Shown here one piece after another: positions 1 through 64,000 of a stretch of 64,000 nt of DNA (position 1 is its first letter; the number at the start of each line of letters is the position of its first letter). The stretch covers positions 1 to 64,000 of the forward strand of contig JAISRZ010000084.1 of the NCBI GenBank assembly GCA_031273455.1. Direction: 5' to 3'. Below the pieces are notes generated by a model. It was not told the origin of the DNA, did no database searches, and was given only the letters and a program-made list of their open reading frames with translations. The position numbers and the translations under genes were made by a program. The DNA comes from Deltaproteobacteria bacterium (GTDB lineage: Bacteria; Desulfobacterota; Desulfarculia; Adiutricales; Adiutricaceae).

Positions 1-845
1 GCGTACACAACTTGATCATCCATCCAAGATAGGTACTCTTTAAGGGTTTTTGGGTCAGAAATCACTAGATTGTAACGATCCACAAATTGGGCGAAGCCTT
101 GGTCGGCCTGGTAAAATGATTTTAGTCTAGGGTCCATTTCCACTACCTCTTTTAAAGAAGTTTTACCCTTATGAGCCCGACAGAAAGCCGTCATCCAGCA
201 ATGTAGGGGGTTGTTGAAGTCTGGGATGATCTCCAAGAAGCTTGGCAACTCAAGGTGATGGATCTCAAACAAATCCGTCATGCTCTCATGAGGAGCGTCC
301 TTATACATCAATCCCCCGACATGGTGAAAGCCTTTCCCATTTTCCCTAAGCGTATAGTCGAGGATAGTAATAACTATCACCCGGCGCAAACTGTCTATGG
401 TGTCGGGAAGCTTATCGCCTACCTTAGTCTGGGCGTTAAATTCCCTATTGATGTACAATAAAATACGTTCGTTCATTTGAAGAAATACAGCCAATTGAAT
501 CTCGACAATGATACGCTCGCCGTTTACCGTGAGCCCCTCCACATCTATGCGGAAACCTCGATTCTTTAGACCCGAGTGGTGGTCACTTTCAGGAGTAACG
601 GTTAAAATTTCGTCAATCAAGACTCCGCCGGAATCCGCTAAAATCGCGTTCACGAGACTTCTAAAAGCCTGACCGCTAAGCTCAACTGACTGGAAAATAC
701 CCGTTATCACCGGGTTGGCCAGCGGGGTGATAACTATCTTCTCGGTCAAGCGACTCTTCTTGGTCGAGTCGCTTTTCTTGGTCGAGCGACTCTTTGGGGC
801 GGTGGATTGACCCTTCAAATTATCCTTGGTTTTAAAATCATCCAT
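1..845 (-). CDS. Rpn family PD-(D/E)xK nuclease / putative transposase, 3' end outside the window
   Basis: An open frame reads leftwards from ATG at 845-843 through the window edge without a stop (281 codons visible), so the C-terminus is missing. After a basic N-terminus containing a small repeat of Lys-Ser-Asp/Arg-Ser-Thr-Lys, the protein has the PDDEXK_2 / Rpn core: GFRIDVEG (D101), then RIIVEIQLA giving E115-x-Q117, followed by the usual RILLYINREF helix and DTIDSLRRVIVITILDY strand. Members of this family are endonucleases tied to recombination or transposition, often in many copies per genome. An AGGTGAAG purine stretch lies upstream of the ATG. No inverted repeats of an insertion sequence are visible. 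Function beyond the family is not determinable here. Confidence 0.85.
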   Translation of the reverse strand, partial: MDDFKTKDNLKGQSTAPKSRSTKKSDSTKKSRLTEKIVITPLANPVITGIFQSVELSGQAFRSLVNAILADSGGVLIDEILTVTPESDHHSGLKNRGFRIDVEGLTVNGERIIVEIQLAVFLQMNERILLYINREFNAQTKVGDKLPDTIDSLRRVIVITILDYTLRENGKGFHHVGGLMYKDAPHESMTDLFEIHHLELPSFLEIIPDFNNPLHCWMTAFCRAHKGKTSLKEVVEMDPRLKSFYQADQGFAQFVDRYNLVISDPKTLKEYLSWMDDQVVY

Positions 846-885
846 ATGTAAATGTCTTCACCTATACAAACATTCTAACGATAGT

Positions 886-914
886 AGTATAGCGCCAAAA
901 ATAACGCTTTCCAA
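886..914 (-). promoter_or_regulatory. Candidate sigma-70 promoter for the Rpn-family gene
   Basis: On the minus strand TTGGAA, a 17-nt spacer and TATACT precede the gene, giving a leader of about 35-40 nt. Four and five of six bases match the consensus hexamers. Confidence 0.4.
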
Positions 915-2983
915 TAGCCTGTATTTGTGTTTTTTTGGTAAGTTCCCCGGTACAGCCATAGAGCGATCCTAAAACGTCCTCATGAAGCCGCTAGTCTGCG
1001 CCCGCAGACACATGAAATATACGTTCAATTACAAGTTATTTACGCGCTTATTTATTCGTTTTAGCTTATACTATCACTATTTTAGTTATACTGGCGGTCA
1101 CTAAAATTTGCCACTCCTTTTCTCCTTTTCCAACTCCTGGAGGTATTTCAGGAAAAGAAGCCAGGAAGCCGCCTTAGGGGTTATTAAAGTGGATAATCTG
1201 GGGAAGGGGGAACTCAACCGCCCTTCAAAATCTCTCTTGATCTAGACCGCCCTTAGCCCTAACTTGGTCCCGGCCAACCGCCTTCACGCCTTCTAGCCGC
1301 CCCTAGCCCTCTAACCAGCCACCCTCGCGCCTTCTAGCCCCTAGCTTTTTGAACCACCTTAAGCCAAGCCGTCTTTGGGGTTATTAAAGTGGTAAATCTT
1401 GGGAAGGGGGAACTCAACCGCCCTTCAAAATATCTCTTGATCCATACCGCCGCTAGCCCCAAGCCAGCCGTCCTCACGCCTTCTAGCCGCCCCTAGCCCC
1501 AAACCAGCCACCCTCACGCCTTCTAGCCCCTAGCTTTTTGAACCACCTTAAGCCAAGCCGTCTTTGGGTTATTAAGAGGTTAATCTGGGGAGGGGGGTTC
1601 TTCGCCGCCCTCCAAAATCTCTCTTGGTCTATACCGCCACTAACCCCAAACCAGCCGACTTCACGCCTTCTAGCCGCCCCCAAAACCACCCTCAGGCCTT
1701 CTAGCCGCCTTAGAACCTCATACAGCCAAGCCGCTTTAGAGGTTATTAAAGAGGATAATCTGGGGAGGGGGTTCTCCGCTGGCTTCAAAATCTCTCCTGG
1801 TCAAGACCGTTCCTAGCCCCAAGCCAACCACCTGAAGCCTTCTAGTCGTCTCGGCCCATAGCTGGCCGCCCTCACGCCTTCTAGCCGCCCCTAACCTCCT
1901 AACCAGCCGCCCTCGCGCCTTCTAGCCCCTAGCTTTTTGAACCCCCTTAAACCAAGCCGCCTTTGGGGTTATTAAAGAGGTAAATCTTGGGATAAGGGAT
2001 CTCCGCGGGCCTCCAAATCCTCTCTTAATCCAGACCGCCGCCAGCCCATAGCTACTAGCCCACCGCCTTCTTGATACCTTCAGCCAGCCGCCCTCAGGCC
2101 CTTCTAGCCGCTAGCTCGCCGCTTAGCCGCCCTATTACGCCGTATTTTCCCAACTATTAACCCCTAAACGACCAACGGAACGCGGCCTAGAACCTTTCTT
2201 CCCAGGCCCGCCATAAAGAAGGCGCTTTCTTAAAGACTTCCATCGCCGTTAATGACCATTTATACCCTCTAATATTACCCTTTAAGCTATTAATAACATC
2301 TTCTTTTAAGCCCTAAGCTCCAGAAGCCTTAAGGCTTCCTTGGCCCTTAGAGAACCTAGCCGGAACCCTAGACTGGAACCAATCCCAAAAACCTTCCCGA
2401 AAACCCTAGCCCAAAACCAGTCATCGCCCTTAACCGCCCATTTACCGAACATTAATAGGCGATAATTTCGTCTTTCCCCCTTAGAAACCTAGAACCTCCA
2501 TTAATTGGCCATTAACCCGCCTCTTAACGGTTCTTGACTGGAACCGTTTTGACGTTTTTAAAGGCTCATTTTGGCTCTTATCAAGTCTTTTATAGAGGAA
2601 TTTTGGCCTTATTTTATGGCCTAATCGCTTCCCTGACCGCCGGAACCCCAAAGCTCTCCTAGGTTTCCATAAGGAGAGGGTCTTAAAAGCCTTATGGGTC
2701 TAGAAATCTAAGGCCGTTAAGCCCGTCTTAACCAAAAAGTCGCCCGTCTTATCCGCCTGTCCAGAAAATATTCTGACTTTTTCTAGAAATTTAGAGGTTT
2801 TTAGGGTACTATTTAAACAAACGCCAGGACGGCCATGAAGGCCAAGGGGGGCTTTGACCCCTGGTCTGGCCGGCGAATTCCACCTGGCCCCATTACGTCT
2901 TACCTAAGGGTCAGGTTTTTTTTCGCCTTAAGCTTAGTAAGAAAGCCCAAATTGGGGTCAGATGTCGGAAACATAAGCCGGTC
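915..2983. other. Long noncoding stretch dominated by degenerate repeats
   Basis: No convincing gene is present. The only frames of more than 60 codons (around 1483-1816) lie inside the repeats and run on both strands, as expected of stop-poor repetitive DNA. The first part is the tandem array described separately; the rest (about 2110-2983) is rich in short TTAA/CCTAGAA-like motifs without clear periodicity. A GC-rich imperfect hairpin lies near 2820-2880. Confidence 0.6.
1160..2105. repeat. Degenerate tandem repeat, five copies, about 175-225 bp
   Basis: A landmark of the type TTATTAAAG-AGGTAAATCTGGGG followed by a CTTCAAAATCTCTCTTG-like segment and ACCGCC recurs at 1181, 1381, 1569, 1743 and 1969 (spacings 200, 188, 174 and 226). 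Within each unit a shorter motif of the type CCCTCACGCCTTCTAGCCGCC is itself repeated one to three times, and AGCTTTTTGAACC precedes several units. Copies differ by many substitutions and indels, so the array is old or decaying. No unique spacers exist, so it is not a CRISPR array. Confidence 0.8.
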
Positions 2984-3012
2984 TTGACATTAAGAATGTC
3001 GCTCCTTATAAT
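2984..3012 (+). promoter_or_regulatory. Consensus sigma-70 promoter of the nuo operon
   Basis: TTGACA at 2984-2989, a 17-nt spacer and TATAAT at 3007-3012: both hexamers and the spacing match consensus exactly. The start site would be near 3019, leaving a leader of about 200 nt before nuoA. The palindrome GACAT-taaga-ATGTC (2986-3000) overlaps the -35 box and spacer and could be an operator, although none is recognised. Confidence 0.8.
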
Positions 3013-3219
3013 CGCGACTAATCTTAAGTCAAAACCAATATCTTAAAGGCGCGTTTTTTTTAGGCCCTTTAACGTAAAACCTTCTTAGGTTTTCCTAAGC
3101 TTTAAGCCCTTTTTATGGCCGTAAGCTATCTTTGATCCAGCCGCCTAAGGTTAGTTGATTAAGGCCAAGCTAATTATGGTCTAGCTAACCCGGGGGGTTA
3201 AGCTATCTAAGGTTAAATT

Positions 3220-3600
3220 ATGGTTTTTGACGCCCTCCATCTGGCCATCATAGTCTTCCTCGTGGCGGCGGCCATTTTCGCGGCCTCGCCTCTTATTATC
3301 GCCGCCTTGATCGCCCCGCGAAATAAGGGCGGCGATTACCGAACCCCCTACGAGTGTGGCGTCCGTCCCTTAGGTCGAGCCTGGGACCATTATGGTTTTA
3401 ACTACCATTTATACGCCCTAGTCTTTATCGCCTTTGACGTGGACGTTTTATACCTCTTCCCGGTCGCCGTCGCCTACCGCGGTCTGCCTGGTTGGCTGCC
3501 TTTGATTGAAGTCAGCTTCTTCCTCTTCTTCGTCTTGCTGGCGGTAGTCTATTTTCACGCCAAGGGGGTCTTCGAGTGGCCGCGCCGGAAAAATTACTAG
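3220..3600 (+). CDS. nuoA: NADH-quinone oxidoreductase subunit A (NuoA)
   Basis: This 126-residue, three-helix membrane subunit belongs to the proton-pumping arm of complex I, where it borders the quinone channel with NuoH and NuoJ. The family signature is present: YECGVRP at residues 43-49, the loop ending [20 protein letters not shown], and a last helix before a basic C-terminus. The acidic pair normally read as FDVE is FDVD here, a conservative change. Length is typical (about 115-145 residues). It is the first gene of the operon, about 200 nt downstream of a consensus promoter, and its 3' end overlaps nuoB by 25 nt. Confidence 0.95.
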
Positions 3601-4118
3601 AGCCTAAGGAGCCCCAAGCCCAGTCTTGGGTGGAGCCGCCCCTTATCAACCTCAAACCCATCAACTGGTTCTTTGACGTTAACCGAGCCATGTCCCTTTG
3701 GCCCATCACCTTTGGCCTCGCTTGCTGCGCCATTGAGATGATGTCGGCCAGCATGTCCCGTTTTGACATCGCCCGCTTTGGGGCGGAGGTCTTTCGGCCC
3801 TCAGCCCGGCAAGCTGACCTTATGATGGTCACGGGCACGGTCACCCGCAAAATGGCCCCAGTGGTGGTCAGGCTGTACGAGCAAATGCCCGCCCCCAAGT
3901 ACGTCATGGCTTGCGGCAACTGCGCCATCTCGGGTGGGCCCTTTAAGTTTGAGGGGCAATACGGGGTGGTTGAGGGCGTGGACCGGTTATTGCCGGTGGA
4001 CGTCTACGTGCCCGGTTGCCCACCCCGGCCGGAAGCCATCTTGGAAGGGGTCTTTAAGATCCAAGAGCTCATAACTGGCCGCCGCTTTTGGCCCGAACCC
4101 CGGGAGATAGGCGCATGA
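3576..4118 (+). CDS. nuoB: NADH-quinone oxidoreductase subunit B (NuoB)
   Basis: NuoB (180 residues) carries cluster N2, the last [4Fe-4S] centre before quinone. The tandem cysteines C50-C51 ([11 protein letters not shown]), C116 (GNCAISGG) and C148 ([11 protein letters not shown]) match the usual N2 ligands. The [15 protein letters not shown] and ALYEQMP-like segments are typical. Translation should begin at GTG 3576, inside the end of nuoA, because an AAGGGGG ribosome site lies about seven bases upstream and no ATG is available before the conserved region. It overlaps nuoC through an ATGA junction, consistent with coupled translation. Confidence 0.95.
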
Positions 4119-4729
4119 GCGACCAAAATAAAAACTTAGACGCTAAAAACCTAGACGCTAAAAACCTAGACGCTAAAACCATAGACGCGAAAACCATAGA
4201 TATAGATAAGTGGCTCAAGGCCTGGAAAGCCCATGGGGCTTATACCTTATCTAAGCACGATCCTCATAAAGACGGGATCGCGGTCTCGGCGTTTTTGCCT
4301 TTAACCGCCTTACTGGGCGCGGCTAAAGAGCTGTATCAAAATAAGTTTCTTCTCTTGGATCTAAGCGCTTTAGAGGCTCAAGAAGGTTACGTGGTCACCT
4401 ACCACTTTGACCATTTAGAGTCTTCCTTCCGCTTAGCCTTTCGGGCTTTAGTCAGCCGGAAAAAACCCTCTTTACCCAGTATCCACCCCATCTTTCCTGG
4501 GGCGGAGTGGCATGAAAGGGAAGCTTACGACTTTTTTGGCTTAACCTTTGACCAAAACCCGAACCTCATCCCCTTACTTCTGCCCGATGACTTCGCGGGG
4601 CCCCCGCCTTTACGGAAAACCACGGCCGCTTTGGCCCCGATAGCTAAACTAGGGTTACTCGGCCAAGTGGAGATCTTAGACGCCGACTTTGGGGCTTTAA
4701 TCGGCCAGACCGGAGGGTTAAGCTCATGA
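4115..4729 (+). CDS. nuoC: NADH-quinone oxidoreductase subunit C (NuoC)
   Basis: NuoC is a peripheral-arm subunit that packs against NuoD. The signature [19 protein letters not shown] followed by [15 protein letters not shown] is clear near the C-terminus. I place the start at ATG 4115, which overlaps the nuoB stop (ATGA) and has GGGAG about nine bases upstream, giving 204 residues. The first 30 residues are a near-perfect pentapeptide repeat (three copies of Asn-Leu-Asp-Ala-Lys and two Thr-Ile-Asp-Ala-Lys variants), an unusual leader for this family and one of several repeat expansions in this operon. It ends in an ATGA overlap with nuoD. Confidence 0.93.
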
Positions 4730-5925
4730 CCAGCGGCCCTTTAAACATGGTGAACCCTTTCGCGGTTCTGGAAAGCCCGGGGACTTTGGCCGGGGACTTT
4801 TACGCCCGCTCCTTTGAGAAAAAAGCTGGGCCTAACCGGGTCATCTTAAACCTTGGCCCCCAGCACCCCAGCACCCACGGGGTTTTACGGGTCTTAGTGG
4901 AGCTGGATGGGGAGTACGTGGTCCGAGCTGAGCCAGTTTTAGGCTACTTACACCGCATGCACGAAAAGATGGGCGAGGTTAAAACCCCCTGGCAATACAT
5001 CCCCAACATGGGGCGGGTGGATTACTTACACCCTTTAGCCTGGAACTGGGCTTTTGTCGGGGCCGCGGAAAAGTTGGCCGGTTTAACCGTCCCGGAGCGA
5101 GCCGAGTATTTAAGGGTCATTGGCTGTGAGCTGAACCGGATTGGCTCCCACTTACTGTGGTGGGGGGCCTTTGTCATGGATTTAGGGGGTTTCACCCCCA
5201 TCCTGTACGCCTTTGAGGAACGGGAAAAGATTAACGACATCCTCCAGATCATCACGGGCTCCCGTTTGACCATGGCCAACTTTCGGTTTGGCGGGGTCAT
5301 CACCGACGCGGACGACCGGTTCATTGGCCTAATCCAGGAGTTTATCCCCTACTTAAGAAAACGTTTGGTCATGTATAAGGGGTTAGTGACCGATAACGTC
5401 ATCTTAAGAAGGCGTTTAGAGGGCATTGGGCCTATGGACGTGGATCTGTGCCAACGGTACGGGGCCACCGGGCCCATCTTAAGAGCCGCGGGGTTACCTA
5501 GGGATTTACGAAAAGATTGTCCTTACGGGGTTTACCCCAAGTTTAATTTCCCCATCCCCTCTGGGCCCGTTAACGACTCCTTTGGCCGGTATTTAGTGCG
5601 GTTAAAGGAGATTGAGACCAGCTTAGACATTGTGGAGCAAGCGGTTAATTCTTTACCTAACGGCCCCATCATGATGGATAAAGCCCCGAAAGTGTCCTTT
5701 AAGCTCCCGGCGGGGGAGACTTACTTCGCCGTGGAAGGGGCTAGAGGGCAAATAGGCGTCCACTTGGTGAGCGATGGCGGGAAGAACCCCTATCGGGTTA
5801 AGTTAAGGGCCCCGGGGTTTTCCAACCTTTCGCTCTTCGCCGAGGCGGCCAAGGGTTCGCTCTTAGCTGACGCCATCGCTATTTTAGGCAGTCTGGACTT
5901 GGTCATCCCCGAGATTGACCGTTAA
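4726..5925 (+). CDS. nuoD: NADH-quinone oxidoreductase subunit D (NuoD)
   Basis: The 49-kDa-type subunit (399 residues) helps form the quinone-binding site with NuoB. It contains NLGPQHPSTHGVLR with the conserved His-Pro-Ser-Thr-His loop, LGYLHRMHEKMGE, the ELNRIGSHLLWWG helix, REKINDI and the C-terminal DVVIPEIDR-like end. Length and motifs are typical of a separate NuoD rather than a NuoCD fusion. Start ATG overlaps the nuoC stop. Proteobacterial complex I of the NADH type continues here with nuoE-F-G; in this operon the next gene is nuoH, so the NADH-oxidising module is absent from the locus. Confidence 0.96.
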   Translation: MTSGPLNMVNPFAVLESPGTLAGDFYARSFEKKAGPNRVILNLGPQHPSTHGVLRVLVELDGEYVVRAEPVLGYLHRMHEKMGEVKTPWQYIPNMGRVDYLHPLAWNWAFVGAAEKLAGLTVPERAEYLRVIGCELNRIGSHLLWWGAFVMDLGGFTPILYAFEEREKINDILQIITGSRLTMANFRFGGVITDADDRFIGLIQEFIPYLRKRLVMYKGLVTDNVILRRRLEGIGPMDVDLCQRYGATGPILRAAGLPRDLRKDCPYGVYPKFNFPIPSGPVNDSFGRYLVRLKEIETSLDIVEQAVNSLPNGPIMMDKAPKVSFKLPAGETYFAVEGARGQIGVHLVSDGGKNPYRVKLRAPGFSNLSLFAEAAKGSLLADAIAILGSLDLVIPEIDR

Positions 5926-5964
5926 GTTTGGTCCTTAACCCTCTAGGTTTTTAAGGATTTTGAT

Positions 5965-6939
5965 ATGTTTCTGTCTCTCGCCGTCTTTGTCCAGATAATC
6001 GTGGCCGTTCTTTTGATTATCGGTCTCATGGTGGCCAACGCCGTGGCCATGGTCTATATGGAGCGCAAAGTCGCTGGGTTTATCCAAAGAAGGCCGGGGC
6101 CGTACGAGGTCGGGCCCCGGGGGACCTTACAAGCGGTTTGCGACTCCATGAAGCTTTTGGCTAAGCAGATCTATCGGCCCGGGAACGCGGATCTGATCCT
6201 CTATTACTTAGCCCCGATCTTAGCCTTCTTTCCGGTCTTACTCCTTTTTCTGCCCATCCCCTTTGGCCCTTACTTAACCCCTCTACCGGTTAACGATGGG
6301 GTGGTCTTAATCTTGGCCTTCGCGGGGTTAGGGGTTTTATCCAACTTATTAGCCGGTTGGGGTTCCAGCAATAAATACAGTTTACTGGGCGCGGCTCGGG
6401 CCGTGGCCCAGACCGTGGCTTACGAGATCCCCATGATCCTGGCCCTTTTGGCGGTGGTCCTTTTAAGCGGCTCGATGGATCTAAAGAGCATAACCGAGCA
6501 GCAAGGTCAATGGCCTTGGGAATGGAACGTTGTTCTCCAGCCCTTGGCCTTTTTCATTTACTTAATTAGTTTAGTGGCCGAGACCAACCGGGCCCCCTTT
6601 GATTTGCCCGAGGCCGAATCAGAGCTGACCGCGGGCTTCCACACCGAGTACTCGGGCATGGGGTTCGCCCTCTTCTTCCTTTCCGAGTACGCCAATATGC
6701 TTCTGGTCTCCTTTGTGGCCGCGGTCTTCTTCTTAGGCGGCTATCGGGGGCCCATCGCCGATGGTTTTTGGTGGCTCTTTATTAAAGCTTACCTCCTAAT
6801 GTTTTTTATGGTCTGGATCCGCTGGACCTTTCCCCGGGTCCGGTTTGACCAGCTTTTAAACTTAAACTGGCGCTGGCTTTTGCCCTTAGGGTTACTTAAC
6901 CTCTGGCTGACGGCCATTGTGACGAAACTTCTGGTCTAA
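5965..6939 (+). CDS. nuoH: NADH-quinone oxidoreductase subunit H (NuoH)
   Basis: NuoH (324 residues, about eight membrane helices) anchors the peripheral arm and lines the quinone tunnel. Diagnostic stretches are MVYMERKVAGFIQRRPGP, the RAVAQTVAYEIPM segment, ETNRAPFDLPEAESELTAGFHTEYSGM with its cluster of acidic residues, and WIRWTFPRVRFDQLL near the end. AAGGA lies about eight bases before the ATG. The gene is separated from nuoD by 39 nt and from nuoI by 35 nt, consistent with one transcript. Confidence 0.96.
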   Translation: MFLSLAVFVQIIVAVLLIIGLMVANAVAMVYMERKVAGFIQRRPGPYEVGPRGTLQAVCDSMKLLAKQIYRPGNADLILYYLAPILAFFPVLLLFLPIPFGPYLTPLPVNDGVVLILAFAGLGVLSNLLAGWGSSNKYSLLGAARAVAQTVAYEIPMILALLAVVLLSGSMDLKSITEQQGQWPWEWNVVLQPLAFFIYLISLVAETNRAPFDLPEAESELTAGFHTEYSGMGFALFFLSEYANMLLVSFVAAVFFLGGYRGPIADGFWWLFIKAYLLMFFMVWIRWTFPRVRFDQLLNLNWRWLLPLGLLNLWLTAIVTKLLV

Positions 6940-6974
6940 AACCAGACTGTCTAAGCAGTGGTTTAAGGACGTAT

Positions 6975-7691
6975 ATGCTGAAAGCGATCTGGGACAATCT
7001 AAAGGGGCTCTATAGCCTATTGGTGGGGATGTCGATCACCGGTCGGTACTTACTAAGCCCGGTGGAAACTATCCACTACCCGCGAAAGGTGGTGGACGAC
7101 GCCATCTTAACCTCCTTTCGGGGTCCCATCCGGTTAACCTTAGGAAAAAAGAACCCCCAAGAGACCCGTTGCGTCTCCTGTCAGATGTGCGTTAAAGCTT
7201 GCCCGGGCGGTTGTTTAACGGTCACTAAAGGCGACACCAAAGCCCCTATAACTTGGCTTTACGACTTTAGCTACTGTTGTTTATGCGGGGCCTGCGTGGA
7301 AACCTGCCCAGCCGGGGCCTTGGAGTTTTCCCACAAAGTTTATTGGGTCACCTTAACCCGGGAAGAGCTGATTATGGATCTTTTAAAAGATCTTAAAACC
7401 CGCACCGCTGGCCCTAACCCTAACCCCAGCTCTAACCCTAGCCCGGCGAGCCCTCAACCTTCTAGCGTTCCTAAAGACGCGCCTAAGGCCTCGCCCGCCG
7501 CCCCAGCTAACCCGGTGGCTAGCCAGACAGCTGACCAGAAAGCTGACCAGAAAGCTGACCAGAAAGCTGGCCCAGTGGCTAGCCCAAACGGTCACCCCGA
7601 AGGGGCTAAAGCGGCCCCGAAAGACCCAGGGGCTAGCCCCAACGGTCACCCCGAAGGGGCCCCAGCGGCCTTAAAAGAGCCGGGGGTTTAA
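6975..7691 (+). CDS. nuoI: NADH-quinone oxidoreductase subunit I (NuoI) with repetitive C-terminal tail
   Basis: NuoI carries clusters N6a and N6b. Two ferredoxin motifs are intact: C66-x2-C69-x2-C72-x3-C76 and C101-x2-C104-x2-C107-x3-C111. The first 140 residues cover the whole normal domain. Residues 145-238 form a Pro/Ala/Ser/Lys-rich tail containing three tandem Ala-Asp-Gln-Lys units and two copies of an Ala-Ser-Pro-Asn-Gly-His-Pro-Glu-Gly-Ala module; such a tail is not part of the family. It may be an unstructured tether or simply expanded repeat DNA in frame. An AAGGA site precedes the start. nuoJ begins one base after the stop. Confidence 0.95.
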   Translation: MLKAIWDNLKGLYSLLVGMSITGRYLLSPVETIHYPRKVVDDAILTSFRGPIRLTLGKKNPQETRCVSCQMCVKACPGGCLTVTKGDTKAPITWLYDFSYCCLCGACVETCPAGALEFSHKVYWVTLTREELIMDLLKDLKTRTAGPNPNPSSNPSPASPQPSSVPKDAPKASPAAPANPVASQTADQKADQKADQKAGPVASPNGHPEGAKAAPKDPGASPNGHPEGAPAALKEPGV

Positions 7692-7692
7692 A

Positions 7693-8316
7693 ATGAATTC
7701 CATTATAGAGCAAATATTACACAATATTGGCCATCTTTTAGATAGTTGTGAAGCCTTTTTAGCCCCCATTTTACCGGGTCAAGGGATCGCGGCCTTAATA
7801 GCCTTCTTCTTCTACGTTCTATTATTGCTCGGTGGGGGGTTAACCGCGGTTTTAGCCCGGAACCTAGTCCGGGCCATGCTCGGGTTAGTCATCACCTTTT
7901 TGGGCGTGGCTGGGATGTATCTACTCTTAGCCAGCCCCTTTTTGGCTTTGATGCAGTTACTTATCTACATTGGGGCGGTCTGCGTACTTATCTTCTTCGC
8001 CATCATGCTGACCAAAAACACCACTGACGGCGAAGAGACCCGTTGCCCGAACCCGATTAACGTTTTATACGCCTTTTTAGCCGCCTTGGCCCCCATAGTC
8101 GTAGCCGGGCCCATTATCTATCTCCAGACCCAAACGGATCCGCTTCAGGTCCAAAAGATTCCGGTCCATACCCCGGTGGATAGTGGGGCTAACCTCGGGG
8201 AAGGGTTATTGTCCATGGATTTACTTCCCTTCGAGCTTATTTCCATCATCTTATTGGTGGCCATGGCTGGGGCGGTCTTTTTAGCCTTTAAACCCCAAAG
8301 GAGCCCGAACTCATGA
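7693..8316 (+). CDS. nuoJ: NADH-quinone oxidoreductase subunit J (NuoJ)
   Basis: NuoJ (207 residues, five predicted helices) belongs to the membrane arm. The segment LMQLLIYIGAVCVLIFFAIMLT corresponds to the conserved helix with the pi-bulge and IYIGAV motif. The final helix (LISIILLVAMAGAVFLAF) and length are normal. The ribosome site GGGGG lies inside the end of nuoI. An ATGA overlap joins it to nuoK. Confidence 0.93.
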   Translation: MNSIIEQILHNIGHLLDSCEAFLAPILPGQGIAALIAFFFYVLLLLGGGLTAVLARNLVRAMLGLVITFLGVAGMYLLLASPFLALMQLLIYIGAVCVLIFFAIMLTKNTTDGEETRCPNPINVLYAFLAALAPIVVAGPIIYLQTQTDPLQVQKIPVHTPVDSGANLGEGLLSMDLLPFELISIILLVAMAGAVFLAFKPQRSPNS

Positions 8317-8639
8317 CCTCTTTGACCCTCTTTCTGTGGGCCTCCTTAATCCTTTTGGCCTTGGGTTTGGTGGGTTTAATCACCCGGAGGACCATCGTGG
8401 GCATGCTCATCTCGGTGGAGCTATTGTTAAATGGGGCCGGTCTCTCCATTGTGGCCGCGGCCAAAACCTCCTCCACTAACGGTCTAGTGGACATCCACGG
8501 GCAACTGGCGGCCCTTTTTGTCATGGGTTTAGCCGCGGCTGAGGCCACCATTGTTTTGGCCATGGTTTTGGTGGCCCAAAGGCGTTTTGGGACCGTGGCC
8601 ACCGAAGCCATTACCACTATTAAGGGGTCTAAAGCGTGA
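8313..8639 (+). CDS. nuoK: NADH-quinone oxidoreductase subunit K (NuoK)
   Basis: NuoK (108 residues, three helices) is an MrpC-like proton-channel subunit. It has the conserved glutamates in MLISVELLLNGAGL (helix 2) and AAAEATIVLAMVLV (helix 3). Its start overlaps nuoJ (ATGA) and its stop overlaps the GTG start of the following antiporter-like gene (GTGA), so translation is probably coupled through the row of membrane subunits. Confidence 0.94.
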   Translation: MTSLTLFLWASLILLALGLVGLITRRTIVGMLISVELLLNGAGLSIVAAAKTSSTNGLVDIHGQLAALFVMGLAAAEATIVLAMVLVAQRRFGTVATEAITTIKGSKA

Positions 8640-10126
8640 AAGTCATTGAGTCCTCCCTCATCCTCTGGCCGCTTTTAGTCACCCTAATCGCGCCTTTTTT
8701 GGTCTTACTGGCCGGGAAAAAGATTAACGCCCGGGAGTCGGTCTCCTTTGTGGCTGGAACCATCACCTTCGCTTTGGTCTTAAGCTGCGCCCCGACCATC
8801 TTAAGCGGGGGGATCTTACGGTACGAGCTCTTCCAGATCCTTCCAGGGATCACCCTCACCATCGCCATGGATGGTTTGGGCTTTATCTTCGCCTTTATCG
8901 CCCCTTTTCTCTGGGTCTTAGCCACGAGCTACAATATTGGCTACATGCGGTCATTAAAGGAGCACGCCCAGACCCGTTATTACTTCTGCTTTGGCGTGGC
9001 CATCTTTGGGGCCGTGGGCGTGGCTTTGTCGGCCAACGTCTTTACCTTGTATCTTTTTTATGAAGTCATCTCGGTCTTTACTTACCCCCTGGTGGCCCAT
9101 CACCAAGACGAGGAGGGTTTCGCCGGGGCCAAGAAATATTTAGTCTACTTAATGGGGGCCTCCAAGCTCTTTTTGCTACCGGCCATGGTTTTAACCTATG
9201 TCTTAACCGGGACCTTGGATTTTCCCTTAGGCGACATCCACTCGGGGATCTTCTCCAAGGAAGTGGTGGCTAGCCACCCGGATCTGGTTCGTTTGACCTA
9301 CGTCCTCTTTATCGCCGGGTTAGCTAAAGCCGCTTTAATGCCCCTTCATAACTGGTTGCCCTCGGCCATGGTGGCCCCGACCCCGGTCTCGGCTCTGTTG
9401 CACGCGGTGGCCGTGGTTAAAGCCGGGGTTTTCTCGGTCTCCCGGATCATCTTATCCGGCTTTGGGACCGAGACCATGACGACTTTAGGCTTGTCTTTGC
9501 CCACGGCCTACTTAGCGGGCTTTACCATAGTCGTGGCCTCCTTAATCGCTTTAACCAAGGACGACATTAAAGCGAGATTAGCTTACTCCACGGTTAGCCA
9601 ACTGTCTTACGTGGTTTTAGGCGTGGCTTTGGTGGCCCCCATGGCCGTTCAAGGAGGGCTTCTTCACATTGGCCACCACGCCTTTTCCAAGATCACCCTC
9701 TTTTTTGGGGCTGGGGCCATTTACGTGGCATCTCATTTGAAGTCCATTAAAAAGATGAATGGCTTAGGTCGGCGCATGCCCTGGACCTTTGGGGCCTTTG
9801 GTTTAGCCTCTTTGTCCATGATCGGGGTCCCCCCGGTCTGCGGCTTTGTCTCTAAGTGGTATTTAGTCAATGGAGCCTTACAGCAAGAGCAGCTCATCTT
9901 ACTCATCGCTTTGCTTGGCTCCACCATCTTAAACGCCGGTTACTTTGTGCCCATCTTTTACCGGGCCTTCTTCTTGGAGCCGGATCCTAGCGTGCCCATA
10001 AGTGAATACAAAGAAGCCCCGGTTTGTATGGTGGCCCCCTTGGTGATGACTAGCGTGGTCTCGGTTTTACTGGGCTTTTTCCCGGATATTTTTCAGAATT
10101 TCATTCGCGCCTTTGGCGGCTATTAA
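8636..10126 (+). CDS. MrpD/NuoL-like proton-conducting membrane subunit (first)
   Basis: A 496-residue antiporter-like subunit of the Proton_antipo_M family with about 14 helices. It has the helix-5 glutamate in LYLFYEVISVFTYPLV, the helix-7 lysine region GLAKAALMPLHNWLPSAMVAPTPVSALLHAVAVVKAGV, and the lysine/histidine stretch SKITLFFGAGAIY. The sequence resembles MrpD or the antiporter subunits of 11-subunit complex I and membrane hydrogenases more than canonical NuoL, which is about 600 residues long with a lateral C-terminal helix. Translation starts at GTG 8636, overlapping the nuoK stop. It probably occupies the NuoL or NuoM-like position of the pump. Confidence 0.88.
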   Translation: MKVIESSLILWPLLVTLIAPFLVLLAGKKINARESVSFVAGTITFALVLSCAPTILSGGILRYELFQILPGITLTIAMDGLGFIFAFIAPFLWVLATSYNIGYMRSLKEHAQTRYYFCFGVAIFGAVGVALSANVFTLYLFYEVISVFTYPLVAHHQDEEGFAGAKKYLVYLMGASKLFLLPAMVLTYVLTGTLDFPLGDIHSGIFSKEVVASHPDLVRLTYVLFIAGLAKAALMPLHNWLPSAMVAPTPVSALLHAVAVVKAGVFSVSRIILSGFGTETMTTLGLSLPTAYLAGFTIVVASLIALTKDDIKARLAYSTVSQLSYVVLGVALVAPMAVQGGLLHIGHHAFSKITLFFGAGAIYVASHLKSIKKMNGLGRRMPWTFGAFGLASLSMIGVPPVCGFVSKWYLVNGALQQEQLILLIALLGSTILNAGYFVPIFYRAFFLEPDPSVPISEYKEAPVCMVAPLVMTSVVSVLLGFFPDIFQNFIRAFGGY

Positions 10127-10156
10127 CCGGCCTTTGGCCCACAAATAGGTGTTATC

Positions 10157-10456
10157 GTGCCCCCCAATGGCCCCCATGGCCCCAATGGCCCCAATGGGTT
10201 TTTAGCTAGGTTTCTAGCGGCCCAACTGACCCGCGGTCGAATTAAGTTCTGGCGGATGTTTTTCTTCGCGGTCTTAGCCGTAATCTTGGTTTTGAACCTA
10301 GTTATCGCCAACCATCACCCCCACTTTGGCCCAGACGCCAAACCCTTTTTCTGGCCCTTGTTTGGCTTGGTGGTGGGAATAGTATTGGTTATCGTGGTTA
10401 AGAAAATCATTCAGCCGCTCATTAAAAAGCCTGAGGACTACTATGGCGACCTCTAG
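10157..10456 (+). CDS. Small membrane protein inside the nuo operon
   Basis: A 99-residue protein with a short Pro-Asn-Gly-rich N-terminus (repeats of Gly-Pro-Asn), two membrane helices (about residues 32-52 and 66-86) and a charged end. The start is GTG 10157, preceded by AGGTG at a normal distance; the 3' end overlaps the following antiporter-like gene by 14 nt in another frame, which argues for a real, translationally coupled gene. I do not recognise a family. Position suggests an accessory or assembly subunit of this complex I variant, by inference only. Confidence 0.7.
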   Translation: MPPNGPHGPNGPNGFLARFLAAQLTRGRIKFWRMFFFAVLAVILVLNLVIANHHPHFGPDAKPFFWPLFGLVVGIVLVIVVKKIIQPLIKKPEDYYGDL

Positions 10457-12263
10457 TTTTCTCCATCCCTCGCTCGCCTTTTTAATGATGGCGGTCTTAC
10501 TCCCCTTCTTGCCCGGATCCAGGCGCTGGAAGTGGCTACTATTGCTTCCGCCCATCTTCGCCATTTACGCGGCCTTTAACAACCAACCCGGGGACCACTA
10601 CACCCTATCTTGGTTAGGCCAGACCTTAAAATTGGGCCACGTGGATAGCTTATCGGCCATCTTCGCCCAGGTCTTCGCCATCATGAGCTTAGCCGGGCTC
10701 ATCTATAGCCTCCACGTTAACGACAAAGGTCAGCACATCGCGGCCCTTTTGTACGTGGCCGGCGGTTTTGGTTGTCTGCTGGCGGGCGATTACTTAAGCT
10801 TATTCGCTTTTTGGGAGCTGATGAGCTTAGGCTCGACCTTTTTGGTCATGCTCAATCGGACCCGGGAATCGGTTCTCGCGGCCTTTCGGTATTTTCTTTA
10901 CCACACCTTGGGTGGGCTTATTTTATTGGCCGGGATCCTTTTAAGGTACCGTCTAACTAGCTCCTTTGACTTTGGGCCTATATCCGCCGCTGGGGCCACC
11001 TTACCGGATTGGCTCATTTTAATCGGCTTTTCGGTTAACGCGGCGGTGGTGCCTTTACACGCCTGGTTACCGGACGCTTACCCCCGAGGGACGGTGACGG
11101 GCTCGGTTTTTATGTGCGCTTTCACCACTAAAACCGCGGTCTACGTCTTGGCTCGGGCTTTTCCGGGATGGGAGATCTTAGCCATCGCCGGAACTATCAT
11201 GGCGGTGTACGGGGTCTTGTTCGCCTCCATGGAAAACAACGCCCGGCGGATCTTGTCTTACCATATCGTCTCCCAGGTCGGTTACATGGTGGCTGGCATT
11301 GGGGTGGGCGCGGCCATGACCATAAACGGGGCCGCGGCCCACGCTTACGCCCACATTCTGTATAAGGGCTTATTGTTTATGGGGGCCGGGGCGGTCTTGT
11401 ATAGCGCTGGGACCCAGAGGCTGGATGAATTGGGGGGACTGGCGGCCCGCTTACCCTGGGTCATGGTTTTGTACATGGTCGCGGCCTTGTCCATCTCCGG
11501 GGCCCCTTTGTTTAACGGCTTTGTCTCCAAAACCATGACCATCGCTGGGGCCGCGGAGGCTGGCCGAACCTGGGTGGCAATAGGCTTGGAGTTAGCCGCG
11601 GTGGGCACCTTTATCTCGGTTGGTTTAAAACTCCCCTACTTCGCCTTCTGGGGCGGGAAGCCTACGGACTATAAGCGGGAGTTACGGCCTATCCCAGCCA
11701 ACATGTACTTAGGCATGGCCATTTTAGCCTTTATGTGCTTATTACAGGGCGTTTACCCCGAGGTTCTGTATCGTTACCTGCCCTTCCCGGAGGTGGCCCA
11801 TGAGTACCATCCCTGGACGGCCTTTAACGTTTTACAAGCCTCGTCTTTATTAGGGTTCGCTGGGTTGGCCTTCTATCTTCTGAGAAAGGTTATCACCCCG
11901 CATAAGGCCTTAAACTTAGACTTTGACCTATTTTACCGGTTGATTGGCCGGGCGGTTCTCTTCTTTGTCTGCCGGCCCCTAGCTTTCTTTGATAACCTCT
12001 GGACCAACGTTTATAACGTTATTGGTTTACGGATCTTAAGGGGTTTAGGGTCTTTAACCTCCATCTTTGACCGGAAGGTCATTGACGGGGTGGTGGATGG
12101 CTCGGCTAAGGGCGTCAGGTTCATAGGCTGGGTCGGGGCCTTAGCCCAAAGCGGTCGTCTCCAAAGATACTTGGGGCTCGCGGTCATCTTGGCCTTCGCT
12201 ATCTTTTTGGTCTACTGTCTCTACGGCTCCTTTATAGGGGTCGCTATGGAGAAGACTAATTAA
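10443..12263 (+). CDS. MrpD/NuoL-like proton-conducting membrane subunit (second)
   Basis: A 606-residue antiporter-like subunit. The core (about 60-420) contains LSLFAFWELMSLGSTFLVML with the key glutamate, the SVNAAVVPLHAWLPDAYPRGTVTGSVFMCAFTTKTAVY segment with the lysine, and AYAHILYKGLLFMGAGAVLY. After residue 430 a further pair of helices and an amphipathic stretch end in a final helix (LGLAVILAFAIFLVYCLYG), as in NuoL/MrpA-type long subunits. It is the last gene before a 1.56-kb repeat block; nuoM follows that block. With the previous antiporter gene, NuoM and NuoN, the locus encodes four antiporter-like subunits, one more than canonical complex I. Confidence 0.88.
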   Translation: MATSSFLHPSLAFLMMAVLLPFLPGSRRWKWLLLLPPIFAIYAAFNNQPGDHYTLSWLGQTLKLGHVDSLSAIFAQVFAIMSLAGLIYSLHVNDKGQHIAALLYVAGGFGCLLAGDYLSLFAFWELMSLGSTFLVMLNRTRESVLAAFRYFLYHTLGGLILLAGILLRYRLTSSFDFGPISAAGATLPDWLILIGFSVNAAVVPLHAWLPDAYPRGTVTGSVFMCAFTTKTAVYVLARAFPGWEILAIAGTIMAVYGVLFASMENNARRILSYHIVSQVGYMVAGIGVGAAMTINGAAAHAYAHILYKGLLFMGAGAVLYSAGTQRLDELGGLAARLPWVMVLYMVAALSISGAPLFNGFVSKTMTIAGAAEAGRTWVAIGLELAAVGTFISVGLKLPYFAFWGGKPTDYKRELRPIPANMYLGMAILAFMCLLQGVYPEVLYRYLPFPEVAHEYHPWTAFNVLQASSLLGFAGLAFYLLRKVITPHKALNLDFDLFYRLIGRAVLFFVCRPLAFFDNLWTNVYNVIGLRILRGLGSLTSIFDRKVIDGVVDGSAKGVRFIGWVGALAQSGRLQRYLGLAVILAFAIFLVYCLYGSFIGVAMEKTN

Positions 12264-12336
12264 AGTTGGCTGGCGAAGAGCGGCTGGGGCGGAGTTGTTG
12301 GTTAAAGGGCCCTGATTAAGACTTGTCAGACTTGAG

Positions 12337-12504
12337 GGTTAAGATCAGCTGGTTAGGACCGGATAGATAAGACCGGTTGGTTAGGGTCGGCTGGTTTGGG
12401 CCGGATGGTTAGGGTCAGTTGGCTAGGACCGGATGGTTAAGACCGGCTGGTTAGAGCCAGATGGTTAAGACCAGATGGTTAGGGCCGGTTGGTTTGGACC
12501 GGAT
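12337..12504. repeat. Tandem array of twelve 14-bp units
   Basis: Twelve consecutive 14-base units of the form GGTTAGGACCGGAT (positions 3, 4, 6-10 and 13 variable), with no indel between 12337 and 12504. Because 14 is not a multiple of three, protein-coding constraint cannot explain the strict period. Confidence 0.9.
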
Positions 12505-12517
12505 TGTTAAGAGGGTT

Positions 12518-13523
12518 GTTAAAGGGTCAGTGGAGCTTGTTGGCCCGGGCGGTTCGGGCTTTGCGGTGAGGCTCATTACCCCCTAGCCTTGATAGATTAA
12601 GGCGAAGAAGGGTTGTTAAAGGGTCAATGGTTGTTGGCCAGAGCGGATCGAACTTTTCGGCGAAGCCCATTACCCCTTGCCTTGATAGGTTGAGGCGAAG
12701 AAGGGTCGTTAAAGGGTCAGTGGAGCTTGGCCGGGTGGATCGGGCTTTGCGGTGAAGCCATTATACCTAGCCTTGATAGGTTGAGGCGCAGAGGGTGGTT
12801 AAGGGTCAGTGGAGCTTGGCCGGTTGGATCGGGCTTTGCGGTGAGGCTCATTACCTCTTGCCTCGATAGATTAGGCGCAGAAGGTGGTTAAAGGTCAGTG
12901 GCGCTTGGCCAGGGCGGATCGAGCTTATCGGTAAGCCATTATCCCTAGCCTCGATAGGTTCAGGCGTAGAGGGTGGTTAAAGGGTTAGTGGAGCTTGGCC
13001 GGGCGGATCGAGCTTTTCGGTGAGGCTCATTACCCCTAGCCTTGATAGGTTCAGGCGAAGAAGGGTGGTTAAAGGGTCAATGGTTGTTGGCCGGGCGGAA
13101 CGAGCTTTTCGGTGAGGCTCATTACCCCTAGCCTTGATAGGTTCAGGCGAAGAAGGTTGTTAAAGGGTCAGTGGAGCTTGGCCGGGCGGATCGAACTTTT
13201 CGGTGAGGCTCATTACCTCTAGCCTCGATAGGTTGAGGCGCAGAAGGTGGTTAAAGGGTCAGGGGAGCTTGGCCGGGTGGCTCGGGCTTATCGGTGAGGC
13301 TCATTACCCCTAGCCTTGATAGGTTGAAGCGAAGAGGGTCGTTAAAGGGTCAGCGCTTGTTGGCCAGAGCGGATCGGGCTTCGCGGTGAAGCCATTACCC
13401 TTAGCCTGGATAGATTAGGGCGAAGAAGGTGGTTAAAGGGTCAGCGCTTGTTGGCCGGGCGGATCGGGCTTTGCGGTGAGGCTCATTATCCCTAGCCTCG
13501 ATAGGTTGAGGCGAAGAAGGGTT
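12518..13523. repeat. Tandem array of eleven units of about 91 bp, each with a small hairpin
   Basis: The landmark GTTAAAGGGTCA recurs at 12518, 12615, 12708, 12798, 12887, 12976, 13068, 13159, 13250, 13341 and 13432 (spacings 89-97). Each unit contains GGCCGGGCGGATCGGGCTT-like, GGTGAGGCTCATTACC-like and GCCT-YGATAGGTT-SAGGC segments. The last forms a GCCT/AGGC hairpin, extended to GCCTC/GAGGC in some units and with a G-T wobble in others. Confidence 0.9.
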
Positions 13524-13538
13524 TTTAAAGGTGACAAA

Positions 13539-13648
13539 CCTTGGAAGCCCAAGAAGCCGCCGAACCTTGGAAGCCCTGAAGCTGATCAGCCTTGGAAACC
13601 TTGAAGCTGACGAACCTTAACAGCCTAGAAGCCGCCCAGCCTTGACGG
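13539..13648. repeat. Short tandem array, 25-bp units
   Basis: CCTTGGAAGCC-like units start at 13539, 13565, 13590, 13615 and 13640 (partial), each followed by AAGCYG-like and GAA or CAG ends. Spacings are 26, 25, 25 and 25. Confidence 0.75.
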
Positions 13649-13670
13649 CTAAGGGCTTAAAAGCTATTAA
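13642..13670 (+). promoter_or_regulatory. Candidate sigma-70 promoter for nuoMN
   Basis: TTGACG, a 17-nt spacer and TATTAA lie about 155 nt before nuoM. The -35 differs from consensus at one base and the -10 at two. A promoter here would allow nuoMN to be expressed despite the repeat block upstream. Confidence 0.4.
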
Positions 13671-13824
13671 CCCCTAAAGGGCGACCTTTGAGGGATCTTT
13701 TAAAGTTAAACGCCAAAAACTAAAGGCGATAGTGGCTTAAAACCTTAAAAACGGCCCTTTTGGCCAAGTAGACAATTAACCAAAAAGAACTAAAACCGTT
13801 TACCCCAAAAATGGACGCGCAATA

Positions 13825-15858
13825 ATGGATTCCAGCCTTAACTACCCGGTTCTCTCCGTCTTGACCTTCTGGCCGTTGGTCGCGGCCATACTATTGGTCT
13901 TCGCCCGCTCGGAGCGGGCCACGCGGATCTGGACCCTCATCGCCTCTCTCATTGAAGTCGCTTTGGCTTGGCCATTACTCGCCTTTCAGAAGACCAGCGA
14001 CTTCCAGTTCCTGGAAAGCTTGCCCTGGGCGCCCGAGTGGGGGTTAACCTATAGCTTAGGGGTGGATGGGATTAGCGTCCTCATGGTCTATCTCTCCATC
14101 CTGACCTTGCCCGTCTGCGTTTTGTGCTCCTGGACTTACATTGGGCGTCGGGTTAAAGAGTTCCATGTGGCCCTGTTGTTAATGACCACCGCTTGCGTGG
14201 GGGTCTTTTCGGCCTTGGACCTCGTTTTGTTCTATGTCTTCTGGGAAGCCTTGCTTATCCCCATGTACCTCATGATCGCCATCTGGGGCGGGGACGACCG
14301 GCGTTACGCCTCCATTAAGTTCTTCTTGTACACCTTAGCTGGCTCCACCTTACTTCTAGTGGCCATCGTGGCCCTAAGAATCAAAGCGGGCACCTTTTAT
14401 ATCCCTGACCTTATGGTCACCCAGTTCCCCTTCAAGTTCCAGTACTGGATCTTTTTGGCTTTCTTTATCGCCTTCGCCATTAAGGTCCCCATGTTCCCCT
14501 TCCACACCTGGTTGCCCGCGGCCCACGTCCAAGCCCCGGCGGCGGGTAGCGTGATCTTAGCCGCGGTCCTCTTGAAGATGGGGACTTACGGGTTCTTAAG
14601 GTTTTCCTTGCCCATGGCCCCAGCGGCCAGTCTCGAATTCGCCCCTATAATGATCGCCATCTCCGTGGCCTCTATCCTCTACGGCGGGGCCATCGCCTTG
14701 GGCCAAAGCGACATTAAAAAGCTGATCGCCTACTCCTCGGTGGCTCACATGGGCTTTGTGACTTTGGGCATCTTTGTCTTTAGCGTCAAAGGGGTTCAAG
14801 GGGCCATCTTTCAGATGCTTAACCACGGCATCATCACTGGGGCTCTCTTTACCCTAGTGGGGGCGGTTTACGAGCGGAGTCACTCCAGGGACATCGCTAA
14901 AAACTTAGGCTTAGGTAAGTACTTACCGGCCTTTATGTTCTTCTGGGGGCTTTTTGGCTTAGCCTCCTTTGGCTTTCCCGGGACCAATGGCTTTGTGGGG
15001 GAGTTTTTGGTCATCGCCGCCGCCTTTGAGGAGAGCGTGGCCATAGGTCTTTTAGTCATCCCCGGGGCTATGCTAGCCGCGGCTTACATTCTAAAAGTCA
15101 CCTTAAAAATGGCTTGGGGTCAACCAGCCTCGCCCCAAGGGCGCGGCTGGAAGGATCTGAAGAAAAAAGAGTGGGCTTACTTGGCTCTGCCAGCGGTTTT
15201 GGTCATTTACCTCGGTTTGGCCCCGAGCGCGGTTTTAAACATCATCACCCCCAGCGTGGAAAGCGCGGTCGCGGGCTTCCATATCCGAAAAGCCTTAGCG
15301 GACCCGGTTATCGCGGAGGAAGACTTAAAACCAGTCACTAAAGCGAAGGCCACTAAAGAGACCGCCACCGCTCAAGAGACTGTCGCCGCTCAAGAGACTG
15401 TCGCCACTCAAGAGACCGCCGCTCAAGAGACCGTCGCCACTAAAGAAACCGCCCCGGATCTTAGCTTAGACGTTAATAACGTTAAAGCCGCGAGCGACTT
15501 AAACCCCGTTAAGACGACCTGGTTAAAGACGTCTTTGACGGAGCCTTTAACGCTAAGCCACGGGGTCTTAAACCCCGCTAAAAGCGGCCCTTATTCGCCC
15601 GCCACGGCCTTTAATAACCTTAACCAAGTGGATTACTACTCGCTAACCCTAGATTACGCCGTTGGAGCTGATTTTAACGGTCTTAACGGCTTTAACGGTC
15701 TTAACCCGGAGGTTAGCTGGCTTAACCCGGAGATTAGCTCGCTAGCGAGTTTCAGGGCCAAGCGACTTAATCGACAACTGGACTACCTTGTGGACTATAA
15801 AGGCGCCTTCAGTCAGAAGGGCGGTTTAACCGAGGAGCTGACCCATGAGCGCTCTTAA
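13825..15858 (+). CDS. nuoM: NADH-quinone oxidoreductase subunit M (NuoM) with long C-terminal extension
   Basis: NuoM is an antiporter-like pump subunit. Conserved features are LVLFYVFWEALLIPMYLMI (helix-5 glutamate), FAIKVPMFPFHTWLPAAHVQAPAAGSVILAAVLLKMGTYGF (helix-7/8 lysines), SVAHMGFVTLGIF and FLVIAAAFEES. The normal domain ends near residue 480. Residues 480-677 are an extra, hydrophilic tail of about 200 residues rich in Thr-Ala-Gln-Glu-Thr repeats (about 505-545) and Asn-Gly-Leu/Phe motifs (about 610-630). Typical NuoM is about 500 residues. The tail has no recognisable domain. It overlaps nuoN by 14 nt. Confidence 0.94.
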   Translation: MDSSLNYPVLSVLTFWPLVAAILLVFARSERATRIWTLIASLIEVALAWPLLAFQKTSDFQFLESLPWAPEWGLTYSLGVDGISVLMVYLSILTLPVCVLCSWTYIGRRVKEFHVALLLMTTACVGVFSALDLVLFYVFWEALLIPMYLMIAIWGGDDRRYASIKFFLYTLAGSTLLLVAIVALRIKAGTFYIPDLMVTQFPFKFQYWIFLAFFIAFAIKVPMFPFHTWLPAAHVQAPAAGSVILAAVLLKMGTYGFLRFSLPMAPAASLEFAPIMIAISVASILYGGAIALGQSDIKKLIAYSSVAHMGFVTLGIFVFSVKGVQGAIFQMLNHGIITGALFTLVGAVYERSHSRDIAKNLGLGKYLPAFMFFWGLFGLASFGFPGTNGFVGEFLVIAAAFEESVAIGLLVIPGAMLAAAYILKVTLKMAWGQPASPQGRGWKDLKKKEWAYLALPAVLVIYLGLAPSAVLNIITPSVESAVAGFHIRKALADPVIAEEDLKPVTKAKATKETATAQETVAAQETVATQETAAQETVATKETAPDLSLDVNNVKAASDLNPVKTTWLKTSLTEPLTLSHGVLNPAKSGPYSPATAFNNLNQVDYYSLTLDYAVGADFNGLNGFNGLNPEVSWLNPEISSLASFRAKRLNRQLDYLVDYKGAFSQKGGLTEELTHERS

Positions 15859-17308
15859 CTTTCAATGGGCCAGCTTGTGGCCAGAGACCATCTTTTTAGG
15901 GGCCATCATCGTTCTCTTTTTGGCGGTCATCGCCCAAAATAGGGCCCCGGCTTTAGCCCTCTTTTTATCGAAAGCCGCTCCCTTAGTGGCCTCTTTAGCC
16001 GCGGCCATGATGGCGGTCTGTTCCATGTCCAACGAACCGGTTAGCCTTTTCTTTGACGCTTATCGGGTCGATGGTTTGTCCCAGTTCTTTAAGCTCTTAA
16101 TCGCGGGCGGGTATTTAGTCGCCTGTTTAAACGCTTGGGCCCCGACTACTTTAGACCCCCCGAAAAGAGCGGATTACTTTTTGTTTTTAACTCTCTCGGC
16201 CTGGGGTTTAACCCTTTTAGCCTCGGCCAGTGAGCTCGTGACCATTTACCTAGCTTTAGAGCTCGCCTCTTATTCTTTGTATATCCTGATCCCCACCCGC
16301 TCCAAATCCAAAGAGGCCGCGGAGGCGGGGTTAAAGTACATCCTCTTTGGGGCCGCGGCCACGGCTTTGGCTCTGTATGGTCTCTCTTGGATTATCGCGG
16401 CCCAGCACACCACCTACTTAAAAGAGTTGACCCAGGCTGACTGGTCTTTAGCCAATCCTTTGGGGACTTTGGGCTTATACCTGTTCTTAGGGGGTATTTT
16501 CTTTAAGCTGGCTTTATTCCCCTTCCATTTTTGGTGCCCAGACGTTTACCAGGGAGCCTCCAATGAGACCGCGGCCATTGTGGCCACGCTCCCCAAAATG
16601 GGGGCGGTCATTATCCTCATTCGGTTAGCGGTTCTATTAACCCCTGGGGAAACCTTAACCAACTTTTTAGCCTTCTTGGCCGCGGTCTCCATCACCTACG
16701 GGAACTTGGCCGCTTTAGTCCAAAAGGACTTAAAAAGGATGCTGGGGTTTTCCTCCGTGGCCCACGCGGGGTATATCCTCGTGGGTCTAGTCTCTAAAAC
16801 CCCGGAAGGGTTAGCCGCCGCCGCTTTTTACGCCTTAGCCTACCTTCTCATGAACCTCTTGGTCTTCTGGATCATTAGCCGGATCGCCTATGACGGTCGG
16901 AACCTGACCTATGACAGCTTAAATGGGTTGGCTAAACGGTCGCCCATCTTGGCTTTGGCTTTAGCCGCCGGGGCTTTTTCCCTAGTGGGTTTACCGCCCA
17001 CGGTCGGGTTTATCGGGAAGCTGTGGTTATTAACCAGCGCTTGGGGCCATGGTTACGACTGGTTAGTCATTGTGGTCTGCGTCAATAGCGCCATCGCCAT
17101 CTTTTACTACCTCTCCTTGGTCCGGCACGCTTACACCGAAGAGCCCGCCGAGGACTCGGAAGCTTACGCCACCATCAACCAAACCAATGTCTCGGCCTTT
17201 AGTCGCTTAGGGGCTTTAGCCCTAGGGATCCTGGTGGTGGGCTTAGGCGTGGTCCCCAGCCCCGTTTTTGGGGCTATTTTAAAGGCCAGTCGGCAGCTGT
17301 TGCCGTAG
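15845..17308 (+). CDS. nuoN: NADH-quinone oxidoreductase subunit N (NuoN)
   Basis: NuoN (487 residues, about 14 helices) is the antiporter-like subunit nearest the peripheral arm. It has LALELASYSLYILIPT, the segment FKLALFPFHFWCPDVYQGASNETAAIVATLPKMGA with the conserved lysine and Pro-His pair, and SSVAHAGYILVGL. The start ATG lies inside the end of nuoM. An intrinsic terminator follows about 120 nt after the stop, marking the end of the operon. Confidence 0.95.
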   Translation: MSALNFQWASLWPETIFLGAIIVLFLAVIAQNRAPALALFLSKAAPLVASLAAAMMAVCSMSNEPVSLFFDAYRVDGLSQFFKLLIAGGYLVACLNAWAPTTLDPPKRADYFLFLTLSAWGLTLLASASELVTIYLALELASYSLYILIPTRSKSKEAAEAGLKYILFGAAATALALYGLSWIIAAQHTTYLKELTQADWSLANPLGTLGLYLFLGGIFFKLALFPFHFWCPDVYQGASNETAAIVATLPKMGAVIILIRLAVLLTPGETLTNFLAFLAAVSITYGNLAALVQKDLKRMLGFSSVAHAGYILVGLVSKTPEGLAAAAFYALAYLLMNLLVFWIISRIAYDGRNLTYDSLNGLAKRSPILALALAAGAFSLVGLPPTVGFIGKLWLLTSAWGHGYDWLVIVVCVNSAIAIFYYLSLVRHAYTEEPAEDSEAYATINQTNVSAFSRLGALALGILVVGLGVVPSPVFGAILKASRQLLP

Positions 17309-17430
17309 GGGTTGGAGGGGCGTTAACCGCCTTTGGTTAATCCTCCCCAAAGGGCAATCATCAAAGGGCCATCCCCATGAGGGTAACCGCCTAGCCGCGG
17401 GCCTGGGTTGACCAAACATCAGTTTTTCTT

Positions 17431-17460
17431 AAAAAACGGGCTTCATAGCCCGTTTTTTTA
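17431..17460. terminator. Bidirectional intrinsic terminator after nuoN
   Basis: AAAAAACGGGCT-tcat-AGCCCGTTTTTTT: a GC-rich stem flanked by A and T runs, functional in either direction. Confidence 0.85.
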
Positions 17461-17691
17461 TGGCCAGGAACTGAAGGGAACCATGAGGGAATAGAGCCTA
17501 TTAGATAACTGAGCCACAGCCATACCTCGGAACCCCCCCGGTGAACCCCAGTTGGCCGGAGTCGGTCATTAAGGACCAAGCCTTGAAGGTTGGGTTAAAA
17601 GGCTGGAATAGCCCCCTGTGGGTTAAGAGCCAGCCAGTGTTAGGCCATCCTCTTGGGGCGGTCTGAGGCTTAAATTTAGCCGTTTTTTGGG

Positions 17692-18331
17692 GACAAACTT
17701 AGCCGTCAACTCTTGGACAAACTTAGCCGTCAACTCTTGGACAAACTTAGCCGTCAACTCTTGGACAAACTTAGCCGACAACTCTCGGACAAACTTAGCC
17801 GTCAAATGGCGGACAAACTTAGCCGTCAACTCTCGGACAAACTTAGCCGTCAACTCTTGGACAAACTTAGCCGTCAAATGGCGGACAAACGAAGCCGGAC
17901 ACTGGCGGACAAACGAAGCCGGACACTGGCGGACAAACGAAGTCGGACACTGGCGGACAAACGAAGTCGGACACTGGCGGACAAACGAAGTCGGACACTG
18001 GCGGACAAACGAAGCCGGACACTGGCGGACAAACTTAGCCGTCAAATGGTGGACAAACTAAGCCGTCAAATGGCGGACAAACTTAACCGACAAATGGCGG
18101 ACAAAATAAGCCGTCAAATGGCGGACAAAATTAGCCGTCAAATGGCGGACAAAATTAGCCGTCAAATGGTGGACAAACGAAATCGTCAACTGGCGGACAA
18201 AATTAGCCGTCAACTGGCGGACAAAATTAGCCGTCAAATGGCGGACAAACTAAGCTGTCAAATGGCGGACAAACTAAGTTGGCCACTATCGGACAAGTAA
18301 AGTAGACAACTGTTGGACAAACGAAGTCGGC
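17692..18331. repeat. Tandem array of 26 exact-length 24-bp units
   Basis: GACAAACTTAGCCGTCAA-type units recur every 24 bases from 17692 to 18316 (26 intervals, 624 bases, no indels), with a partial copy at the end. Subfamilies are clustered: ACTCTTG-ending units first, then GAAGCCGGACACTGGCG-type, then ATGGCG-ending units, indicating successive local expansions. Because the period is divisible by three and contains no stop in several frames, long open frames appear on both strands, for example 17713-18300 on the plus strand with an octapeptide of the Asp-Lys-Leu-Ser-Arg-Gln type. That frame has only a TTG start, no ribosome site and a stop just upstream, so coding is doubtful. Confidence 0.92.
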
Positions 18332-18839
18332 CAGAACATCTCCTCAGGTCTCTTTCGATCTTCAAGTTGACGTTTATTATGAGCTTCCTATGTCGCCCCA
18401 TCTAGCGCTTTACGCTTGCCCCACCGCCAACCCCAACGTAACTGAAGAAGCTTTAGCCGAGCTCTCTTAAGGCGAATAAGTCACCCCCTACTTTCTGGGA
18501 GCCGTGGAGAATTGGCCCAGAGAGCTTCGCTCAGGATGCCAAAGGTCGCCACTGGCCGAAGCCGACCACCTAGATTCGCCAGTTGGTGGGTTCCATAAGC
18601 CCACAAGTTAAGCGAGCCATCGTCATAACGCGCGACATCAAAGTAATTAAGAATCCAAAAATCTAAGTAATTAAGTAATTAAGTAATTAAGTAATTAAGA
18701 ATTTTGATAATTATATTATTAGAAAATTAAACTAGTAAAAAAATAATACGCTGAAAAATGGTTACCTTATCCTGGATGACTAGTTTTATACAAATAATAG
18801 CTTATATTTTCTGGTGAGCGTATTTTTTTATCTCCCCTC
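18332..18839. other. Noncoding stretch with a possible gene remnant
   Basis: From about 18322 to 18469 a plus-strand frame reads a protein-like C-terminus (VDVYYELPMSPHLALYA and TEEALAELS) and stops at TAA 18467-18469, but has no start and enters the repeat array upstream; it could be the end of a decayed gene. At 18664-18699 an 8-bp unit TAAGTAAT is repeated four times. Beyond 18640 the DNA turns strongly AT-rich. Confidence 0.4.
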
Positions 18840-18868
18840 TTGACATCTTTCTTTAGTTATGGCATACT
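18840..18868 (+). promoter_or_regulatory. Candidate promoter of the ParA-like gene
   Basis: TTGACA at 18840-18845, a 17-nt spacer and CATACT at 18863-18868 (four of six in the -10). It would give a leader of about 130 nt before the chosen start. Confidence 0.45.
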
Positions 18869-19004
18869 GAATCTACAATTTATGAATTTTAAATTTTTGA
18901 AAGATTTAATTTATCAGTCTTTTTCGGGAGTAAATTTTCAGGGGTTTATTCGGGAGTTTTTTCAGGGGTCAGTCAAGGGAGTCAGAGGAATCAGGGAAAT
19001 CAGC

Positions 19005-20285
19005 ATGGCGGATATAATAACTTTTTATAGTCCTAAAGGATGCCAAGGGAAAACAATTTTATCAATAAATTACGCTCTTTACTCTAATAGTTGTTTTTTT
19101 ACTAATGACTGCAATAAACATCAGGTTTTAATTGAAAAATTATTACCTAAAGGCGACTTTAACTACATACATCATAACGACAATAGCGTAGAATTGCCTG
19201 ATAACAGAGATTCAGTCATTGATTTTAATTATTTTTCAGATGAAAGAATATTTCCGTTAGCTAAAGTAAGTAAAGCATGTGTAATTCCACTTTATTATCA
19301 GTCTAACTGGGATCTTGATGCATTTTATTATGCTGTAGAACAAATATCTTATTATAACAACAATATTATAGTTGTATTAAATAATATGGAACATTCTATA
19401 TCACATAAAATTTATGAAGATCTTAAAAGTAAGCTACCATATCCAATAAGAATAGTTAAAAAATCTATTTATTTGCATTATATATACAATGATGGTCTGA
19501 CCCCATTTCAAATACAAGGAGTGCCGGGCACCGTCAATAAACCTCTTGACCAATTACGCGATCAACTTAAGGAACTTTTTAACTTAATTGATTTTTATAA
19601 AAATAGTGATACAAATGCTATAATTGACTTAAAAAATACTATTAAAACCCCTCCTTTTTCTCTGGATAGTGATAGCGCCACCTCAAACGAAAAGCCTGAA
19701 ATTAGCCCCGCGCCCAGCGACGCGCTAACTTCCACTGGCCAATTGAGCCAAAATCGTGATGATCAAGTCAGTCCGCTTAAGCCTCTTACCCCTACCGCTA
19801 TCGTTAAAGCTAACGCTAACGCTACAGCTACCGATAACGATACCACTACAGCTACCGATAACACTACCACTACCGATAACGATAACGCTACCGATAAAGT
19901 AACTCAAAAATCTATTTATTTTTCTAAAGATATGAAAGATGATTTAATTCATATTTTATGTAATGAGTCACTAAAATACGATAAAATTATAAAACGTTCG
20001 AGTATTATTAGGATTTTAATTAACCAAGGATTTAATAATCTTGATAAAATTGATATACCTAGCTATTTTAACGCTCTATTTTTAGAGGAGAAGGAGCGTT
20101 CTTTTTCCGCCCAAGTATGCGTTAAGCTAGCCACCGAAGACGTTCATAAATACAAGGACATTTTTTTTAAAAAAATATTTAGAGACACTTATATTTCATC
20201 TTTCGCTACATTTCTTCGACATCTATACTTAATTGGCTTAGAAATATACAAAAAAGATAACGATTCTATATCGTCATCTGTTTGA
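19005..20285 (+). CDS. ParA/MinD-like P-loop ATPase with an extra C-terminal region
   Basis: A 426-residue protein from ATG 19005, chosen because a CAGGGA ribosome site precedes it and the ATPase fold begins at once (MADIITFY). An upstream TTG would add 55 residues but lacks a site. The deviant Walker A is K11-G-C-Q-G-K16-T, with the signature lysine of ParA-type ATPases; a Walker-B-like VIDF and the CVIPLYYQSNWDLDAF segment follow. After about residue 230 comes a linker with Asn-Asp-Thr/Ala-Thr repeats, then a C-terminal region (SIYFSKDMKDDLIHIL, RSSIIRILINQGF) that might be a DNA-binding or partner-binding domain; I do not recognise it. No parB is adjacent. AT-rich composition differs from both neighbours, suggesting horizontal origin. 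Substrate unknown. Confidence 0.75.
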   Translation: MADIITFYSPKGCQGKTILSINYALYSNSCFFTNDCNKHQVLIEKLLPKGDFNYIHHNDNSVELPDNRDSVIDFNYFSDERIFPLAKVSKACVIPLYYQSNWDLDAFYYAVEQISYYNNNIIVVLNNMEHSISHKIYEDLKSKLPYPIRIVKKSIYLHYIYNDGLTPFQIQGVPGTVNKPLDQLRDQLKELFNLIDFYKNSDTNAIIDLKNTIKTPPFSLDSDSATSNEKPEISPAPSDALTSTGQLSQNRDDQVSPLKPLTPTAIVKANANATATDNDTTTATDNTTTTDNDNATDKVTQKSIYFSKDMKDDLIHILCNESLKYDKIIKRSSIIRILINQGFNNLDKIDIPSYFNALFLEEKERSFSAQVCVKLATEDVHKYKDIFFKKIFRDTYISSFATFLRHLYLIGLEIYKKDNDSISSSV

Positions 20286-20496
20286 TATTTTAGCGAAACT
20301 ACTATAAAAGATGGTTAGGTCTTTAAAGGGGATGTCCCCTAAGTCAAGTTCGAAGCTAAATTAGTTTTATTTCGGCGCGATAAAGTCCGCCTGGCTCTAT
20401 AAGGGACGACTTCGGATCGACCAGAGCGTTTGACTGTTGGCGTTGACTGTTGTGGCGGCTTTGATAAGGGTGAAAAACTTTTAAAAACCTATGACT

Positions 20497-20534
20497 GAAC
20501 CTAAAAACGGGCGTTTTCGCCCGTTTTTAGGTTC
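20497..20534. terminator. Bidirectional intrinsic terminator between the ParA-like gene and cydB
   Basis: A perfect 17-bp inverted repeat, GAACCTAAAAACGGGCG and its complement around a TTTT loop, with a T/A-rich outer stem. It sits between convergent genes. Confidence 0.85.
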
Positions 20535-20551
20535 ATAAGAAGTAATACAGT

Positions 20552-21592
20552 TTAATAATCAGCGTTAATGGTGACCGCGAGCTTCCGGTGAGCCCAGATC
20601 TGATAAGCGATGACAATGGGGACGCAGATCAAAGCCACCACCAACATGATGGTTAAAGTCGGCGTGGAGGAAGCGGCCAACTGGATAGTGACCGAGCCCG
20701 ATTCCGCTAACCTGGAGGGGATAACGTTAGGATACATGCCAATAACGCCGGTCATGGTCAGGGTGAAAATCCCGCCGCACGAGTACAGTAAGGATTTACC
20801 CAGGTTAGTTCCCTTATAGAGAGCGTAACCGGATAGGAGGAACAATACCGCGCACAGTAAAGGCAGAGCCAATAGAGGTGGGTTAGAGAAGTAGTTCTTG
20901 TAGAGCCCAGCGAAGGCGAAGGTTAAAACCACGTAGACCAAGAAGAAAAATAAGAAGATCGGCCAAACGATCTTAGCCAAGTAAATGGCTTTGTTCTTAA
21001 GGTCCCCAATAACCCGCCAACCTAAGTACAAGATCCCGTGAACCATGAACATTAAAACGAAGACCACCCCGCCTAATAAGCAGTAAGGATGGAGGAGGTT
21101 TAAGATATTCCCTTGGAACATGAAGAACTGGTTGGCGGTGTCAAACTCTAAAGGAAGACCTCTAAAGAGGTTGGAGAAAGCCACGCCCAGTAAAACCGTG
21201 GCCACTAAAGAAGCCAGGGCGATGGTTCCATCGCAGATCCAGCGGAAATGAAGGTTATCCCACTGGAAGCGAAGTTCTGAGCAAACGCCTCTTAAGATTA
21301 AACAGAACAATAAAATCATTAAGGGGCTATAAAGACTGGAAAAAAGGACCGCGTAAGCCAAAGGGAACGCCGCGAAAGTCACGCCGCCAGCGGTGATCAG
21401 CCAGACTTCATTAGCGTCCCAAAAAGGCCCAGTCACCTGGTGCATGGTCGCGCGCTCTTTTTCGCTAGAGGCCCCTAACAGAGGAACCCACATGGCTATG
21501 CCTAGGTCATAACCATCTAGGACGAAATAGACCCCCCAGAGAACTCCCCAGACCACAAACCAGACGATGGGTAGAATAATTTGCCATTCCAT
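20552..21592 (-). CDS. cydB: Cytochrome bd quinol oxidase subunit II (CydB)
   Basis: CydB (346 residues, about nine helices) forms the heterodimer with CydA. It shows the family N-terminus VFVVWGVLWGVYFVLDGYDLGIAMWVPLLG-like region, GPFWDANEVWLITAGGVTFAAFPLAYA and a C-terminal helix ending in a basic tail. The start ATG at 21592 is fixed by TGGAGG about nine bases upstream, itself the first codons of a longer TTG frame. It lies 24 nt after cydA. Length is slightly short relative to about 380 for the E. coli protein but normal for the short Q-loop group. Confidence 0.94.
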   Translation of the reverse strand: MEWQIILPIVWFVVWGVLWGVYFVLDGYDLGIAMWVPLLGASSEKERATMHQVTGPFWDANEVWLITAGGVTFAAFPLAYAVLFSSLYSPLMILLFCLILRGVCSELRFQWDNLHFRWICDGTIALASLVATVLLGVAFSNLFRGLPLEFDTANQFFMFQGNILNLLHPYCLLGGVVFVLMFMVHGILYLGWRVIGDLKNKAIYLAKIVWPIFLFFFLVYVVLTFAFAGLYKNYFSNPPLLALPLLCAVLFLLSGYALYKGTNLGKSLLYSCGGIFTLTMTGVIGMYPNVIPSRLAESGSVTIQLAASSTPTLTIMLVVALICVPIVIAYQIWAHRKLAVTINADY

Positions 21593-21616
21593 GACACTAA
21601 CCTCCAAAATGGGCCA

Positions 21617-22945
21617 CTAGACGTAGTGCTCAGCCTGGTTTTGGGGACCGCTAATAGCGGACTTGATCATAAGGGTAAACCCAGTGATGGTGATGGCCGC
21701 GTAAACGCCAATCATCGCCAAAAGGGTTAAGAGAACCTGGTACCAGGCCACTGGCGGACTGCCAGCCTCAGCGGTGCGCAATAAGCCGAACACCACCCAC
21801 GGTTGACGGCCCATCTCGGTGACCACCCAGCCCAGCTGTAGGGCCAGGTAAGGTAAGGGTATGATGAGGATAAACACCCACAAACCCCAGCCCAAGCTGG
21901 ACACCATACTTCGGGCGAAGAAGGCCGCCACGGCCACCAGAAAGAAGAGCGTGCCCAAGCCCACCATCAACCGGAACGAGTAGAAAATCGGCCAGATTAA
22001 AGGACGGTCCTCTTTAGGGATGTCCTTTAAGCCCGTGACTTGATAGTCAAAGTCATTATCGGCCAGAAAACTTAAGAACCCGGGTAAAGGCAGGGCCTCA
22101 ACCACGTTGTTTTCCTCGTCGTTGGTGAAATGGGGGAACTTAATAAGGTGCATGTCAGCGCGGGTTTGGGTCTCCCAGACCGCTTCCATGGCCGCGAACT
22201 TGGACTTTTGGTACTTCGCCGTCACTTGGCCGAGCTGATGGCCGGCTAAGATCAGGAGAATGGAGAAAATTAGGGCGAAGGAGGAGCCTAACCTAAAAGC
22301 CGTGGAGAAGAACTCCACGTCCCGACCCACGAAGAGGTGCCAGGCCGAAACGCCCATGACCACGAAACCGGTAAGGAGGAAAGCCCCGAAGACCGTGTGG
22401 AGGTACATCATCCAGCCGTAGGGGTTGGTTAGAACCTCGGAGAAGCTGGAGAGCTTAGTCACATTATTGACTATCTCGTAGCCCACGGGATGCTGCATGA
22501 ACCCATTGGCCAACAAGATCCACAGAGCCGAGATGGTGCTGGCGAAAGCCACTAACCAGATGGCCGCTAAGTGGACCTTCTTGGGGACTCTATTCCAGCC
22601 AAAGGCCCAGATCCCAATGAAGGTTGACTCTAAGAAAAAGGCCAAGGTGGCCTCAATGGCCAAGAGTGAGCCAAATATATCCCCAACGTATTTGGAGTAT
22701 AAGGCCCAGTTGGTCCCAAACTGAAACTCCAGGGCGATGCCCGTGACCACTCCCAAAACAAAGTTAATGAGAAAGATCCGGCCCCAGAACTGAGCTTGTT
22801 TTTTAAATTTCTCGTCCCCAGTCTTCACATAGCGGGTCTCCATAATAGCGATGAAGAACCCTAAACCTATGGTTAAGGGGACGTAGAAAAAATGAACGAT
22901 GGTAGCTACGGCGAACTGTAACCGGGATAAAATAATTGGGTCCAT
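21617..22945 (-). CDS. cydA: Cytochrome bd quinol oxidase subunit I (CydA)
   Basis: CydA (442 residues) carries hemes b558, b595 and d. Visible are H18 and H183 at the positions of heme ligands, E98 and E106 of the proton path, KYQKSKFAAMEAVWETQ of the quinol site, and GWVVTEMGRQPW. The Q-loop is of the short type. The start ATG 22945 is preceded by GGAGG at five bases. The enzyme reduces O2 with high affinity at the membrane, fitting a microaerobic or O2-exposed anaerobe. A promoter with TATAAT lies about 170 nt upstream. Confidence 0.95.
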   Translation of the reverse strand: MDPIILSRLQFAVATIVHFFYVPLTIGLGFFIAIMETRYVKTGDEKFKKQAQFWGRIFLINFVLGVVTGIALEFQFGTNWALYSKYVGDIFGSLLAIEATLAFFLESTFIGIWAFGWNRVPKKVHLAAIWLVAFASTISALWILLANGFMQHPVGYEIVNNVTKLSSFSEVLTNPYGWMMYLHTVFGAFLLTGFVVMGVSAWHLFVGRDVEFFSTAFRLGSSFALIFSILLILAGHQLGQVTAKYQKSKFAAMEAVWETQTRADMHLIKFPHFTNDEENNVVEALPLPGFLSFLADNDFDYQVTGLKDIPKEDRPLIWPIFYSFRLMVGLGTLFFLVAVAAFFARSMVSSLGWGLWVFILIIPLPYLALQLGWVVTEMGRQPWVVFGLLRTAEAGSPPVAWYQVLLTLLAMIGVYAAITITGFTLMIKSAISGPQNQAEHYV

Positions 22946-23112
22946 CAGGGCCTCCAACTGTTACAGAGAGAAAAGGGACAACAAGGCGCCCTCTTAAATA
23001 GAGAGCGATTTTCCCAATTGACGCCAGGTCACAACTTAATAAGCTAAACTTAACGTGAAATTAGTAAAACTTCTTGATCCTAAAATTATTGAATAATTCT
23101 TAAGACCGTTAA

Positions 23113-23141
23113 ATTATAGCCTTCTCCTAAAGAACCGTCAA
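23113..23141 (-). promoter_or_regulatory. Sigma-70 promoter of cydAB
   Basis: On the minus strand TTGACG, a 17-nt spacer and a perfect TATAAT, giving a leader of about 160 nt before cydA. No binding site for a redox regulator was recognised. Confidence 0.7.
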
Positions 23142-23684
23142 TAAAATAATTAGCCTTATTTACCCTTAAAGGTTTCCATTAAAGAGCGAATCCCTTAAAC
23201 CCTAACCCCGGAATAGTCCTGTCTAATCGCTTTAAGGGGAATCCCTTATGATCGACCGTATAGGCCTCTGGCTTAATTAAGGCTGTCCACGTAAAACTCT
23301 AATGATTACAGCTAATAATAGCCTAATCCGTTGGGATAAGCCAGAGGGTTTGGTAAAATATTACCCCAAAAGATCAAACGATTTTTTAACCTTAAACCCT
23401 TAGCGTTTAACGAACTCGCCGCGGGAAAGATGAGTTTTTAGAGGGTATGAGAGGGGTTTAAGCGGAATTTAAAAAATTTTAAGTCAGATTATAAGACCCA
23501 ATAAGGCTCTTTAAGATCCTTTAGAGCGCTTAAAGGTTGATTATGGTCTTAGGTCTAAAGCCAATTTAGCCTAACCTGGCTAACGTTAGGTTATTTAACC
23601 CGCGAAAACGTTCGCTAAAATGGGCGGGCCTTGGGGGCGAGCGTCAAGATCAAAAAGTTAGGTTTTTTCGCCGCCGACTGGTTA

Positions 23685-23720
23685 GACCCTAAAGACCATA
23701 GGCTAGCGGTCTTTAGGGTC
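23685..23720. terminator. 13-bp inverted repeat after the SUMF1-domain gene
   Basis: GACCCTAAAGACC and GGTCTTTAGGGTC flank a 10-base loop about 30 nt after the stop. There is no T-run immediately after it on the minus strand, so terminator function is uncertain. Confidence 0.4.
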
Positions 23721-23751
23721 ATTAAAGGTTGAGGTTAGAGGGTTGTTAGGG

Positions 23752-25029
23752 TTATTGAGCCTTAGGTTCCGGGGTGCCGGCTTCTGGGGTCGCGCCTTCC
23801 GGGGCCGCGGTTGCGGTGGCCTCTGGCGGGTTAGCCCCGGTCTCAGTGGCCGCGGGATCGGCGGCTTTGGTCTCTTCGGTTTTAGGGTCGCTAGCCGCTG
23901 GTTCGCTAGAAGCTGGCTCGTTAGAAGCTGATTCGCTAGATGCCGGGTCGTTAGAAGCTGGTTCCGCAGTCGCTGGCTCTGGAGTCGCTCCTTCCAACGC
24001 TGGGGGAGCTACGGGTTCTTTATTGTCCGACTCTTTAGCTTCCGCTTCTTTAGCTTTAGCTTCTGACTCTTCCTTGTCCTCATCCTTCGGCTCAGACCCT
24101 TCCTCGACCTCGGGCTCAGGTTCCTTAGGTTCCTCTAAGTCCATGACTAGACGGATGCCTAAAAAGTTCTGCCGACTATCCGGGGCGTAACCCACTCTAC
24201 GGGAGACAGTGCAGTTGACGTCAATAAAGTTAAAGGCCCCGCCCCTAGCCATCTTAAAGGTTCCTTCACTGGGGCCTTTAGGATCGGTTACCGGCTCTTC
24301 GGTGTACGAACTTAACCAATCGCTAGTCCACTCCCTAACGTTGCCTAAGGTGTCATAAAGACCCCAAGGGTTGGGTTTCAATAAACCGACCGGATGGGTG
24401 GTCACCCCGCTATTATTGGTGAACCAGGCGTAATCGCCTAAGTTCACCGGGGCGTCGCCATACTGATAGACCATTTCCGAGCCCGCCCGAGCCGCGTACT
24501 CCCACTCGGCCTCCGTGGGCAGCCGAAAGATCTTCCGGCCTTCTTTTTCGTTCAGCTTATCAATGAACTCCATGGCCCGGTCATAGGACACGGTGTCCAC
24601 TGGATTGCCAGGGCCTTTAAACTTGGAGGCGTTCCGATCCATGACCATGGACCACTGTTTTTGAGTGACCTCAAACCGACCGATAAAATAAGGTTTGGTG
24701 ATGGTCACCTCATGCTTGGGCAAAGCGTAACTAGTGAACCTTTCTAAACGCGGCTCCGCCCCCATGACAAAGGTCCCGGGTTTAATCAAAACAAACTCTA
24801 AACCTAATTCTTTAGCCACCTGGCTAGGCTTATCCTGCCGATACTCCTCTTGGTTGACCGCGGCCTCTGGGGTTTTATCAGAGCCATCTGGGCTTTGGGC
24901 CCCAGCTCCGCCTAAGGTGACTAAGCTCAAAGCCCCAGTCAAAAGAACCAAGATAGCCACCCCTAAGCCTAAGCCTTGTAGGCGGGCCAAAGGAAATATT
25001 TTTAAGTATTTATAAAGACAATTTAGCAA
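23752..25029 (-). CDS. Secreted SUMF1/FGE-domain protein with repetitive acidic tail
   Basis: The N-terminus has a membrane-spanning or signal segment (about residues 16-45, ending near GGAGAQS). Residues about 75-290 form an FGE-sulfatase (SUMF1) domain: FVLIKPGTFVMGAEP, EVTITKPYFIGRFEVTQKQW, FRLPTEAEWEYAARAG, NPWGLYDTLGNVREWTSDW and ARGGAFN. One cysteine (FIDVNCTVSRR) sits near the catalytic-cysteine region, but the two-cysteine arrangement of true formylglycine-generating enzyme is not seen, so a structural or binding role is more likely. Residues 295-425 are Glu/Lys- then Pro/Ala/Glu/Ser-rich, with repeated Glu-Pro-Ala-Ser units. No ATG precedes the conserved part; TTG 25029 with GGGTG upstream is the best start. 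Confidence 0.8.
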   Translation of the reverse strand: MLNCLYKYLKIFPLARLQGLGLGVAILVLLTGALSLVTLGGAGAQSPDGSDKTPEAAVNQEEYRQDKPSQVAKELGLEFVLIKPGTFVMGAEPRLERFTSYALPKHEVTITKPYFIGRFEVTQKQWSMVMDRNASKFKGPGNPVDTVSYDRAMEFIDKLNEKEGRKIFRLPTEAEWEYAARAGSEMVYQYGDAPVNLGDYAWFTNNSGVTTHPVGLLKPNPWGLYDTLGNVREWTSDWLSSYTEEPVTDPKGPSEGTFKMARGGAFNFIDVNCTVSRRVGYAPDSRQNFLGIRLVMDLEEPKEPEPEVEEGSEPKDEDKEESEAKAKEAEAKESDNKEPVAPPALEGATPEPATAEPASNDPASSESASNEPASSEPAASDPKTEETKAADPAATETGANPPEATATAAPEGATPEAGTPEPKAQ

Positions 25030-25730
25030 AATAACACCCGCGTTTTTAATGACCGGCTAAAAGACCGTTAATGGCCATCTTTAGAATAAGAATAAAATAA
25101 GAAAGCTATTTCCGCCCCCCCCTTTAATTAAAGAGATAGGTAAGACTTTGGGGGGCTAATAGGTAGAGAAATATGTTTTTAAGGCTTAAGGTTAAGCCTA
25201 ATATCGCGTTAGACCATGTTAGACCATGCCTTAGGTTATTAGCCAAAGGCCTTAGCCGTAGCTTAAACCTGAGGCTATGGCGGCGACTTGGTCTTAAGCC
25301 TTATCTTTGGCCTTGGCCCTTATAGCCTTTGGCTTAAACCGTTAGCTAGGTCGTCAGCCTAGTTTTTGGTCATATATTAAACTTGTTTTTTGACCCTACC
25401 CTAACCAACCCGCGTCAAATATTAGCTGATTAAGTTGGGTTTTTAAGCTCTTAAAGGAAAAGCCAAGAGCCAGTATGGGTATTTAATTCTAATCAATGAC
25501 TCTTTTATGTCCTTATAACTCTTTTAACCGCCACTTAGAGGTCTATTCAGGAGCGTGGTTTAGGGGCGAACTTAAGGTCTGAGCCCCTTTAAACGTATAG
25601 CTCTCTAAGGCCTATAAGCCATCAAGGTTAAGCCGTAAGGGCTTTATGCGCCCGATGGCCTCTAACCCTTGATGGTTTTTTCGCTCTTAATGGCTCTAAT
25701 GGCTCGACATCGGGTCAGTGACAGCCAGAT

Positions 25731-25762
25731 ATGTCCAAAAGCTGATAAAAGATTTTGGACAT
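25731..25762. repeat. 10-bp perfect inverted repeat
   Basis: ATGTCCAAAA and TTTTGGACAT flank a 12-base loop in noncoding DNA. No T-run follows, so it is not an obvious terminator; it could bind a dimeric regulator. Confidence 0.5.
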
Positions 25763-26150
25763 GATCTACAGGACCTTTGTCCAGAGAGAGGGCACCGCCT
25801 TGGTCGGGTTAGCGCGCTCGGCCCCGACCCTGGACCATAGACCCTAGAACCTGGACCCTAGATCCCGCCCCTAGCTTGGTCCCTTTTTTTTCTCTACTGG
25901 TCCTCTTCAGAAGTATAGCTTTCCGCGCCTGGAATGTTGCGCCTTTAAAGCCTGATTAGCGAATCGTGGACCAAACAAGCTATCTTTTTTTGGACAAAAC
26001 TCGCTATCCGCCACCCCCTAATGGCTCGACATCGCTTGGAGCCGCTGGAAGCCCCTCTAGGGGTGGTTTTAAACCGCTATAGACCTTTATGGCCTCTGGG
26101 GCTTTATCTCCCTTGGACCATTAAAAATTAGGGTTCTTGGTCGCTAGAGG

Positions 26151-26270
26151 TCTGGGTCTCTAAAGGACTAGGTCTCTATGATTACAGGCCTCTTGAGCGG
26201 TCCAGGTCTCTAAGATTACAGGTCTCTTGAGCGGTCCAGGTCTCTAGGATTACAGGTCTCTAGAAGGGTC
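26151..26270. repeat. Short tandem repeat around CAGGTCTCTA
   Basis: AGGTCTCTA-GATTACAGG-CTCTTGAGCGGTCC-type units occur about three times with a period near 36 bases. Confidence 0.6.
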
Positions 26271-26702
26271 TAAGCCCCAAAAGAGGTCTTAATCTAACCC
26301 AACTAGAAAAACTTAATGGCTAATTAGCTAACCAGCCCCTGGCCAAGTTAGCGAAATAATTGAAATAATGTCGCCTAAAACTATCTGGTCGTTCTCCAAA
26401 CTATCTAAGCCACGAACAATATTCAAAAAACTGGGGAAAGGCGGTCATGTTTTGGGATTAGAGGGTTCCCACAAATATTTTACAAATAAATAGGGAAAAA
26501 GCCAATAAGCTAATAGGCTTGATTAAGCCTTTTCCGGGGGGTTAAAGAAATCAGCCCCCTAAGAAAACAGCCGCGCTTAAAGAAACATTAAAGAAACAGC
26601 CCTGGCCGTTAAAGGCCTTTTTTCTTTAGGCGCAAGGTATAACTCCCTTAACAGCCAAAATCCTTAGCCTTACGTCTAAAGAAAAGGAAAAAGGGTTAGC
26701 CT

Positions 26703-26731
26703 TTGACATTCCGCTAATTTAAGAGTATATT
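26703..26731 (+). promoter_or_regulatory. Sigma-70 promoter upstream of the 27.0-kb gene
   Basis: TTGACA at 26703-26708, a 17-nt spacer and TATATT at 26726-26731. The leader to the gene at 27037 would be about 300 nt. The AT-rich leader shows no riboswitch I recognise. Confidence 0.6.
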
Positions 26732-27036
26732 AGCTCATAGTTTTTGATAAGGCAAGGTAAGAATAAGAAATTTAAAATTATCAGTAATAACCACCAAACA
26801 TGAAATTGAATTTCAATATCATAAATAAACCTCACCATAAAGGCGTATCCTTTACGTCTATTCCTCAATAATTTCACCTTTTACGCTTAAGGTAAACCTC
26901 TTTTCCTTAAGTCGTCATCCTTACTAAATTTTTGATCCGTAAATCTATCTAGAACTTCTAGTAAGTTTTTATTTTTCTTTTTAACAATCTATTTCTCCCC
27001 CGACCTCTAATCGGGATAACCATATTTAGAGGATTT

Positions 27037-27654
27037 ATGGGTCATTATTGGATACGCCACCATAAAAAAGCGCTTACGGCTTTCCCCATTGAGGCGTCAA
27101 TGACCTTGGAGCGTCAATCTTTATCCTTGGTCCCTATGGACCAAGAGGCGTATAGTCACCGGGTTCATCGCTCTTTGGCTTTCGCTCAAGACCTGGAACC
27201 CCCTTCCTCCACCCTAACCCCGGAGGAGATCTTAACCTTCTTTCAAGACCTGGAAACCCGCCTCTCCAACGCCTTAATGTTAATCCCCAGTAACCCGGCC
27301 ACCCCAGAGCTAAGGGAAAAACGCCGGGAATTGATGCTGGACTGGGCTTTTATCCACAATGAGACGGAAAAGCTCTACTTGGAGCATCCCTGGCTCTGCC
27401 CAGTTCCAGTCATGGTCTTAAGACGTTTAACCCCAACCGAGAAAACGGCTTTGGAGAGCTTAAAACGCCGTAGCCAAGGCGGCTCCACTGATCTAGTGGG
27501 TTTTTTAGAGGAATTTCGGCCCTTCACTAAGTTTTTGGACCAAAGTCAGCCCCATAACGCTCGCGAGCTTTTGGGGCGGCTAGAAGGCCAGGTCGGTCGG
27601 TTGGAAGCCCTTTTAACAGATTTCCATCGTCAAGTGACGAACTGGCCGGACTAA
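27037..27654 (+). CDS. Protein of unknown function, 205 residues
   Basis: The gene has a good ribosome site (AGAGGA six bases before ATG), a plausible upstream promoter and a strong hairpin downstream, so it is likely real. The protein is soluble, mostly helical by composition, with no signal peptide and no membrane segment. The region LTPEEILTFFQDLETRLSNAL, LREKRRELMLDWAFIHNETEKLYLEHPWL, and a C-terminal leucine-rich helix (LLGRLEGQVGRLEALLTDFHRQ) could form a coiled coil. I do not recognise a family. It stands alone between two noncoding stretches. Confidence 0.65.
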   Translation: MGHYWIRHHKKALTAFPIEASMTLERQSLSLVPMDQEAYSHRVHRSLAFAQDLEPPSSTLTPEEILTFFQDLETRLSNALMLIPSNPATPELREKRRELMLDWAFIHNETEKLYLEHPWLCPVPVMVLRRLTPTEKTALESLKRRSQGGSTDLVGFLEEFRPFTKFLDQSQPHNARELLGRLEGQVGRLEALLTDFHRQVTNWPD

Positions 27655-28508
27655 ATACACCATCCCTAACCTTTTCTCGCCTCTGGTTAGCCAATTAGGC
27701 TAACCCCTTAACAACGGCCCTGTTTTTTTTCTTCGTCATTTTTCCTTAAACATAAGTGCCAAAATAAGCCCAAATTTTGGAGCGTAAAGACTAAAACTTA
27801 AACTTTGGTTAAAAACCATAATCTCTGGGGGTCAGGACCATTGGTCCTGACCCCTTTTCTATCAGACCGAAAGCCAATAGCCTTATTCAACGCTTCCCAG
27901 AAACTTCGCCCCCTACAACCTTTAACGAACGGCTCACCGGGCGACTCTGAGCGGACCACCGAACGACTCTGAGTGGACCAAGGGCGGATTTTAACAACTC
28001 CTGGGTAATAACCTACAATAGCGTCTAATAACATATAATAGCATTTAATAACCTCTAATTACCGAATATTTTAAAGATCCCCTACCCTTTCGCGTGGGAA
28101 ATTATTTGGGGGTTAAAAGACGCTCTTTCATAATTTTCTTGGCCGTGATCTTATACGGTCATTAGAGTCAAGAAGTTTAATAAGGTTAATAAAAGGGGGG
28201 CGTAATCCGGTTATTAAGGGGCTACGGATAAGCTTGGATGGTTGCTAGTCTTTGGTTCCTAACTTATAATGCTCCTGACTAAAGCGCCTGATGGCCAGTT
28301 TTCTTCTTTCCGTCAACCGTTTAAGACGTTTTTTTGGCGGCTTAGGGCCATCTTTGGCCTTTAGGGTTAAAGGGTCCGGTTTTCGGGTCTAGAACTGTCC
28401 ACTGGCCACCAATGGCGATCCAACTTGTAAGATAGCTCATTAAGATATAATTAACTAACAATGGCCCACTTTAATAGACCATTAGATAGTGAGTAGAGAG
28501 GCTCGTTT
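27655..28508. other. Noncoding stretch upstream of pfk
   Basis: Contains the hairpin listed at 27828-27854, a run of imperfect ATAATAGC/CTAATAAC motifs (about 28005-28065), and a TATAAT at 28446-28451 that could be the pfk -10 box with a poor TTGTAA -35 only 15 nt away. No gene seen. Confidence 0.5.
27828..27854 (+). terminator. 13-bp perfect hairpin with T-run
   Basis: GGGGTCAGGACCA-t-TGGTCCTGACCCC followed by TTTT; a likely terminator for the gene ending at 27654, though 170 nt downstream. Confidence 0.6.
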
Positions 28509-29873
28509 ATGCCGCGTAAAATCCCCTTGGACACGAACCAGCTGGAGATTGAGACCCTAGGCCCCACCAAGATTAATTCCCCTCTTTTGGGCAATATCCA
28601 AGAGGGGTTCATAAATGACGAGTCCATCGCCTGGGAAGCTTTCACCGATGACTCGCAGCGCATTCTGATGGACGCGACTTTAGCCTCCATCGCCCGGTTC
28701 AAAGAGGAGAACCAGACTCCGGCCAGCTTCGAGCAGGCCGGGGCTCGCCGGAAGATCTACTTTGACCCCTCCAAGGTCAGAGCCGGGATTTTAACCGCTG
28801 GCGGTCTTTGCCCGGGGTTAAACGATGTCATTCGCTCTTTGGTCATGACCCTTTACTATCGTTACCGGGTCAGAAACATTTTAGGCATTAAGTACGGGTA
28901 TCAAGGGCTCATTCCCACCTTTGGCCACAGTCTGGTTCAGTTGGACCCAACCTTTGTGTCGGAGATCCACCAGTTTGGCGGAACCATCCTAGGCTCCTCT
29001 AGGGGCAACCAATCCATTGAGGAATTAGTTGACTCTTTAGAGCGCCTCAACATGAACATCCTTTTCTGCATTGGCGGGGATGGGACCTTAAGAGGGGCTC
29101 ACGCCGTCTGCGCGGAGATTAAAAAACGGGGTTTAAAGATCTCCTTAGTTGGCATCCCCAAGACCATTGACAACGACATTAGCCTTGTCTCCCGCTCTTT
29201 TGGTTTTGAGACCGCCGTGTCTGTGGCCACCGGGGTTATTAGAAGCGCCCACACGGAAGCCTTAGGGGCTCCCTTTGGGGTAGGGTTAGTTAAGCTTATG
29301 GGTCGGGACTCGGGCTTTATCGCGGCCACCGCCGCTTTAGCCTTAGGCGACGCTAACTACGTATTGATTCCCGAGGTGGATTTTGACGTGGAGGGCCCCG
29401 GCGGGTTACTGGATCGGCTGATGGAGCGCTTAAAGTCCAGAGGTCACGCGGTCTTGGTGGTGGCGGAAGGAGCCGGACAAAAGCTCTTCGCCACTGGGGA
29501 GACCTTAAAAGACGCCTCCGGCAACGTTCTCCATAATGACATCGGTCAATACTTAGCTGACCGGATCAAGACCTACTTTAAGAGCAAGAACCAGGAACTT
29601 AACCTTAAGTACATTGACCCCAGCTACATCATACGAAGCGCTCCGGCCAACTCCAGCGATCAGGTTTTTTGTAGCTTTTTAGGGCAAAAAGCCGTCCACG
29701 CGGCCATGGCCGGGAAAACCAATCTTTTAATCGGCCAATGGAACGACCACTTTGTCCACGTGCCCATCCACATGGCCATTTCCCAGCGGAAAAAGGTCGA
29801 TCCCATGGGTGAGCTGTGGAATAGCGTCCTGGAAAGAACCGGTCAACCCGACTTAGTGGCTAAAAAGGGGTAA
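28509..29873 (+). CDS. 6-phosphofructokinase, ATP-type group II
   Basis: A cytoplasmic glycolytic kinase of 454 residues phosphorylating fructose 6-phosphate. A 90-residue N-terminal extension precedes the fold, as in the long trypanosome/spirochaete-like group. GILTAGGLCPGLND (93-106) starts the nucleotide site; GGDGT (189-193) has Gly where PPi-dependent enzymes have Asp; PKTIDND (217-223) has the Lys usually seen in PPi enzymes but also in the ATP-dependent trypanosomal group; MGRDSGFIA contacts the sugar phosphate. The combination GGDGT plus PKTIDND favours ATP as donor. The start has GAGAGG upstream. It is a monocistronic gene. Confidence 0.92.
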   Translation: MPRKIPLDTNQLEIETLGPTKINSPLLGNIQEGFINDESIAWEAFTDDSQRILMDATLASIARFKEENQTPASFEQAGARRKIYFDPSKVRAGILTAGGLCPGLNDVIRSLVMTLYYRYRVRNILGIKYGYQGLIPTFGHSLVQLDPTFVSEIHQFGGTILGSSRGNQSIEELVDSLERLNMNILFCIGGDGTLRGAHAVCAEIKKRGLKISLVGIPKTIDNDISLVSRSFGFETAVSVATGVIRSAHTEALGAPFGVGLVKLMGRDSGFIAATAALALGDANYVLIPEVDFDVEGPGGLLDRLMERLKSRGHAVLVVAEGAGQKLFATGETLKDASGNVLHNDIGQYLADRIKTYFKSKNQELNLKYIDPSYIIRSAPANSSDQVFCSFLGQKAVHAAMAGKTNLLIGQWNDHFVHVPIHMAISQRKKVDPMGELWNSVLERTGQPDLVAKKG

Positions 29874-29913
29874 ATAACCCCTTATACCCTGAGCTGTAAA
29901 GGCCCTCGCGATT

Positions 29914-29941
29914 AATGAGCGCCCTTTTTAGGGCGCTCAAG
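29914..29941. terminator. Inverted repeat after pfk
   Basis: TGAGCGCCC-tttttA-GGGCGCTCA, nine paired bases, about 40 nt after the pfk stop. There is no T-run downstream, so it may act as a 3' stabiliser or weak terminator. Confidence 0.5.
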
Positions 29942-30413
29942 GGACTTAATCCATATTTTAGGCGTTCTTAAGACTGGAAGTGCCCTTAGAAACGCCAGCC
30001 CTTTTTGGGGTGAATCTGACTAAGCTGATAAGCTGAGATCAATTCTGAGCATAAAATAGTAAAATAGCCTTGGCCTTACAAGATAGACCCCTTTTTGGCC
30101 CCCTTAAACACCCCTAAAAGTGGGTGTAGAGCCACAAAGTGGGAGTAGAGCCCTTAACCCGCGCTTACCCCTTTTACCTAGCCAGAGTTTACAAGTTATC
30201 TTGAGAGAAAACAGTAACTCATTAAAATTATTGAATTTTTTTGAGTTGTCTTGTAGCTAAACCCTTTCCTATTTCCGGGCGTATCTTCTTAGATCGTACT
30301 CCGCGATATACGTTGCGATGGGAAGTGAAATTTCGCAAAAAACCGGAACAGCTAAAAACCGGAACCACTTTCGATTTTTCGTGTCGCTATTTTGCGCTAT
30401 TTTGCTCTTCCCC

Positions 30414-30452
30414 TTGACAGGTACCTGTTGACAGGTACCTTTGACAGGTACC
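30414..30452 (+). promoter_or_regulatory. Three direct copies of TTGACAGGTACC
   Basis: TTGACAGGTACC occurs at 30414, 30428 and 30441 (spacing 14 and 13). Each contains a -35-like TTGACA and the palindrome GGTACC. Clustering at the edge of the AT-rich AAA ATPase region suggests an iteron- or operator-like binding site. Confidence 0.45.
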
Positions 30453-30703
30453 TTGATATGTTGATAAGTGATAATATAAAGCAAAACAAGAATTAATTAT
30501 TCTATTTAATTTAAATCTTAGCTATAACACTGTATAAAAAATATTTTTTTATAAATATTGTATTTTATATCTAAATATAAGCAAAAAAATTTTTAATTAT
30601 AAGTTTGTTTACGTTTTTAAAGGTAATTTTTAATAGTTTTTTTTAATTTTCAACTAATAATAGATTTTATTTTTGTATTTACTTTGTATTAGAGAAAAAT
30701 TTT

Positions 30704-31759
30704 ATGTTTACAAAAATTGATCTAAAAAATTTTAAATGCTTTTCTGAATTTTCTATTGATAATTTTAGGCAAATTACATTAATTTCTGGCGCAAACAATG
30801 CTGGTAAAACAACATTATTAGAAGCGATTCATTTAGCTTATTCTTCTTTAATACCAAATATATTTTTTGATATTAATATCACAAGATATAATAGAGAAAT
30901 TGTCTATTCTCCTATGTTTTTATGGGAGCATTTATTTTCTAAAACAAATACAAATAGCTCTATAATTATATCAACTAACGAAAAAGACTCTACTAATCAG
31001 GTTAAAATATTTAAAAAAGCACTATCAAACACATTTTTTAACGAAACACATAAGATATCACCTATTATTCGCCTTGATAGATTGAATAATTATTCCCTTG
31101 TCTGTGAACATACTTTGGAAAATGAAACTAAAGAAGGTATATACACTGCTAATGAAAATTGTATTACTTTAAACACACCCTATAACAATTTTGCGAATAA
31201 AATATTTTCTGTTTATTTACCGGCTAACTCTCAATTTAAAATTGATATTTTACTAAATTGGTTTGACTATCTTCAATTAAATGGCAAAAAAGCAAATTTA
31301 ATTTCTATTTTAAAAAAAATAGATAGTAATATTTGCGATATTTTTGTAATTAATCAATCTGAAAAACCTAGTATCATTTGCTATAGTGATAATATTGGAT
31401 CATTACCGCTTAAATCATTAGGCGGTGGTTTAAATAGACTATTTTTATATGCGTTAGCAATTATTTCTAATCCTAATAGCATAATATTAATTGATGAGAT
31501 TGATAATAGTTACCGTTATGATTTTATAAAAGATTTTTGGACAATAATTATCGAACTCGCAGTTGATTATAATTGCCAAATTATCGCGACTACGCATAGC
31601 TATGAATGTATAAATGGCGCTTTTGACGCCTCAAAATCTTTTGAAAATAAATATTTATCTTTCATAAGAATTGATAATAATGACCAAATACCCAGAGCGG
31701 TCAGCTACACCGATGATGACTTAGAATTTGCGGTAAAAAGGAATTTTGAAATTCGTTAA
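30704..31759 (+). CDS. AAA-family ATPase (OLD/ABC-like P-loop protein)
   Basis: A 351-residue cytoplasmic ATPase of the AAA_15/AAA_21 type. The N-terminal strand and Walker A read KIDLKNFKCFSEFSI and GANNAGKTTLLEAIH (about residues 28-42); the C-terminal half has the signature-like SLKSLGGGLNRLFLYALAII, Walker B IILIDEIDN and IIATTHSYECI with the switch histidine. Such proteins often pair with a TOPRIM/DUF3226 or DUF4435 partner in overcoming-lysogenisation or PARIS-like defence pairs. A degraded partner-like frame follows eight bases downstream. The gene is very AT-rich, unlike pfk, pointing to horizontal acquisition. Defence function is inferred. Confidence 0.8.
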   Translation: MFTKIDLKNFKCFSEFSIDNFRQITLISGANNAGKTTLLEAIHLAYSSLIPNIFFDINITRYNREIVYSPMFLWEHLFSKTNTNSSIIISTNEKDSTNQVKIFKKALSNTFFNETHKISPIIRLDRLNNYSLVCEHTLENETKEGIYTANENCITLNTPYNNFANKIFSVYLPANSQFKIDILLNWFDYLQLNGKKANLISILKKIDSNICDIFVINQSEKPSIICYSDNIGSLPLKSLGGGLNRLFLYALAIISNPNSIILIDEIDNSYRYDFIKDFWTIIIELAVDYNCQIIATTHSYECINGAFDASKSFENKYLSFIRIDNNDQIPRAVSYTDDDLEFAVKRNFEIR

Positions 31760-31767
31760 AATTAGTT

Positions 31768-31978
31768 ATGAATAAAATAGAAGACAGAAAAAATATTGAG
31801 TTTAATAAGTCTCATTTAATTGTTTGTGAATTATATAGATAATAAAATATTTATTATAGCTATACTAAATTATTTTAAAAATCAAAAAGATAACTTTAAG
31901 GATGAATTATGCGATATTCATGTTGTAGAGGCGCAAGGAATTAAGAAATTAGGGCTTGTTTTAAAGAAACATTCTTGA
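31768..31978 (+). pseudogene. Broken and truncated partner gene of the AAA ATPase (possible TOPRIM-type)
   Basis: ATG 31768 opens a frame (KNIEFNKSHLIVCELYR) that stops after 24 codons; the adjacent plus frame, entered at about 31827, continues (DNKIFIIAILNYFKNQ, DIHVVEAQGIKKLG) to TGA 31976-31978. Together they read like the start of the TOPRIM-like proteins that follow such ATPases, in which a HLIVCEG-x-D-x-F helix leads to a VVEAQG strand. A small indel has shifted the frame and the C-terminal part is missing. The family assignment is tentative because only about 70 residues remain. Confidence 0.5.
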
Positions 31979-32209
31979 TAGGCTTTTAAAGGCTTATTGA
32001 AACTACCTCGATCTCGCGTAGAGCGTAGAGCCCAACCTCTTTTCAAAAAATTATGGTGTTCTATTTTACTTAACATATCGCCCTATATATAAGATAATTA
32101 ATAACTTAAAGAAAAGCGAATATTGTATTGACACTTTATTTTATAGTGATAATATATTAATAGCATCAAAATAATTAATCAGTATTTCACTTAAATTAAA
32201 AAATTATAA

Positions 32210-33289
32210 TCATTTAAAAACAATAAATCTGCGAAATAAATAATTAAAGCAAAAACATAAACCAATAGATATACTTTTAGCAATAATATTATTTACACCG
32301 CAGTTTATAAAAAAAGAAGTAAATAAAATATCTAATAAACAAACTACTGCAACGCAAGCAATATAAACTAATAGTTCAATATATCCTTTCCACCATCTAG
32401 ATAAATGTTTAAATATTAAAATAATACAAAGTAAATAATTACATAAAGCAGCTAAAGCGAGGGCAATTATGATTGTGTATAAAAACTCACAATAATTAAT
32501 TAATACAGAAAATGTTATAATATTAGTCAAAGCACTAAGACTATTTATAATAAAATAAAGCAAAATGTGCATCGGCAAGGGCGCCCGGTAAGCCCCATAG
32601 TGTAAAATACAATAAATTGCCCTTAACCCATCCAGCCAGCCAATTTTTTTTCCTTCTTCATAGGAGCGGGGATTGTAGGAAATAGCGCATTCATATACTC
32701 TGCACTTGTTTTCGGAAATTAAAGCGGTAATTTCTGGTTCAAACCCAAATCTATTTTCTTTGAATTGCGGAGCTAATTTTTGTATAACATCCTTTTTAAA
32801 AAGTTTATAACATGTTTCCATATCTGTAATACCAAGATCTGTAAACATATTAGAAAAAAAAGTCAGAAATTTATTCATACAAGTGTGCCAAAAATAAAGT
32901 ATCCGGCGAGTTTCAGGTTGTAAATAGCGTGATCCGTAGACGACGTCCGCAACGCCATTTTTTAATGGCTCAAGTAATTTTAAGTAATCAATAGGGTTAT
33001 ATTCAACGTCCGCGTCTTGGACGCCTACGTAATCTCCTGTGGCGCTCAAAAAGCCTGTGCGTAGGGCGGCTCCTTTGCCCATGTTTACTTCATGCTTCAA
33101 AACTTTAACTTCTGGATATCGCTTTTCTAGATTATAAGCGATGTTTAAACTATTATCCTTAGAGCAATCATCAACTATTATTAATTCTAAGTTAATATTA
33201 TGATTTTTAAGTTCCATAATACGTTGAATACATTGTTCTAATGTATTCTCTTCATTGTAGCATGGTATTATTAGTGATAAATTTTCCAT
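32210..33289 (-). CDS. GT2 glycosyltransferase fused to a GtrA-like membrane domain
   Basis: Residues 1-235 are a GT-A fold glycosyltransferase of the dolichol-phosphate-mannose synthase/GtrB type: LSLIIPCYNEENTL, IIVDDCSKDN, GKGAALRTGF, VQDADVEYNP with the metal-binding D-x-D, and GFEPEITALI. Residues 240-359 form a four-helix GtrA-like domain (PMHILLYFIINS through FNYLFRRFIVFK). The fusion would charge polyprenyl phosphate with a sugar in the cytoplasm and help it cross the membrane. It is the last gene of the uxs-ugd operon. The 3' half is more AT-rich than the 5' half. Confidence 0.85.
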   Translation of the reverse strand: MENLSLIIPCYNEENTLEQCIQRIMELKNHNINLELIIVDDCSKDNSLNIAYNLEKRYPEVKVLKHEVNMGKGAALRTGFLSATGDYVGVQDADVEYNPIDYLKLLEPLKNGVADVVYGSRYLQPETRRILYFWHTCMNKFLTFFSNMFTDLGITDMETCYKLFKKDVIQKLAPQFKENRFGFEPEITALISENKCRVYECAISYNPRSYEEGKKIGWLDGLRAIYCILHYGAYRAPLPMHILLYFIINSLSALTNIITFSVLINYCEFLYTIIIALALAALCNYLLCIILIFKHLSRWWKGYIELLVYIACVAVVCLLDILFTSFFINCGVNNIIAKSISIGLCFCFNYLFRRFIVFK

Positions 33290-33361
33290 AATATTTAACA
33301 GCCAATGATGTGTATTAAATTATAAACGACTAGGTCGTTCTAAATTTTACGAAGGATCTTG

Positions 33362-33400
33362 ACTATACCCTGACGAGGACTGACATCTCGCTGGTATAGT
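33362..33400. repeat. Inverted repeat between the GT2 gene and the 662-residue membrane protein gene
   Basis: ACTATACC and GGTATAGT flank a 23-base interior that itself contains CGAG/CTCG. It could form a hairpin in the intercistronic RNA; there is no T-run. Confidence 0.4.
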
Positions 33401-33431
33401 GCCGTAATAGTGCTACATACAAATAACTTAA

Positions 33432-35411
33432 TCATATAAACATTTTAAATGCCATATATATATTATTTATATTAGCGTAATCAAATGGTATATAACCTTG
33501 TATAATTCCTTTTAGAAATACTAAATTTATTATTACCAAAATAATAAGTATTGTTGTAAATATTTTTAGACTATTTCGTAATATAAAATTTTTCTTCTTA
33601 GATATTTGTGATAAATAATTAAAATTTATAATCAATCCAATGGCTAATAATCCGAGAATATCAGCGTATTCTCTTTGCCCAAAACTTCCACCATACCACC
33701 ACCAACTCCAACTGGAACACATGTATATCTTAAATAACAAGAAAATAAATAATGAAAATCTCCATTTACTAGCTAAAGGATCTTTTATAAATATTGCTAA
33801 GTAACCAAATAACCATAATGGTGTCCAAAAAAATAATCCTTTATGAACACTAAATGTAAAATTAAGAATTTGCGGATTTGTCCAATTAAAAAATTGACCA
33901 GATTCGCTATATAAATTGATTAACCATCTACCTGTATGTGTATACCACCAATACGCTTGAGGAAAAAATGCTACTAACGATACAAATAATGATATAATAA
34001 AGTATGGCAAATATTTAAATAATCTTTGCTTTATTTCATTTAAATCTTTCACATTATACAATAAAAACACTATAACAAATAAACAATTTTGCAATCTTGT
34101 CATTGTTATTATTCCAATAAGAATTCCTATAAGAAGAGAATAATAAAATTTTATTTTTCCTTCTAATGAATAAAAAACTGGAATTAAATATAAAAATATT
34201 GAAAGTAAAGCGAAAGAATAAATATGAGTATAATTTAACCCCCAAGAGCCTGAAGCATAAAATAATAAATTTGTTCCAAATATAATACACAAAATAATTA
34301 TAATTCTATTTTTATAATTTGTTAAATTATAAATCAATTTATAAATAAAATAAATACCTATTATAAAATAAAAAGCTGATGATATAGCGCTGAAAAGTTG
34401 AAATATATCATTTAAACCTTCTCTAAGATGGAGCGAGGCTAAATTGCTGATTGAACGAGCCATAAGAAAAAATGGCGTCTCCAGAAGGGCGACACCAATT
34501 GGATATACATTCCCAACGCGACCGTTTTCCAGATTTACGGAAGTCGCTGCGCCTACAGCCTGAAATCCTTCAATAAAGATCTCCTGAAGATATAAATAAT
34601 AGCCAGCTCCATCGTTCGTTATAAATATTCTTTGAGCGGAGTTTGATCGAGGAGTATAGGGAACGATACCTATAGGAGTAAAATCAACAATAAAATAGCA
34701 CGATAATCCACATAAAATTAGTATAAATTTAACTTTATTACCTTTAGTGTAAATAAATAATAATAAAGATAATATAAATATAATAAAAAGAATTGTATCA
34801 AGTGTTTTTATCAAAAAATTAGAAAATAATTTCTTTTGTACTGGATAATATGGCGCGGAAAAAGATAACCAACCTTGAGCCTCGGAACTGTCGCCTTTTG
34901 TAATTATTCTAAATTTAAATAATGTATTAGGTGATAAATTTATAATTTGAGTGTTGTAATATAATCTACTAACACCATGAACTGGTAATTGATAAATTTG
35001 ATTATTTGCGCCTTCAATAAATATTTGTAGTTCTTCAGCATTATTTTTTAAATAATGATGTCCTAGCCATCCCCCTATATCAACGGCAAAATCTTTATCC
35101 GCTATATACCATGGGGACTTAAATGACCCTTTAAATCTACCGTTAACAAATTTTGAAGAATAATAGGTTCTCTGATCATCGATTGTTATAAAACTTTCGT
35201 TAATATTTGTGTCGCTATCATCTGCAATTGTGACCTGTTGAGGTGGTACAATTGACTGTAAATGTAAAATATAAAGGCATAGCAATAATAACAAACATAA
35301 AACAGCTATATACAATAATTTATTATCTATATATTCAATAAAACGAATACTATTGTCTTTTATAAGCTTCTTTTTATTAATTACAGTTGAATTAGAAATA
35401 ATATTTCTCAT
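33432..35411 (-). CDS. Large multispanning membrane protein, probable GT-C glycosyltransferase
   Basis: About 659 residues from ATG 35411. One N-terminal helix (about 35-52), an extracytoplasmic region to about residue 195 (with FKSPWYIADKDFAVDIGGWLGHHYL, resembling a beta-rich domain), then about eleven helices. The stretch SYFGQREYADILGLLAIGL-like (WWYGGSFGQREYADI) near residue 590 resembles motifs of GT39/ArnT-like lipid-linked sugar transferases. It could use the polyprenyl-phosphate sugar made by the neighbouring GT2-GtrA protein. The family is not firmly recognised, and the catalytic Asp/Glu of the first loop was not identified. Confidence 0.65.
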   Translation of the reverse strand: MRNIISNSTVINKKKLIKDNSIRFIEYIDNKLLYIAVLCLLLLLCLYILHLQSIVPPQQVTIADDSDTNINESFITIDDQRTYYSSKFVNGRFKGSFKSPWYIADKDFAVDIGGWLGHHYLKNNAEELQIFIEGANNQIYQLPVHGVSRLYYNTQIINLSPNTLFKFRIITKGDSSEAQGWLSFSAPYYPVQKKLFSNFLIKTLDTILFIIFILSLLLFIYTKGNKVKFILILCGLSCYFIVDFTPIGIVPYTPRSNSAQRIFITNDGAGYYLYLQEIFIEGFQAVGAATSVNLENGRVGNVYPIGVALLETPFFLMARSISNLASLHLREGLNDIFQLFSAISSAFYFIIGIYFIYKLIYNLTNYKNRIIIILCIIFGTNLLFYASGSWGLNYTHIYSFALLSIFLYLIPVFYSLEGKIKFYYSLLIGILIGIITMTRLQNCLFVIVFLLYNVKDLNEIKQRLFKYLPYFIISLFVSLVAFFPQAYWWYTHTGRWLINLYSESGQFFNWTNPQILNFTFSVHKGLFFWTPLWLFGYLAIFIKDPLASKWRFSLFIFLLFKIYMCSSWSWWWYGGSFGQREYADILGLLAIGLIINFNYLSQISKKKNFILRNSLKIFTTILIILVIINLVFLKGIIQGYIPFDYANINNIYMAFKMFI

Positions 35412-35576
35412 AAAAACCAACCAATCGTTAAAAAATAAACAAAATTAATAAACTATTATTAAGATAATATGAATATATTAGAAAATATATCTTCACAAAA
35501 ATCTAATAAACTGAAAAATCTAGAAAGACAATATATCGTAATTATTATATAATTATCAATTTATTTCATCAAATTA

Positions 35577-36896
35577 TTAACCTATCTGATAGTATTTAAA
35601 CCCAATTTTTTCTATTTGTATTTTATTATACTGATTTCTTCCATCGAAAATAATATGTTGTTTCATTAATTTTATCATTTCATCAAAATCAGGACAGGAA
35701 AATTCTTTCCATTCAGTGATTAAAAGAAGCGCGTCTACACTTTTTATCGCGTCATATTTACTATTATAGTATTCTATATTATAATTATTTTTAAAATAGT
35801 ATTTTTTTGCTATTTCAATTGATTTAGGGTCATAAACTTTTAATTTAGCTCCTAAAGAAGTAAGTTTATTGATAATCTCAATTGACGGAGCTTCTCGCAT
35901 GTCATCAGTGCCAGGTTTGAACGCCAATCCCCAAATTCCCAGACAAATATGGTTTAACTTAGCTCCGAAGCGCTTTATAACTTTCTCAGCTAGAACTAAT
36001 TTTTGGTTTTGGTTGACAAGCTCCACAGATTCAAGAAGTCGCGGTGTGTACCCGTTTTCATTAGCGGTGTGGATCAATGCCTGAACGTCTTTGGGGAAAC
36101 AACTACCGCCATAGCCGCAACCAGGGTAAATATAAGAATATCCGATACGGGAATCGCTACCAATCCCTATACGAACTTTATTGACGTCAGCGTGGACTAT
36201 TTCGCAAATGTTAGCTATTTCATTCATAAACGAAATTTTTGTGGCTAAAAAAGCGTTTGAAGCGTACTTTGTCATTTCCGCTGAATTATTATCCATTATT
36301 AATAAATTATTGCTTTTAATTGTAAAATGAGCATATAATTCTTTCATTACAGCAATCGCATCTTCATTACTGGAGCCAATAACCACCCGATCAGGCTTTA
36401 AAAAATCGTTTAACGCGGCCCCTTCCCTTAAAAATTCAGGATTGGAAATAACATCCACTTTTAAATCTTTTTCCCGTAATTTAAGTTCAGCGTGTATTGT
36501 TTGGCGAACTAATTCGGACGTTCCAATAGGGACAGTCGATTTGTTAATTACGTACAAATTCTTTTCCGTTAAGCGACCAATTTCCTTGGCCACCTCTAAG
36601 ACATGGGAAAGATCAGCTCGTCCATCCTCCGCCTGAGGAGTGCCTACAGCTATAAAGCATAAGTCACATCGAAACAGAGCGACTTTTAGATCAGTCGTAA
36701 AAGATAGTGAGCCTTTGGATAAGTTATTCTTAATAACTTCTTCTAATCCTGGTTCATAAATAGGAAGTTTGCCGTCATTTAAGATTTCTATTTTGTTTTT
36801 ATCCGAATCAACGCAAATAACCTGGTTTCCCATTTCCGAGAACCCTGCCCCACACACGAGACCAACATACCCTGAGCCAACAACCGTTATGTTCAT
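35577..36896 (-). CDS. ugd: UDP-glucose 6-dehydrogenase
   Basis: A 439-residue cytoplasmic enzyme that oxidises UDP-glucose to UDP-glucuronate with two NAD+. It shows the NAD-binding N-terminus [55 protein letters not shown], and the catalytic cysteine in [18 protein letters not shown]-terminal [16 protein letters not shown] is typical. Its ATG overlaps the stop of the upstream decarboxylase gene (ATGA), so the two are coupled and act in sequence. Confidence 0.95.
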
Positions 36897-37843
36897 CTAA
36901 CCATCCCTCTGGAGAACAATTCGTCAAAATATTTCGCTGTGCGCCTTAAGCCTTCGGGCAACTGGATCTTGGGGGTCCAGCCTAGTTCTTTTTGAGCCAG
37001 ACTGATGTCAGGCCGTCTTTGGCGTGGATCATCCATAGGCAACGGTTTATAAATAATTTTACTTTTTTTACCGATAATATCTTGAACTAATTCAGCTAAT
37101 TCAATAATAGTAAATTCATTTGGATTTCCTATGTTTATAGGACCTGTAAAAGTATCAGATGTATTCATCATCAAAACTAAAGCATCAATTAAATCATCAC
37201 AATAACAAAAACTTCTTGTTTGTTCTCCATTCCCATAAATAGTGATGGGATGGCCTAAAAGAGCTTGCGTAACAAAATTACTGATAACACGACCATCGTC
37301 AGGATCCATTCTAGGACCGTAAGTATTGAATATTCTTACGACTTTTATTTTAATGTTGTAAAAACGGTGAAAATCAAAAAATAGCGTTTCCGCCCCTCGC
37401 TTTCCCTCGTCATAGCAAGCCCTGACGCCAATGGTATTAACCAAGCCGCGATAGCTTTCAGTTTGGGGGCTAATTTCTGGATCGCCATAAATTTCAGAAG
37501 TGGAAGCCTGGAATATTTTAGCGTTCAATCGGCGAGCCTCTTCTAAAAGGTTAAGAGAACCTAATATTGATGTTTTAAAAGTCCGAATTGGATCTTTTTG
37601 ATACTGAGGAGGGCTTGCAGGGCATGCCAAATTATAAATTTCATCAGCATCAAATTTGATTGGGTCGATTAAATCATGATAAATAAATTTAAAATTAATG
37701 TTATCAATTAAATGTGATATATTTTTCTCTTTACCTGTATATAAATTATCAATTCCAATAATATAATTTCCTAATGACATTAATTTATCACATAAATGTG
37801 AGCCTAAAAAACCTGCTACCCCTGAAATAATTATTTTTTTCAT
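36893..37843 (-). CDS. UDP-glucuronate decarboxylase (UDP-xylose synthase)
   Basis: An extended SDR of 316 residues. It has the Rossmann motif [10 protein letters not shown], the UXS-type stretch [28 protein letters not shown], the catalytic Y-x3-K in [10 protein letters not shown], and [21 protein letters not shown]. These are hallmarks of enzymes converting UDP-glucuronate to UDP-xylose. With ugd it supplies UDP-xylose from UDP-glucose. It is the first clear gene of the operon and lies about 440 nt downstream of a sigma-54-type promoter. Stop overlaps ugd. Confidence 0.93.
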
Positions 37844-38276
37844 TTTAAACGATTCTTTTCGAATATATTATTGTATAAACATAAATATTAAAGCATATAA
37901 CAATTTCTTTTAGCCAATTAAAATAATTAATCTTTAAACTAATTTTATATTTTAAAGGAGACCAATCATCACACGATGAAAATATTCTACGACTTATGAA
38001 TGCTAAATATAAGAACGCTATGCACACGGTTAAATTACTGGTGAAGCGCTCAAAAACAACGATATTTTTTTTAATTTTAGACAATAAAACTGAACTTTGG
38101 TGGTTAGATAATTTGAATTTAATGGAAGAAGGATAAAAATTTTGAAATGAATAGGTGAAATTTATAATAATATACAAAATACAGTATATTTTAATATTAT
38201 TTTTTAAATATACAAATACAGAAAAATATTGTTTAAAATAGTATTTATACTTAAGAAATTGGTTGGTTAGAGAATT
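37844..38276 (-). other. Long leader region of the uxs-ugd operon
   Basis: An AT-rich stretch between the sigma-54-type promoter and uxs. A 184-codon frame (37845-38399) covers it and extends upstream through the promoter, with no ribosome site and a composition like noncoding DNA; a shorter internal start could exist, but I see no family. If noncoding, the transcript has a leader of about 440 nt. Confidence 0.4.
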
Positions 38277-38310
38277 AGAGAGAGAGAGCGCACGCATGAA
38301 TCGTGCCAAC
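38277..38310 (-). promoter_or_regulatory. Sigma-54-type promoter followed by (CT)6 tract
   Basis: Minus strand: TTGGCACG-ATTC-ATGCG. GG at 38307-38306 and GC at 38295-38294 keep the diagnostic GG-N10-GC spacing; the -24 box is consensus and the -12 box has two mismatches (TTGCW to ATGCG). The predicted start, about 12 bases beyond the GC, falls in the CT tract at 38288-38277. Confidence 0.6.
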
Positions 38311-38399
38311 TTCATATCAGACAAATTCAGGCAACTTATAAATTGGGAACGCATCCTGGTCGGAATTCTAAGGGCTTGTCTATCTTTATATTTCATCAT

Positions 38400-39021
38400 T
38401 TTTATTAAAATAACGGCCTAAATATCAAGATTAAACATGATAAAGCCGAATAACTACCTTTGAAAACAACCAGTTTTTTGGACTTTTGGCGGAAGCGTCT
38501 GAGATAAAGAAACCTTTGTCCTGAAAAAAAACAAAGTATCAAGATCAGCTTTTTTTACATTACAGGACTTTCATTGGATTGTCAAAAGAAAGATTTTCCC
38601 TTCATCCCGACACGGAGCAACAAGATATAAAAGAGTTTTTCTAACCTCGCGGTCTTTCTCAGTTCTGTTCACATCGATGTCGCCTACTGAGCGCCTACCT
38701 TCCCCAATAGCTTAGGTAGGGAGACAACCATCTAGCCTCGCCAAGCCTCCGACACCACTTCGTTTTTTACCGCGCCACTTAGGTTTTGATAACCGCGAAG
38801 GTGGCTACCAGAGGAGTTTTGAGCTGTCGCCACAGATAAACATCGCCGGATTCATGCCTGAGCCCTCTATGGTTACCGGAGTTCTACGTCTCTTATCCTG
38901 ACTCCAAAATTGACAAGGTCCACTTACCCTTTATGATGACATATAAACAAAACAAAATATAAGCCAGAAGGTAGGGCCTTGACTTCTAGTTCTGTAGATA
39001 GGCTAAGCCTAGCCAGGCGGC
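38400..39021. other. Noncoding stretch between the sugar operon and the SGNH hydrolase gene
   Basis: About 620 bases without a supportable gene, AT-rich at the left and balanced at the right. No clear terminator for the minus-strand gene upstream was seen, and no repeats. Confidence 0.5.
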
Positions 39022-39669
39022 TTATGGCTCCGCGTCTAAGGGTCTATCTAGGTGATTCACGCCTTCAGGCAGATACGGTTTCAGGGTCGCGAGCCAGACC
39101 TGATAGGCCAAAGGGGTTATATGGACCCCATCATAGGTCAAAGCTTGGGGTAATTCCCCGTCTGGCCCAACTAAGGGGGTGAAGAGGTCAATAAAGGGTA
39201 ACCCTTTTTTTCCAGCCGCCTTAGCCAACTCGGTATTGACCACCCTTATGTACGCGTTAGATAAACGATGGGGTCGGTGGCTAAAGTAAGACTCCCGAAC
39301 CGGGATTAAGGAGCAAACGTAGATCTTAACTTTAGGAATCTTTTCTGTCAGCTCGGCCCAGATCCGCTCATGCCTTTGGACAATATCCTCGGCGGAAAAG
39401 TTATTCCCCAGATCATTAATCCCCACTTGGAGATAAATCCGGTCTGGGTTTAACTTGACCACTTCGTCCAAACGACCCCAAAGGCTCATGGTGGTGTCCC
39501 CGACCACCCCCAGGTTAAAGACCTTAGCCTTAGTGGCGATTTGGACGAACTTATCGCCCCCAAAAGTTAGACTATCGCCTAAAAGGACCAAAGTCTCGCC
39601 GTAACCTATAGCTGGGGAAACGACTAAGGTCATTAGAAAGAGCGCGAGGCTAAATGCCCAGACCTTCAT
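39022..39669 (-). CDS. Secreted SGNH/GDSL-type hydrolase
   Basis: A 215-residue exported esterase/acetylhydrolase-like protein. ATG 39669 is chosen because GGAGTGG lies just upstream and the signal peptide (MKVWAFSLALFLMTLVVSPAIGYG) then starts at once; a longer frame to 39720 has no site. Block I LLGDSLTFGG holds the nucleophile serine, block II the glycine in NLGVVGDTT, block III the asparagine in GINDLGNN, and block V DGVHITPLAYQVW the Asp-His pair. It may deacylate envelope polysaccharide or lipids. It overlaps the preceding permease gene by 20 nt. Confidence 0.88.
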   Translation of the reverse strand: MKVWAFSLALFLMTLVVSPAIGYGETLVLLGDSLTFGGDKFVQIATKAKVFNLGVVGDTTMSLWGRLDEVVKLNPDRIYLQVGINDLGNNFSAEDIVQRHERIWAELTEKIPKVKIYVCSLIPVRESYFSHRPHRLSNAYIRVVNTELAKAAGKKGLPFIDLFTPLVGPDGELPQALTYDGVHITPLAYQVWLATLKPYLPEGVNHLDRPLDAEP

Positions 39670-40765
39670 TAAACCACTCCACTCCTCGCTTATAGCCATT
39701 CCCCCGACTATCACGGCCATTTATCTCACGACCATTGCCATTCTTCCCGTCTTTTAGCCTAATCTGGGAAAAGAAGAAGACCGAGATGGGCACCCCTAAG
39801 AGCATGCCCCAGATCCCCATAAGGCTATGGGCGATGTAGAGAATCATTAGGGTGATGACCGGGTTTAGCTTCATGACCGCTGAGACGATCCTGGGGTTTA
39901 AGACGTAAGCCTCTAAGGCGTGGATAAAGACGATTAAACCCAAAACCTCCATAACCATCTTAGTTCCGCCCACGTTGACGGCCACTAAGGCTATGGGGAC
40001 CGAGGACATTAAAACCCCTAAAACCGGCACTAACCCACAGCAAAAGACAATGATGCTTAATAAGGCCGTGGTTCCGGTGCCGATAATGGTTAACCCAATG
40101 TAGGTCAAAAAGGTGTTGATGGTGGAGATATAGATCTGGGCCCGAAAATTCTCGCCCACCACCTGGGCGAATTTAATGACGTTGGTGGCCGTCTCCTCGT
40201 AAATCACCTGGACTTTAGTGTACCTTAACCGCCTAACTTTCTGGATTAGATCCGGTAAGTCCAGCATGATGAGAAAACTAAAGAGCATGGCGATAAAGAA
40301 CCAGGATAAGTACTTCCAAGCCATGCCCAAAGTCGATCGGCCAAACTTTAAGCCTAAGCTGGTTAAAGCCTCTGGGGTGATGGTGGCCCGGACCTGGTCG
40401 ATCCCGGATTTAAAGTAGGGGTAAGACTCGGTCAGTTGGTCCAAAGAGGCGTTAACCCCGGCTAAGATGACCGGGAGCGACTCCATGAAGTGCTTGGCCT
40501 CAGTTAAGATCCGGGGGAAAATGAAGCGCAAGAACCAAACCACCAGACAGAAAAACACCACATAGATAACAAAGACAAAAAACTTACGCCGACTTTTAGT
40601 GACCCGATGGAAGTTTTTAGACAGACTGTGGGTGATAAAACTCATAATAAAAGTTATGAATATCAGCCCAAACATAGCCCGCATCAGATAAAGAAGGGCG
40701 AAAAAAAAGATCCAGATAAGGATAACCCGATTGACTCGGGCGAATTCATTGACGCTAAAAGCCAT
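39650..40765 (-). CDS. AI-2E family (UPF0118/PerM) transporter
   Basis: A 371-residue polytopic protein. Two N-terminal helices, a soluble segment (about 80-140, including LTESYPYFKSGIDQVRATI), then helices with the family landmarks IYISTINTFLTYIGL, PVLGVLMSSVPIALVAV and LEAYVLNPRIVSAVMKLNPVITLMILY. The family includes AI-2 exporters and Na+/H+ antiporters; the substrate is unknown here. The C-terminus has a short Asn/Gly/Arg-rich tail. It probably forms an operon with the downstream hydrolase. Confidence 0.9.
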   Translation of the reverse strand: MAFSVNEFARVNRVILIWIFFFALLYLMRAMFGLIFITFIMSFITHSLSKNFHRVTKSRRKFFVFVIYVVFFCLVVWFLRFIFPRILTEAKHFMESLPVILAGVNASLDQLTESYPYFKSGIDQVRATITPEALTSLGLKFGRSTLGMAWKYLSWFFIAMLFSFLIMLDLPDLIQKVRRLRYTKVQVIYEETATNVIKFAQVVGENFRAQIYISTINTFLTYIGLTIIGTGTTALLSIIVFCCGLVPVLGVLMSSVPIALVAVNVGGTKMVMEVLGLIVFIHALEAYVLNPRIVSAVMKLNPVITLMILYIAHSLMGIWGMLLGVPISVFFFSQIRLKDGKNGNGREINGRDSRGNGYKRGVEWFNEGLGI

Positions 40766-40786
40766 GGTCTTTCCAATAAGGAGGTG

Positions 40787-40819
40787 GCCGCTAAGGAGGG
40801 GTTACCCCTCCTTAGCGGC
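40787..40819. terminator. 15-bp perfect hairpin between genes
   Basis: GCCGCTAAGGAGGGG and its complement around TTA, lying between the unknown 124-residue gene and the AI-2E gene. No T-run follows on the minus strand, so it may be a processing or stabilising hairpin rather than a strong terminator. Its arm contains GGAGG, which would mask a Shine-Dalgarno-like sequence. Confidence 0.5.
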
Positions 40820-40857
40820 TAAGAGTATTTGGACTAAAGGACTTTAAGGATAGGTTA

Positions 40858-41232
40858 TTAGATAACCCGATTGATGACCACGCCCACCGAGGCTTGGTCG
40901 GCTATCTGGGCCACCTGCCCCAGAGCGTTGTAGTTCTGGGGCAGATAATCCCCGGCGTGATAGCTTTTCTGGGCGTCGGCCAAGGAACTGTAGTTCTGCT
41001 TGGTGAGATCCGGGATATGGCCATTTAAGTGCCGCCCCACGGAGACCGGGGCGATCTGGGGAGACAGGTAGGTGGTCCTTTGCATGGGCCCCACCGAGTT
41101 GTGGGCCATGGCTTGGGCTTCGCTGCGGGTTAAAAGCTGCGAGACGTTGGTTCTCTCCGAGTGCTGAGCCGTCTTGTAAGTCGCCGCCGCCGCGATGGAG
41201 GAGAGATTGCCTCGATTGACCGGGCCGATCAT
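40858..41232 (-). CDS. Protein of unknown function, 124 residues
   Basis: A small gene with a strong ribosome site (AAGGAGG about seven bases before ATG) immediately after the OmpA-type gene, 12 nt away, so it is probably co-transcribed. The protein lacks a signal peptide and membrane segments, is rich in Gln, Asn, Ser and Ala, and has no cysteine. Motifs such as SQLLTRSEAQAMAHNSVGPMQ and ADQASVGVVINRVI do not match a family I know. Composition resembles small secreted or appendage-associated proteins, but this is only an impression. Confidence 0.6.
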   Translation of the reverse strand: MIGPVNRGNLSSIAAAATYKTAQHSERTNVSQLLTRSEAQAMAHNSVGPMQRTTYLSPQIAPVSVGRHLNGHIPDLTKQNYSSLADAQKSYHAGDYLPQNYNALGQVAQIADQASVGVVINRVI

Positions 41233-41244
41233 AAAGCTCCCTCC

Positions 41245-43191
41245 TTACTTGGGAATATCGCCCACGTGGAACTCCACGCGGCGGTTTTTGGCCCGGTTCT
41301 CTTCCGTGTCATTGGGGGCGATAGGCCGGGTCTTGCCAAAAGAGACGACTTTCAGTTTTTCCGCTGGGGCCCCGAATTTAACCAGTAAATCCCGAACCGC
41401 CTCAGCCCGACGGCGACCTAACTCCATATTGTAGGTGTCCGTCCCCTTGTCGTCCGTATGGCCAGCGATGACCACCTCGGACAGTTGGGGGTTCTTAATG
41501 AGGATCTCCGCCGCGGCTTTTAGCCGCGGCTGGAAGGAGTATTTAACCTCAGCTTTGTCAAAGTCGAAAAACTGGGAAAAAGCGGCGATCCAACAACCGC
41601 GCCCATCCACCGGGGCTCCACGGGGGGTGTTGGGGCATTGGTCGCGCTCATCGCAGACCCCGTCCGCGTCACTGTCCCGGCAAGGGGGCAAATCTCGCGG
41701 TCCGAAGATGAGGGACATCATCCTCTCAAACTCGGTCTCGCTATCTAGTATAGTACAGATATCCCAAGCCTCGCCACCCCCGGCTTTAGCCACGTCCTCG
41801 GCCAGTTTGGCCGCGCCTTTGGCGTGGGAGACGTAAAAGGCGTAAACCCTAGTGTCTTGGCCATATTTCTGGCGAATAGATCTGGCTTTCCCCACCGGAT
41901 CGCCTGGATCCGCCGTTTCCTCAAAGTCCGAGACCATGAAGATAGCCCGGGGGTTAGTCATGGCCGCCAATTCCGCCTCGGTGGCGTTTAGAGCTGAGCC
42001 AAAGGGCGAAATGGAGTCGGCCGCGTACAACCGCTCAATAGCCGTCTCTAACCCACCTCGGTCATAGGTCTGGGGCCCAAAGTATAAAGTGGTGTAATCC
42101 TTCCTCGTCCAAGCCCGTTTATAGCCAAAGACCCTTAAAGCCGCCATATAGGGGTGACTGGGGATCCTTTGGTTCATTTTTCTCAAAAGAGTGGTGGCCG
42201 CTTCCTCTTTAACTAACCGACCTGAGCAAGGGGACAGATCCCGCATGCTGGAGGACAGATCCGAAAGAATGACAAACCCTTGAATCTTCATGGGGCCAGT
42301 GGGTTTAGCCGGAATAATGGTGGCCCCACTCGAAGAAGTGGTTAAAGGAAGCTCCGCGCTCGCCTGAGGGTCTTGGCCTAAGACCGGGGTGTTCGAGGGG
42401 ATGGAATCGTCCCCAACCCTAGTCGGCGGTTTGGCTGGCGTGGGGGTCACGGCGACCGGGGCTGGCTCCGGGATTGGCGGCGGAGCGACCGGGGTTGGAG
42501 TTTGAGCTGGAGCTTGAGCGGTTGACTGACTAGGCGCGGCTCCGCCGCGCGGAGCTCCCCAGTTATTGTCAGACTCATTCGGCGGCGGCCAATCAGCCGG
42601 GTTAGTGTTCCCGGTCACCGGCGGGGTTTCTTTCTGAACTGGCCAATACTCTTGATTGGTGGCCGGAGAGCCTGGGGTTGGTTGGGCTGGTTGAGTTGGC
42701 TGAGCCGCTTGGGTTGTCGCGGCTGGGGGCGTAGCCCCAACCGCCGGGCTGTCCGCTCGGGCTGGAGAGCTGGGAGCCGCGTTCGCCTGGACTTGGCCTT
42801 CTTTACGGACAAAATACTCTTTAATGAGTTTTTGGCTCTTCAAGGCTTCCGCCGCGGCTTTAGCCTCATTGGCGGTGTCAAAGGGGCCCATGTAGACGCG
42901 GTAGCGTAAACCCGCGCCCGGGACCTCTTCCGCTCTTTGGAAAGAGGGCACGCCTTGGGCCATGAGATTATCCGCCTCAGTCCGAGCCGCGCTTTCCGTG
43001 GCTAAGGACATGATCTGGGCCACGTATTTTTCTTGAGCCAGAGCCTTATCTGAGAAGGTTAGGCCTAATAAGACTAGGACTAAAAAGAAAAAGAGTTGTT
43101 TAAGGGAAACGCCGCTAACCCCAAAACCCCATAGACCCCAACGACCCAGCGCCAACCTATTATCGCCCATAACCCCAGAACCTGTGACCAT
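41245..43191 (-). CDS. Envelope protein with SPOR, VWA-like and OmpA domains
   Basis: A 648-residue exported protein. A signal segment (about residues 30-52, ending ALAQ) precedes an SPOR-like region (YVAQIMSLATESAARTEAD through YRVYMGPFDTANEAKAAAEAL, about 55-120), a Pro/Ala/Gln/Thr-rich linker (125-300), a von Willebrand A-like domain starting GFVILSDLSSSM with the MIDAS D-x-S-x-S (about 310-490), a calcium-type segment CRDSDADGVCDERDQCPNTPRG (about 505-530) and an OmpA C-terminal domain (FDFDKAEVKYSF, VIAGHTDDKGTDTYNMELGRRRAEAV, RAKNRRVEFHV). Two peptidoglycan-binding modules flank an adhesive domain. Start ATG 43191 is uncertain; a second ATG is 21 nt inside. Confidence 0.88.
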   Translation of the reverse strand: MVTGSGVMGDNRLALGRWGLWGFGVSGVSLKQLFFFLVLVLLGLTFSDKALAQEKYVAQIMSLATESAARTEADNLMAQGVPSFQRAEEVPGAGLRYRVYMGPFDTANEAKAAAEALKSQKLIKEYFVRKEGQVQANAAPSSPARADSPAVGATPPAATTQAAQPTQPAQPTPGSPATNQEYWPVQKETPPVTGNTNPADWPPPNESDNNWGAPRGGAAPSQSTAQAPAQTPTPVAPPPIPEPAPVAVTPTPAKPPTRVGDDSIPSNTPVLGQDPQASAELPLTTSSSGATIIPAKPTGPMKIQGFVILSDLSSSMRDLSPCSGRLVKEEAATTLLRKMNQRIPSHPYMAALRVFGYKRAWTRKDYTTLYFGPQTYDRGGLETAIERLYAADSISPFGSALNATEAELAAMTNPRAIFMVSDFEETADPGDPVGKARSIRQKYGQDTRVYAFYVSHAKGAAKLAEDVAKAGGGEAWDICTILDSETEFERMMSLIFGPRDLPPCRDSDADGVCDERDQCPNTPRGAPVDGRGCWIAAFSQFFDFDKAEVKYSFQPRLKAAAEILIKNPQLSEVVIAGHTDDKGTDTYNMELGRRRAEAVRDLLVKFGAPAEKLKVVSFGKTRPIAPNDTEENRAKNRRVEFHVGDIPK

Positions 43192-43446
43192 CCGTGGCCG
43201 AAATAGCCATGATCAAAAAAAGGGAGCCTTAAGCTCCCCGCCAATAAGCCCAATCGCCGCTTTAGATAGAGCCAAGAGAAACAAATTTGTTAACCAAAAA
43301 TATGGAAAATCCCTTGACCAAAAAGCGAGGATCCCAAAGAAGAAAGCCAACCAGAATTTTTCCCTAAAAGAGGAAAAAGGCCAGCTAGGCGGTGAACAGT
43401 TATACAGTCTTTATAAAGAAAAAACAAGGGAACCAAAGTGATTTTG

Positions 43447-43475
43447 ATTATATCTCAAAACTACCTGTCTGTCCA
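43447..43475 (-). promoter_or_regulatory. Sigma-70 promoter of the SPOR-VWA-OmpA gene
   Basis: Minus strand TGGACA, a 17-nt spacer and TATAAT; the leader to the gene would be about 250 nt. Confidence 0.6.
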
Positions 43476-43698
43476 GAAATTTAAACAAAAAGCGGTAGTT
43501 TGGCCTTAGCGAAGGAGGTTTCTAAGCGGCAAGCTTAATGTCAATTGAAGCGATAATTTTCTTTAATCTGTAATTTCAAATTTTATTTTACTTAATAACG
43601 CTGTTTAAGTCTATAAATAGTTGTATTAATTTTATTATATATTTTTTAAGTTTTTTAATATTGTTTTATCGCAATAATAAAGCGTATTGTCTGTTTTT

Positions 43699-44205
43699 AA
43701 AGGAAGTGAGCCGTTTGCGATGGCGGAAAAGAGATCTTGTTCTTAAAGGATGTAAGCCCCTTGGCGGTCGCGGAAAAGCGACATGGTTCTTAAAGGAAGT
43801 GAGCCGCTTGGACCCCTTGGCGGTCGCGGAAAAGCGACTGGGTTCTCAAATAAAGTGAGCCACTTGGACCGCTTGACGGCGGCGGTAGAGCTACTGGGTT
43901 CTCAAATGAAGTGAGCCACTTGGACCGCTTGACGACGGAGGTAGAGCGACTGGGTTCTCAAATGAAGTAAGCCACTTGGACCGCTTGACGGCGGAGGAAA
44001 AGCGACTAAGTTCTCAAATGAAGTGAGCCACTTGGACCACTTGGCGGTCGCGGAAAAACGACTGGGTTCTCAAATGAAGTGAGCCACTTGGACCGCTTGA
44101 CGGCGGAGGTAAAGCGACTGGGTTCTCAAATGAAGTAAGCCACTTGGACGGTCGCGGAAAAGCGACCTGGTTCTTAAAGAAAGTGAGCCGCTTGGCAGTT
44201 CTTGG
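43699..44205. repeat. Tandem array of 56-bp units, nine copies
   Basis: Units of the form AAATGAAGTGAGCCACTTGG... ending GCGACTGGGTTCTC start at 43699, 43745, 43792, 43848, 43904, 43960, 44016, 44072, 44128 and 44176 (partial). Central copies are exactly 56 bases; flanking copies of 46-48 bases lack an internal GGACCGCTT-like segment. Several units contain the hairpin GGTCGC-ggaaaa-GCGACC. Confidence 0.9.
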
Positions 44206-44603
44206 TCCCTAAAGTCTAAAGATCCACCAAGAAAATTAATTGAGGTAAAGTTGAATCTAACGCGCCCGCAAAGACCTTTGTTTTTGAGATTAACCATCAT
44301 AAATATCTAATAATTTCCGCATGTTACCTTTTAGTTGTCAATCTTTTAACCTTTTCTCCCAAGGGCTCTTTTGGGGGTTGAGACGCGTATTTTGTTGAAG
44401 CCAGGGGAAAAAAATACAATATCTATGGACAACCGGAAAATTTTAGTCTATATTTGTCTCAAATTTTCCACCTTTGTCTTTTGAGTATCTTCTTTTCAAA
44501 ACTCGTAAATCTTTATGTAAAAATAATATAACGCGCTAAATAGGATTGTATAGATTACTATAGACGACAAATTATCAGTATCGTTAGGAGGTTAGAGAAA
44601 GGT

Positions 44604-47504
44604 ATGGGCAAGTTTTTGGGAGCGGGGGCCAACCAATCGCCAGCGGCGATAGAATACCAACCGAGCGACAACTACCCGGTGGAAGTGACTCAGACGGATT
44701 TATCCCCAACGGAAATAAACCCAACGGATTTATCCCCAGCGGAAACATCTGGTAAGAGCCGGCGCGGAGGTAACGCCTCTTTAACGATCAAAGATCGTCT
44801 TTCTCGGCTAACCTTTTCCGCCAGCGTCAAACTCTTGGGGCCTAATGGTCGCGAGCTTTTAACCCAACAGCTTTCTAGGTATGGCCATCATTCCATCAGC
44901 GAAGACGATTACCGCTTGTCCGATGAGGCTTTCGAGGTTGACGTTCAAGACGCCCGAGTGACTTTTTACCTCACTGGGCCCAACGGTTTTTTACATTACC
45001 GTTGCGACGAGTGCCATAACGAGGCCCCTTTGGGCTGTGAGCACGCGGCCGCCGCTTTGGCCTTTGTTTTAGAGGAAAAGGTGACTTTAGGGCTAGCCGC
45101 GCCGCCGCCGGAAAGGGTTCCATTGGAAAAGCTCTCGGAAGAGGAACTGGTGGAGCGGGCCATCACGGAAAGACGGGAAAAAGTCGATTCCGAGAACTTA
45201 ACCATAACCTCTAAGCCCAAAAGGGGTATCTGGGGCGACTATCAAGTCGTTAACCCCAAGTCTGGCGGGAACTACCGGGTCTCTTTTCGGGGTTTTCGAA
45301 GCGGCGAAGTTTTCTGTGAGTGCCCGGACTTTAAGGTCAATGGCTTAGGTCTCTGTAAGCACACCCTAGCGGTTGAGGGCTATCTTTCTAAGTCTAAGCG
45401 GCAAATGGTCCCGGTGGCCCCTTGGGAACCCACGGAAGTGGAGGTTTATCTAGACTACACAGTTCAGCCAGCGGCCTTAAGAGTTCAGGCGCCCAAGTCT
45501 TTAAGTAAGAGCGCCCAAGATATTATCGCCCCATACCTTAACCAACCGGTTAAAAACGCCACTGAGCTGGTTCGAGCCATCGCCGCCATTGAGAGCGAGG
45601 GCGAGGAGATCACGGTCTTTCCGGACGCTTTGGAGCGTCTGGAATTGGGCTTGTACCGGGAAAGGCTCGCTAAACTGACGGAGGCCATTAAAAGGGACCC
45701 AGGTAACCATCCTTTAAGAACGAGTCTTTTAAAGGTTGAGCTTTTGCCCTACCAGATGGCGGGTATCGCCTTCGCCGCCGCGGCTGGGCGGGTTATCCTC
45801 GCTGACGACATGGGTTTAGGCAAGACCATCCAAGGGGTGGGTTTAGCTGAGCTTTTGGCCCGAGAGGAAGGCCTACGTAAAGTTCTTATTGTCTGCCCGG
45901 CGAGCTTAAAATCCCAGTGGCAAGATGAGATTGAAAGGTTCTGCGACCGCTCCTCAACTCTCATCTTAGGCGCGGCTAAGGATCGTTCGGGACAGTACAA
46001 TGGCGATAGTTTCTTCACCATCTGCAATTATGAGCAAGTGAATCGGGATAAACGCTATGTTATGAGCGTGGATTGGGACCTATTAATCTTGGACGAGGCT
46101 CAAAGGGTCAAGAACTGGGAGACCGCCACCCACCGGTCCGTGGCCGAGATCAAAAGCCGCCATCTGCTCCTTCTAACCGGCACCCCTTTAGAAAACAGCC
46201 TGGGTGAGCTTTTCACCTTGGTTAGGCTAGTGGACCCTGAGATTTTAGGGCCAGCCTTTCGGTTCCTAAACGCCCATAAGGAAACGGACGACAGAGGAAA
46301 GCTTTTAGCCTGGCGCGGCTTAAACGAGGTTAAAGCCGCCTTAGCCCCGGTCTTCTTACGGCGGACTCGTGAGGAGGTGATGAAGGAGCTACCGCCCAGG
46401 CAAGTTGAGATAATTCGGGTTCCCGTCACAGAGGAGCAACAGGGGATTCACGATCATCAGATGCGGATGATAAAGCGGATCATCATGAAGCCATATCTAA
46501 CGGAAATGGATTTTCTCCGTCTAAAAAAGCACCTTCTTATGGCTCGCCTGGCCGCCAACTCCACTTACTTAGCGGAAAAGATCTTACCTGGGGTATCCAG
46601 CAAGATTGACGAGTTTAAGGAGCTTATGGCTCGGCTAGCCTTGGAAGAGGAGCGCAAGATTGTCGTCTTTTCCGAGTGGACCAGCATGTTGGACTTAGTG
46701 GAGACGGAGTTAAAGAAACTGTCCATAACTTGGGTCCGCCTGGATGGGAGCGTTCCTCAGACCAAAAGAAAGGCCTTGGTCAAGAGTTTTACGGAAAACC
46801 CGGCCATGAGGGTCTTTTTAGCCACTAACGCTGGCTCCACTGGCTTAAACCTCCAAGCCGCCGACACGGTGGTCAACTTGGATCTTCCTTGGAACCCGGC
46901 CATTTTGGATCAAAGGATCGGTCGGGTCCACCGTATGGGCCAGACCCGGATGGTTCAAGTTTTCCTACTAGTGACCGCCGACACCATTGAGGAAAGGCTT
47001 TTGGATCTTCTCGGGGCCAAGAGCGTCCTAGCTCAAGCGGCCTTAGATTTGGAAAGCGACATCGACAGCGTGGAAATGACCTCCGGCATTGACGCCTTAA
47101 AGAATCGGCTGGAGATTCTTTTAGGGCAAAAGCCCGATAAACCCCTTAAGGAAGCCGTTGATCCGGGTATTAAGCTAGCTGAGCGACGCCAAAGGCTCAG
47201 CGAGACGGGCGGAAAACTCTTGAACGCGGTCTTTGACTTTTTGGGTGAGCTGATTCCGGCTCCTGACTCAGATCAAAATCAGAGCTCCGCTGTAAATGGG
47301 AAAGACCCCAGCGATGGGAATGGCGGAGGAGGAGCTGATGGTCAAGCCACTGACTCGCCTGTGGAGGAAGTAAAAAACTTAATCATGAGCTGTTTTGATA
47401 AAGACGAGGAAGGCAGGACGCGCTTTTCTTTTGTGCTGCCTAATGAGGATATCGTCAATAAGGCGGTCAACGCCATTGGCCGTTTTTTCGCTGGCCGGTT
47501 TTAG
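44604..47504 (+). CDS. SNF2-family helicase with SWIM zinc finger
   Basis: A 966-residue bacterial SNF2 (RapA/HepA-like) translocase. The N-terminus has short Thr-Asp-Leu-Ser-Pro repeats (30-45). A cysteine cluster CDECHNEAPLGCEH (about 133-146) and a SWIM finger CECPDFKVNGLGLCKH (about 237-252) precede the motor. Motor motifs: DDMGLGKT (400-407), CPASLKSQW, LDEAQRVKN (about 494), LLTGTPLENS, then in lobe two VFSEWTSML, GSTGLNLQAADTVVNLDLPWNP and QRIGRVHRMGQT. The C-terminal tail has a Ser/Asp/Gly-rich linker and a last domain of about 50 residues. Such proteins remodel DNA or RNA polymerase complexes. AGGAGG and GAAAGG lie upstream of ATG 44604. Confidence 0.93.
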   Translation: MGKFLGAGANQSPAAIEYQPSDNYPVEVTQTDLSPTEINPTDLSPAETSGKSRRGGNASLTIKDRLSRLTFSASVKLLGPNGRELLTQQLSRYGHHSISEDDYRLSDEAFEVDVQDARVTFYLTGPNGFLHYRCDECHNEAPLGCEHAAAALAFVLEEKVTLGLAAPPPERVPLEKLSEEELVERAITERREKVDSENLTITSKPKRGIWGDYQVVNPKSGGNYRVSFRGFRSGEVFCECPDFKVNGLGLCKHTLAVEGYLSKSKRQMVPVAPWEPTEVEVYLDYTVQPAALRVQAPKSLSKSAQDIIAPYLNQPVKNATELVRAIAAIESEGEEITVFPDALERLELGLYRERLAKLTEAIKRDPGNHPLRTSLLKVELLPYQMAGIAFAAAAGRVILADDMGLGKTIQGVGLAELLAREEGLRKVLIVCPASLKSQWQDEIERFCDRSSTLILGAAKDRSGQYNGDSFFTICNYEQVNRDKRYVMSVDWDLLILDEAQRVKNWETATHRSVAEIKSRHLLLLTGTPLENSLGELFTLVRLVDPEILGPAFRFLNAHKETDDRGKLLAWRGLNEVKAALAPVFLRRTREEVMKELPPRQVEIIRVPVTEEQQGIHDHQMRMIKRIIMKPYLTEMDFLRLKKHLLMARLAANSTYLAEKILPGVSSKIDEFKELMARLALEEERKIVVFSEWTSMLDLVETELKKLSITWVRLDGSVPQTKRKALVKSFTENPAMRVFLATNAGSTGLNLQAADTVVNLDLPWNPAILDQRIGRVHRMGQTRMVQVFLLVTADTIEERLLDLLGAKSVLAQAALDLESDIDSVEMTSGIDALKNRLEILLGQKPDKPLKEAVDPGIKLAERRQRLSETGGKLLNAVFDFLGELIPAPDSDQNQSSAVNGKDPSDGNGGGGADGQATDSPVEEVKNLIMSCFDKDEEGRTRFSFVLPNEDIVNKAVNAIGRFFAGRF

Positions 47505-47665
47505 GGGGCGCGGTTTTTCTTTTTCGCTTTAGATGTTTAGAGCGGGCTTATAGGTTATAGGGCATCGCGGTAGCGGTAGGGAACACCAGTTCGAGTGTCC
47601 CTCCGCGCGGAGCCCTCTGAGCGGAGTTACCTCTCCAGACCAAAGGTTTTGAGAACACAAACTAT

Positions 47666-49324
47666 CTATGGAGTCTTAGGTGTAGTCTTACGTGGAGTCA
47701 TAGGACTGTCCATCTGTTGACATTCGAAAACGTTATAATGATCTGTTTTATCTATTAATACAAAGTTTTTTTGAAAAGATTTTATAGTATTGACTGAAAG
47801 TAATGTTTGAGTTTGTCCTATATACGGATCGAAATACATAAAAGGAACTCCGCTTTTAGGTAAAATAAAATAATTAATTGAACAATCATTTATTTTATCC
47901 TCTAATTCAAAGTCACTATAACCAGCAAATTTTAAATCCCCAAATCCCAAATAATCAATTTGAGGTATGTCTAATAATATTCTATTATAGTATAAATAAA
48001 GCGAAGAAGTATCAGAAATTCCCATCATCACGTGTAAATATTTATTGTTTAAATATTTAACTTCTTTTATTGATTGGCTGGAGTCAGACCAATAATAAAA
48101 TAAAGCAATAAAAATAAGTACTACGTTAGCCAAACAAATAAATGATAAAACTAAGTATAATGATTGAATAACACTATGACATAGTTTAATCTTTAAATCA
48201 TGAAAAAAAGAACTAGGAATGAATTTAATAAATTTTCCTATAAAAAACGCATTCGCTGGAATTAAAGGTATTAAATGATTAACAAAAGATCCATTTTTAG
48301 ATGATGGTATGGCCAAAAGTAACTCTAAACATACTATAATAAGCAAATGAAATTTATACCTGTTCCATCCTTCTGAACCAGTAACAAATAAATATAAAAA
48401 AACAACAAATAAAGGAAATAAAAAAACAAACAAGGTTGCTAAAGCTGTAATAAACAGCATTAAATTTAATCCATGAGTAGACACTAAAGTTAATAAATCA
48501 ATATAAGAAAATAAAGAAATAGATTGATTTGTAAAAGGCAGAATACAGCCAATAAAGAAACTAATAGTATATAACAATATCTTTTTAATATTTATTTTAA
48601 AATTATCAGATGTGCAACAAAATGCAATAACAATATATATTGCCCCATGCAGCTTAATCATAGAAGAGAAACCAGATAAAAAGCCTAATATTATAAATAC
48701 TATTCCTGTGCTTTTATATTTATGAACAATAAAAATAGTTAATGCAACTAAAAATAAAAAATAAGGCTCTGCTTTTAAACAATAAACCCATGTATTAAAT
48801 TTTAATAAAAATAATAGATAAATATATGGGAAATATTGAAATAATTTGCTCTTTATATTTTTTTGCTGTGAATTTAAATTGTAAATTGTCAAGCAAACAA
48901 AAGAAACAAATATTATAAAAGATGGTATTTTTGATGATATAAAAATTGATATAGGAATTTTAATAAATATTAACAATATTAATGGTATAATTGGCCCATA
49001 TAACATAGTATTATATGGATAATATTCGTTGCTTGGTGGATATAAAGGAATATTTTTTGATAGATTTCTTGCTTCCTCAATAAATGTTTCTTCAAACGGC
49101 ACGGAAAAACTAGGAAAAAATAAGTAAATAATGAACGATAAAGTGAATAAACTTAATATAACTATATAAAAATTTTTTAATATATTTTGCGCTTTGATAA
49201 AAGAATCGTTTTTAACATATAATAACCAGCATAAATTAAAAATATAAAGCACAAACATACCTAATAGGAAGAAAATTAAATCTGCAAATACAAAATCATT
49301 AAAGGCGAAAGTTATTATATGCAT
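47666..49324 (-). CDS. GT-C-like membrane glycosyltransferase (paralogue 1)
   Basis: A 552-residue protein with about 12 membrane helices and a C-terminal extracytoplasmic domain (about 450-535). The first large loop reads SVPFEETFIEEARNLSKNIPLYPPSNEYYPYNTMLYGP, with acidic residues where GT-C transferases (GT39/GT83-like) keep catalytic Asp/Glu. It is clearly homologous over its full length to the upstream gene at 49990-51624, so this is a tandem duplication. It is the last gene of the putative lipid-linked-sugar cluster and very AT-rich. Donor and acceptor are unknown. The tail ends in a small Thr-Pro-Lys repeat. Confidence 0.75.
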   Translation of the reverse strand: MHIITFAFNDFVFADLIFFLLGMFVLYIFNLCWLLYVKNDSFIKAQNILKNFYIVILSLFTLSFIIYLFFPSFSVPFEETFIEEARNLSKNIPLYPPSNEYYPYNTMLYGPIIPLILLIFIKIPISIFISSKIPSFIIFVSFVCLTIYNLNSQQKNIKSKLFQYFPYIYLLFLLKFNTWVYCLKAEPYFLFLVALTIFIVHKYKSTGIVFIILGFLSGFSSMIKLHGAIYIVIAFCCTSDNFKINIKKILLYTISFFIGCILPFTNQSISLFSYIDLLTLVSTHGLNLMLFITALATLFVFLFPLFVVFLYLFVTGSEGWNRYKFHLLIIVCLELLLAIPSSKNGSFVNHLIPLIPANAFFIGKFIKFIPSSFFHDLKIKLCHSVIQSLYLVLSFICLANVVLIFIALFYYWSDSSQSIKEVKYLNNKYLHVMMGISDTSSLYLYYNRILLDIPQIDYLGFGDLKFAGYSDFELEDKINDCSINYFILPKSGVPFMYFDPYIGQTQTLLSVNTIKSFQKNFVLIDKTDHYNVFECQQMDSPMTPRKTTPKTP

Positions 49325-49989
49325 TATAATACCTGTTAGATAAGTAAATTAATATTTTATGTTATAATTAATTTGATGACTTAATAATAAATGTATTATA
49401 TAATAAATATCAAATTAATAATATATATATTGTTTTCTGAACCAATAAGTCCTTAAATATGTGCGCCCTAAAATGTGGTTATCCCTAGCGGCCTGATTTG
49501 AGAGGTGGAGCCTTTGGAATCTTCACCTTCTTGACACACTCTCTTGACAGACAAAGGTTTGTATTGGATCTGCCTAACTTAGGCCAGATCTTCAATATTC
49601 TGACAAAAATTTCGTCAATCTAGCCTCTCAAAACTAGCAACTGAGACATGATGTCCACGTAAAAAAGTCTATACAGCCGGAAAAATGAAAGATAATATAC
49701 TTAAATTATTAAATATTGAATATTAATTTTAGCTTTTCCTAGAAACAGGGGTTTTTACGAGGCCATCAGACCTTATTGATACTTGTCCAAAGCCTTTGTT
49801 TTGCCATACCGCCTCGCCTCCCAGGCCATTTTAAGGGTCATCTCTGGGTATACTATACATCTTGTCAGCCAAAAACACTTCCTTCCTTTGACATAGTCAA
49901 CCAGCACTGTTCAGCAGTAGAAGAGTCCAAATTTCCGCTTCAGCTCTAATGTCTCTGAGCTTGCATAGCGTTTCACACCATCAAACTAG
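49325..49989. other. Noncoding stretch between the two GT-C paralogues
   Basis: About 665 bases without a gene, AT-rich near 49325-49440 and balanced in the middle. A near-palindrome GATCTG-CCTAA-c-TTAGG-CCAGATC (49568-49594) is present. No terminator with T-run was seen, so the two genes may or may not share a transcript. Confidence 0.5.
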
Positions 49990-51624
49990 CTATGAAGTCT
50001 TAAGACTGTCCATCTTTCGACATTCGAAAACACTATAATGATCAGTTTTATCTATTAATATAAAGTTTTTTTGAAAAGATTTTATAGTATTAGTCGAAAT
50101 TAATGTCTTTTTTATCATACTATAATCATCTAAAAACATAAAAGGAACACCACTTTTCGGAAAAATAAAATAATTTATTGAACAATTTTTTATTTTTTCA
50201 TCTAATTCAAAGTCGCTATACCCGGCTAATTTTAAATCCGCATATCCCAAATAATCAAGTTGAGATGCCCCTAAATATATTCTATTATAATATAAATATA
50301 GCAATTTAGGTTCAGTAATTCCCATCATTGCATTTGAATATTTATTATTTAAAAATTTAATTTCTTTTACTGACTGATCAGAATCTGGCCAATAACTAAT
50401 AAAAGCAAAGTAAATGAGAATTACATTAATAATGCAAATAAAAGATAATACTAAATATAATGATTGAATTATACTATGACATAATTTTATTTTTATTTCT
50501 TGAAAAAATAAATTAGGAATATATATTAATAATTTACCAAATATAAATGCATTTACTGGAATTAAAGGCATTAAATGATTAATTAAAGAACCAGATTTAG
50601 CGCATGGTATAGTTATAAGAAGCTCTAAGCATATGATAATAAATAAATTAATCTTAACTTTTTTATCAATATTTGCATGTATTATAAATAAATAAATGCT
50701 AACAATAAAAATAGGCATTAAAATAACTATTAATGTTAAAAAAGCCTTAATAAAAAGCATTAATTCGATAGTATGACTAGAAAAAAATATTAAAAGGTCA
50801 ATATACGAAAATAAAGAAATAGATTGATTAGTGAAAGGTAAAAAAATACATATTATAAAACCTACAATATAAAGCAATATATTTTTAATTTTTATTGTAT
50901 AATTGTCTGAAGCACAAAAAAAAGCAATAATTATATACATTGCTCCATGTAGCTTTAACAAAGAAGATAAAGCTGATAAAACACCGAGCAATAAGAATAC
51001 TATTCCACTATTTTTGTATCTATTTATAATAAAAATAGTCAAAGAAACTAAAAATATGAAATAAGGTTCTGCTTTTACACAATATAGCCATGTACTAATT
51101 ATTAACAAATATAATAAATAATAAAAAGGAAATTTTATAAATAATTTATTTTGTATATTTTTTTGTTGCGAATTTAAACTACATATTATAAGAAATACAA
51201 ATAAAATAAATACTATAAACGATGGTATTTTAGCAGATATATATGTTTCAATTGGCAATTTAATAAATAATAATAAAATAAGAGATATAATTGGTCCATA
51301 TAATGTAGTATTATATGGATAATACTCTCCTTTTGTGGGGTATAAAGGAATATTTTTTGATAAATTCCTTGCTCCTTCGATGAATGTTTCTTCAAATGGG
51401 ACTGAAAAACTTGGAAAAAAAATGTAAACAATTGACGACAATACAAACAAAATAAATATAATTATATAAAACTTATCAATATATTTTTGTATATTAATTA
51501 ATATATTATCTTTAATATGCAATAAGAAATATAATATCAATAAATACAAAAAAAACATAAATACAGAAAAAGAAATAAAATTCGTAAATATATATTTACA
51601 AAAAGCTAATGATATTACATTCAT
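49990..51624 (-). CDS. GT-C-like membrane glycosyltransferase (paralogue 2)
   Basis: A 544-residue paralogue of the neighbouring gene. It shares the loop SVPFEETFIEGARNLSKNIPLYP, the segment NSQQKNIQNKLF, the CVKAEPYF helix, and the C-terminal domain with AGYSDFELDEKI, INYFIFPKSGVPFM and NTIKSFQKNFILIDKTDHYSVFEC. About 12 helices are predicted. It lies 52 nt downstream of the small transporter gene, suggesting it uses a flipped polyprenyl-linked sugar. Specificity is unknown. Confidence 0.75.
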   Translation of the reverse strand: MNVISLAFCKYIFTNFISFSVFMFFLYLLILYFLLHIKDNILINIQKYIDKFYIIIFILFVLSSIVYIFFPSFSVPFEETFIEGARNLSKNIPLYPTKGEYYPYNTTLYGPIISLILLLFIKLPIETYISAKIPSFIVFILFVFLIICSLNSQQKNIQNKLFIKFPFYYLLYLLIISTWLYCVKAEPYFIFLVSLTIFIINRYKNSGIVFLLLGVLSALSSLLKLHGAMYIIIAFFCASDNYTIKIKNILLYIVGFIICIFLPFTNQSISLFSYIDLLIFFSSHTIELMLFIKAFLTLIVILMPIFIVSIYLFIIHANIDKKVKINLFIIICLELLITIPCAKSGSLINHLMPLIPVNAFIFGKLLIYIPNLFFQEIKIKLCHSIIQSLYLVLSFICIINVILIYFAFISYWPDSDQSVKEIKFLNNKYSNAMMGITEPKLLYLYYNRIYLGASQLDYLGYADLKLAGYSDFELDEKIKNCSINYFIFPKSGVPFMFLDDYSMIKKTLISTNTIKSFQKNFILIDKTDHYSVFECRKMDSLKTS

Positions 51625-51675
51625 TAAATATCCTATATTAAACTGATATATATCAATTCATTAAATAGTAAGTGT

Positions 51676-52047
51676 TTAACTAGATGAAAAGTTAAGCGAT
51701 AGGCATATTATTCCTCCAATTATTAAAATTATACCTATTGTTTTGTATATAGTAATACTCTCCTTAAATATAATATTTGATATAAAAGTTATAAAAAGAA
51801 AACCCAAGGCCGCGAAGACTGGATAGGCCACAGAAACAGGAATTTTATCCAAAGCCTTAGCAAATAGAATAACGTTAATTCCATAGAAAAACAAGCCTAA
51901 AATAAACCAATATGATGTAATCATTGGCCAAAATCCAGGCTTAGCCACTAATCTAGACTGTTTTAGAAGAAGATTCCCCAGACAAGTATTTATTCCGGCT
52001 CCAACCAATAGCAACCAAGGGAACCATTTGGCGTTTAAGAAATCCAT
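51676..52047 (-). CDS. Small EamA/SMR-type transporter, four helices
   Basis: A 123-residue, four-helix membrane protein of the drug/metabolite transporter superfamily. The stretch KIPVSVAYPVFAALGFLFITFISNIIFKE matches the conserved third-helix region of SMR and ArnE/ArnF-like proteins. ArnE/ArnF-type pairs and similar small proteins flip polyprenyl-phosphate sugars, and the setting between sugar-lipid enzymes and GT-C proteins supports that role here (inference). It overlaps the preceding epimerase gene by 13 nt. Confidence 0.8.
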   Translation of the reverse strand: MDFLNAKWFPWLLLVGAGINTCLGNLLLKQSRLVAKPGFWPMITSYWFILGLFFYGINVILFAKALDKIPVSVAYPVFAALGFLFITFISNIIFKESITIYKTIGIILIIGGIICLSLNFSSS

Positions 52048-53066
52048 TTCAATATCTTTAACATCCCTTGTTTAATCGCCCGGCGATGAGGACTTCCAAC
52101 GTTAGTGTCCTTCTTATTGAGCGTGTCTTTATGCTCTAAAAACCAGTCGTAAGACCCCTCGAACATTCTGTTATTAGAGTACTGAGGTTTCCAGCCTATT
52201 TCTAAAAGATGATTAACATCGAAAAACACGGGACGCTGATAAGTGTGATAATGATACGGTCCCAAGGGAGACAAGGACAGCTTATCCAAAACTTTTAAGG
52301 CGACCTTACTCAAACCAATAGGTAGGTGTTTAAGTCGGCTTTTGGTTCCAGCGTGACGAATCACGTTCTCTATGGCTTCCCCCATGGTCCCAAACTCGGC
52401 GGCCCCCACATTGTAGACGCCTGGCTTCTCTTGTTTTAAAGCTAACATGTAGGCGTCCATAAGGTCTAAAGCGTGGACGAATTGAAACCTGTTGTTGCCA
52501 TCGCCTATAACGTAAACATTACGGCCTTCGCTAATCCACTCAAAAAGAATCTGAAATATCCCCAGGCGACCTAAGCCTAAAATAGTTCTCGGGCGGACAA
52601 TGATTAGAGGTAAGTTAGCCAAGTCACAGACCTTCTTAACCGCCAACTCCCCTTCCATTTTGGATTGCCCATAACTTTCCACGGGACTAAACGCTGAGTC
52701 CGGGAAAATAGGGCTAATAGCGTTGCCAAAAACCGCAGAGGAACTCATATAGACAAAATAACTTACTCCAGCCTTAACCGCCTCCTCAGCCACTATACGC
52801 GAGCCATCAACGTTAACTTGCCTAAAAACGTCACCGCTTTTGGTGATAGGCACCATGGCCGCGTTATGATGTACTACATCAATATTTTTCATGGCTTGGG
52901 CCACACCATTGGTGTTACGAACATCGGCCTCAATAAATTCCACGTCAGGCGGGAGGCTTTCGTCACGCCAGATATCCAGGATTCTGACCTTTTCTCCAGT
53001 TTCTAAAAGCCTTCGAGCGACCAGATTTCCTAAATATCCACAACCACCAGTAACTAGATGCAACAT
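52035..53066 (-). CDS. NAD-dependent epimerase/dehydratase family protein
   Basis: An extended SDR of 343 residues. VTGGCGYLGNLVARRLLE binds NAD(P); the catalytic site is S-S-S (about 107-109) with Y-x3-K in ESYGQSKMEGE; RPRTILGLGRLGIF and the FQFVHALDLMDAYMLAL stretch are typical of the 3-beta-HSD/UDP-sugar epimerase groups. AAGGT lies upstream of the ATG. In this operon it may serve as the reductase half of a two-step epimerisation together with the GMC protein, or act on a nucleotide sugar. Substrate not determinable. Confidence 0.85.
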   Translation of the reverse strand: MLHLVTGGCGYLGNLVARRLLETGEKVRILDIWRDESLPPDVEFIEADVRNTNGVAQAMKNIDVVHHNAAMVPITKSGDVFRQVNVDGSRIVAEEAVKAGVSYFVYMSSSAVFGNAISPIFPDSAFSPVESYGQSKMEGELAVKKVCDLANLPLIIVRPRTILGLGRLGIFQILFEWISEGRNVYVIGDGNNRFQFVHALDLMDAYMLALKQEKPGVYNVGAAEFGTMGEAIENVIRHAGTKSRLKHLPIGLSKVALKVLDKLSLSPLGPYHYHTYQRPVFFDVNHLLEIGWKPQYSNNRMFEGSYDWFLEHKDTLNKKDTNVGSPHRRAIKQGMLKILKWIS

Positions 53067-53086
53067 TAGTTATTTTTACCTTATTA

Positions 53087-54160
53087 TCATTTAAGTAATT
53101 TGGCTCGTTCCAAAGGCCGGTCCATTAACCAGGCCACACTGCGGCGCATGCCTTCCTCTAGCTCCACTAAAGGACGGTAACCAAGTTCTTGTTCAGCTAA
53201 AGCCACAGAACAGGCGATAGTTTTATTTAGTTCAGACAGAACGTGAACTTTCTGATTATAAATCCCCGCTTTTTGTAACCCCCAGTCCACCAACCCAGCC
53301 ACATCGGAGGCGATTGAGGGTAAGCGCAACCTTTTACGCCGACACTTGATCCCAAAGTCTGTTTCTAAAACTTTTTCCACGGTATCTATTATCTCGACCA
53401 TGGAATATGGGCGGCGATCGGCCAGCCAATAAGTCTTCCCCGCCGCCTTGGGCTCTTTAGCGGCCAAGATTAGGCCTTGAGCCAGATTATCGATATAGGA
53501 CATGGAGCGTCTATTTAAGCCTCGCCCAAGTATTGGCCCCTTACCATCGCGGATCATGACGAAAAATTCGGTCTGCCGCGGCGGCTGGAATGGCCCATAG
53601 AACCAGGGAGCCCTTATGATGACCGTCTCTGGTCCGCCTTGTTGGCTTCTTTCTTTGATCCGCTGTTCCATAAGGGCCTTGGAGCGACCATAGCCCATAT
53701 AGGGATTGTAAGGCGAACTCTCGTCAAACAGATGGTCTAGATGGGGATTGTTGCCGCAAGGGGAATTCGAGGAGGTAATAATCGCCCTTTGGATTCCGGC
53801 TTTGGCGGCTTCGTCCCAGACGTTGACTGTTCCTTGGGTGTTAACGGCATAAAAATCTTTAACTTTTCTCGGGTGAATAATCCCCACGCAATGGAACAGA
53901 ATCCCGCCTTCAGCCTTATGGAAAAAGGGTTTTAGAGAATCAGGATTGGTCACATCGCCCCTAAACAGTTCTACGCCTGGGGCGATTGAGGTGAGATCAG
54001 TATCCACATCATTAGGACCCAAAAGGGCGCGCAATGAAGGGGCCGGGAAAGGTTGACCGTCAAAAATACCTGGAATCCCCTCCACTAAGGCGCGGGTGAG
54101 ACCAAGTCCCAGCCAACCAGCCGCTCCGGTCACTAATATTGGCCTATTTTCTACTGACAT
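53087..54160 (-). CDS. NAD-dependent epimerase/dehydratase family protein (second)
   Basis: An extended SDR of 357 residues. Motifs: VTGAAGWLGLGL, the SSNSP stretch in place of SSS, Y-x3-K in MGYGRSKALMEQ, RAPWFYGPFQPP and SMSYIDNLAQGLILAAKEP. It is distinct from the neighbouring SDR. It starts 11 nt after the GMC oxidoreductase gene. Possible roles are reduction of a keto intermediate made by the GMC enzyme or sugar-nucleotide epimerisation. Confidence 0.85.
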   Translation of the reverse strand: MSVENRPILVTGAAGWLGLGLTRALVEGIPGIFDGQPFPAPSLRALLGPNDVDTDLTSIAPGVELFRGDVTNPDSLKPFFHKAEGGILFHCVGIIHPRKVKDFYAVNTQGTVNVWDEAAKAGIQRAIITSSNSPCGNNPHLDHLFDESSPYNPYMGYGRSKALMEQRIKERSQQGGPETVIIRAPWFYGPFQPPRQTEFFVMIRDGKGPILGRGLNRRSMSYIDNLAQGLILAAKEPKAAGKTYWLADRRPYSMVEIIDTVEKVLETDFGIKCRRKRLRLPSIASDVAGLVDWGLQKAGIYNQKVHVLSELNKTIACSVALAEQELGYRPLVELEEGMRRSVAWLMDRPLERAKLLK

Positions 54161-54171
54161 AGGGATTTATC

Positions 54172-55680
54172 TTAACCACCCAAATAATGAGTTAAGTTGC
54201 GTCTGACAACTGTTAAAAGAGGCCCTTGAGGATTAACGCCCGGCGCCGAACAGAGGATGGAAGCGTCAGTGACGTAAAAATCGTGGTGGCCCCACAAAGC
54301 CCCCCACTGGTCGACCACGCCCAATTTTGGTGAGCCGGCCATTCTATTGGAGGATGTTAGGTGGATGCTCATCGCCTCCAACGACCCTGGCGATGGGATA
54401 GTTGGTATCTTATCCAAATCAGCGGGGCTCTCAATAGACTCCAGCCCACGGATACTGGGGTAAAGACGCTTAGCCCCGGCGGCGAATAACGCCTGGCCCA
54501 ATCGTTTAAAGGCCAAAGAAAGTGAAGCCAAATCTCTCTTAGTTAGGCTAAAACGAACTATAGGCTCATCGAATCCTGGCAAAACGGTTATAGCCCCATG
54601 ACCTTCGGGCACTATAGCGGCGTAGTAGACCGCCAAAAAGGGCCATTTTTCGCGAACGACTTCTTGGCCACGCGATTTAGTTGACATGGAGACTAACATG
54701 TAATGCGGAGAACTAATTGAGCAGCCAAAACTCATAGAAGTTCCAAACTCTTTGACCTGGTGAACCGAGACCCCTAAACCTGGATAGTTGATTTCTTGAT
54801 CGAACTGGGCAATCCACTTAACTGTGGGGTGAAGATGGAAAAATTGGCCGCTTTTAGCAGACAATCCTGAGCTTTTAAGTATGACTGAACTTCCAATAGT
54901 TCCGGCTCCCAAAAAAATTGTCTTAGCTATAAAAAAACCACGTTTTTTCTGACCGTCAGAATTAATATAACTGACTTTCACTAGCCATTTATCTTTTTTA
55001 GGCCGAATACTCTCCACCCGAGCCCCTTCAATAATCCTCGCCCCAGCTTTTCGCGCTCTGGGAAGGTAGGTTCGAACCATAGTTTGCCGTTCCCCTTCTG
55101 GCGAAGCGGAGCTAAACGACCGGTACCTAGGCACTTCAGGGCAATTCCAACCTAAGGCTTCCGCGCCAGCTTTAAGGAGAAGAGAAACTTTAGGAATAGT
55201 TCCTTCAGGGGCCAAGGAGACTTTCAAATCCTTTTCCACCGCCTCTGAGTGGACATTTAAATCAACAGGATTAAAGGAAACAAGACCGAAACGGGAGGAC
55301 CAATCCCAAATAACCCCGTCAGGTAGCCGGTGATGGAGACCGCTATTGATTTCACTACCTCCACCTAAACACCGACCTTCAACATATTGGATTAAAGGAC
55401 GACCAAGAGCGAAAGTAATTCCACCATTACGATATTTGAGCTTTAATTCATCAACGGAAAATGGTTCAATCGCCTCTAATGGCCAATAGTTACCTTCCTC
55501 TAAAACTAAAACTTCCCGACCAGCCTCGGCTAGAACGCAAGCGGCTAAACTCGCTCCTGGTCCACTGCCGATGACCACCACATCGTGATCTTCGATCTGG
55601 CCTAACTCTTTATTGGCTGGAAGGGCCAGTGGCTCATGGGACCTCAGAGAATCCATTTGATTTTCCACAATCTTGTCCAT
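54172..55680 (-). CDS. GMC-family FAD-dependent oxidoreductase
   Basis: A 502-residue flavoprotein. The N-terminal dinucleotide site is HDVVVIGSGPGASLAACVLAEAGREVLVLEEG (about 33-64); GRCLGGGSEINSGLHHRLP corresponds to the GMC signature; AKTIFLGAGTIGSSVIL is the second FAD contact; and the C-terminal NPQGPLLTVVRR is characteristic. Members oxidise alcohols or sugars. No signal peptide is seen. The start overlaps the upstream small gene (TGATG). In the operon it sits where a polyprenylphosphoryl-pentose oxidase would be expected; that role is inferred. Confidence 0.88.
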   Translation of the reverse strand: MDKIVENQMDSLRSHEPLALPANKELGQIEDHDVVVIGSGPGASLAACVLAEAGREVLVLEEGNYWPLEAIEPFSVDELKLKYRNGGITFALGRPLIQYVEGRCLGGGSEINSGLHHRLPDGVIWDWSSRFGLVSFNPVDLNVHSEAVEKDLKVSLAPEGTIPKVSLLLKAGAEALGWNCPEVPRYRSFSSASPEGERQTMVRTYLPRARKAGARIIEGARVESIRPKKDKWLVKVSYINSDGQKKRGFFIAKTIFLGAGTIGSSVILKSSGLSAKSGQFFHLHPTVKWIAQFDQEINYPGLGVSVHQVKEFGTSMSFGCSISSPHYMLVSMSTKSRGQEVVREKWPFLAVYYAAIVPEGHGAITVLPGFDEPIVRFSLTKRDLASLSLAFKRLGQALFAAGAKRLYPSIRGLESIESPADLDKIPTIPSPGSLEAMSIHLTSSNRMAGSPKLGVVDQWGALWGHHDFYVTDASILCSAPGVNPQGPLLTVVRRNLTHYLGG

Positions 55681-56036
55681 CAGGCGGATTTCTGGGTCCG
55701 GCCTAAAGCCTCAAAAAGATAAAATTGAACAAAAACTCGATGGAACCTAATAAACTCACGAGTTGGCCCAGGCAAAACCTCAAAAAATCTGACAACCTTA
55801 GCCCGAAGCTCTGGGGTCAGGCGATTAAACCAGCCTAAACCAATTGGAAGAGCGAGAAATTGCATGATATACGCTAAAACTATAAAAGGCGGTTTAAGCC
55901 AGTCTGGAAGGCTACGAATCTGAGCTAATACAAAGCGCTCACATCCACAATAATCCACCGATCCTGGCAGTTGATTAGCCGTAATCTGAGCCAATCCCCA
56001 AGTTAGAGCCGATGATACCGCCAAAAGGTTTTTCAT
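55680..56036 (-). CDS. Protein of unknown function between UbiA and GMC genes
   Basis: A 118-residue protein from ATG 56036, selected because ATGA overlaps the UbiA stop; the longer frame to 56090 would overlap it more and has no site. It contains one or two hydrophobic segments (WLKPPFIVLAYIMQFLALPIGLGWF) and a basic, aromatic C-terminus (PTREFIRFHRVFVQFYLFEALG). Tight coupling on both sides suggests a partner of the GMC enzyme or of the prenyltransferase. I do not recognise a family. Confidence 0.65.
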   Translation of the reverse strand: MKNLLAVSSALTWGLAQITANQLPGSVDYCGCERFVLAQIRSLPDWLKPPFIVLAYIMQFLALPIGLGWFNRLTPELRAKVVRFFEVLPGPTREFIRFHRVFVQFYLFEALGRTQKSA

Positions 56037-57463
56037 AGTCCAACCGTCGCTATAAAGTAAATGAGAAGACCGAGACCCAAACTGACCCAACTGACCTTGT
56101 CTTTCAGAGTAAAGAAGACAGGATCATATGGCATTTTACCCTCATTAGCAAGTTTCATTAATCTAACTAACCAGTAAAATAAAATAGGACAGAAAAATAA
56201 TAATATCTGTGGATTTTGATAACGCTTTAAAGCTGTTATATCACCTACATAAATAGCTAATGTAAGTACAGCGCAACAAATACAACCACTAGTTATTGTT
56301 TGAAATAATATAATATCTTTTACAGTATAAGGTCTTCGTGAATTATGTTCAATTATTCCCGCTGTGATATTACTTACCTCACCTAATCTTTTTATCAAAC
56401 TGAGAGCTGTAAACACAAAAAAAGAAAAAGACAGTAGCCATTGCGAAATTTCAAGATCAATAGCTTCACCACCAGCAAAAATCCTGACACAATACAACAA
56501 AACAAGGACTATTATATCAATAAAAATAATGTTTTTTAATTTTAAAGAATATATAAGAGAACTAATCAAATATAATATACCTAAAATAATAAATCTATGC
56601 CTTAATGGCCAAGCTAAAATCAAACTACCCATCAACGCTATTAAGAACAAAATCGCCCCTTTTGGCAGGTCCAAAGCTCCAGAGGCGAAAGGGCGAAGTC
56701 GTTTTTCTGGATGACAACGATCGGAACTAATGTCCAATAAGTCATTTAAAATGTAGCCAGAGGAAGAAAAACAACAAAAAGAAAAAAAGGCTAAAACAAC
56801 TTGATTTAACGCGGCCAAAGTAAAAAGATGGCCCATTAGTAAGGGAACAAAAAGAAGGATATTCTTGGCCCACTGATGAATTCTAAGCGCATGAAAAATA
56901 GACCTAATAGTAAAAAATCGAGAGTGGTTAGAGGCTATATTTGTGACTTTTTGGTTGACTGACTGAGCCTTCACCGCCAAACTATGATCGCCTACGACCA
57001 CCGCCTCACTAGCCCGCCGCCAAACTTCAAGATCAGCGGAACTGTTTCCCACGTAAACAAAACCGCCCTCGCCAAAACGTCTGGCCAATTCTGCGGCCTT
57101 AGCCTTTCCTTTAAGATTATTCCGCCCATCTGACGCAATAAAACCGGTGAAAAAATCAAAGTGGTCTACAACTTTTTTCGCCAGGAACTCATCAGCCGCT
57201 GTGGCCAACCAAACCTCTTGGTTATAATTTCGATATTCTTTAGCTAATTGTATAACCGCCTCATTCCAAGGCAATATGTCCAGATCCAATTGAGTCGCGT
57301 GAGCCAACCGGCTTTTGAATGCCACCCTACCAGACAAAAGCCAAAACAAGGGGGCTAAATGGCCTTGAGAAATAGTTTTAAAAAATAATTCCCACAAGGA
57401 ATCCGTTTTTAAAAGGGTCCCATCAAGATCAACGACCAAAACATGTAAGCCATTGGAGTTCAT
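56033..57463 (-). CDS. HAD phosphatase-UbiA prenyltransferase fusion (DPPR synthase-like)
   Basis: Residues 1-185 are a HAD-type domain: VVDLDGTLLKTDSL (nucleophile Asp), then GFIASDGRNNLKGKAKA and VYVGNSSADLEVW. Residues 195-476 are a UbiA membrane enzyme of nine helices with NDLLDISSDRCHPEKRLRPFASG, the form found in decaprenyl-phosphate phosphoribose synthase (N-D-x2-D-x3-D-x2-H-P-x-K-x2-R-P). Known relatives transfer 5-phosphoribose from PRPP to polyprenyl phosphate; the attached phosphatase would remove the 5-phosphate. The first gene of the operon, 230 nt downstream of a sigma-54-type promoter. The 3' half is notably AT-rich. Confidence 0.88.
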   Translation of the reverse strand: MNSNGLHVLVVDLDGTLLKTDSLWELFFKTISQGHLAPLFWLLSGRVAFKSRLAHATQLDLDILPWNEAVIQLAKEYRNYNQEVWLATAADEFLAKKVVDHFDFFTGFIASDGRNNLKGKAKAAELARRFGEGGFVYVGNSSADLEVWRRASEAVVVGDHSLAVKAQSVNQKVTNIASNHSRFFTIRSIFHALRIHQWAKNILLFVPLLMGHLFTLAALNQVVLAFFSFCCFSSSGYILNDLLDISSDRCHPEKRLRPFASGALDLPKGAILFLIALMGSLILAWPLRHRFIILGILYLISSLIYSLKLKNIIFIDIIVLVLLYCVRIFAGGEAIDLEISQWLLSFSFFVFTALSLIKRLGEVSNITAGIIEHNSRRPYTVKDIILFQTITSGCICCAVLTLAIYVGDITALKRYQNPQILLFFCPILFYWLVRLMKLANEGKMPYDPVFFTLKDKVSWVSLGLGLLIYFIATVGL

Positions 57464-57533
57464 TTTTCTTTTCTATTATAAATATTAGATTTTAGGCAAC
57501 ATATTGTACTATATTAGCTATTTAATAATTAAA

Positions 57534-57566
57534 ACAAAAAAACCCATAGCCAAAACGGTATGGGTT
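57534..57566 (-). terminator. Intrinsic terminator in the leader of the HAD-UbiA operon
   Basis: On the minus strand AACCCATA-N10-TATGGGTT is followed by TTTTTGTTTT-like sequence. It lies about 110-150 nt after the predicted sigma-54 start and 70 nt before the first gene. Confidence 0.6.
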
Positions 57567-57641
57567 ATCATTAAAATATATGTAAAAATAATTTTTAAAT
57601 AATTTTTTTTGCTTAATACGTAAGAGTTGGTTAAAGTAAGT

Positions 57642-57707
<66 letters not shown>

Positions 57708-58035
57708 TATTAATAGGCAAAAATTTTTTATATAGCTCTCTTTTAATAAGCTAAATAACGTAATTTTAGTTGGTTCAGCTAAAACAATCATAAAAACTCT
57801 ACTCTACCTTCTTTTGTTTATCAGCAAAAAAAATTATTAATCTATGATCTCTCTATTTATAATATAAAATCTCTAAAAATCGCTTTTCTTAATTGCTTAA
57901 CTTAACGCTAAATATAGATACTACAATCTGACTATTCTTGTCAACAAAAATTTTGACACGCGTCCAGGTAAAATTCCTTCAAACCCGGGCTCTTAAACTC
58001 AATTGGCTATCAAATAAACTTTGCCAAAAAAAACT
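57708..58035. other. AT-rich intergenic region between rpoC and the sigma-54 module
   Basis: No gene. TGTCAA-caaaaatt-TTGACA (57939-57958) is a six-base inverted repeat about 260 nt upstream of the predicted start, a distance at which activators of sigma-54 promoters can bind; it could equally be part of a sigma-70 -35 element (minus-strand TTGACA). Confidence 0.4.
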
Positions 58036-58039
58036 AATA

Positions 58040-58076
58040 AAAAGGCCGCTCTGGTCAAACCAGATAACGGCCTTTT
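58040..58076 (-). terminator. Intrinsic terminator of rpoBC
   Basis: AAAAGGCCG and CGGCCTTTT enclose an inner CTGG/CCAG stem, followed on the minus strand by T-rich sequence 25 nt after the rpoC stop. Confidence 0.85.
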
Positions 58077-58101
58077 GACTACATATTACATATTACGGGG
58101 C

Positions 58102-62613
<4,512 letters not shown>

Positions 62614-62653
62614 TCTTTCCTCCCGCCCTAGCTTTCAACTGGGGCCAGGTTGT

Positions 62654-62680
62654 GGGCCAAAGGTCATTGACCTTTGGCCC
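62654..62680. repeat. Perfect 12-bp hairpin between rpoB and rpoC
   Basis: GGGCCAAAGGTC and GACCTTTGGCCC around a three-base loop. No T-run follows on the minus strand, so it should not terminate transcription; it may be an RNase III processing or stability element. Confidence 0.7.
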
Positions 62681-62697
62681 CTGAAGTCCGCGCGACC

Positions 62698-64000
62698 TTA
62701 AGCCACCTTGGTTTTGGACTCGGGTTTTCCCTCATCCAACTCAGTCGGCTTATCGTCCTCAATCAGCTCCACGTCTAAGCCCAAGGATTGCAACTCTTTA
62801 ACTAAGACGTTAAAGCTTTCCGGTAAACCCGCTTCCAGGATGTTATCGCCTTTCACGATCTTCTCGTACATCCTCGTCCGACCGCTCACGTCATCGCTTT
62901 TAACGGTCAAAAACTCCTGCAGACTATAGGCCGCCCCGTAAGCTTCCATGGCCCAGACTTCCATCTCGCCTAGCCTCTGGCCGCCAAACTGAGCTTTACC
63001 GCCCAAGGGCTGCTGGGTGACTAAGGAGTAGGGGCCAATGGACCGAGCGTGGATCTTGTCGTCAACCAAATGGTGGAGTTTAAGCATGTACATAACCCCC
63101 ACCGTGACCTCGTTTTCAAACCGTTCCCCGGTCCGCCCATCCCTTAAGACGGTCTGACCAATTTCCGGTAGGTTGGCTTTAGTTAAGATTTCCCGGATCT
63201 CCGACTCATCGGCCCCGTCAAAAACTGGCGTGGCCATATGGAGCCCTCGACGGGACCGATTAGCGATCTCGAACAATTCCTCATCGGTTAAATCCTGGCA
63301 GAACCGCTCGTAATCGCGCTCACCCAAAATACCCGTTAAAAAGCTCCGGAGTTTTTCGTGGTTAATCTCGTCCACTAAGCGGCCAATCTCTTGACCAATG
63401 GCCTTACTGGCCCAGCCAAGGTGGGTCTCCATGATCTGACCCACGTTCATCCGACTGGGGACGCCTAGAGGGTTAAGCACCAGATCCACTGGGGTGCCGT
63501 CTTCGAAGAAAGGCATATCCTCTTCAGGTAAGATCCTTGAGACCACGCCCTTATTTCCGTGACGACCGGCCATCTTATCGCCCACGGCCAGCTTTCTTTT
63601 CATGGCCACGTAGACTTTGACCTTCTTAATAACGCCCGGAGGCAACTCATCGCCCTTCTGGACCTTGGCCACCTTCCGCTCGAAGATCAAACGAATGGTC
63701 TCGACCTGCTCCTGGTAGACGCTCACTAATTCGGTCACTTCCTTCTGGATTTCCCCGGATTTGTCTTCCAGAACCTCCACCCCTTGCCAAGCGATGGGGG
63801 TGATCCTTTCGATCATCTCCTGGGTGACGATTTCTTTTTTCTTGTAGACAATGCCCTCGCGCCGCTTGTCGCTCACGACCGAGATTAAAGTCTTGTCTTC
63901 CAAAAGCTCCCGCAATCGAGTTTGGGCGTTTTTGGTTAGAATGTGGATCTCATCTTTTTGATCCTTTTCCAACCTCGCGATCTCGTCCCGCTCAATTTGC
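62698..64000 (-). CDS. rpoB: DNA-directed RNA polymerase subunit beta, C-terminal part
   Basis: The frame enters from the right edge without a start (in-frame residues QIERDEIAR lead in), so only about 433 C-terminal residues are present. Visible landmarks: the flap and hybrid-binding region [70 protein letters not shown], the [62 protein letters not shown] stretch that includes the switch region, and [11 protein letters not shown]. After the conserved end there is an acidic tail ([16 protein letters not shown]). It is co-transcribed with rpoC. Confidence 0.97.

Follow-up and report, generated by a model that had tools for sequence, protein, structure and literature searches.

The MIRU loci of Mycobacterium tuberculosis are among the known systems closest to the locus analysed here. 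They are minisatellites that are mostly intergenic and are thought to be transcribed within operons (PMC3635867). Our window, the whole stretch of 64,000 nucleotides that was analysed, carries tandem repeats in a comparable setting. In the spacer between two genes of the nuo operon, which encodes respiratory complex I, we find three abutting blocks with units of 14 bp (~12 copies), 91 bp (11 copies) and 25 bp (~3.6 copies). They total about 1.3 kb, and, as in bacterial minisatellites, a unit of some 10-100 bp is repeated head to tail without interruption. The 1,561 non-coding bases between the stop of the nuoL-like gene at 12263 and the start of nuoM at 13825 are mostly made of these arrays. 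The features of the spacer and its borders are:

10443..12263 (+), nuoL-like antiporter subunit (Proton_antipo_M), the upstream border, from its ORF and Pfam PF00361
12281..12309 (+), 28-base stretch similar to the 91-bp unit over its repeat boundary (GGCTGGGGCGGAGTTGTTGGTTAAAGGG), 22/28 identical
12336..12509 (+), 14-bp array, consensus TGGTTAGGGCCGGA, ~12 copies, 0 indels
12509..13520 (+), 91-bp array, 11 mosaic copies (89-97 bp), 76-92% alike by substitutions
13528..13640 (+), 25-bp array, about 4 diverged copies
13825..15858 (+), nuoM (Proton_antipo_M), the downstream border, from its ORF and Pfam

Tandem Repeats Finder reports the 14-bp array at 12350-12509 (x 11.4, 71% match, 0% indels, score 138), the 91-bp array at 12509-13520 (x 11.1, 83% match, 3% indels, score 1260) and the 25-bp array at 13528-13618 (x 3.6, score 96). 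When the 14-bp array is read in phase, its start moves about one unit earlier, to 12336, which gives ~12 copies. The spacings from array to array are -1 and 7 bp. Together with a largest ORF of only 54 aa in 12264-13824, these calls bear out the preliminary description of three gene-free arrays between an antiporter-like subunit and nuoM, and we find no repeat-encoded protein. In the 91-bp array the frame shifts with each copy, as 91 is not divisible by 3. The 14-bp array differs by only 25 substitutions in 154 bases and is indeed without indels, as had been remarked. As an oddity this is mildly unusual at most, since 19/57 comparable non-coding array rows of the same genome also have zero indels, though only 5/29 do at <=80% match. 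Three perfect 14-bp copies of a unit nearly equal to that of the block (TGGTTAGGGCCAGG) are found elsewhere in the genome, at G000:C78:12090-12131.

We consider it highly probable that the block consists of neutral non-coding minisatellites, which were born and turned over in a lineage prone to repeats, through duplication, slippage and exchange within arrays. In such a history, a few dozen bases would have been duplicated by chance, via replication slippage or a repair error, to give two copies. Unequal exchange, slippage and conversion between the copies would then have raised and shuffled the copy number. Bases at the edge of the 14-bp array were probably incorporated into the 91-bp unit, so that one array helped to found the next, and the copies would later have diverged by point mutation. 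We propose that the copies persist because the spacer is under neither strong deletion pressure nor coding constraint.

The variants within the 91-bp array make exchange between its copies likely, not proven. There are 17 informative two-state sites, where 4-6 are expected under a star tree, and 75 of the 136 site pairs (55%) are incompatible with a single tree, compared to 35-37% in star simulations. Linkage within the unit falls with distance (p 0.0008), a decay that rests partly on neighbouring sites and is no longer significant when sites are thinned to >3 bases apart (p 0.17). It is therefore mainly the incompatibility which supports exchange, and repeated mutation can also yield incompatible sites. 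The similarity between copies is barely tied to their distance in the array (lag 1 permutation p 0.11). We do not claim a higher-order period of five units: among the lags, 5 ranks first in the 91-bp array and is high in the 14-bp array, where its p of 0.05 is uncorrected over lags.

The genome itself is rich in arrays. Counted with a simple ORF rule rather than a gene finder for the split into coding and non-coding DNA, and with sample sizes that differ among genomes, it has 26 arrays per 100 kb, which make up 3.6% of all bases and 9.2% of non-coding bases; outgroups of the same class have 4-12 arrays per 100 kb (0.2-0.6% of bases), and in relatives from the family the count lies between 4 and 69 per 100 kb. 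The 91-bp array has the top score among 256 arrays in 1.04 Mb of its genome. The median length of codirectional spacers is 769 bp with arrays and 105 bp without. Loss of mismatch repair and loss of SbcCD were considered as causes of this richness and rejected: MutS is found in the genome with its GDFYE motif intact, SbcD is found as well, and loss of these two therefore does not explain the arrays. The MutS domain I (MutS_I; G000:C76:33540-33869) does score low, but this does not single out the genome, since the whole family scores lower (E ~1e-28 to 1e-38, versus 1e-42 to 1e-46 in other families of the order and class).

Several other features of the window may be listed here. Downstream of nuoN, 17691-18275 holds a 24-bp x 24.4 array (GGACAAACTTAGCCGTCAACTGGC) with 90% match and 0 indels, which is open in several frames on both strands. 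Other large non-coding arrays lie at 1273-1927 (187 bp x 3.3) and 43692-44149 (56 bp x 7). In-frame repeats are found at 7523-7686, in a C-terminal extension of a NuoI-like ferredoxin subunit, and at 15349-15453, in a C-terminal extension of NuoM (677 aa); long NuoM frames also occur in some close relatives. Two low-GC islands, 30000-36000 and 48000-52000, have 22-29% GC against about 50% for the contig, and both contain large proteins without a Pfam match. Glycosyltransferase and sugar-nucleotide genes are found in the first island and its edge, and 30704-31759, in an AT-rich region, encodes an AAA ATPase similar to the defence candidates AbiLi / PDC-M38A.

The window belongs to a MAG related to Candidatus Adiutrix: judged by NuoM, its closest named relatives are MAGs that carry the labels Deltaproteobacteria and Candidatus Adiutrix, a genus that NCBI assigns to the order Candidatus Adiutricales. 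From Adiutrix, we take the host setting to be the termite gut. In 28 near relatives (L022-L049) the gene order is the same, the gap between the nuoL-like gene and nuoM measures 28-401 bp and it shares no sequence with the block. Seven of these relatives (L036, L037, L038, L040, L041, L042 and L047) carry, in the same gap, small arrays that are built from other units. In 19 more distant genomes with the gene pair in the same order the gap is 6-109 bp and holds 0 arrays. The length of the gap thus differs between species, as compared with one genome per species, and in 40 related genomes no homologue of the block was found beyond short, weak matches. Because the gap is short in relatives, the block has no homologue and the units are others, we conclude that the spacer turns over completely between species. 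In the set of papers searched, none joins Adiutrix and tandem repeats. We would only tentatively extend these observations to a wider and rather doubtful proposal, in which minisatellites are born at a raised rate in the array-rich members of the family, arrays found others at their edges, and operon spacers of central genes are fully replaced between species of one genus.

The preliminary description regarded the stacked arrays as unrelated, which is not fully right. Four flank and array segments were compared with the 91-bp unit. Compared with intergenic windows drawn at random from its own genome, the unit is better matched by a portion of the 14-bp array (p 0.01) and by the flank at 12281-12309 (p 0.004). 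Given this weak likeness of the 91-bp unit to the 14-bp array and to the sequence that precedes it, the arrays are not wholly unrelated; the 25-bp array shows no such likeness to the 91-bp unit in the same comparison. From the sequence likeness, the stretch at 12281..12309, upstream of the 14-bp array, is possibly a relic unit that has diverged, and we see a hint that the edge of the first array was taken into the second. As a candidate for a shared seed, the motif GGTTAAAGG turns up in other arrays too, yet it is a common word genome-wide, including in coding sequence, and was rejected as a specific seed.

The same likeness of the 91-bp unit to the 14-bp array and the flank speaks for a local amplification hot spot, in which arrays would actively seed new neighbours and stacking would have a mechanism of its own. 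This reading also draws on the spacing of arrays. Strong arrays (score >=90) lie <=10 bp apart in 3 pairs in 1.04 Mb where 0.06 are expected, although two of these pairs are the block itself and the third is in a locus fetched for matching the block. When all arrays are taken in an unbiased sample, a small excess is left, with 3 spacings of <=10 bp against 0.58 expected (p 0.02). On the other hand, spacers with >=2 arrays are about as frequent as under random placement (26 versus 23). With the window and the four loci chosen for matching the arrays set aside, strong arrays show 1 case within 100 bp versus 0.24 expected, which is not significant, and a second array-rich genome has 0 versus 0.94 for strong arrays at the same distance. 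A genome-wide excess of stacking, seen with all loci, was mostly gone after removing the window and the match-picked loci, and we do not retain it. The tight stacking in the block is non-random; a general excess elsewhere in the genome is not established. We regard a hot spot as possible but unlikely. The earlier suggestion that replication or recombination repeatedly amplifies sequence at this place stands in part: amplification of this kind fits the tree-incompatible variants and the array-rich genome, but a special local process is not shown, given that closely stacked strong arrays are not significantly in excess elsewhere, nor in the second genome.

It is quite improbable, in our assessment, that the arrays serve the nuo operon as a functional element, regulatory or RNA, such as one that sets the NuoL:NuoM ratio by processing, attenuation or protein binding. 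The position within the operon of a central respiratory complex would suit such an element, as would the 51 of 97 alignment columns that are invariant across the 11 copies of the 91-bp unit and the G-rich coding strand of the block (GC skew 0.31), which could form R-loops. However, no homologous sequence is found in any relative despite the kept gene order, compensatory changes occur in 0/19 predicted pairs, as opposed to what a structured RNA would show, and the DNA folding energy of the block equals that of shuffles (z 0.19). The skew does not point one way across 37 codirectional arrays (it is positive in 15 and negative in 11), and strand-biased (R-loop) expansion was rejected on this ground too. 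An Rfam search of the block gave no match, and promoter and terminator matches in the spacer are at chance level. Nor is the block a CRISPR array, as the whole 91-bp unit repeats without unique spacers. As a set of neutral minisatellites, the block is probably transcribed within the operon and has no role of its own, and it may have a spacer effect on expression.

We give very little weight to an assembly artefact, in which a short-read assembler made the copy number or the stacking: the genome (4.24 Mb) is in 157 contigs, of which the window is contig 55, contigs of related MAGs carry k119 names, and tandem repeats are known to cause assembly errors (PMC6868369), but the longest exact repeat in the block, 56 bp, is shorter than a k of 119 as taken from the names in the related MAGs, the 91-bp copies are distinguishable by their own variants, and Deltaproteobacteria bacterium Smac51, a relative whose genome is complete, also has large arrays (2.5 per 100 kb at a score >=200, 120 kb sampled). 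Repeats of 56 bp would be resolved if the window was assembled like the related MAGs, and its own assembler may differ. From the length of the longest exact repeat and from copies that are 76-92% alike, and not from long-read proof, we infer that an artefact is unlikely.

The locus shows that 1.5 kb of repeat DNA that changes fast is tolerated between two subunit genes in the operon of a central respiratory complex. The little-described, repeat-rich bacteria of this termite-gut type could be a place where the birth and turnover of minisatellites are measured.

The block resembles bacterial minisatellites and VNTR loci in its head-to-tail arrangement, its non-coding nature, a unit of tens of bases which is specific to the locus, and its diverged copies. 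It differs from typical examples in being unusually large for its own genome (11 x 91 bp) and in that three arrays abut. Like the MIRU loci, it is a tandem minisatellite which is intergenic and lies inside an operon, and the length of the MIRU unit is comparable to that of the 91-bp unit. In contrast to MIRU, whose related units are interspersed at many loci, the 91-bp unit has no other copy in its own genome: at E<=0.001 the array matches only its own locus, with short partial matches elsewhere. The block is real and large for a bacterial spacer, yet it is of a known kind, namely minisatellites in a repeat-rich genome.

Follow-up and report, generated by a model that had tools for sequence, protein, structure and literature searches.

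The window analysed here, a 64,000-nt stretch of DNA, carries on its minus strand two copies of a module in which a putative sigma-54 promoter is accompanied by a CT microsatellite. The copy at 38.3 kb, in the segment originally flagged, lies 466 nt 5′ of a gene for an NAD-dependent epimerase resembling UDP-xylose synthase (316 aa; 36893..37843, minus strand), the first gene of an operon whose second gene encodes a UDP-glucose/GDP-mannose dehydrogenase (35577..36896, minus strand). Its -24/-12 box, TTGGCACGATTCATGC (38294..38309, minus strand), was read from the sequence and aligned with nine other copies, the usual form in this genome being TTGGCACGATTCTTGC. Between box and tract stands a GTGCG interruption (38289..38293, minus strand) that is absent from nearly all other copies; the (CT)6 tract itself (38277..38288, minus strand) is short and displaced, and it is followed by the segment AATTCTCTAACCAACCAATTTCTTAAG (38250..38276, minus strand), in which the motif TAACYAAC also occurs in 5 of 59 copies of the genus, partly paralogues, compared with 0.3 in shuffles. 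This copy has TTGGCACGATTC in common with the form most frequent in the genome and differs from it by ATGC in place of TTGC, by the GTGCG insertion and by its six units. The ATGC is its one mismatch to the sigma-54 consensus, and because the GC dinucleotide is retained at the correct spacing, the -12 change does not establish loss of function; the lost abutment of the tract to the box is more striking. Six units are just at the threshold for a simple sequence repeat (SSR; 6 or more dinucleotide units, a cut-off taken from PMC6321876), and a simple terminator scan of 37500-39000 returned no match. The 38.3 kb copy is probably a decayed member of the family described below, shortened and mutated at -12.

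In the copy at 57.7 kb, the sigma-54 box TTGGCACGGTTTTTGC (57691..57706, minus strand) is directly abutted by a (CT)23 microsatellite that starts at the C of the -12 GC (57646..57691, minus strand; an AG tract on the plus strand) and is succeeded by ACTTACTTACTTTAACCAACTCTTACG. Transcription is predicted to start inside this tract. Between the tract and the first gene, which encodes a HAD-UbiA prenyltransferase fusion (476 aa; 56033..57463, minus strand), lies a hairpin resembling an intrinsic terminator, AACCCATACCGTTTTGGCTATGGGTT, followed by a T run (57541..57566, minus strand; -11.2 kcal/mol). The operon at 49990-57463 comprises the HAD-UbiA gene together with genes for a GMC oxidoreductase, two epimerases and a small flippase-like SMR/EamA-like protein, a set that, judged from its Pfam domains, is reminiscent of the polyprenyl-phosphate pentose pathway.

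Exact TTGGCACGNNNNNTGC occurs in the 64-kb window at these two sites only. Tract matches number 22 compared with 0.4 expected, and long CT tracts are found only at the two copies. An earlier reading of the sequence alone had proposed that they are homologous modules in the same orientation, with 6 and 23 units and an altered -12 box at 38.3 kb; all of these observations hold, the corresponding minus-strand stretches being 38309-38277 and 57706-57646. It had further described a shared TAAGA-TTGGTT flank. The flank is indeed present after the tract in both copies, as TAACCAAC on the minus strand, but the likeness is weak, since the downstream alignment score was reached by 48 of 500 shuffles over the first 45 nt and by 32 of 300 over 200 nt; upstream (250 nt), 231 of 300 shuffles reached it. 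Thus, box and tract align, and the flanks resemble each other about as much as shuffled DNA does. Against this background, the interpretation offered at the time, that a single duplicated cassette ties both sugar operons to one activator, retains very little probability. It draws on the shared orientation, the position of each module 5′ of a surface-sugar operon and the common TAACCAAC; yet the upstream regions of the two copies are unrelated while other copies do share theirs, and, at an equal cut-off, significant matches link each window copy to other copies but not to its partner. On these upstream comparisons, the one-activator reading appears largely refuted, and a duplicated pair gives way to two of about 17 copies in the genome, with relatives in other genera and phyla.

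These copies were found by a motif search of the 4.24-Mb genome to which the window belongs (94% complete), in which a reversed-pattern control gave 0 matches; the genome-wide search proposed with the sequence-only reading thus yielded some 15 further copies. We defined a sigma-54 promoter by GG at -24 and GC at -12 at fixed spacing (YTGGCACG-N4-TTGC). Of 24 strict boxes in this genome (reversed control, 0), 14 carry a tract. Among the ten tractless boxes (including L224, L228 and L230; L227 and L239; L235 and L238), three are related (TTGGCATGAATATTGC) and two have irregular pyrimidine-rich DNA after them. Our scan of GTDB representatives included the promoter in its query, which biases counts on the loci from that scan; the unbiased test is a search for the CT tract alone, with no promoter in the query. 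By this search, all 16 C-initial tracts of (CT)7.5 or more in the genome directly follow the G of a -12 box; one of them, in contig C141, forms the latter part of an interrupted array. One further long tract, T-initial and situated at the other end of contig C31, has no visible promoter within the only ~50 nt of upstream sequence assembled. Across loci, a correctly spaced -24/-12 box scoring 13-15 of 15 precedes 142 of 144 G-preceded tracts, and the two tracts without it are second halves of interrupted arrays. Tract length in the tracts examined ranges from 8 to 49 units, with a median of 20. At the level of sequence, both the existence of the family and the coupling to sigma-54 promoters are firmly established. 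The genome also encodes RpoN, whose DNA-binding domain lies on contig C151. An activator gene had been suggested as a target for searching, and about nine activators are encoded, with 11 matches to PF00158, nine of them strong.

The coupling extends beyond this genome. In the tract-alone search, the tract is preceded by G in 41/41, 22/22 and 14/14 cases in three congeners and in 7/7, 4/4 and 6/6 cases in three Treponema/Spirochaetaceae metagenome-assembled genomes (MAGs); the same held in Desulfovibrio, Chitinispirillales and one Nitrospirae genome, with exceptions in two spirochaete genomes (3 of 13 and 2 of 4 tracts). Among the genomes compared, which are species-level representatives, the strict pattern occurs in all seven of the genus (the window's own included), in 2 of 18 other members of the family and in none of 15 outside it. 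At least 114 stretches with the pattern were recovered from GTDB species representatives by a query that included the promoter, and nearly all of the matches listed are MAGs titled Deltaproteobacteria, Treponema/Spirochaetaceae/Spirochaetia, Desulfovibrio or Chitinispirillales. To judge from their sample codes, these MAGs apparently come from termite-gut surveys such as PMC9137090; the window's genome, too, is taken to be that of a termite-gut bacterium. In one spirochaete family, 37 of 150 sampled genomes carry the element. The tract of spirochaetes is often followed by a different segment, about CATAATACTCACCGTCATCTTT, which is repeated in some leaders (e.g. L072, L082, L131 and L163). A mobile or phage origin was considered and set aside, as the virus collection IMG/VR contained no match.

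Both parts of the module persist over considerable distances. In orthologous pairs from different species, with 48-75% protein identity (e.g. 75%, 71%, 64% and 60%), box and tract are kept in both members, and global alignment of the noncoding DNA around them gives ~50-60% identity, which is near saturation. The number of units is far less stable. It differs in 54 of 64 related pairs, which are not independent of one another, and the arrays are nearly all perfect, only 5 of 142 being interrupted. Two copies of the window's genome, on contigs C69 (L189) and C43 (L192), are 97% identical upstream and 98% identical downstream and have 11 and 27 units, respectively. This cassette of ~575 bp (-420 to +155) stands 5′ of an autotransporter gene in one case and of a TonB receptor gene in the other; near-identical flanks before unlike genes imply that it has moved between unrelated surface genes. 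In addition, sequences tend to end at the tracts: 4 of 15 tracts in this genome are 150 bp or less from a contig end (0.17 expected, P=2e-5), and across loci 30 of 144 are no more than 200 nt from where the fetched sequence stops, which for a few loci is the end of the fetched piece; in seven of these the sequence stops inside the tract or 1 nt past it. Length polymorphism in the population would cause such contig breaks, and similar cassettes also could. Together, the differences between paralogues and the contig ends at tracts suggest that length may vary within populations. Loss of mismatch repair was rejected as the cause, MutS being present.

The genes behind the elements are far from random. 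The next ORF is on the same strand in 90 of 96 evaluable elements (binomial 1.5e-21 on 90/95). In the window's genome, these genes encode a TpsA adhesin, four autotransporters, a PilW-like protein, a TonB receptor plug protein and a DUF4384 secreted protein, in addition to the two window operons; in congeners they include TonB receptors, FecCD, ShlB, WaaY, AT3-SGNH, GSCFA and GT2 as well as a DNA methyltransferase with an Mrr domain, and in spirochaetes many lipoprotein genes. The proposal that the module precedes cell-exterior genes is thereby borne out. Long simple repeats of six or more dinucleotide units are thus found in the promoters of surface or restriction-modification genes, and the downstream repertoire is typical of SSR contingency loci (PMC6321876, PMC7302503, PMC8262952), and it agrees with the proposal that the bacterial exterior is the theme of sigma-54 (PMC3162934). 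DNA methyltransferase genes behind elements at L263:520-2211 (plus strand; N6_N4_Mtase with Mrr) and at L124 (DUF1156) are possible phasevarions.

Transcription from sigma-54 promoters starts ~12 nt past the -12 C, which places the start inside the tract. We consider it probable, on the strength of these sequence features, that an RpoN promoter with a hypervariable CT microsatellite as its initially transcribed sequence serves as a contingency-locus device for phase or rheostat control. The pure (CT)n that extends onward from just after the -12 GC would constitute the DNA that is melted and initially transcribed. Slipped-strand mispairing would alter n while leaving promoter spacing unchanged, and every length variant would keep an intact promoter and give an mRNA whose 5′ (CU)n is longer or shorter; this length may act on promoter escape, RNA stability or read-through of the leader. 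The outcome would be cell-to-cell variation of surface proteins, LPS/glycan enzymes and DNA methyltransferases, as in contingency loci; the dependence of expression on length is what we infer here. One further step is suggested for the window's genome, where most intact leaders have a terminator after the tract: a strong intrinsic terminator lies at most 150 nt past the tract in 8 of 11 leaders, compared with 2% in shuffles, and the stems differ in sequence and keep their complementarity, so that attenuation is probably added there. Such terminators are rare in two congeners (3/23 and 0/6), and an attenuator was accordingly rejected as a core feature of the family. Cis anti-Shine-Dalgarno pairing of (CU)n was likewise discarded as a general rule, since putting (CA)n in place of the tract changes pairing of the ribosome-binding site only from 0.574 to 0.575.

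The presence of MutS counts against the contingency-locus reading, and so does the invariable CT unit with its constant abutment to -12, which a pure slippage control would not require. This constancy favours instead a (CU)n leader that is a fixed recognition element for Rho (a YC-rich, rut-like RNA), ribosomal protein S1, an antitermination complex or another RNA-binding protein, with differences in length as tolerated noise: the unit is always CT, on the transcript strand, directly after -12 and in several phyla, and the many leader terminators of the window's genome make control of read-through plausible. A pyrimidine-rich site would, however, tolerate irregularity, whereas the arrays are almost all perfect; n differs widely among near-identical copies, and the scarcity of terminators in the two congeners weakens the case from read-through. 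We regard a fixed recognition element as rather unlikely. Less credit still is due to the notion that the tracts are a functionless by-product, in which sigma-54 closed complexes or transcription from strong promoters make the TTGCTCTC seed a hotspot of replication slippage, so that tracts grow. The seed TTGCTCT is indeed near the sigma-54 consensus, and tract length varies freely; yet long tracts are kept in orthologous copies after their flanks have saturated, the matches listed come mostly from gut symbionts and are not distributed over the sigma-54 promoters of all bacteria, and the downstream genes are strongly non-random, which together make a neutral origin improbable.

Still more doubtful are stand-alone small RNAs driven by sigma-54, comparable to Qrr or CrcZ, in which (CU)n would act as a seed pairing with GA-rich ribosome-binding sites. 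The sigma-54 promoter and a terminator do lie within ~100-165 nt of each other in 8 of 11 copies of the window's genome, with complementarity kept in unlike stems. Against this, a same-strand gene nearly always comes next, which does not bespeak an independent transcript; terminators are exceptional outside this genome; Hfq was not detected in it at 94% completeness, although control proteins were found; replacing the tract leaves pairing of the ribosome-binding site unchanged (a comparison of cis pairing only); and no Rfam family matches an element. Returning to the contingency-locus reading, we tentatively extend it as follows, with less confidence than in the device itself. The design across phyla, largely confined to termite-gut symbionts, might consist of sigma-54 promoters with an expandable CT start region that spread by transfer or convergence and are read either through a shared factor that binds (CU)n or through RNA polymerase slipping by dinucleotides at initiation, repeat length tuning the whole surface-gene set.

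Several known systems resemble parts of this arrangement. One is hmw1A/hmw2A of Haemophilus influenzae, in which the number of 7-bp repeats in the promoter region tunes the mRNA level (PMC8262952): there, too, a tandem repeat lies between promoter elements and the gene of a two-partner-secretion adhesin, as does the repeat before TpsA here, but the repeat is a heptanucleotide at one or two loci of one species, unlike the sigma-54-coupled CT set of 10-40 loci. In Moraxella catarrhalis, transcript levels of uspA2 and modO depend on the number of AGAT and CAACG repeats 5′ of the ORF (PMC7302503), similarly an SSR upstream of a surface protein or DNA methyltransferase gene, although with other units, no tie to sigma-54 and no abutment to a -12 box. 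Campylobacter phasomes comprise many hypermutable loci per genome for surface glycans and restriction-modification, as the present family does; their SSRs are mostly poly-G/C (91%, with 77% of these tracts in ORFs), and dinucleotides are few (PMC6321876). Francke et al. (2011) proposed sigma-54 as a controller of the bacterial exterior, with promoters before lipoprotein, LPS and polysaccharide genes; they describe no microsatellite, and the word "repeat" is absent from the main text (PMC3162934). Finally, the TAACTGA direct repeats of marine Beggiatoaceae (PMC4679880) are one short repeat common to many genes and distant lineages, with possible control at the RNA level, but are heptamers next to start codons without promoter coupling. 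In the open-access literature searched, we found no description of a sigma-54/CT-microsatellite architecture.

The module fuses an alternative sigma factor and one microsatellite into a reusable unit, present at up to ~40 loci per genome in several phyla of apparently one habitat. Most known contingency loci come from human pathogens; such loci are scattered and have their repeats in ORFs or between promoter boxes. If length tunes expression, termite gut symbionts would generate surface diversity via a common promoter design, and the module offers a simple test of the effect of (CT)n at the transcript start on sigma-54 initiation.

Some further observations concern the surroundings of the elements. 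Several copies (L186, L189, L191, L192, L182 and L190) have in common, at about -87 and -210 from the box, upstream palindromes resembling CTGAT-N4-ATCAG as well as TTTGACAAA...GGGCGCTAAATTAC; these are candidate activator sites. The palindrome CTGATnnnnATCAG was rejected as a universal enhancer, being exact only in contigs C141 and C142, at -87, and is a lead only. No Rfam family or riboswitch was matched in the window or the leaders, and near one element a selenocysteine tRNA gene (Rfam RF01852) is found at L191:4796-4888 (minus strand). The window also contains long tandem arrays unrelated to the CT tracts, at 12509-13520 (91 bp x 11), 17691-18275 (24 bp x 24) and 43760-44149 (56 bp x 7).
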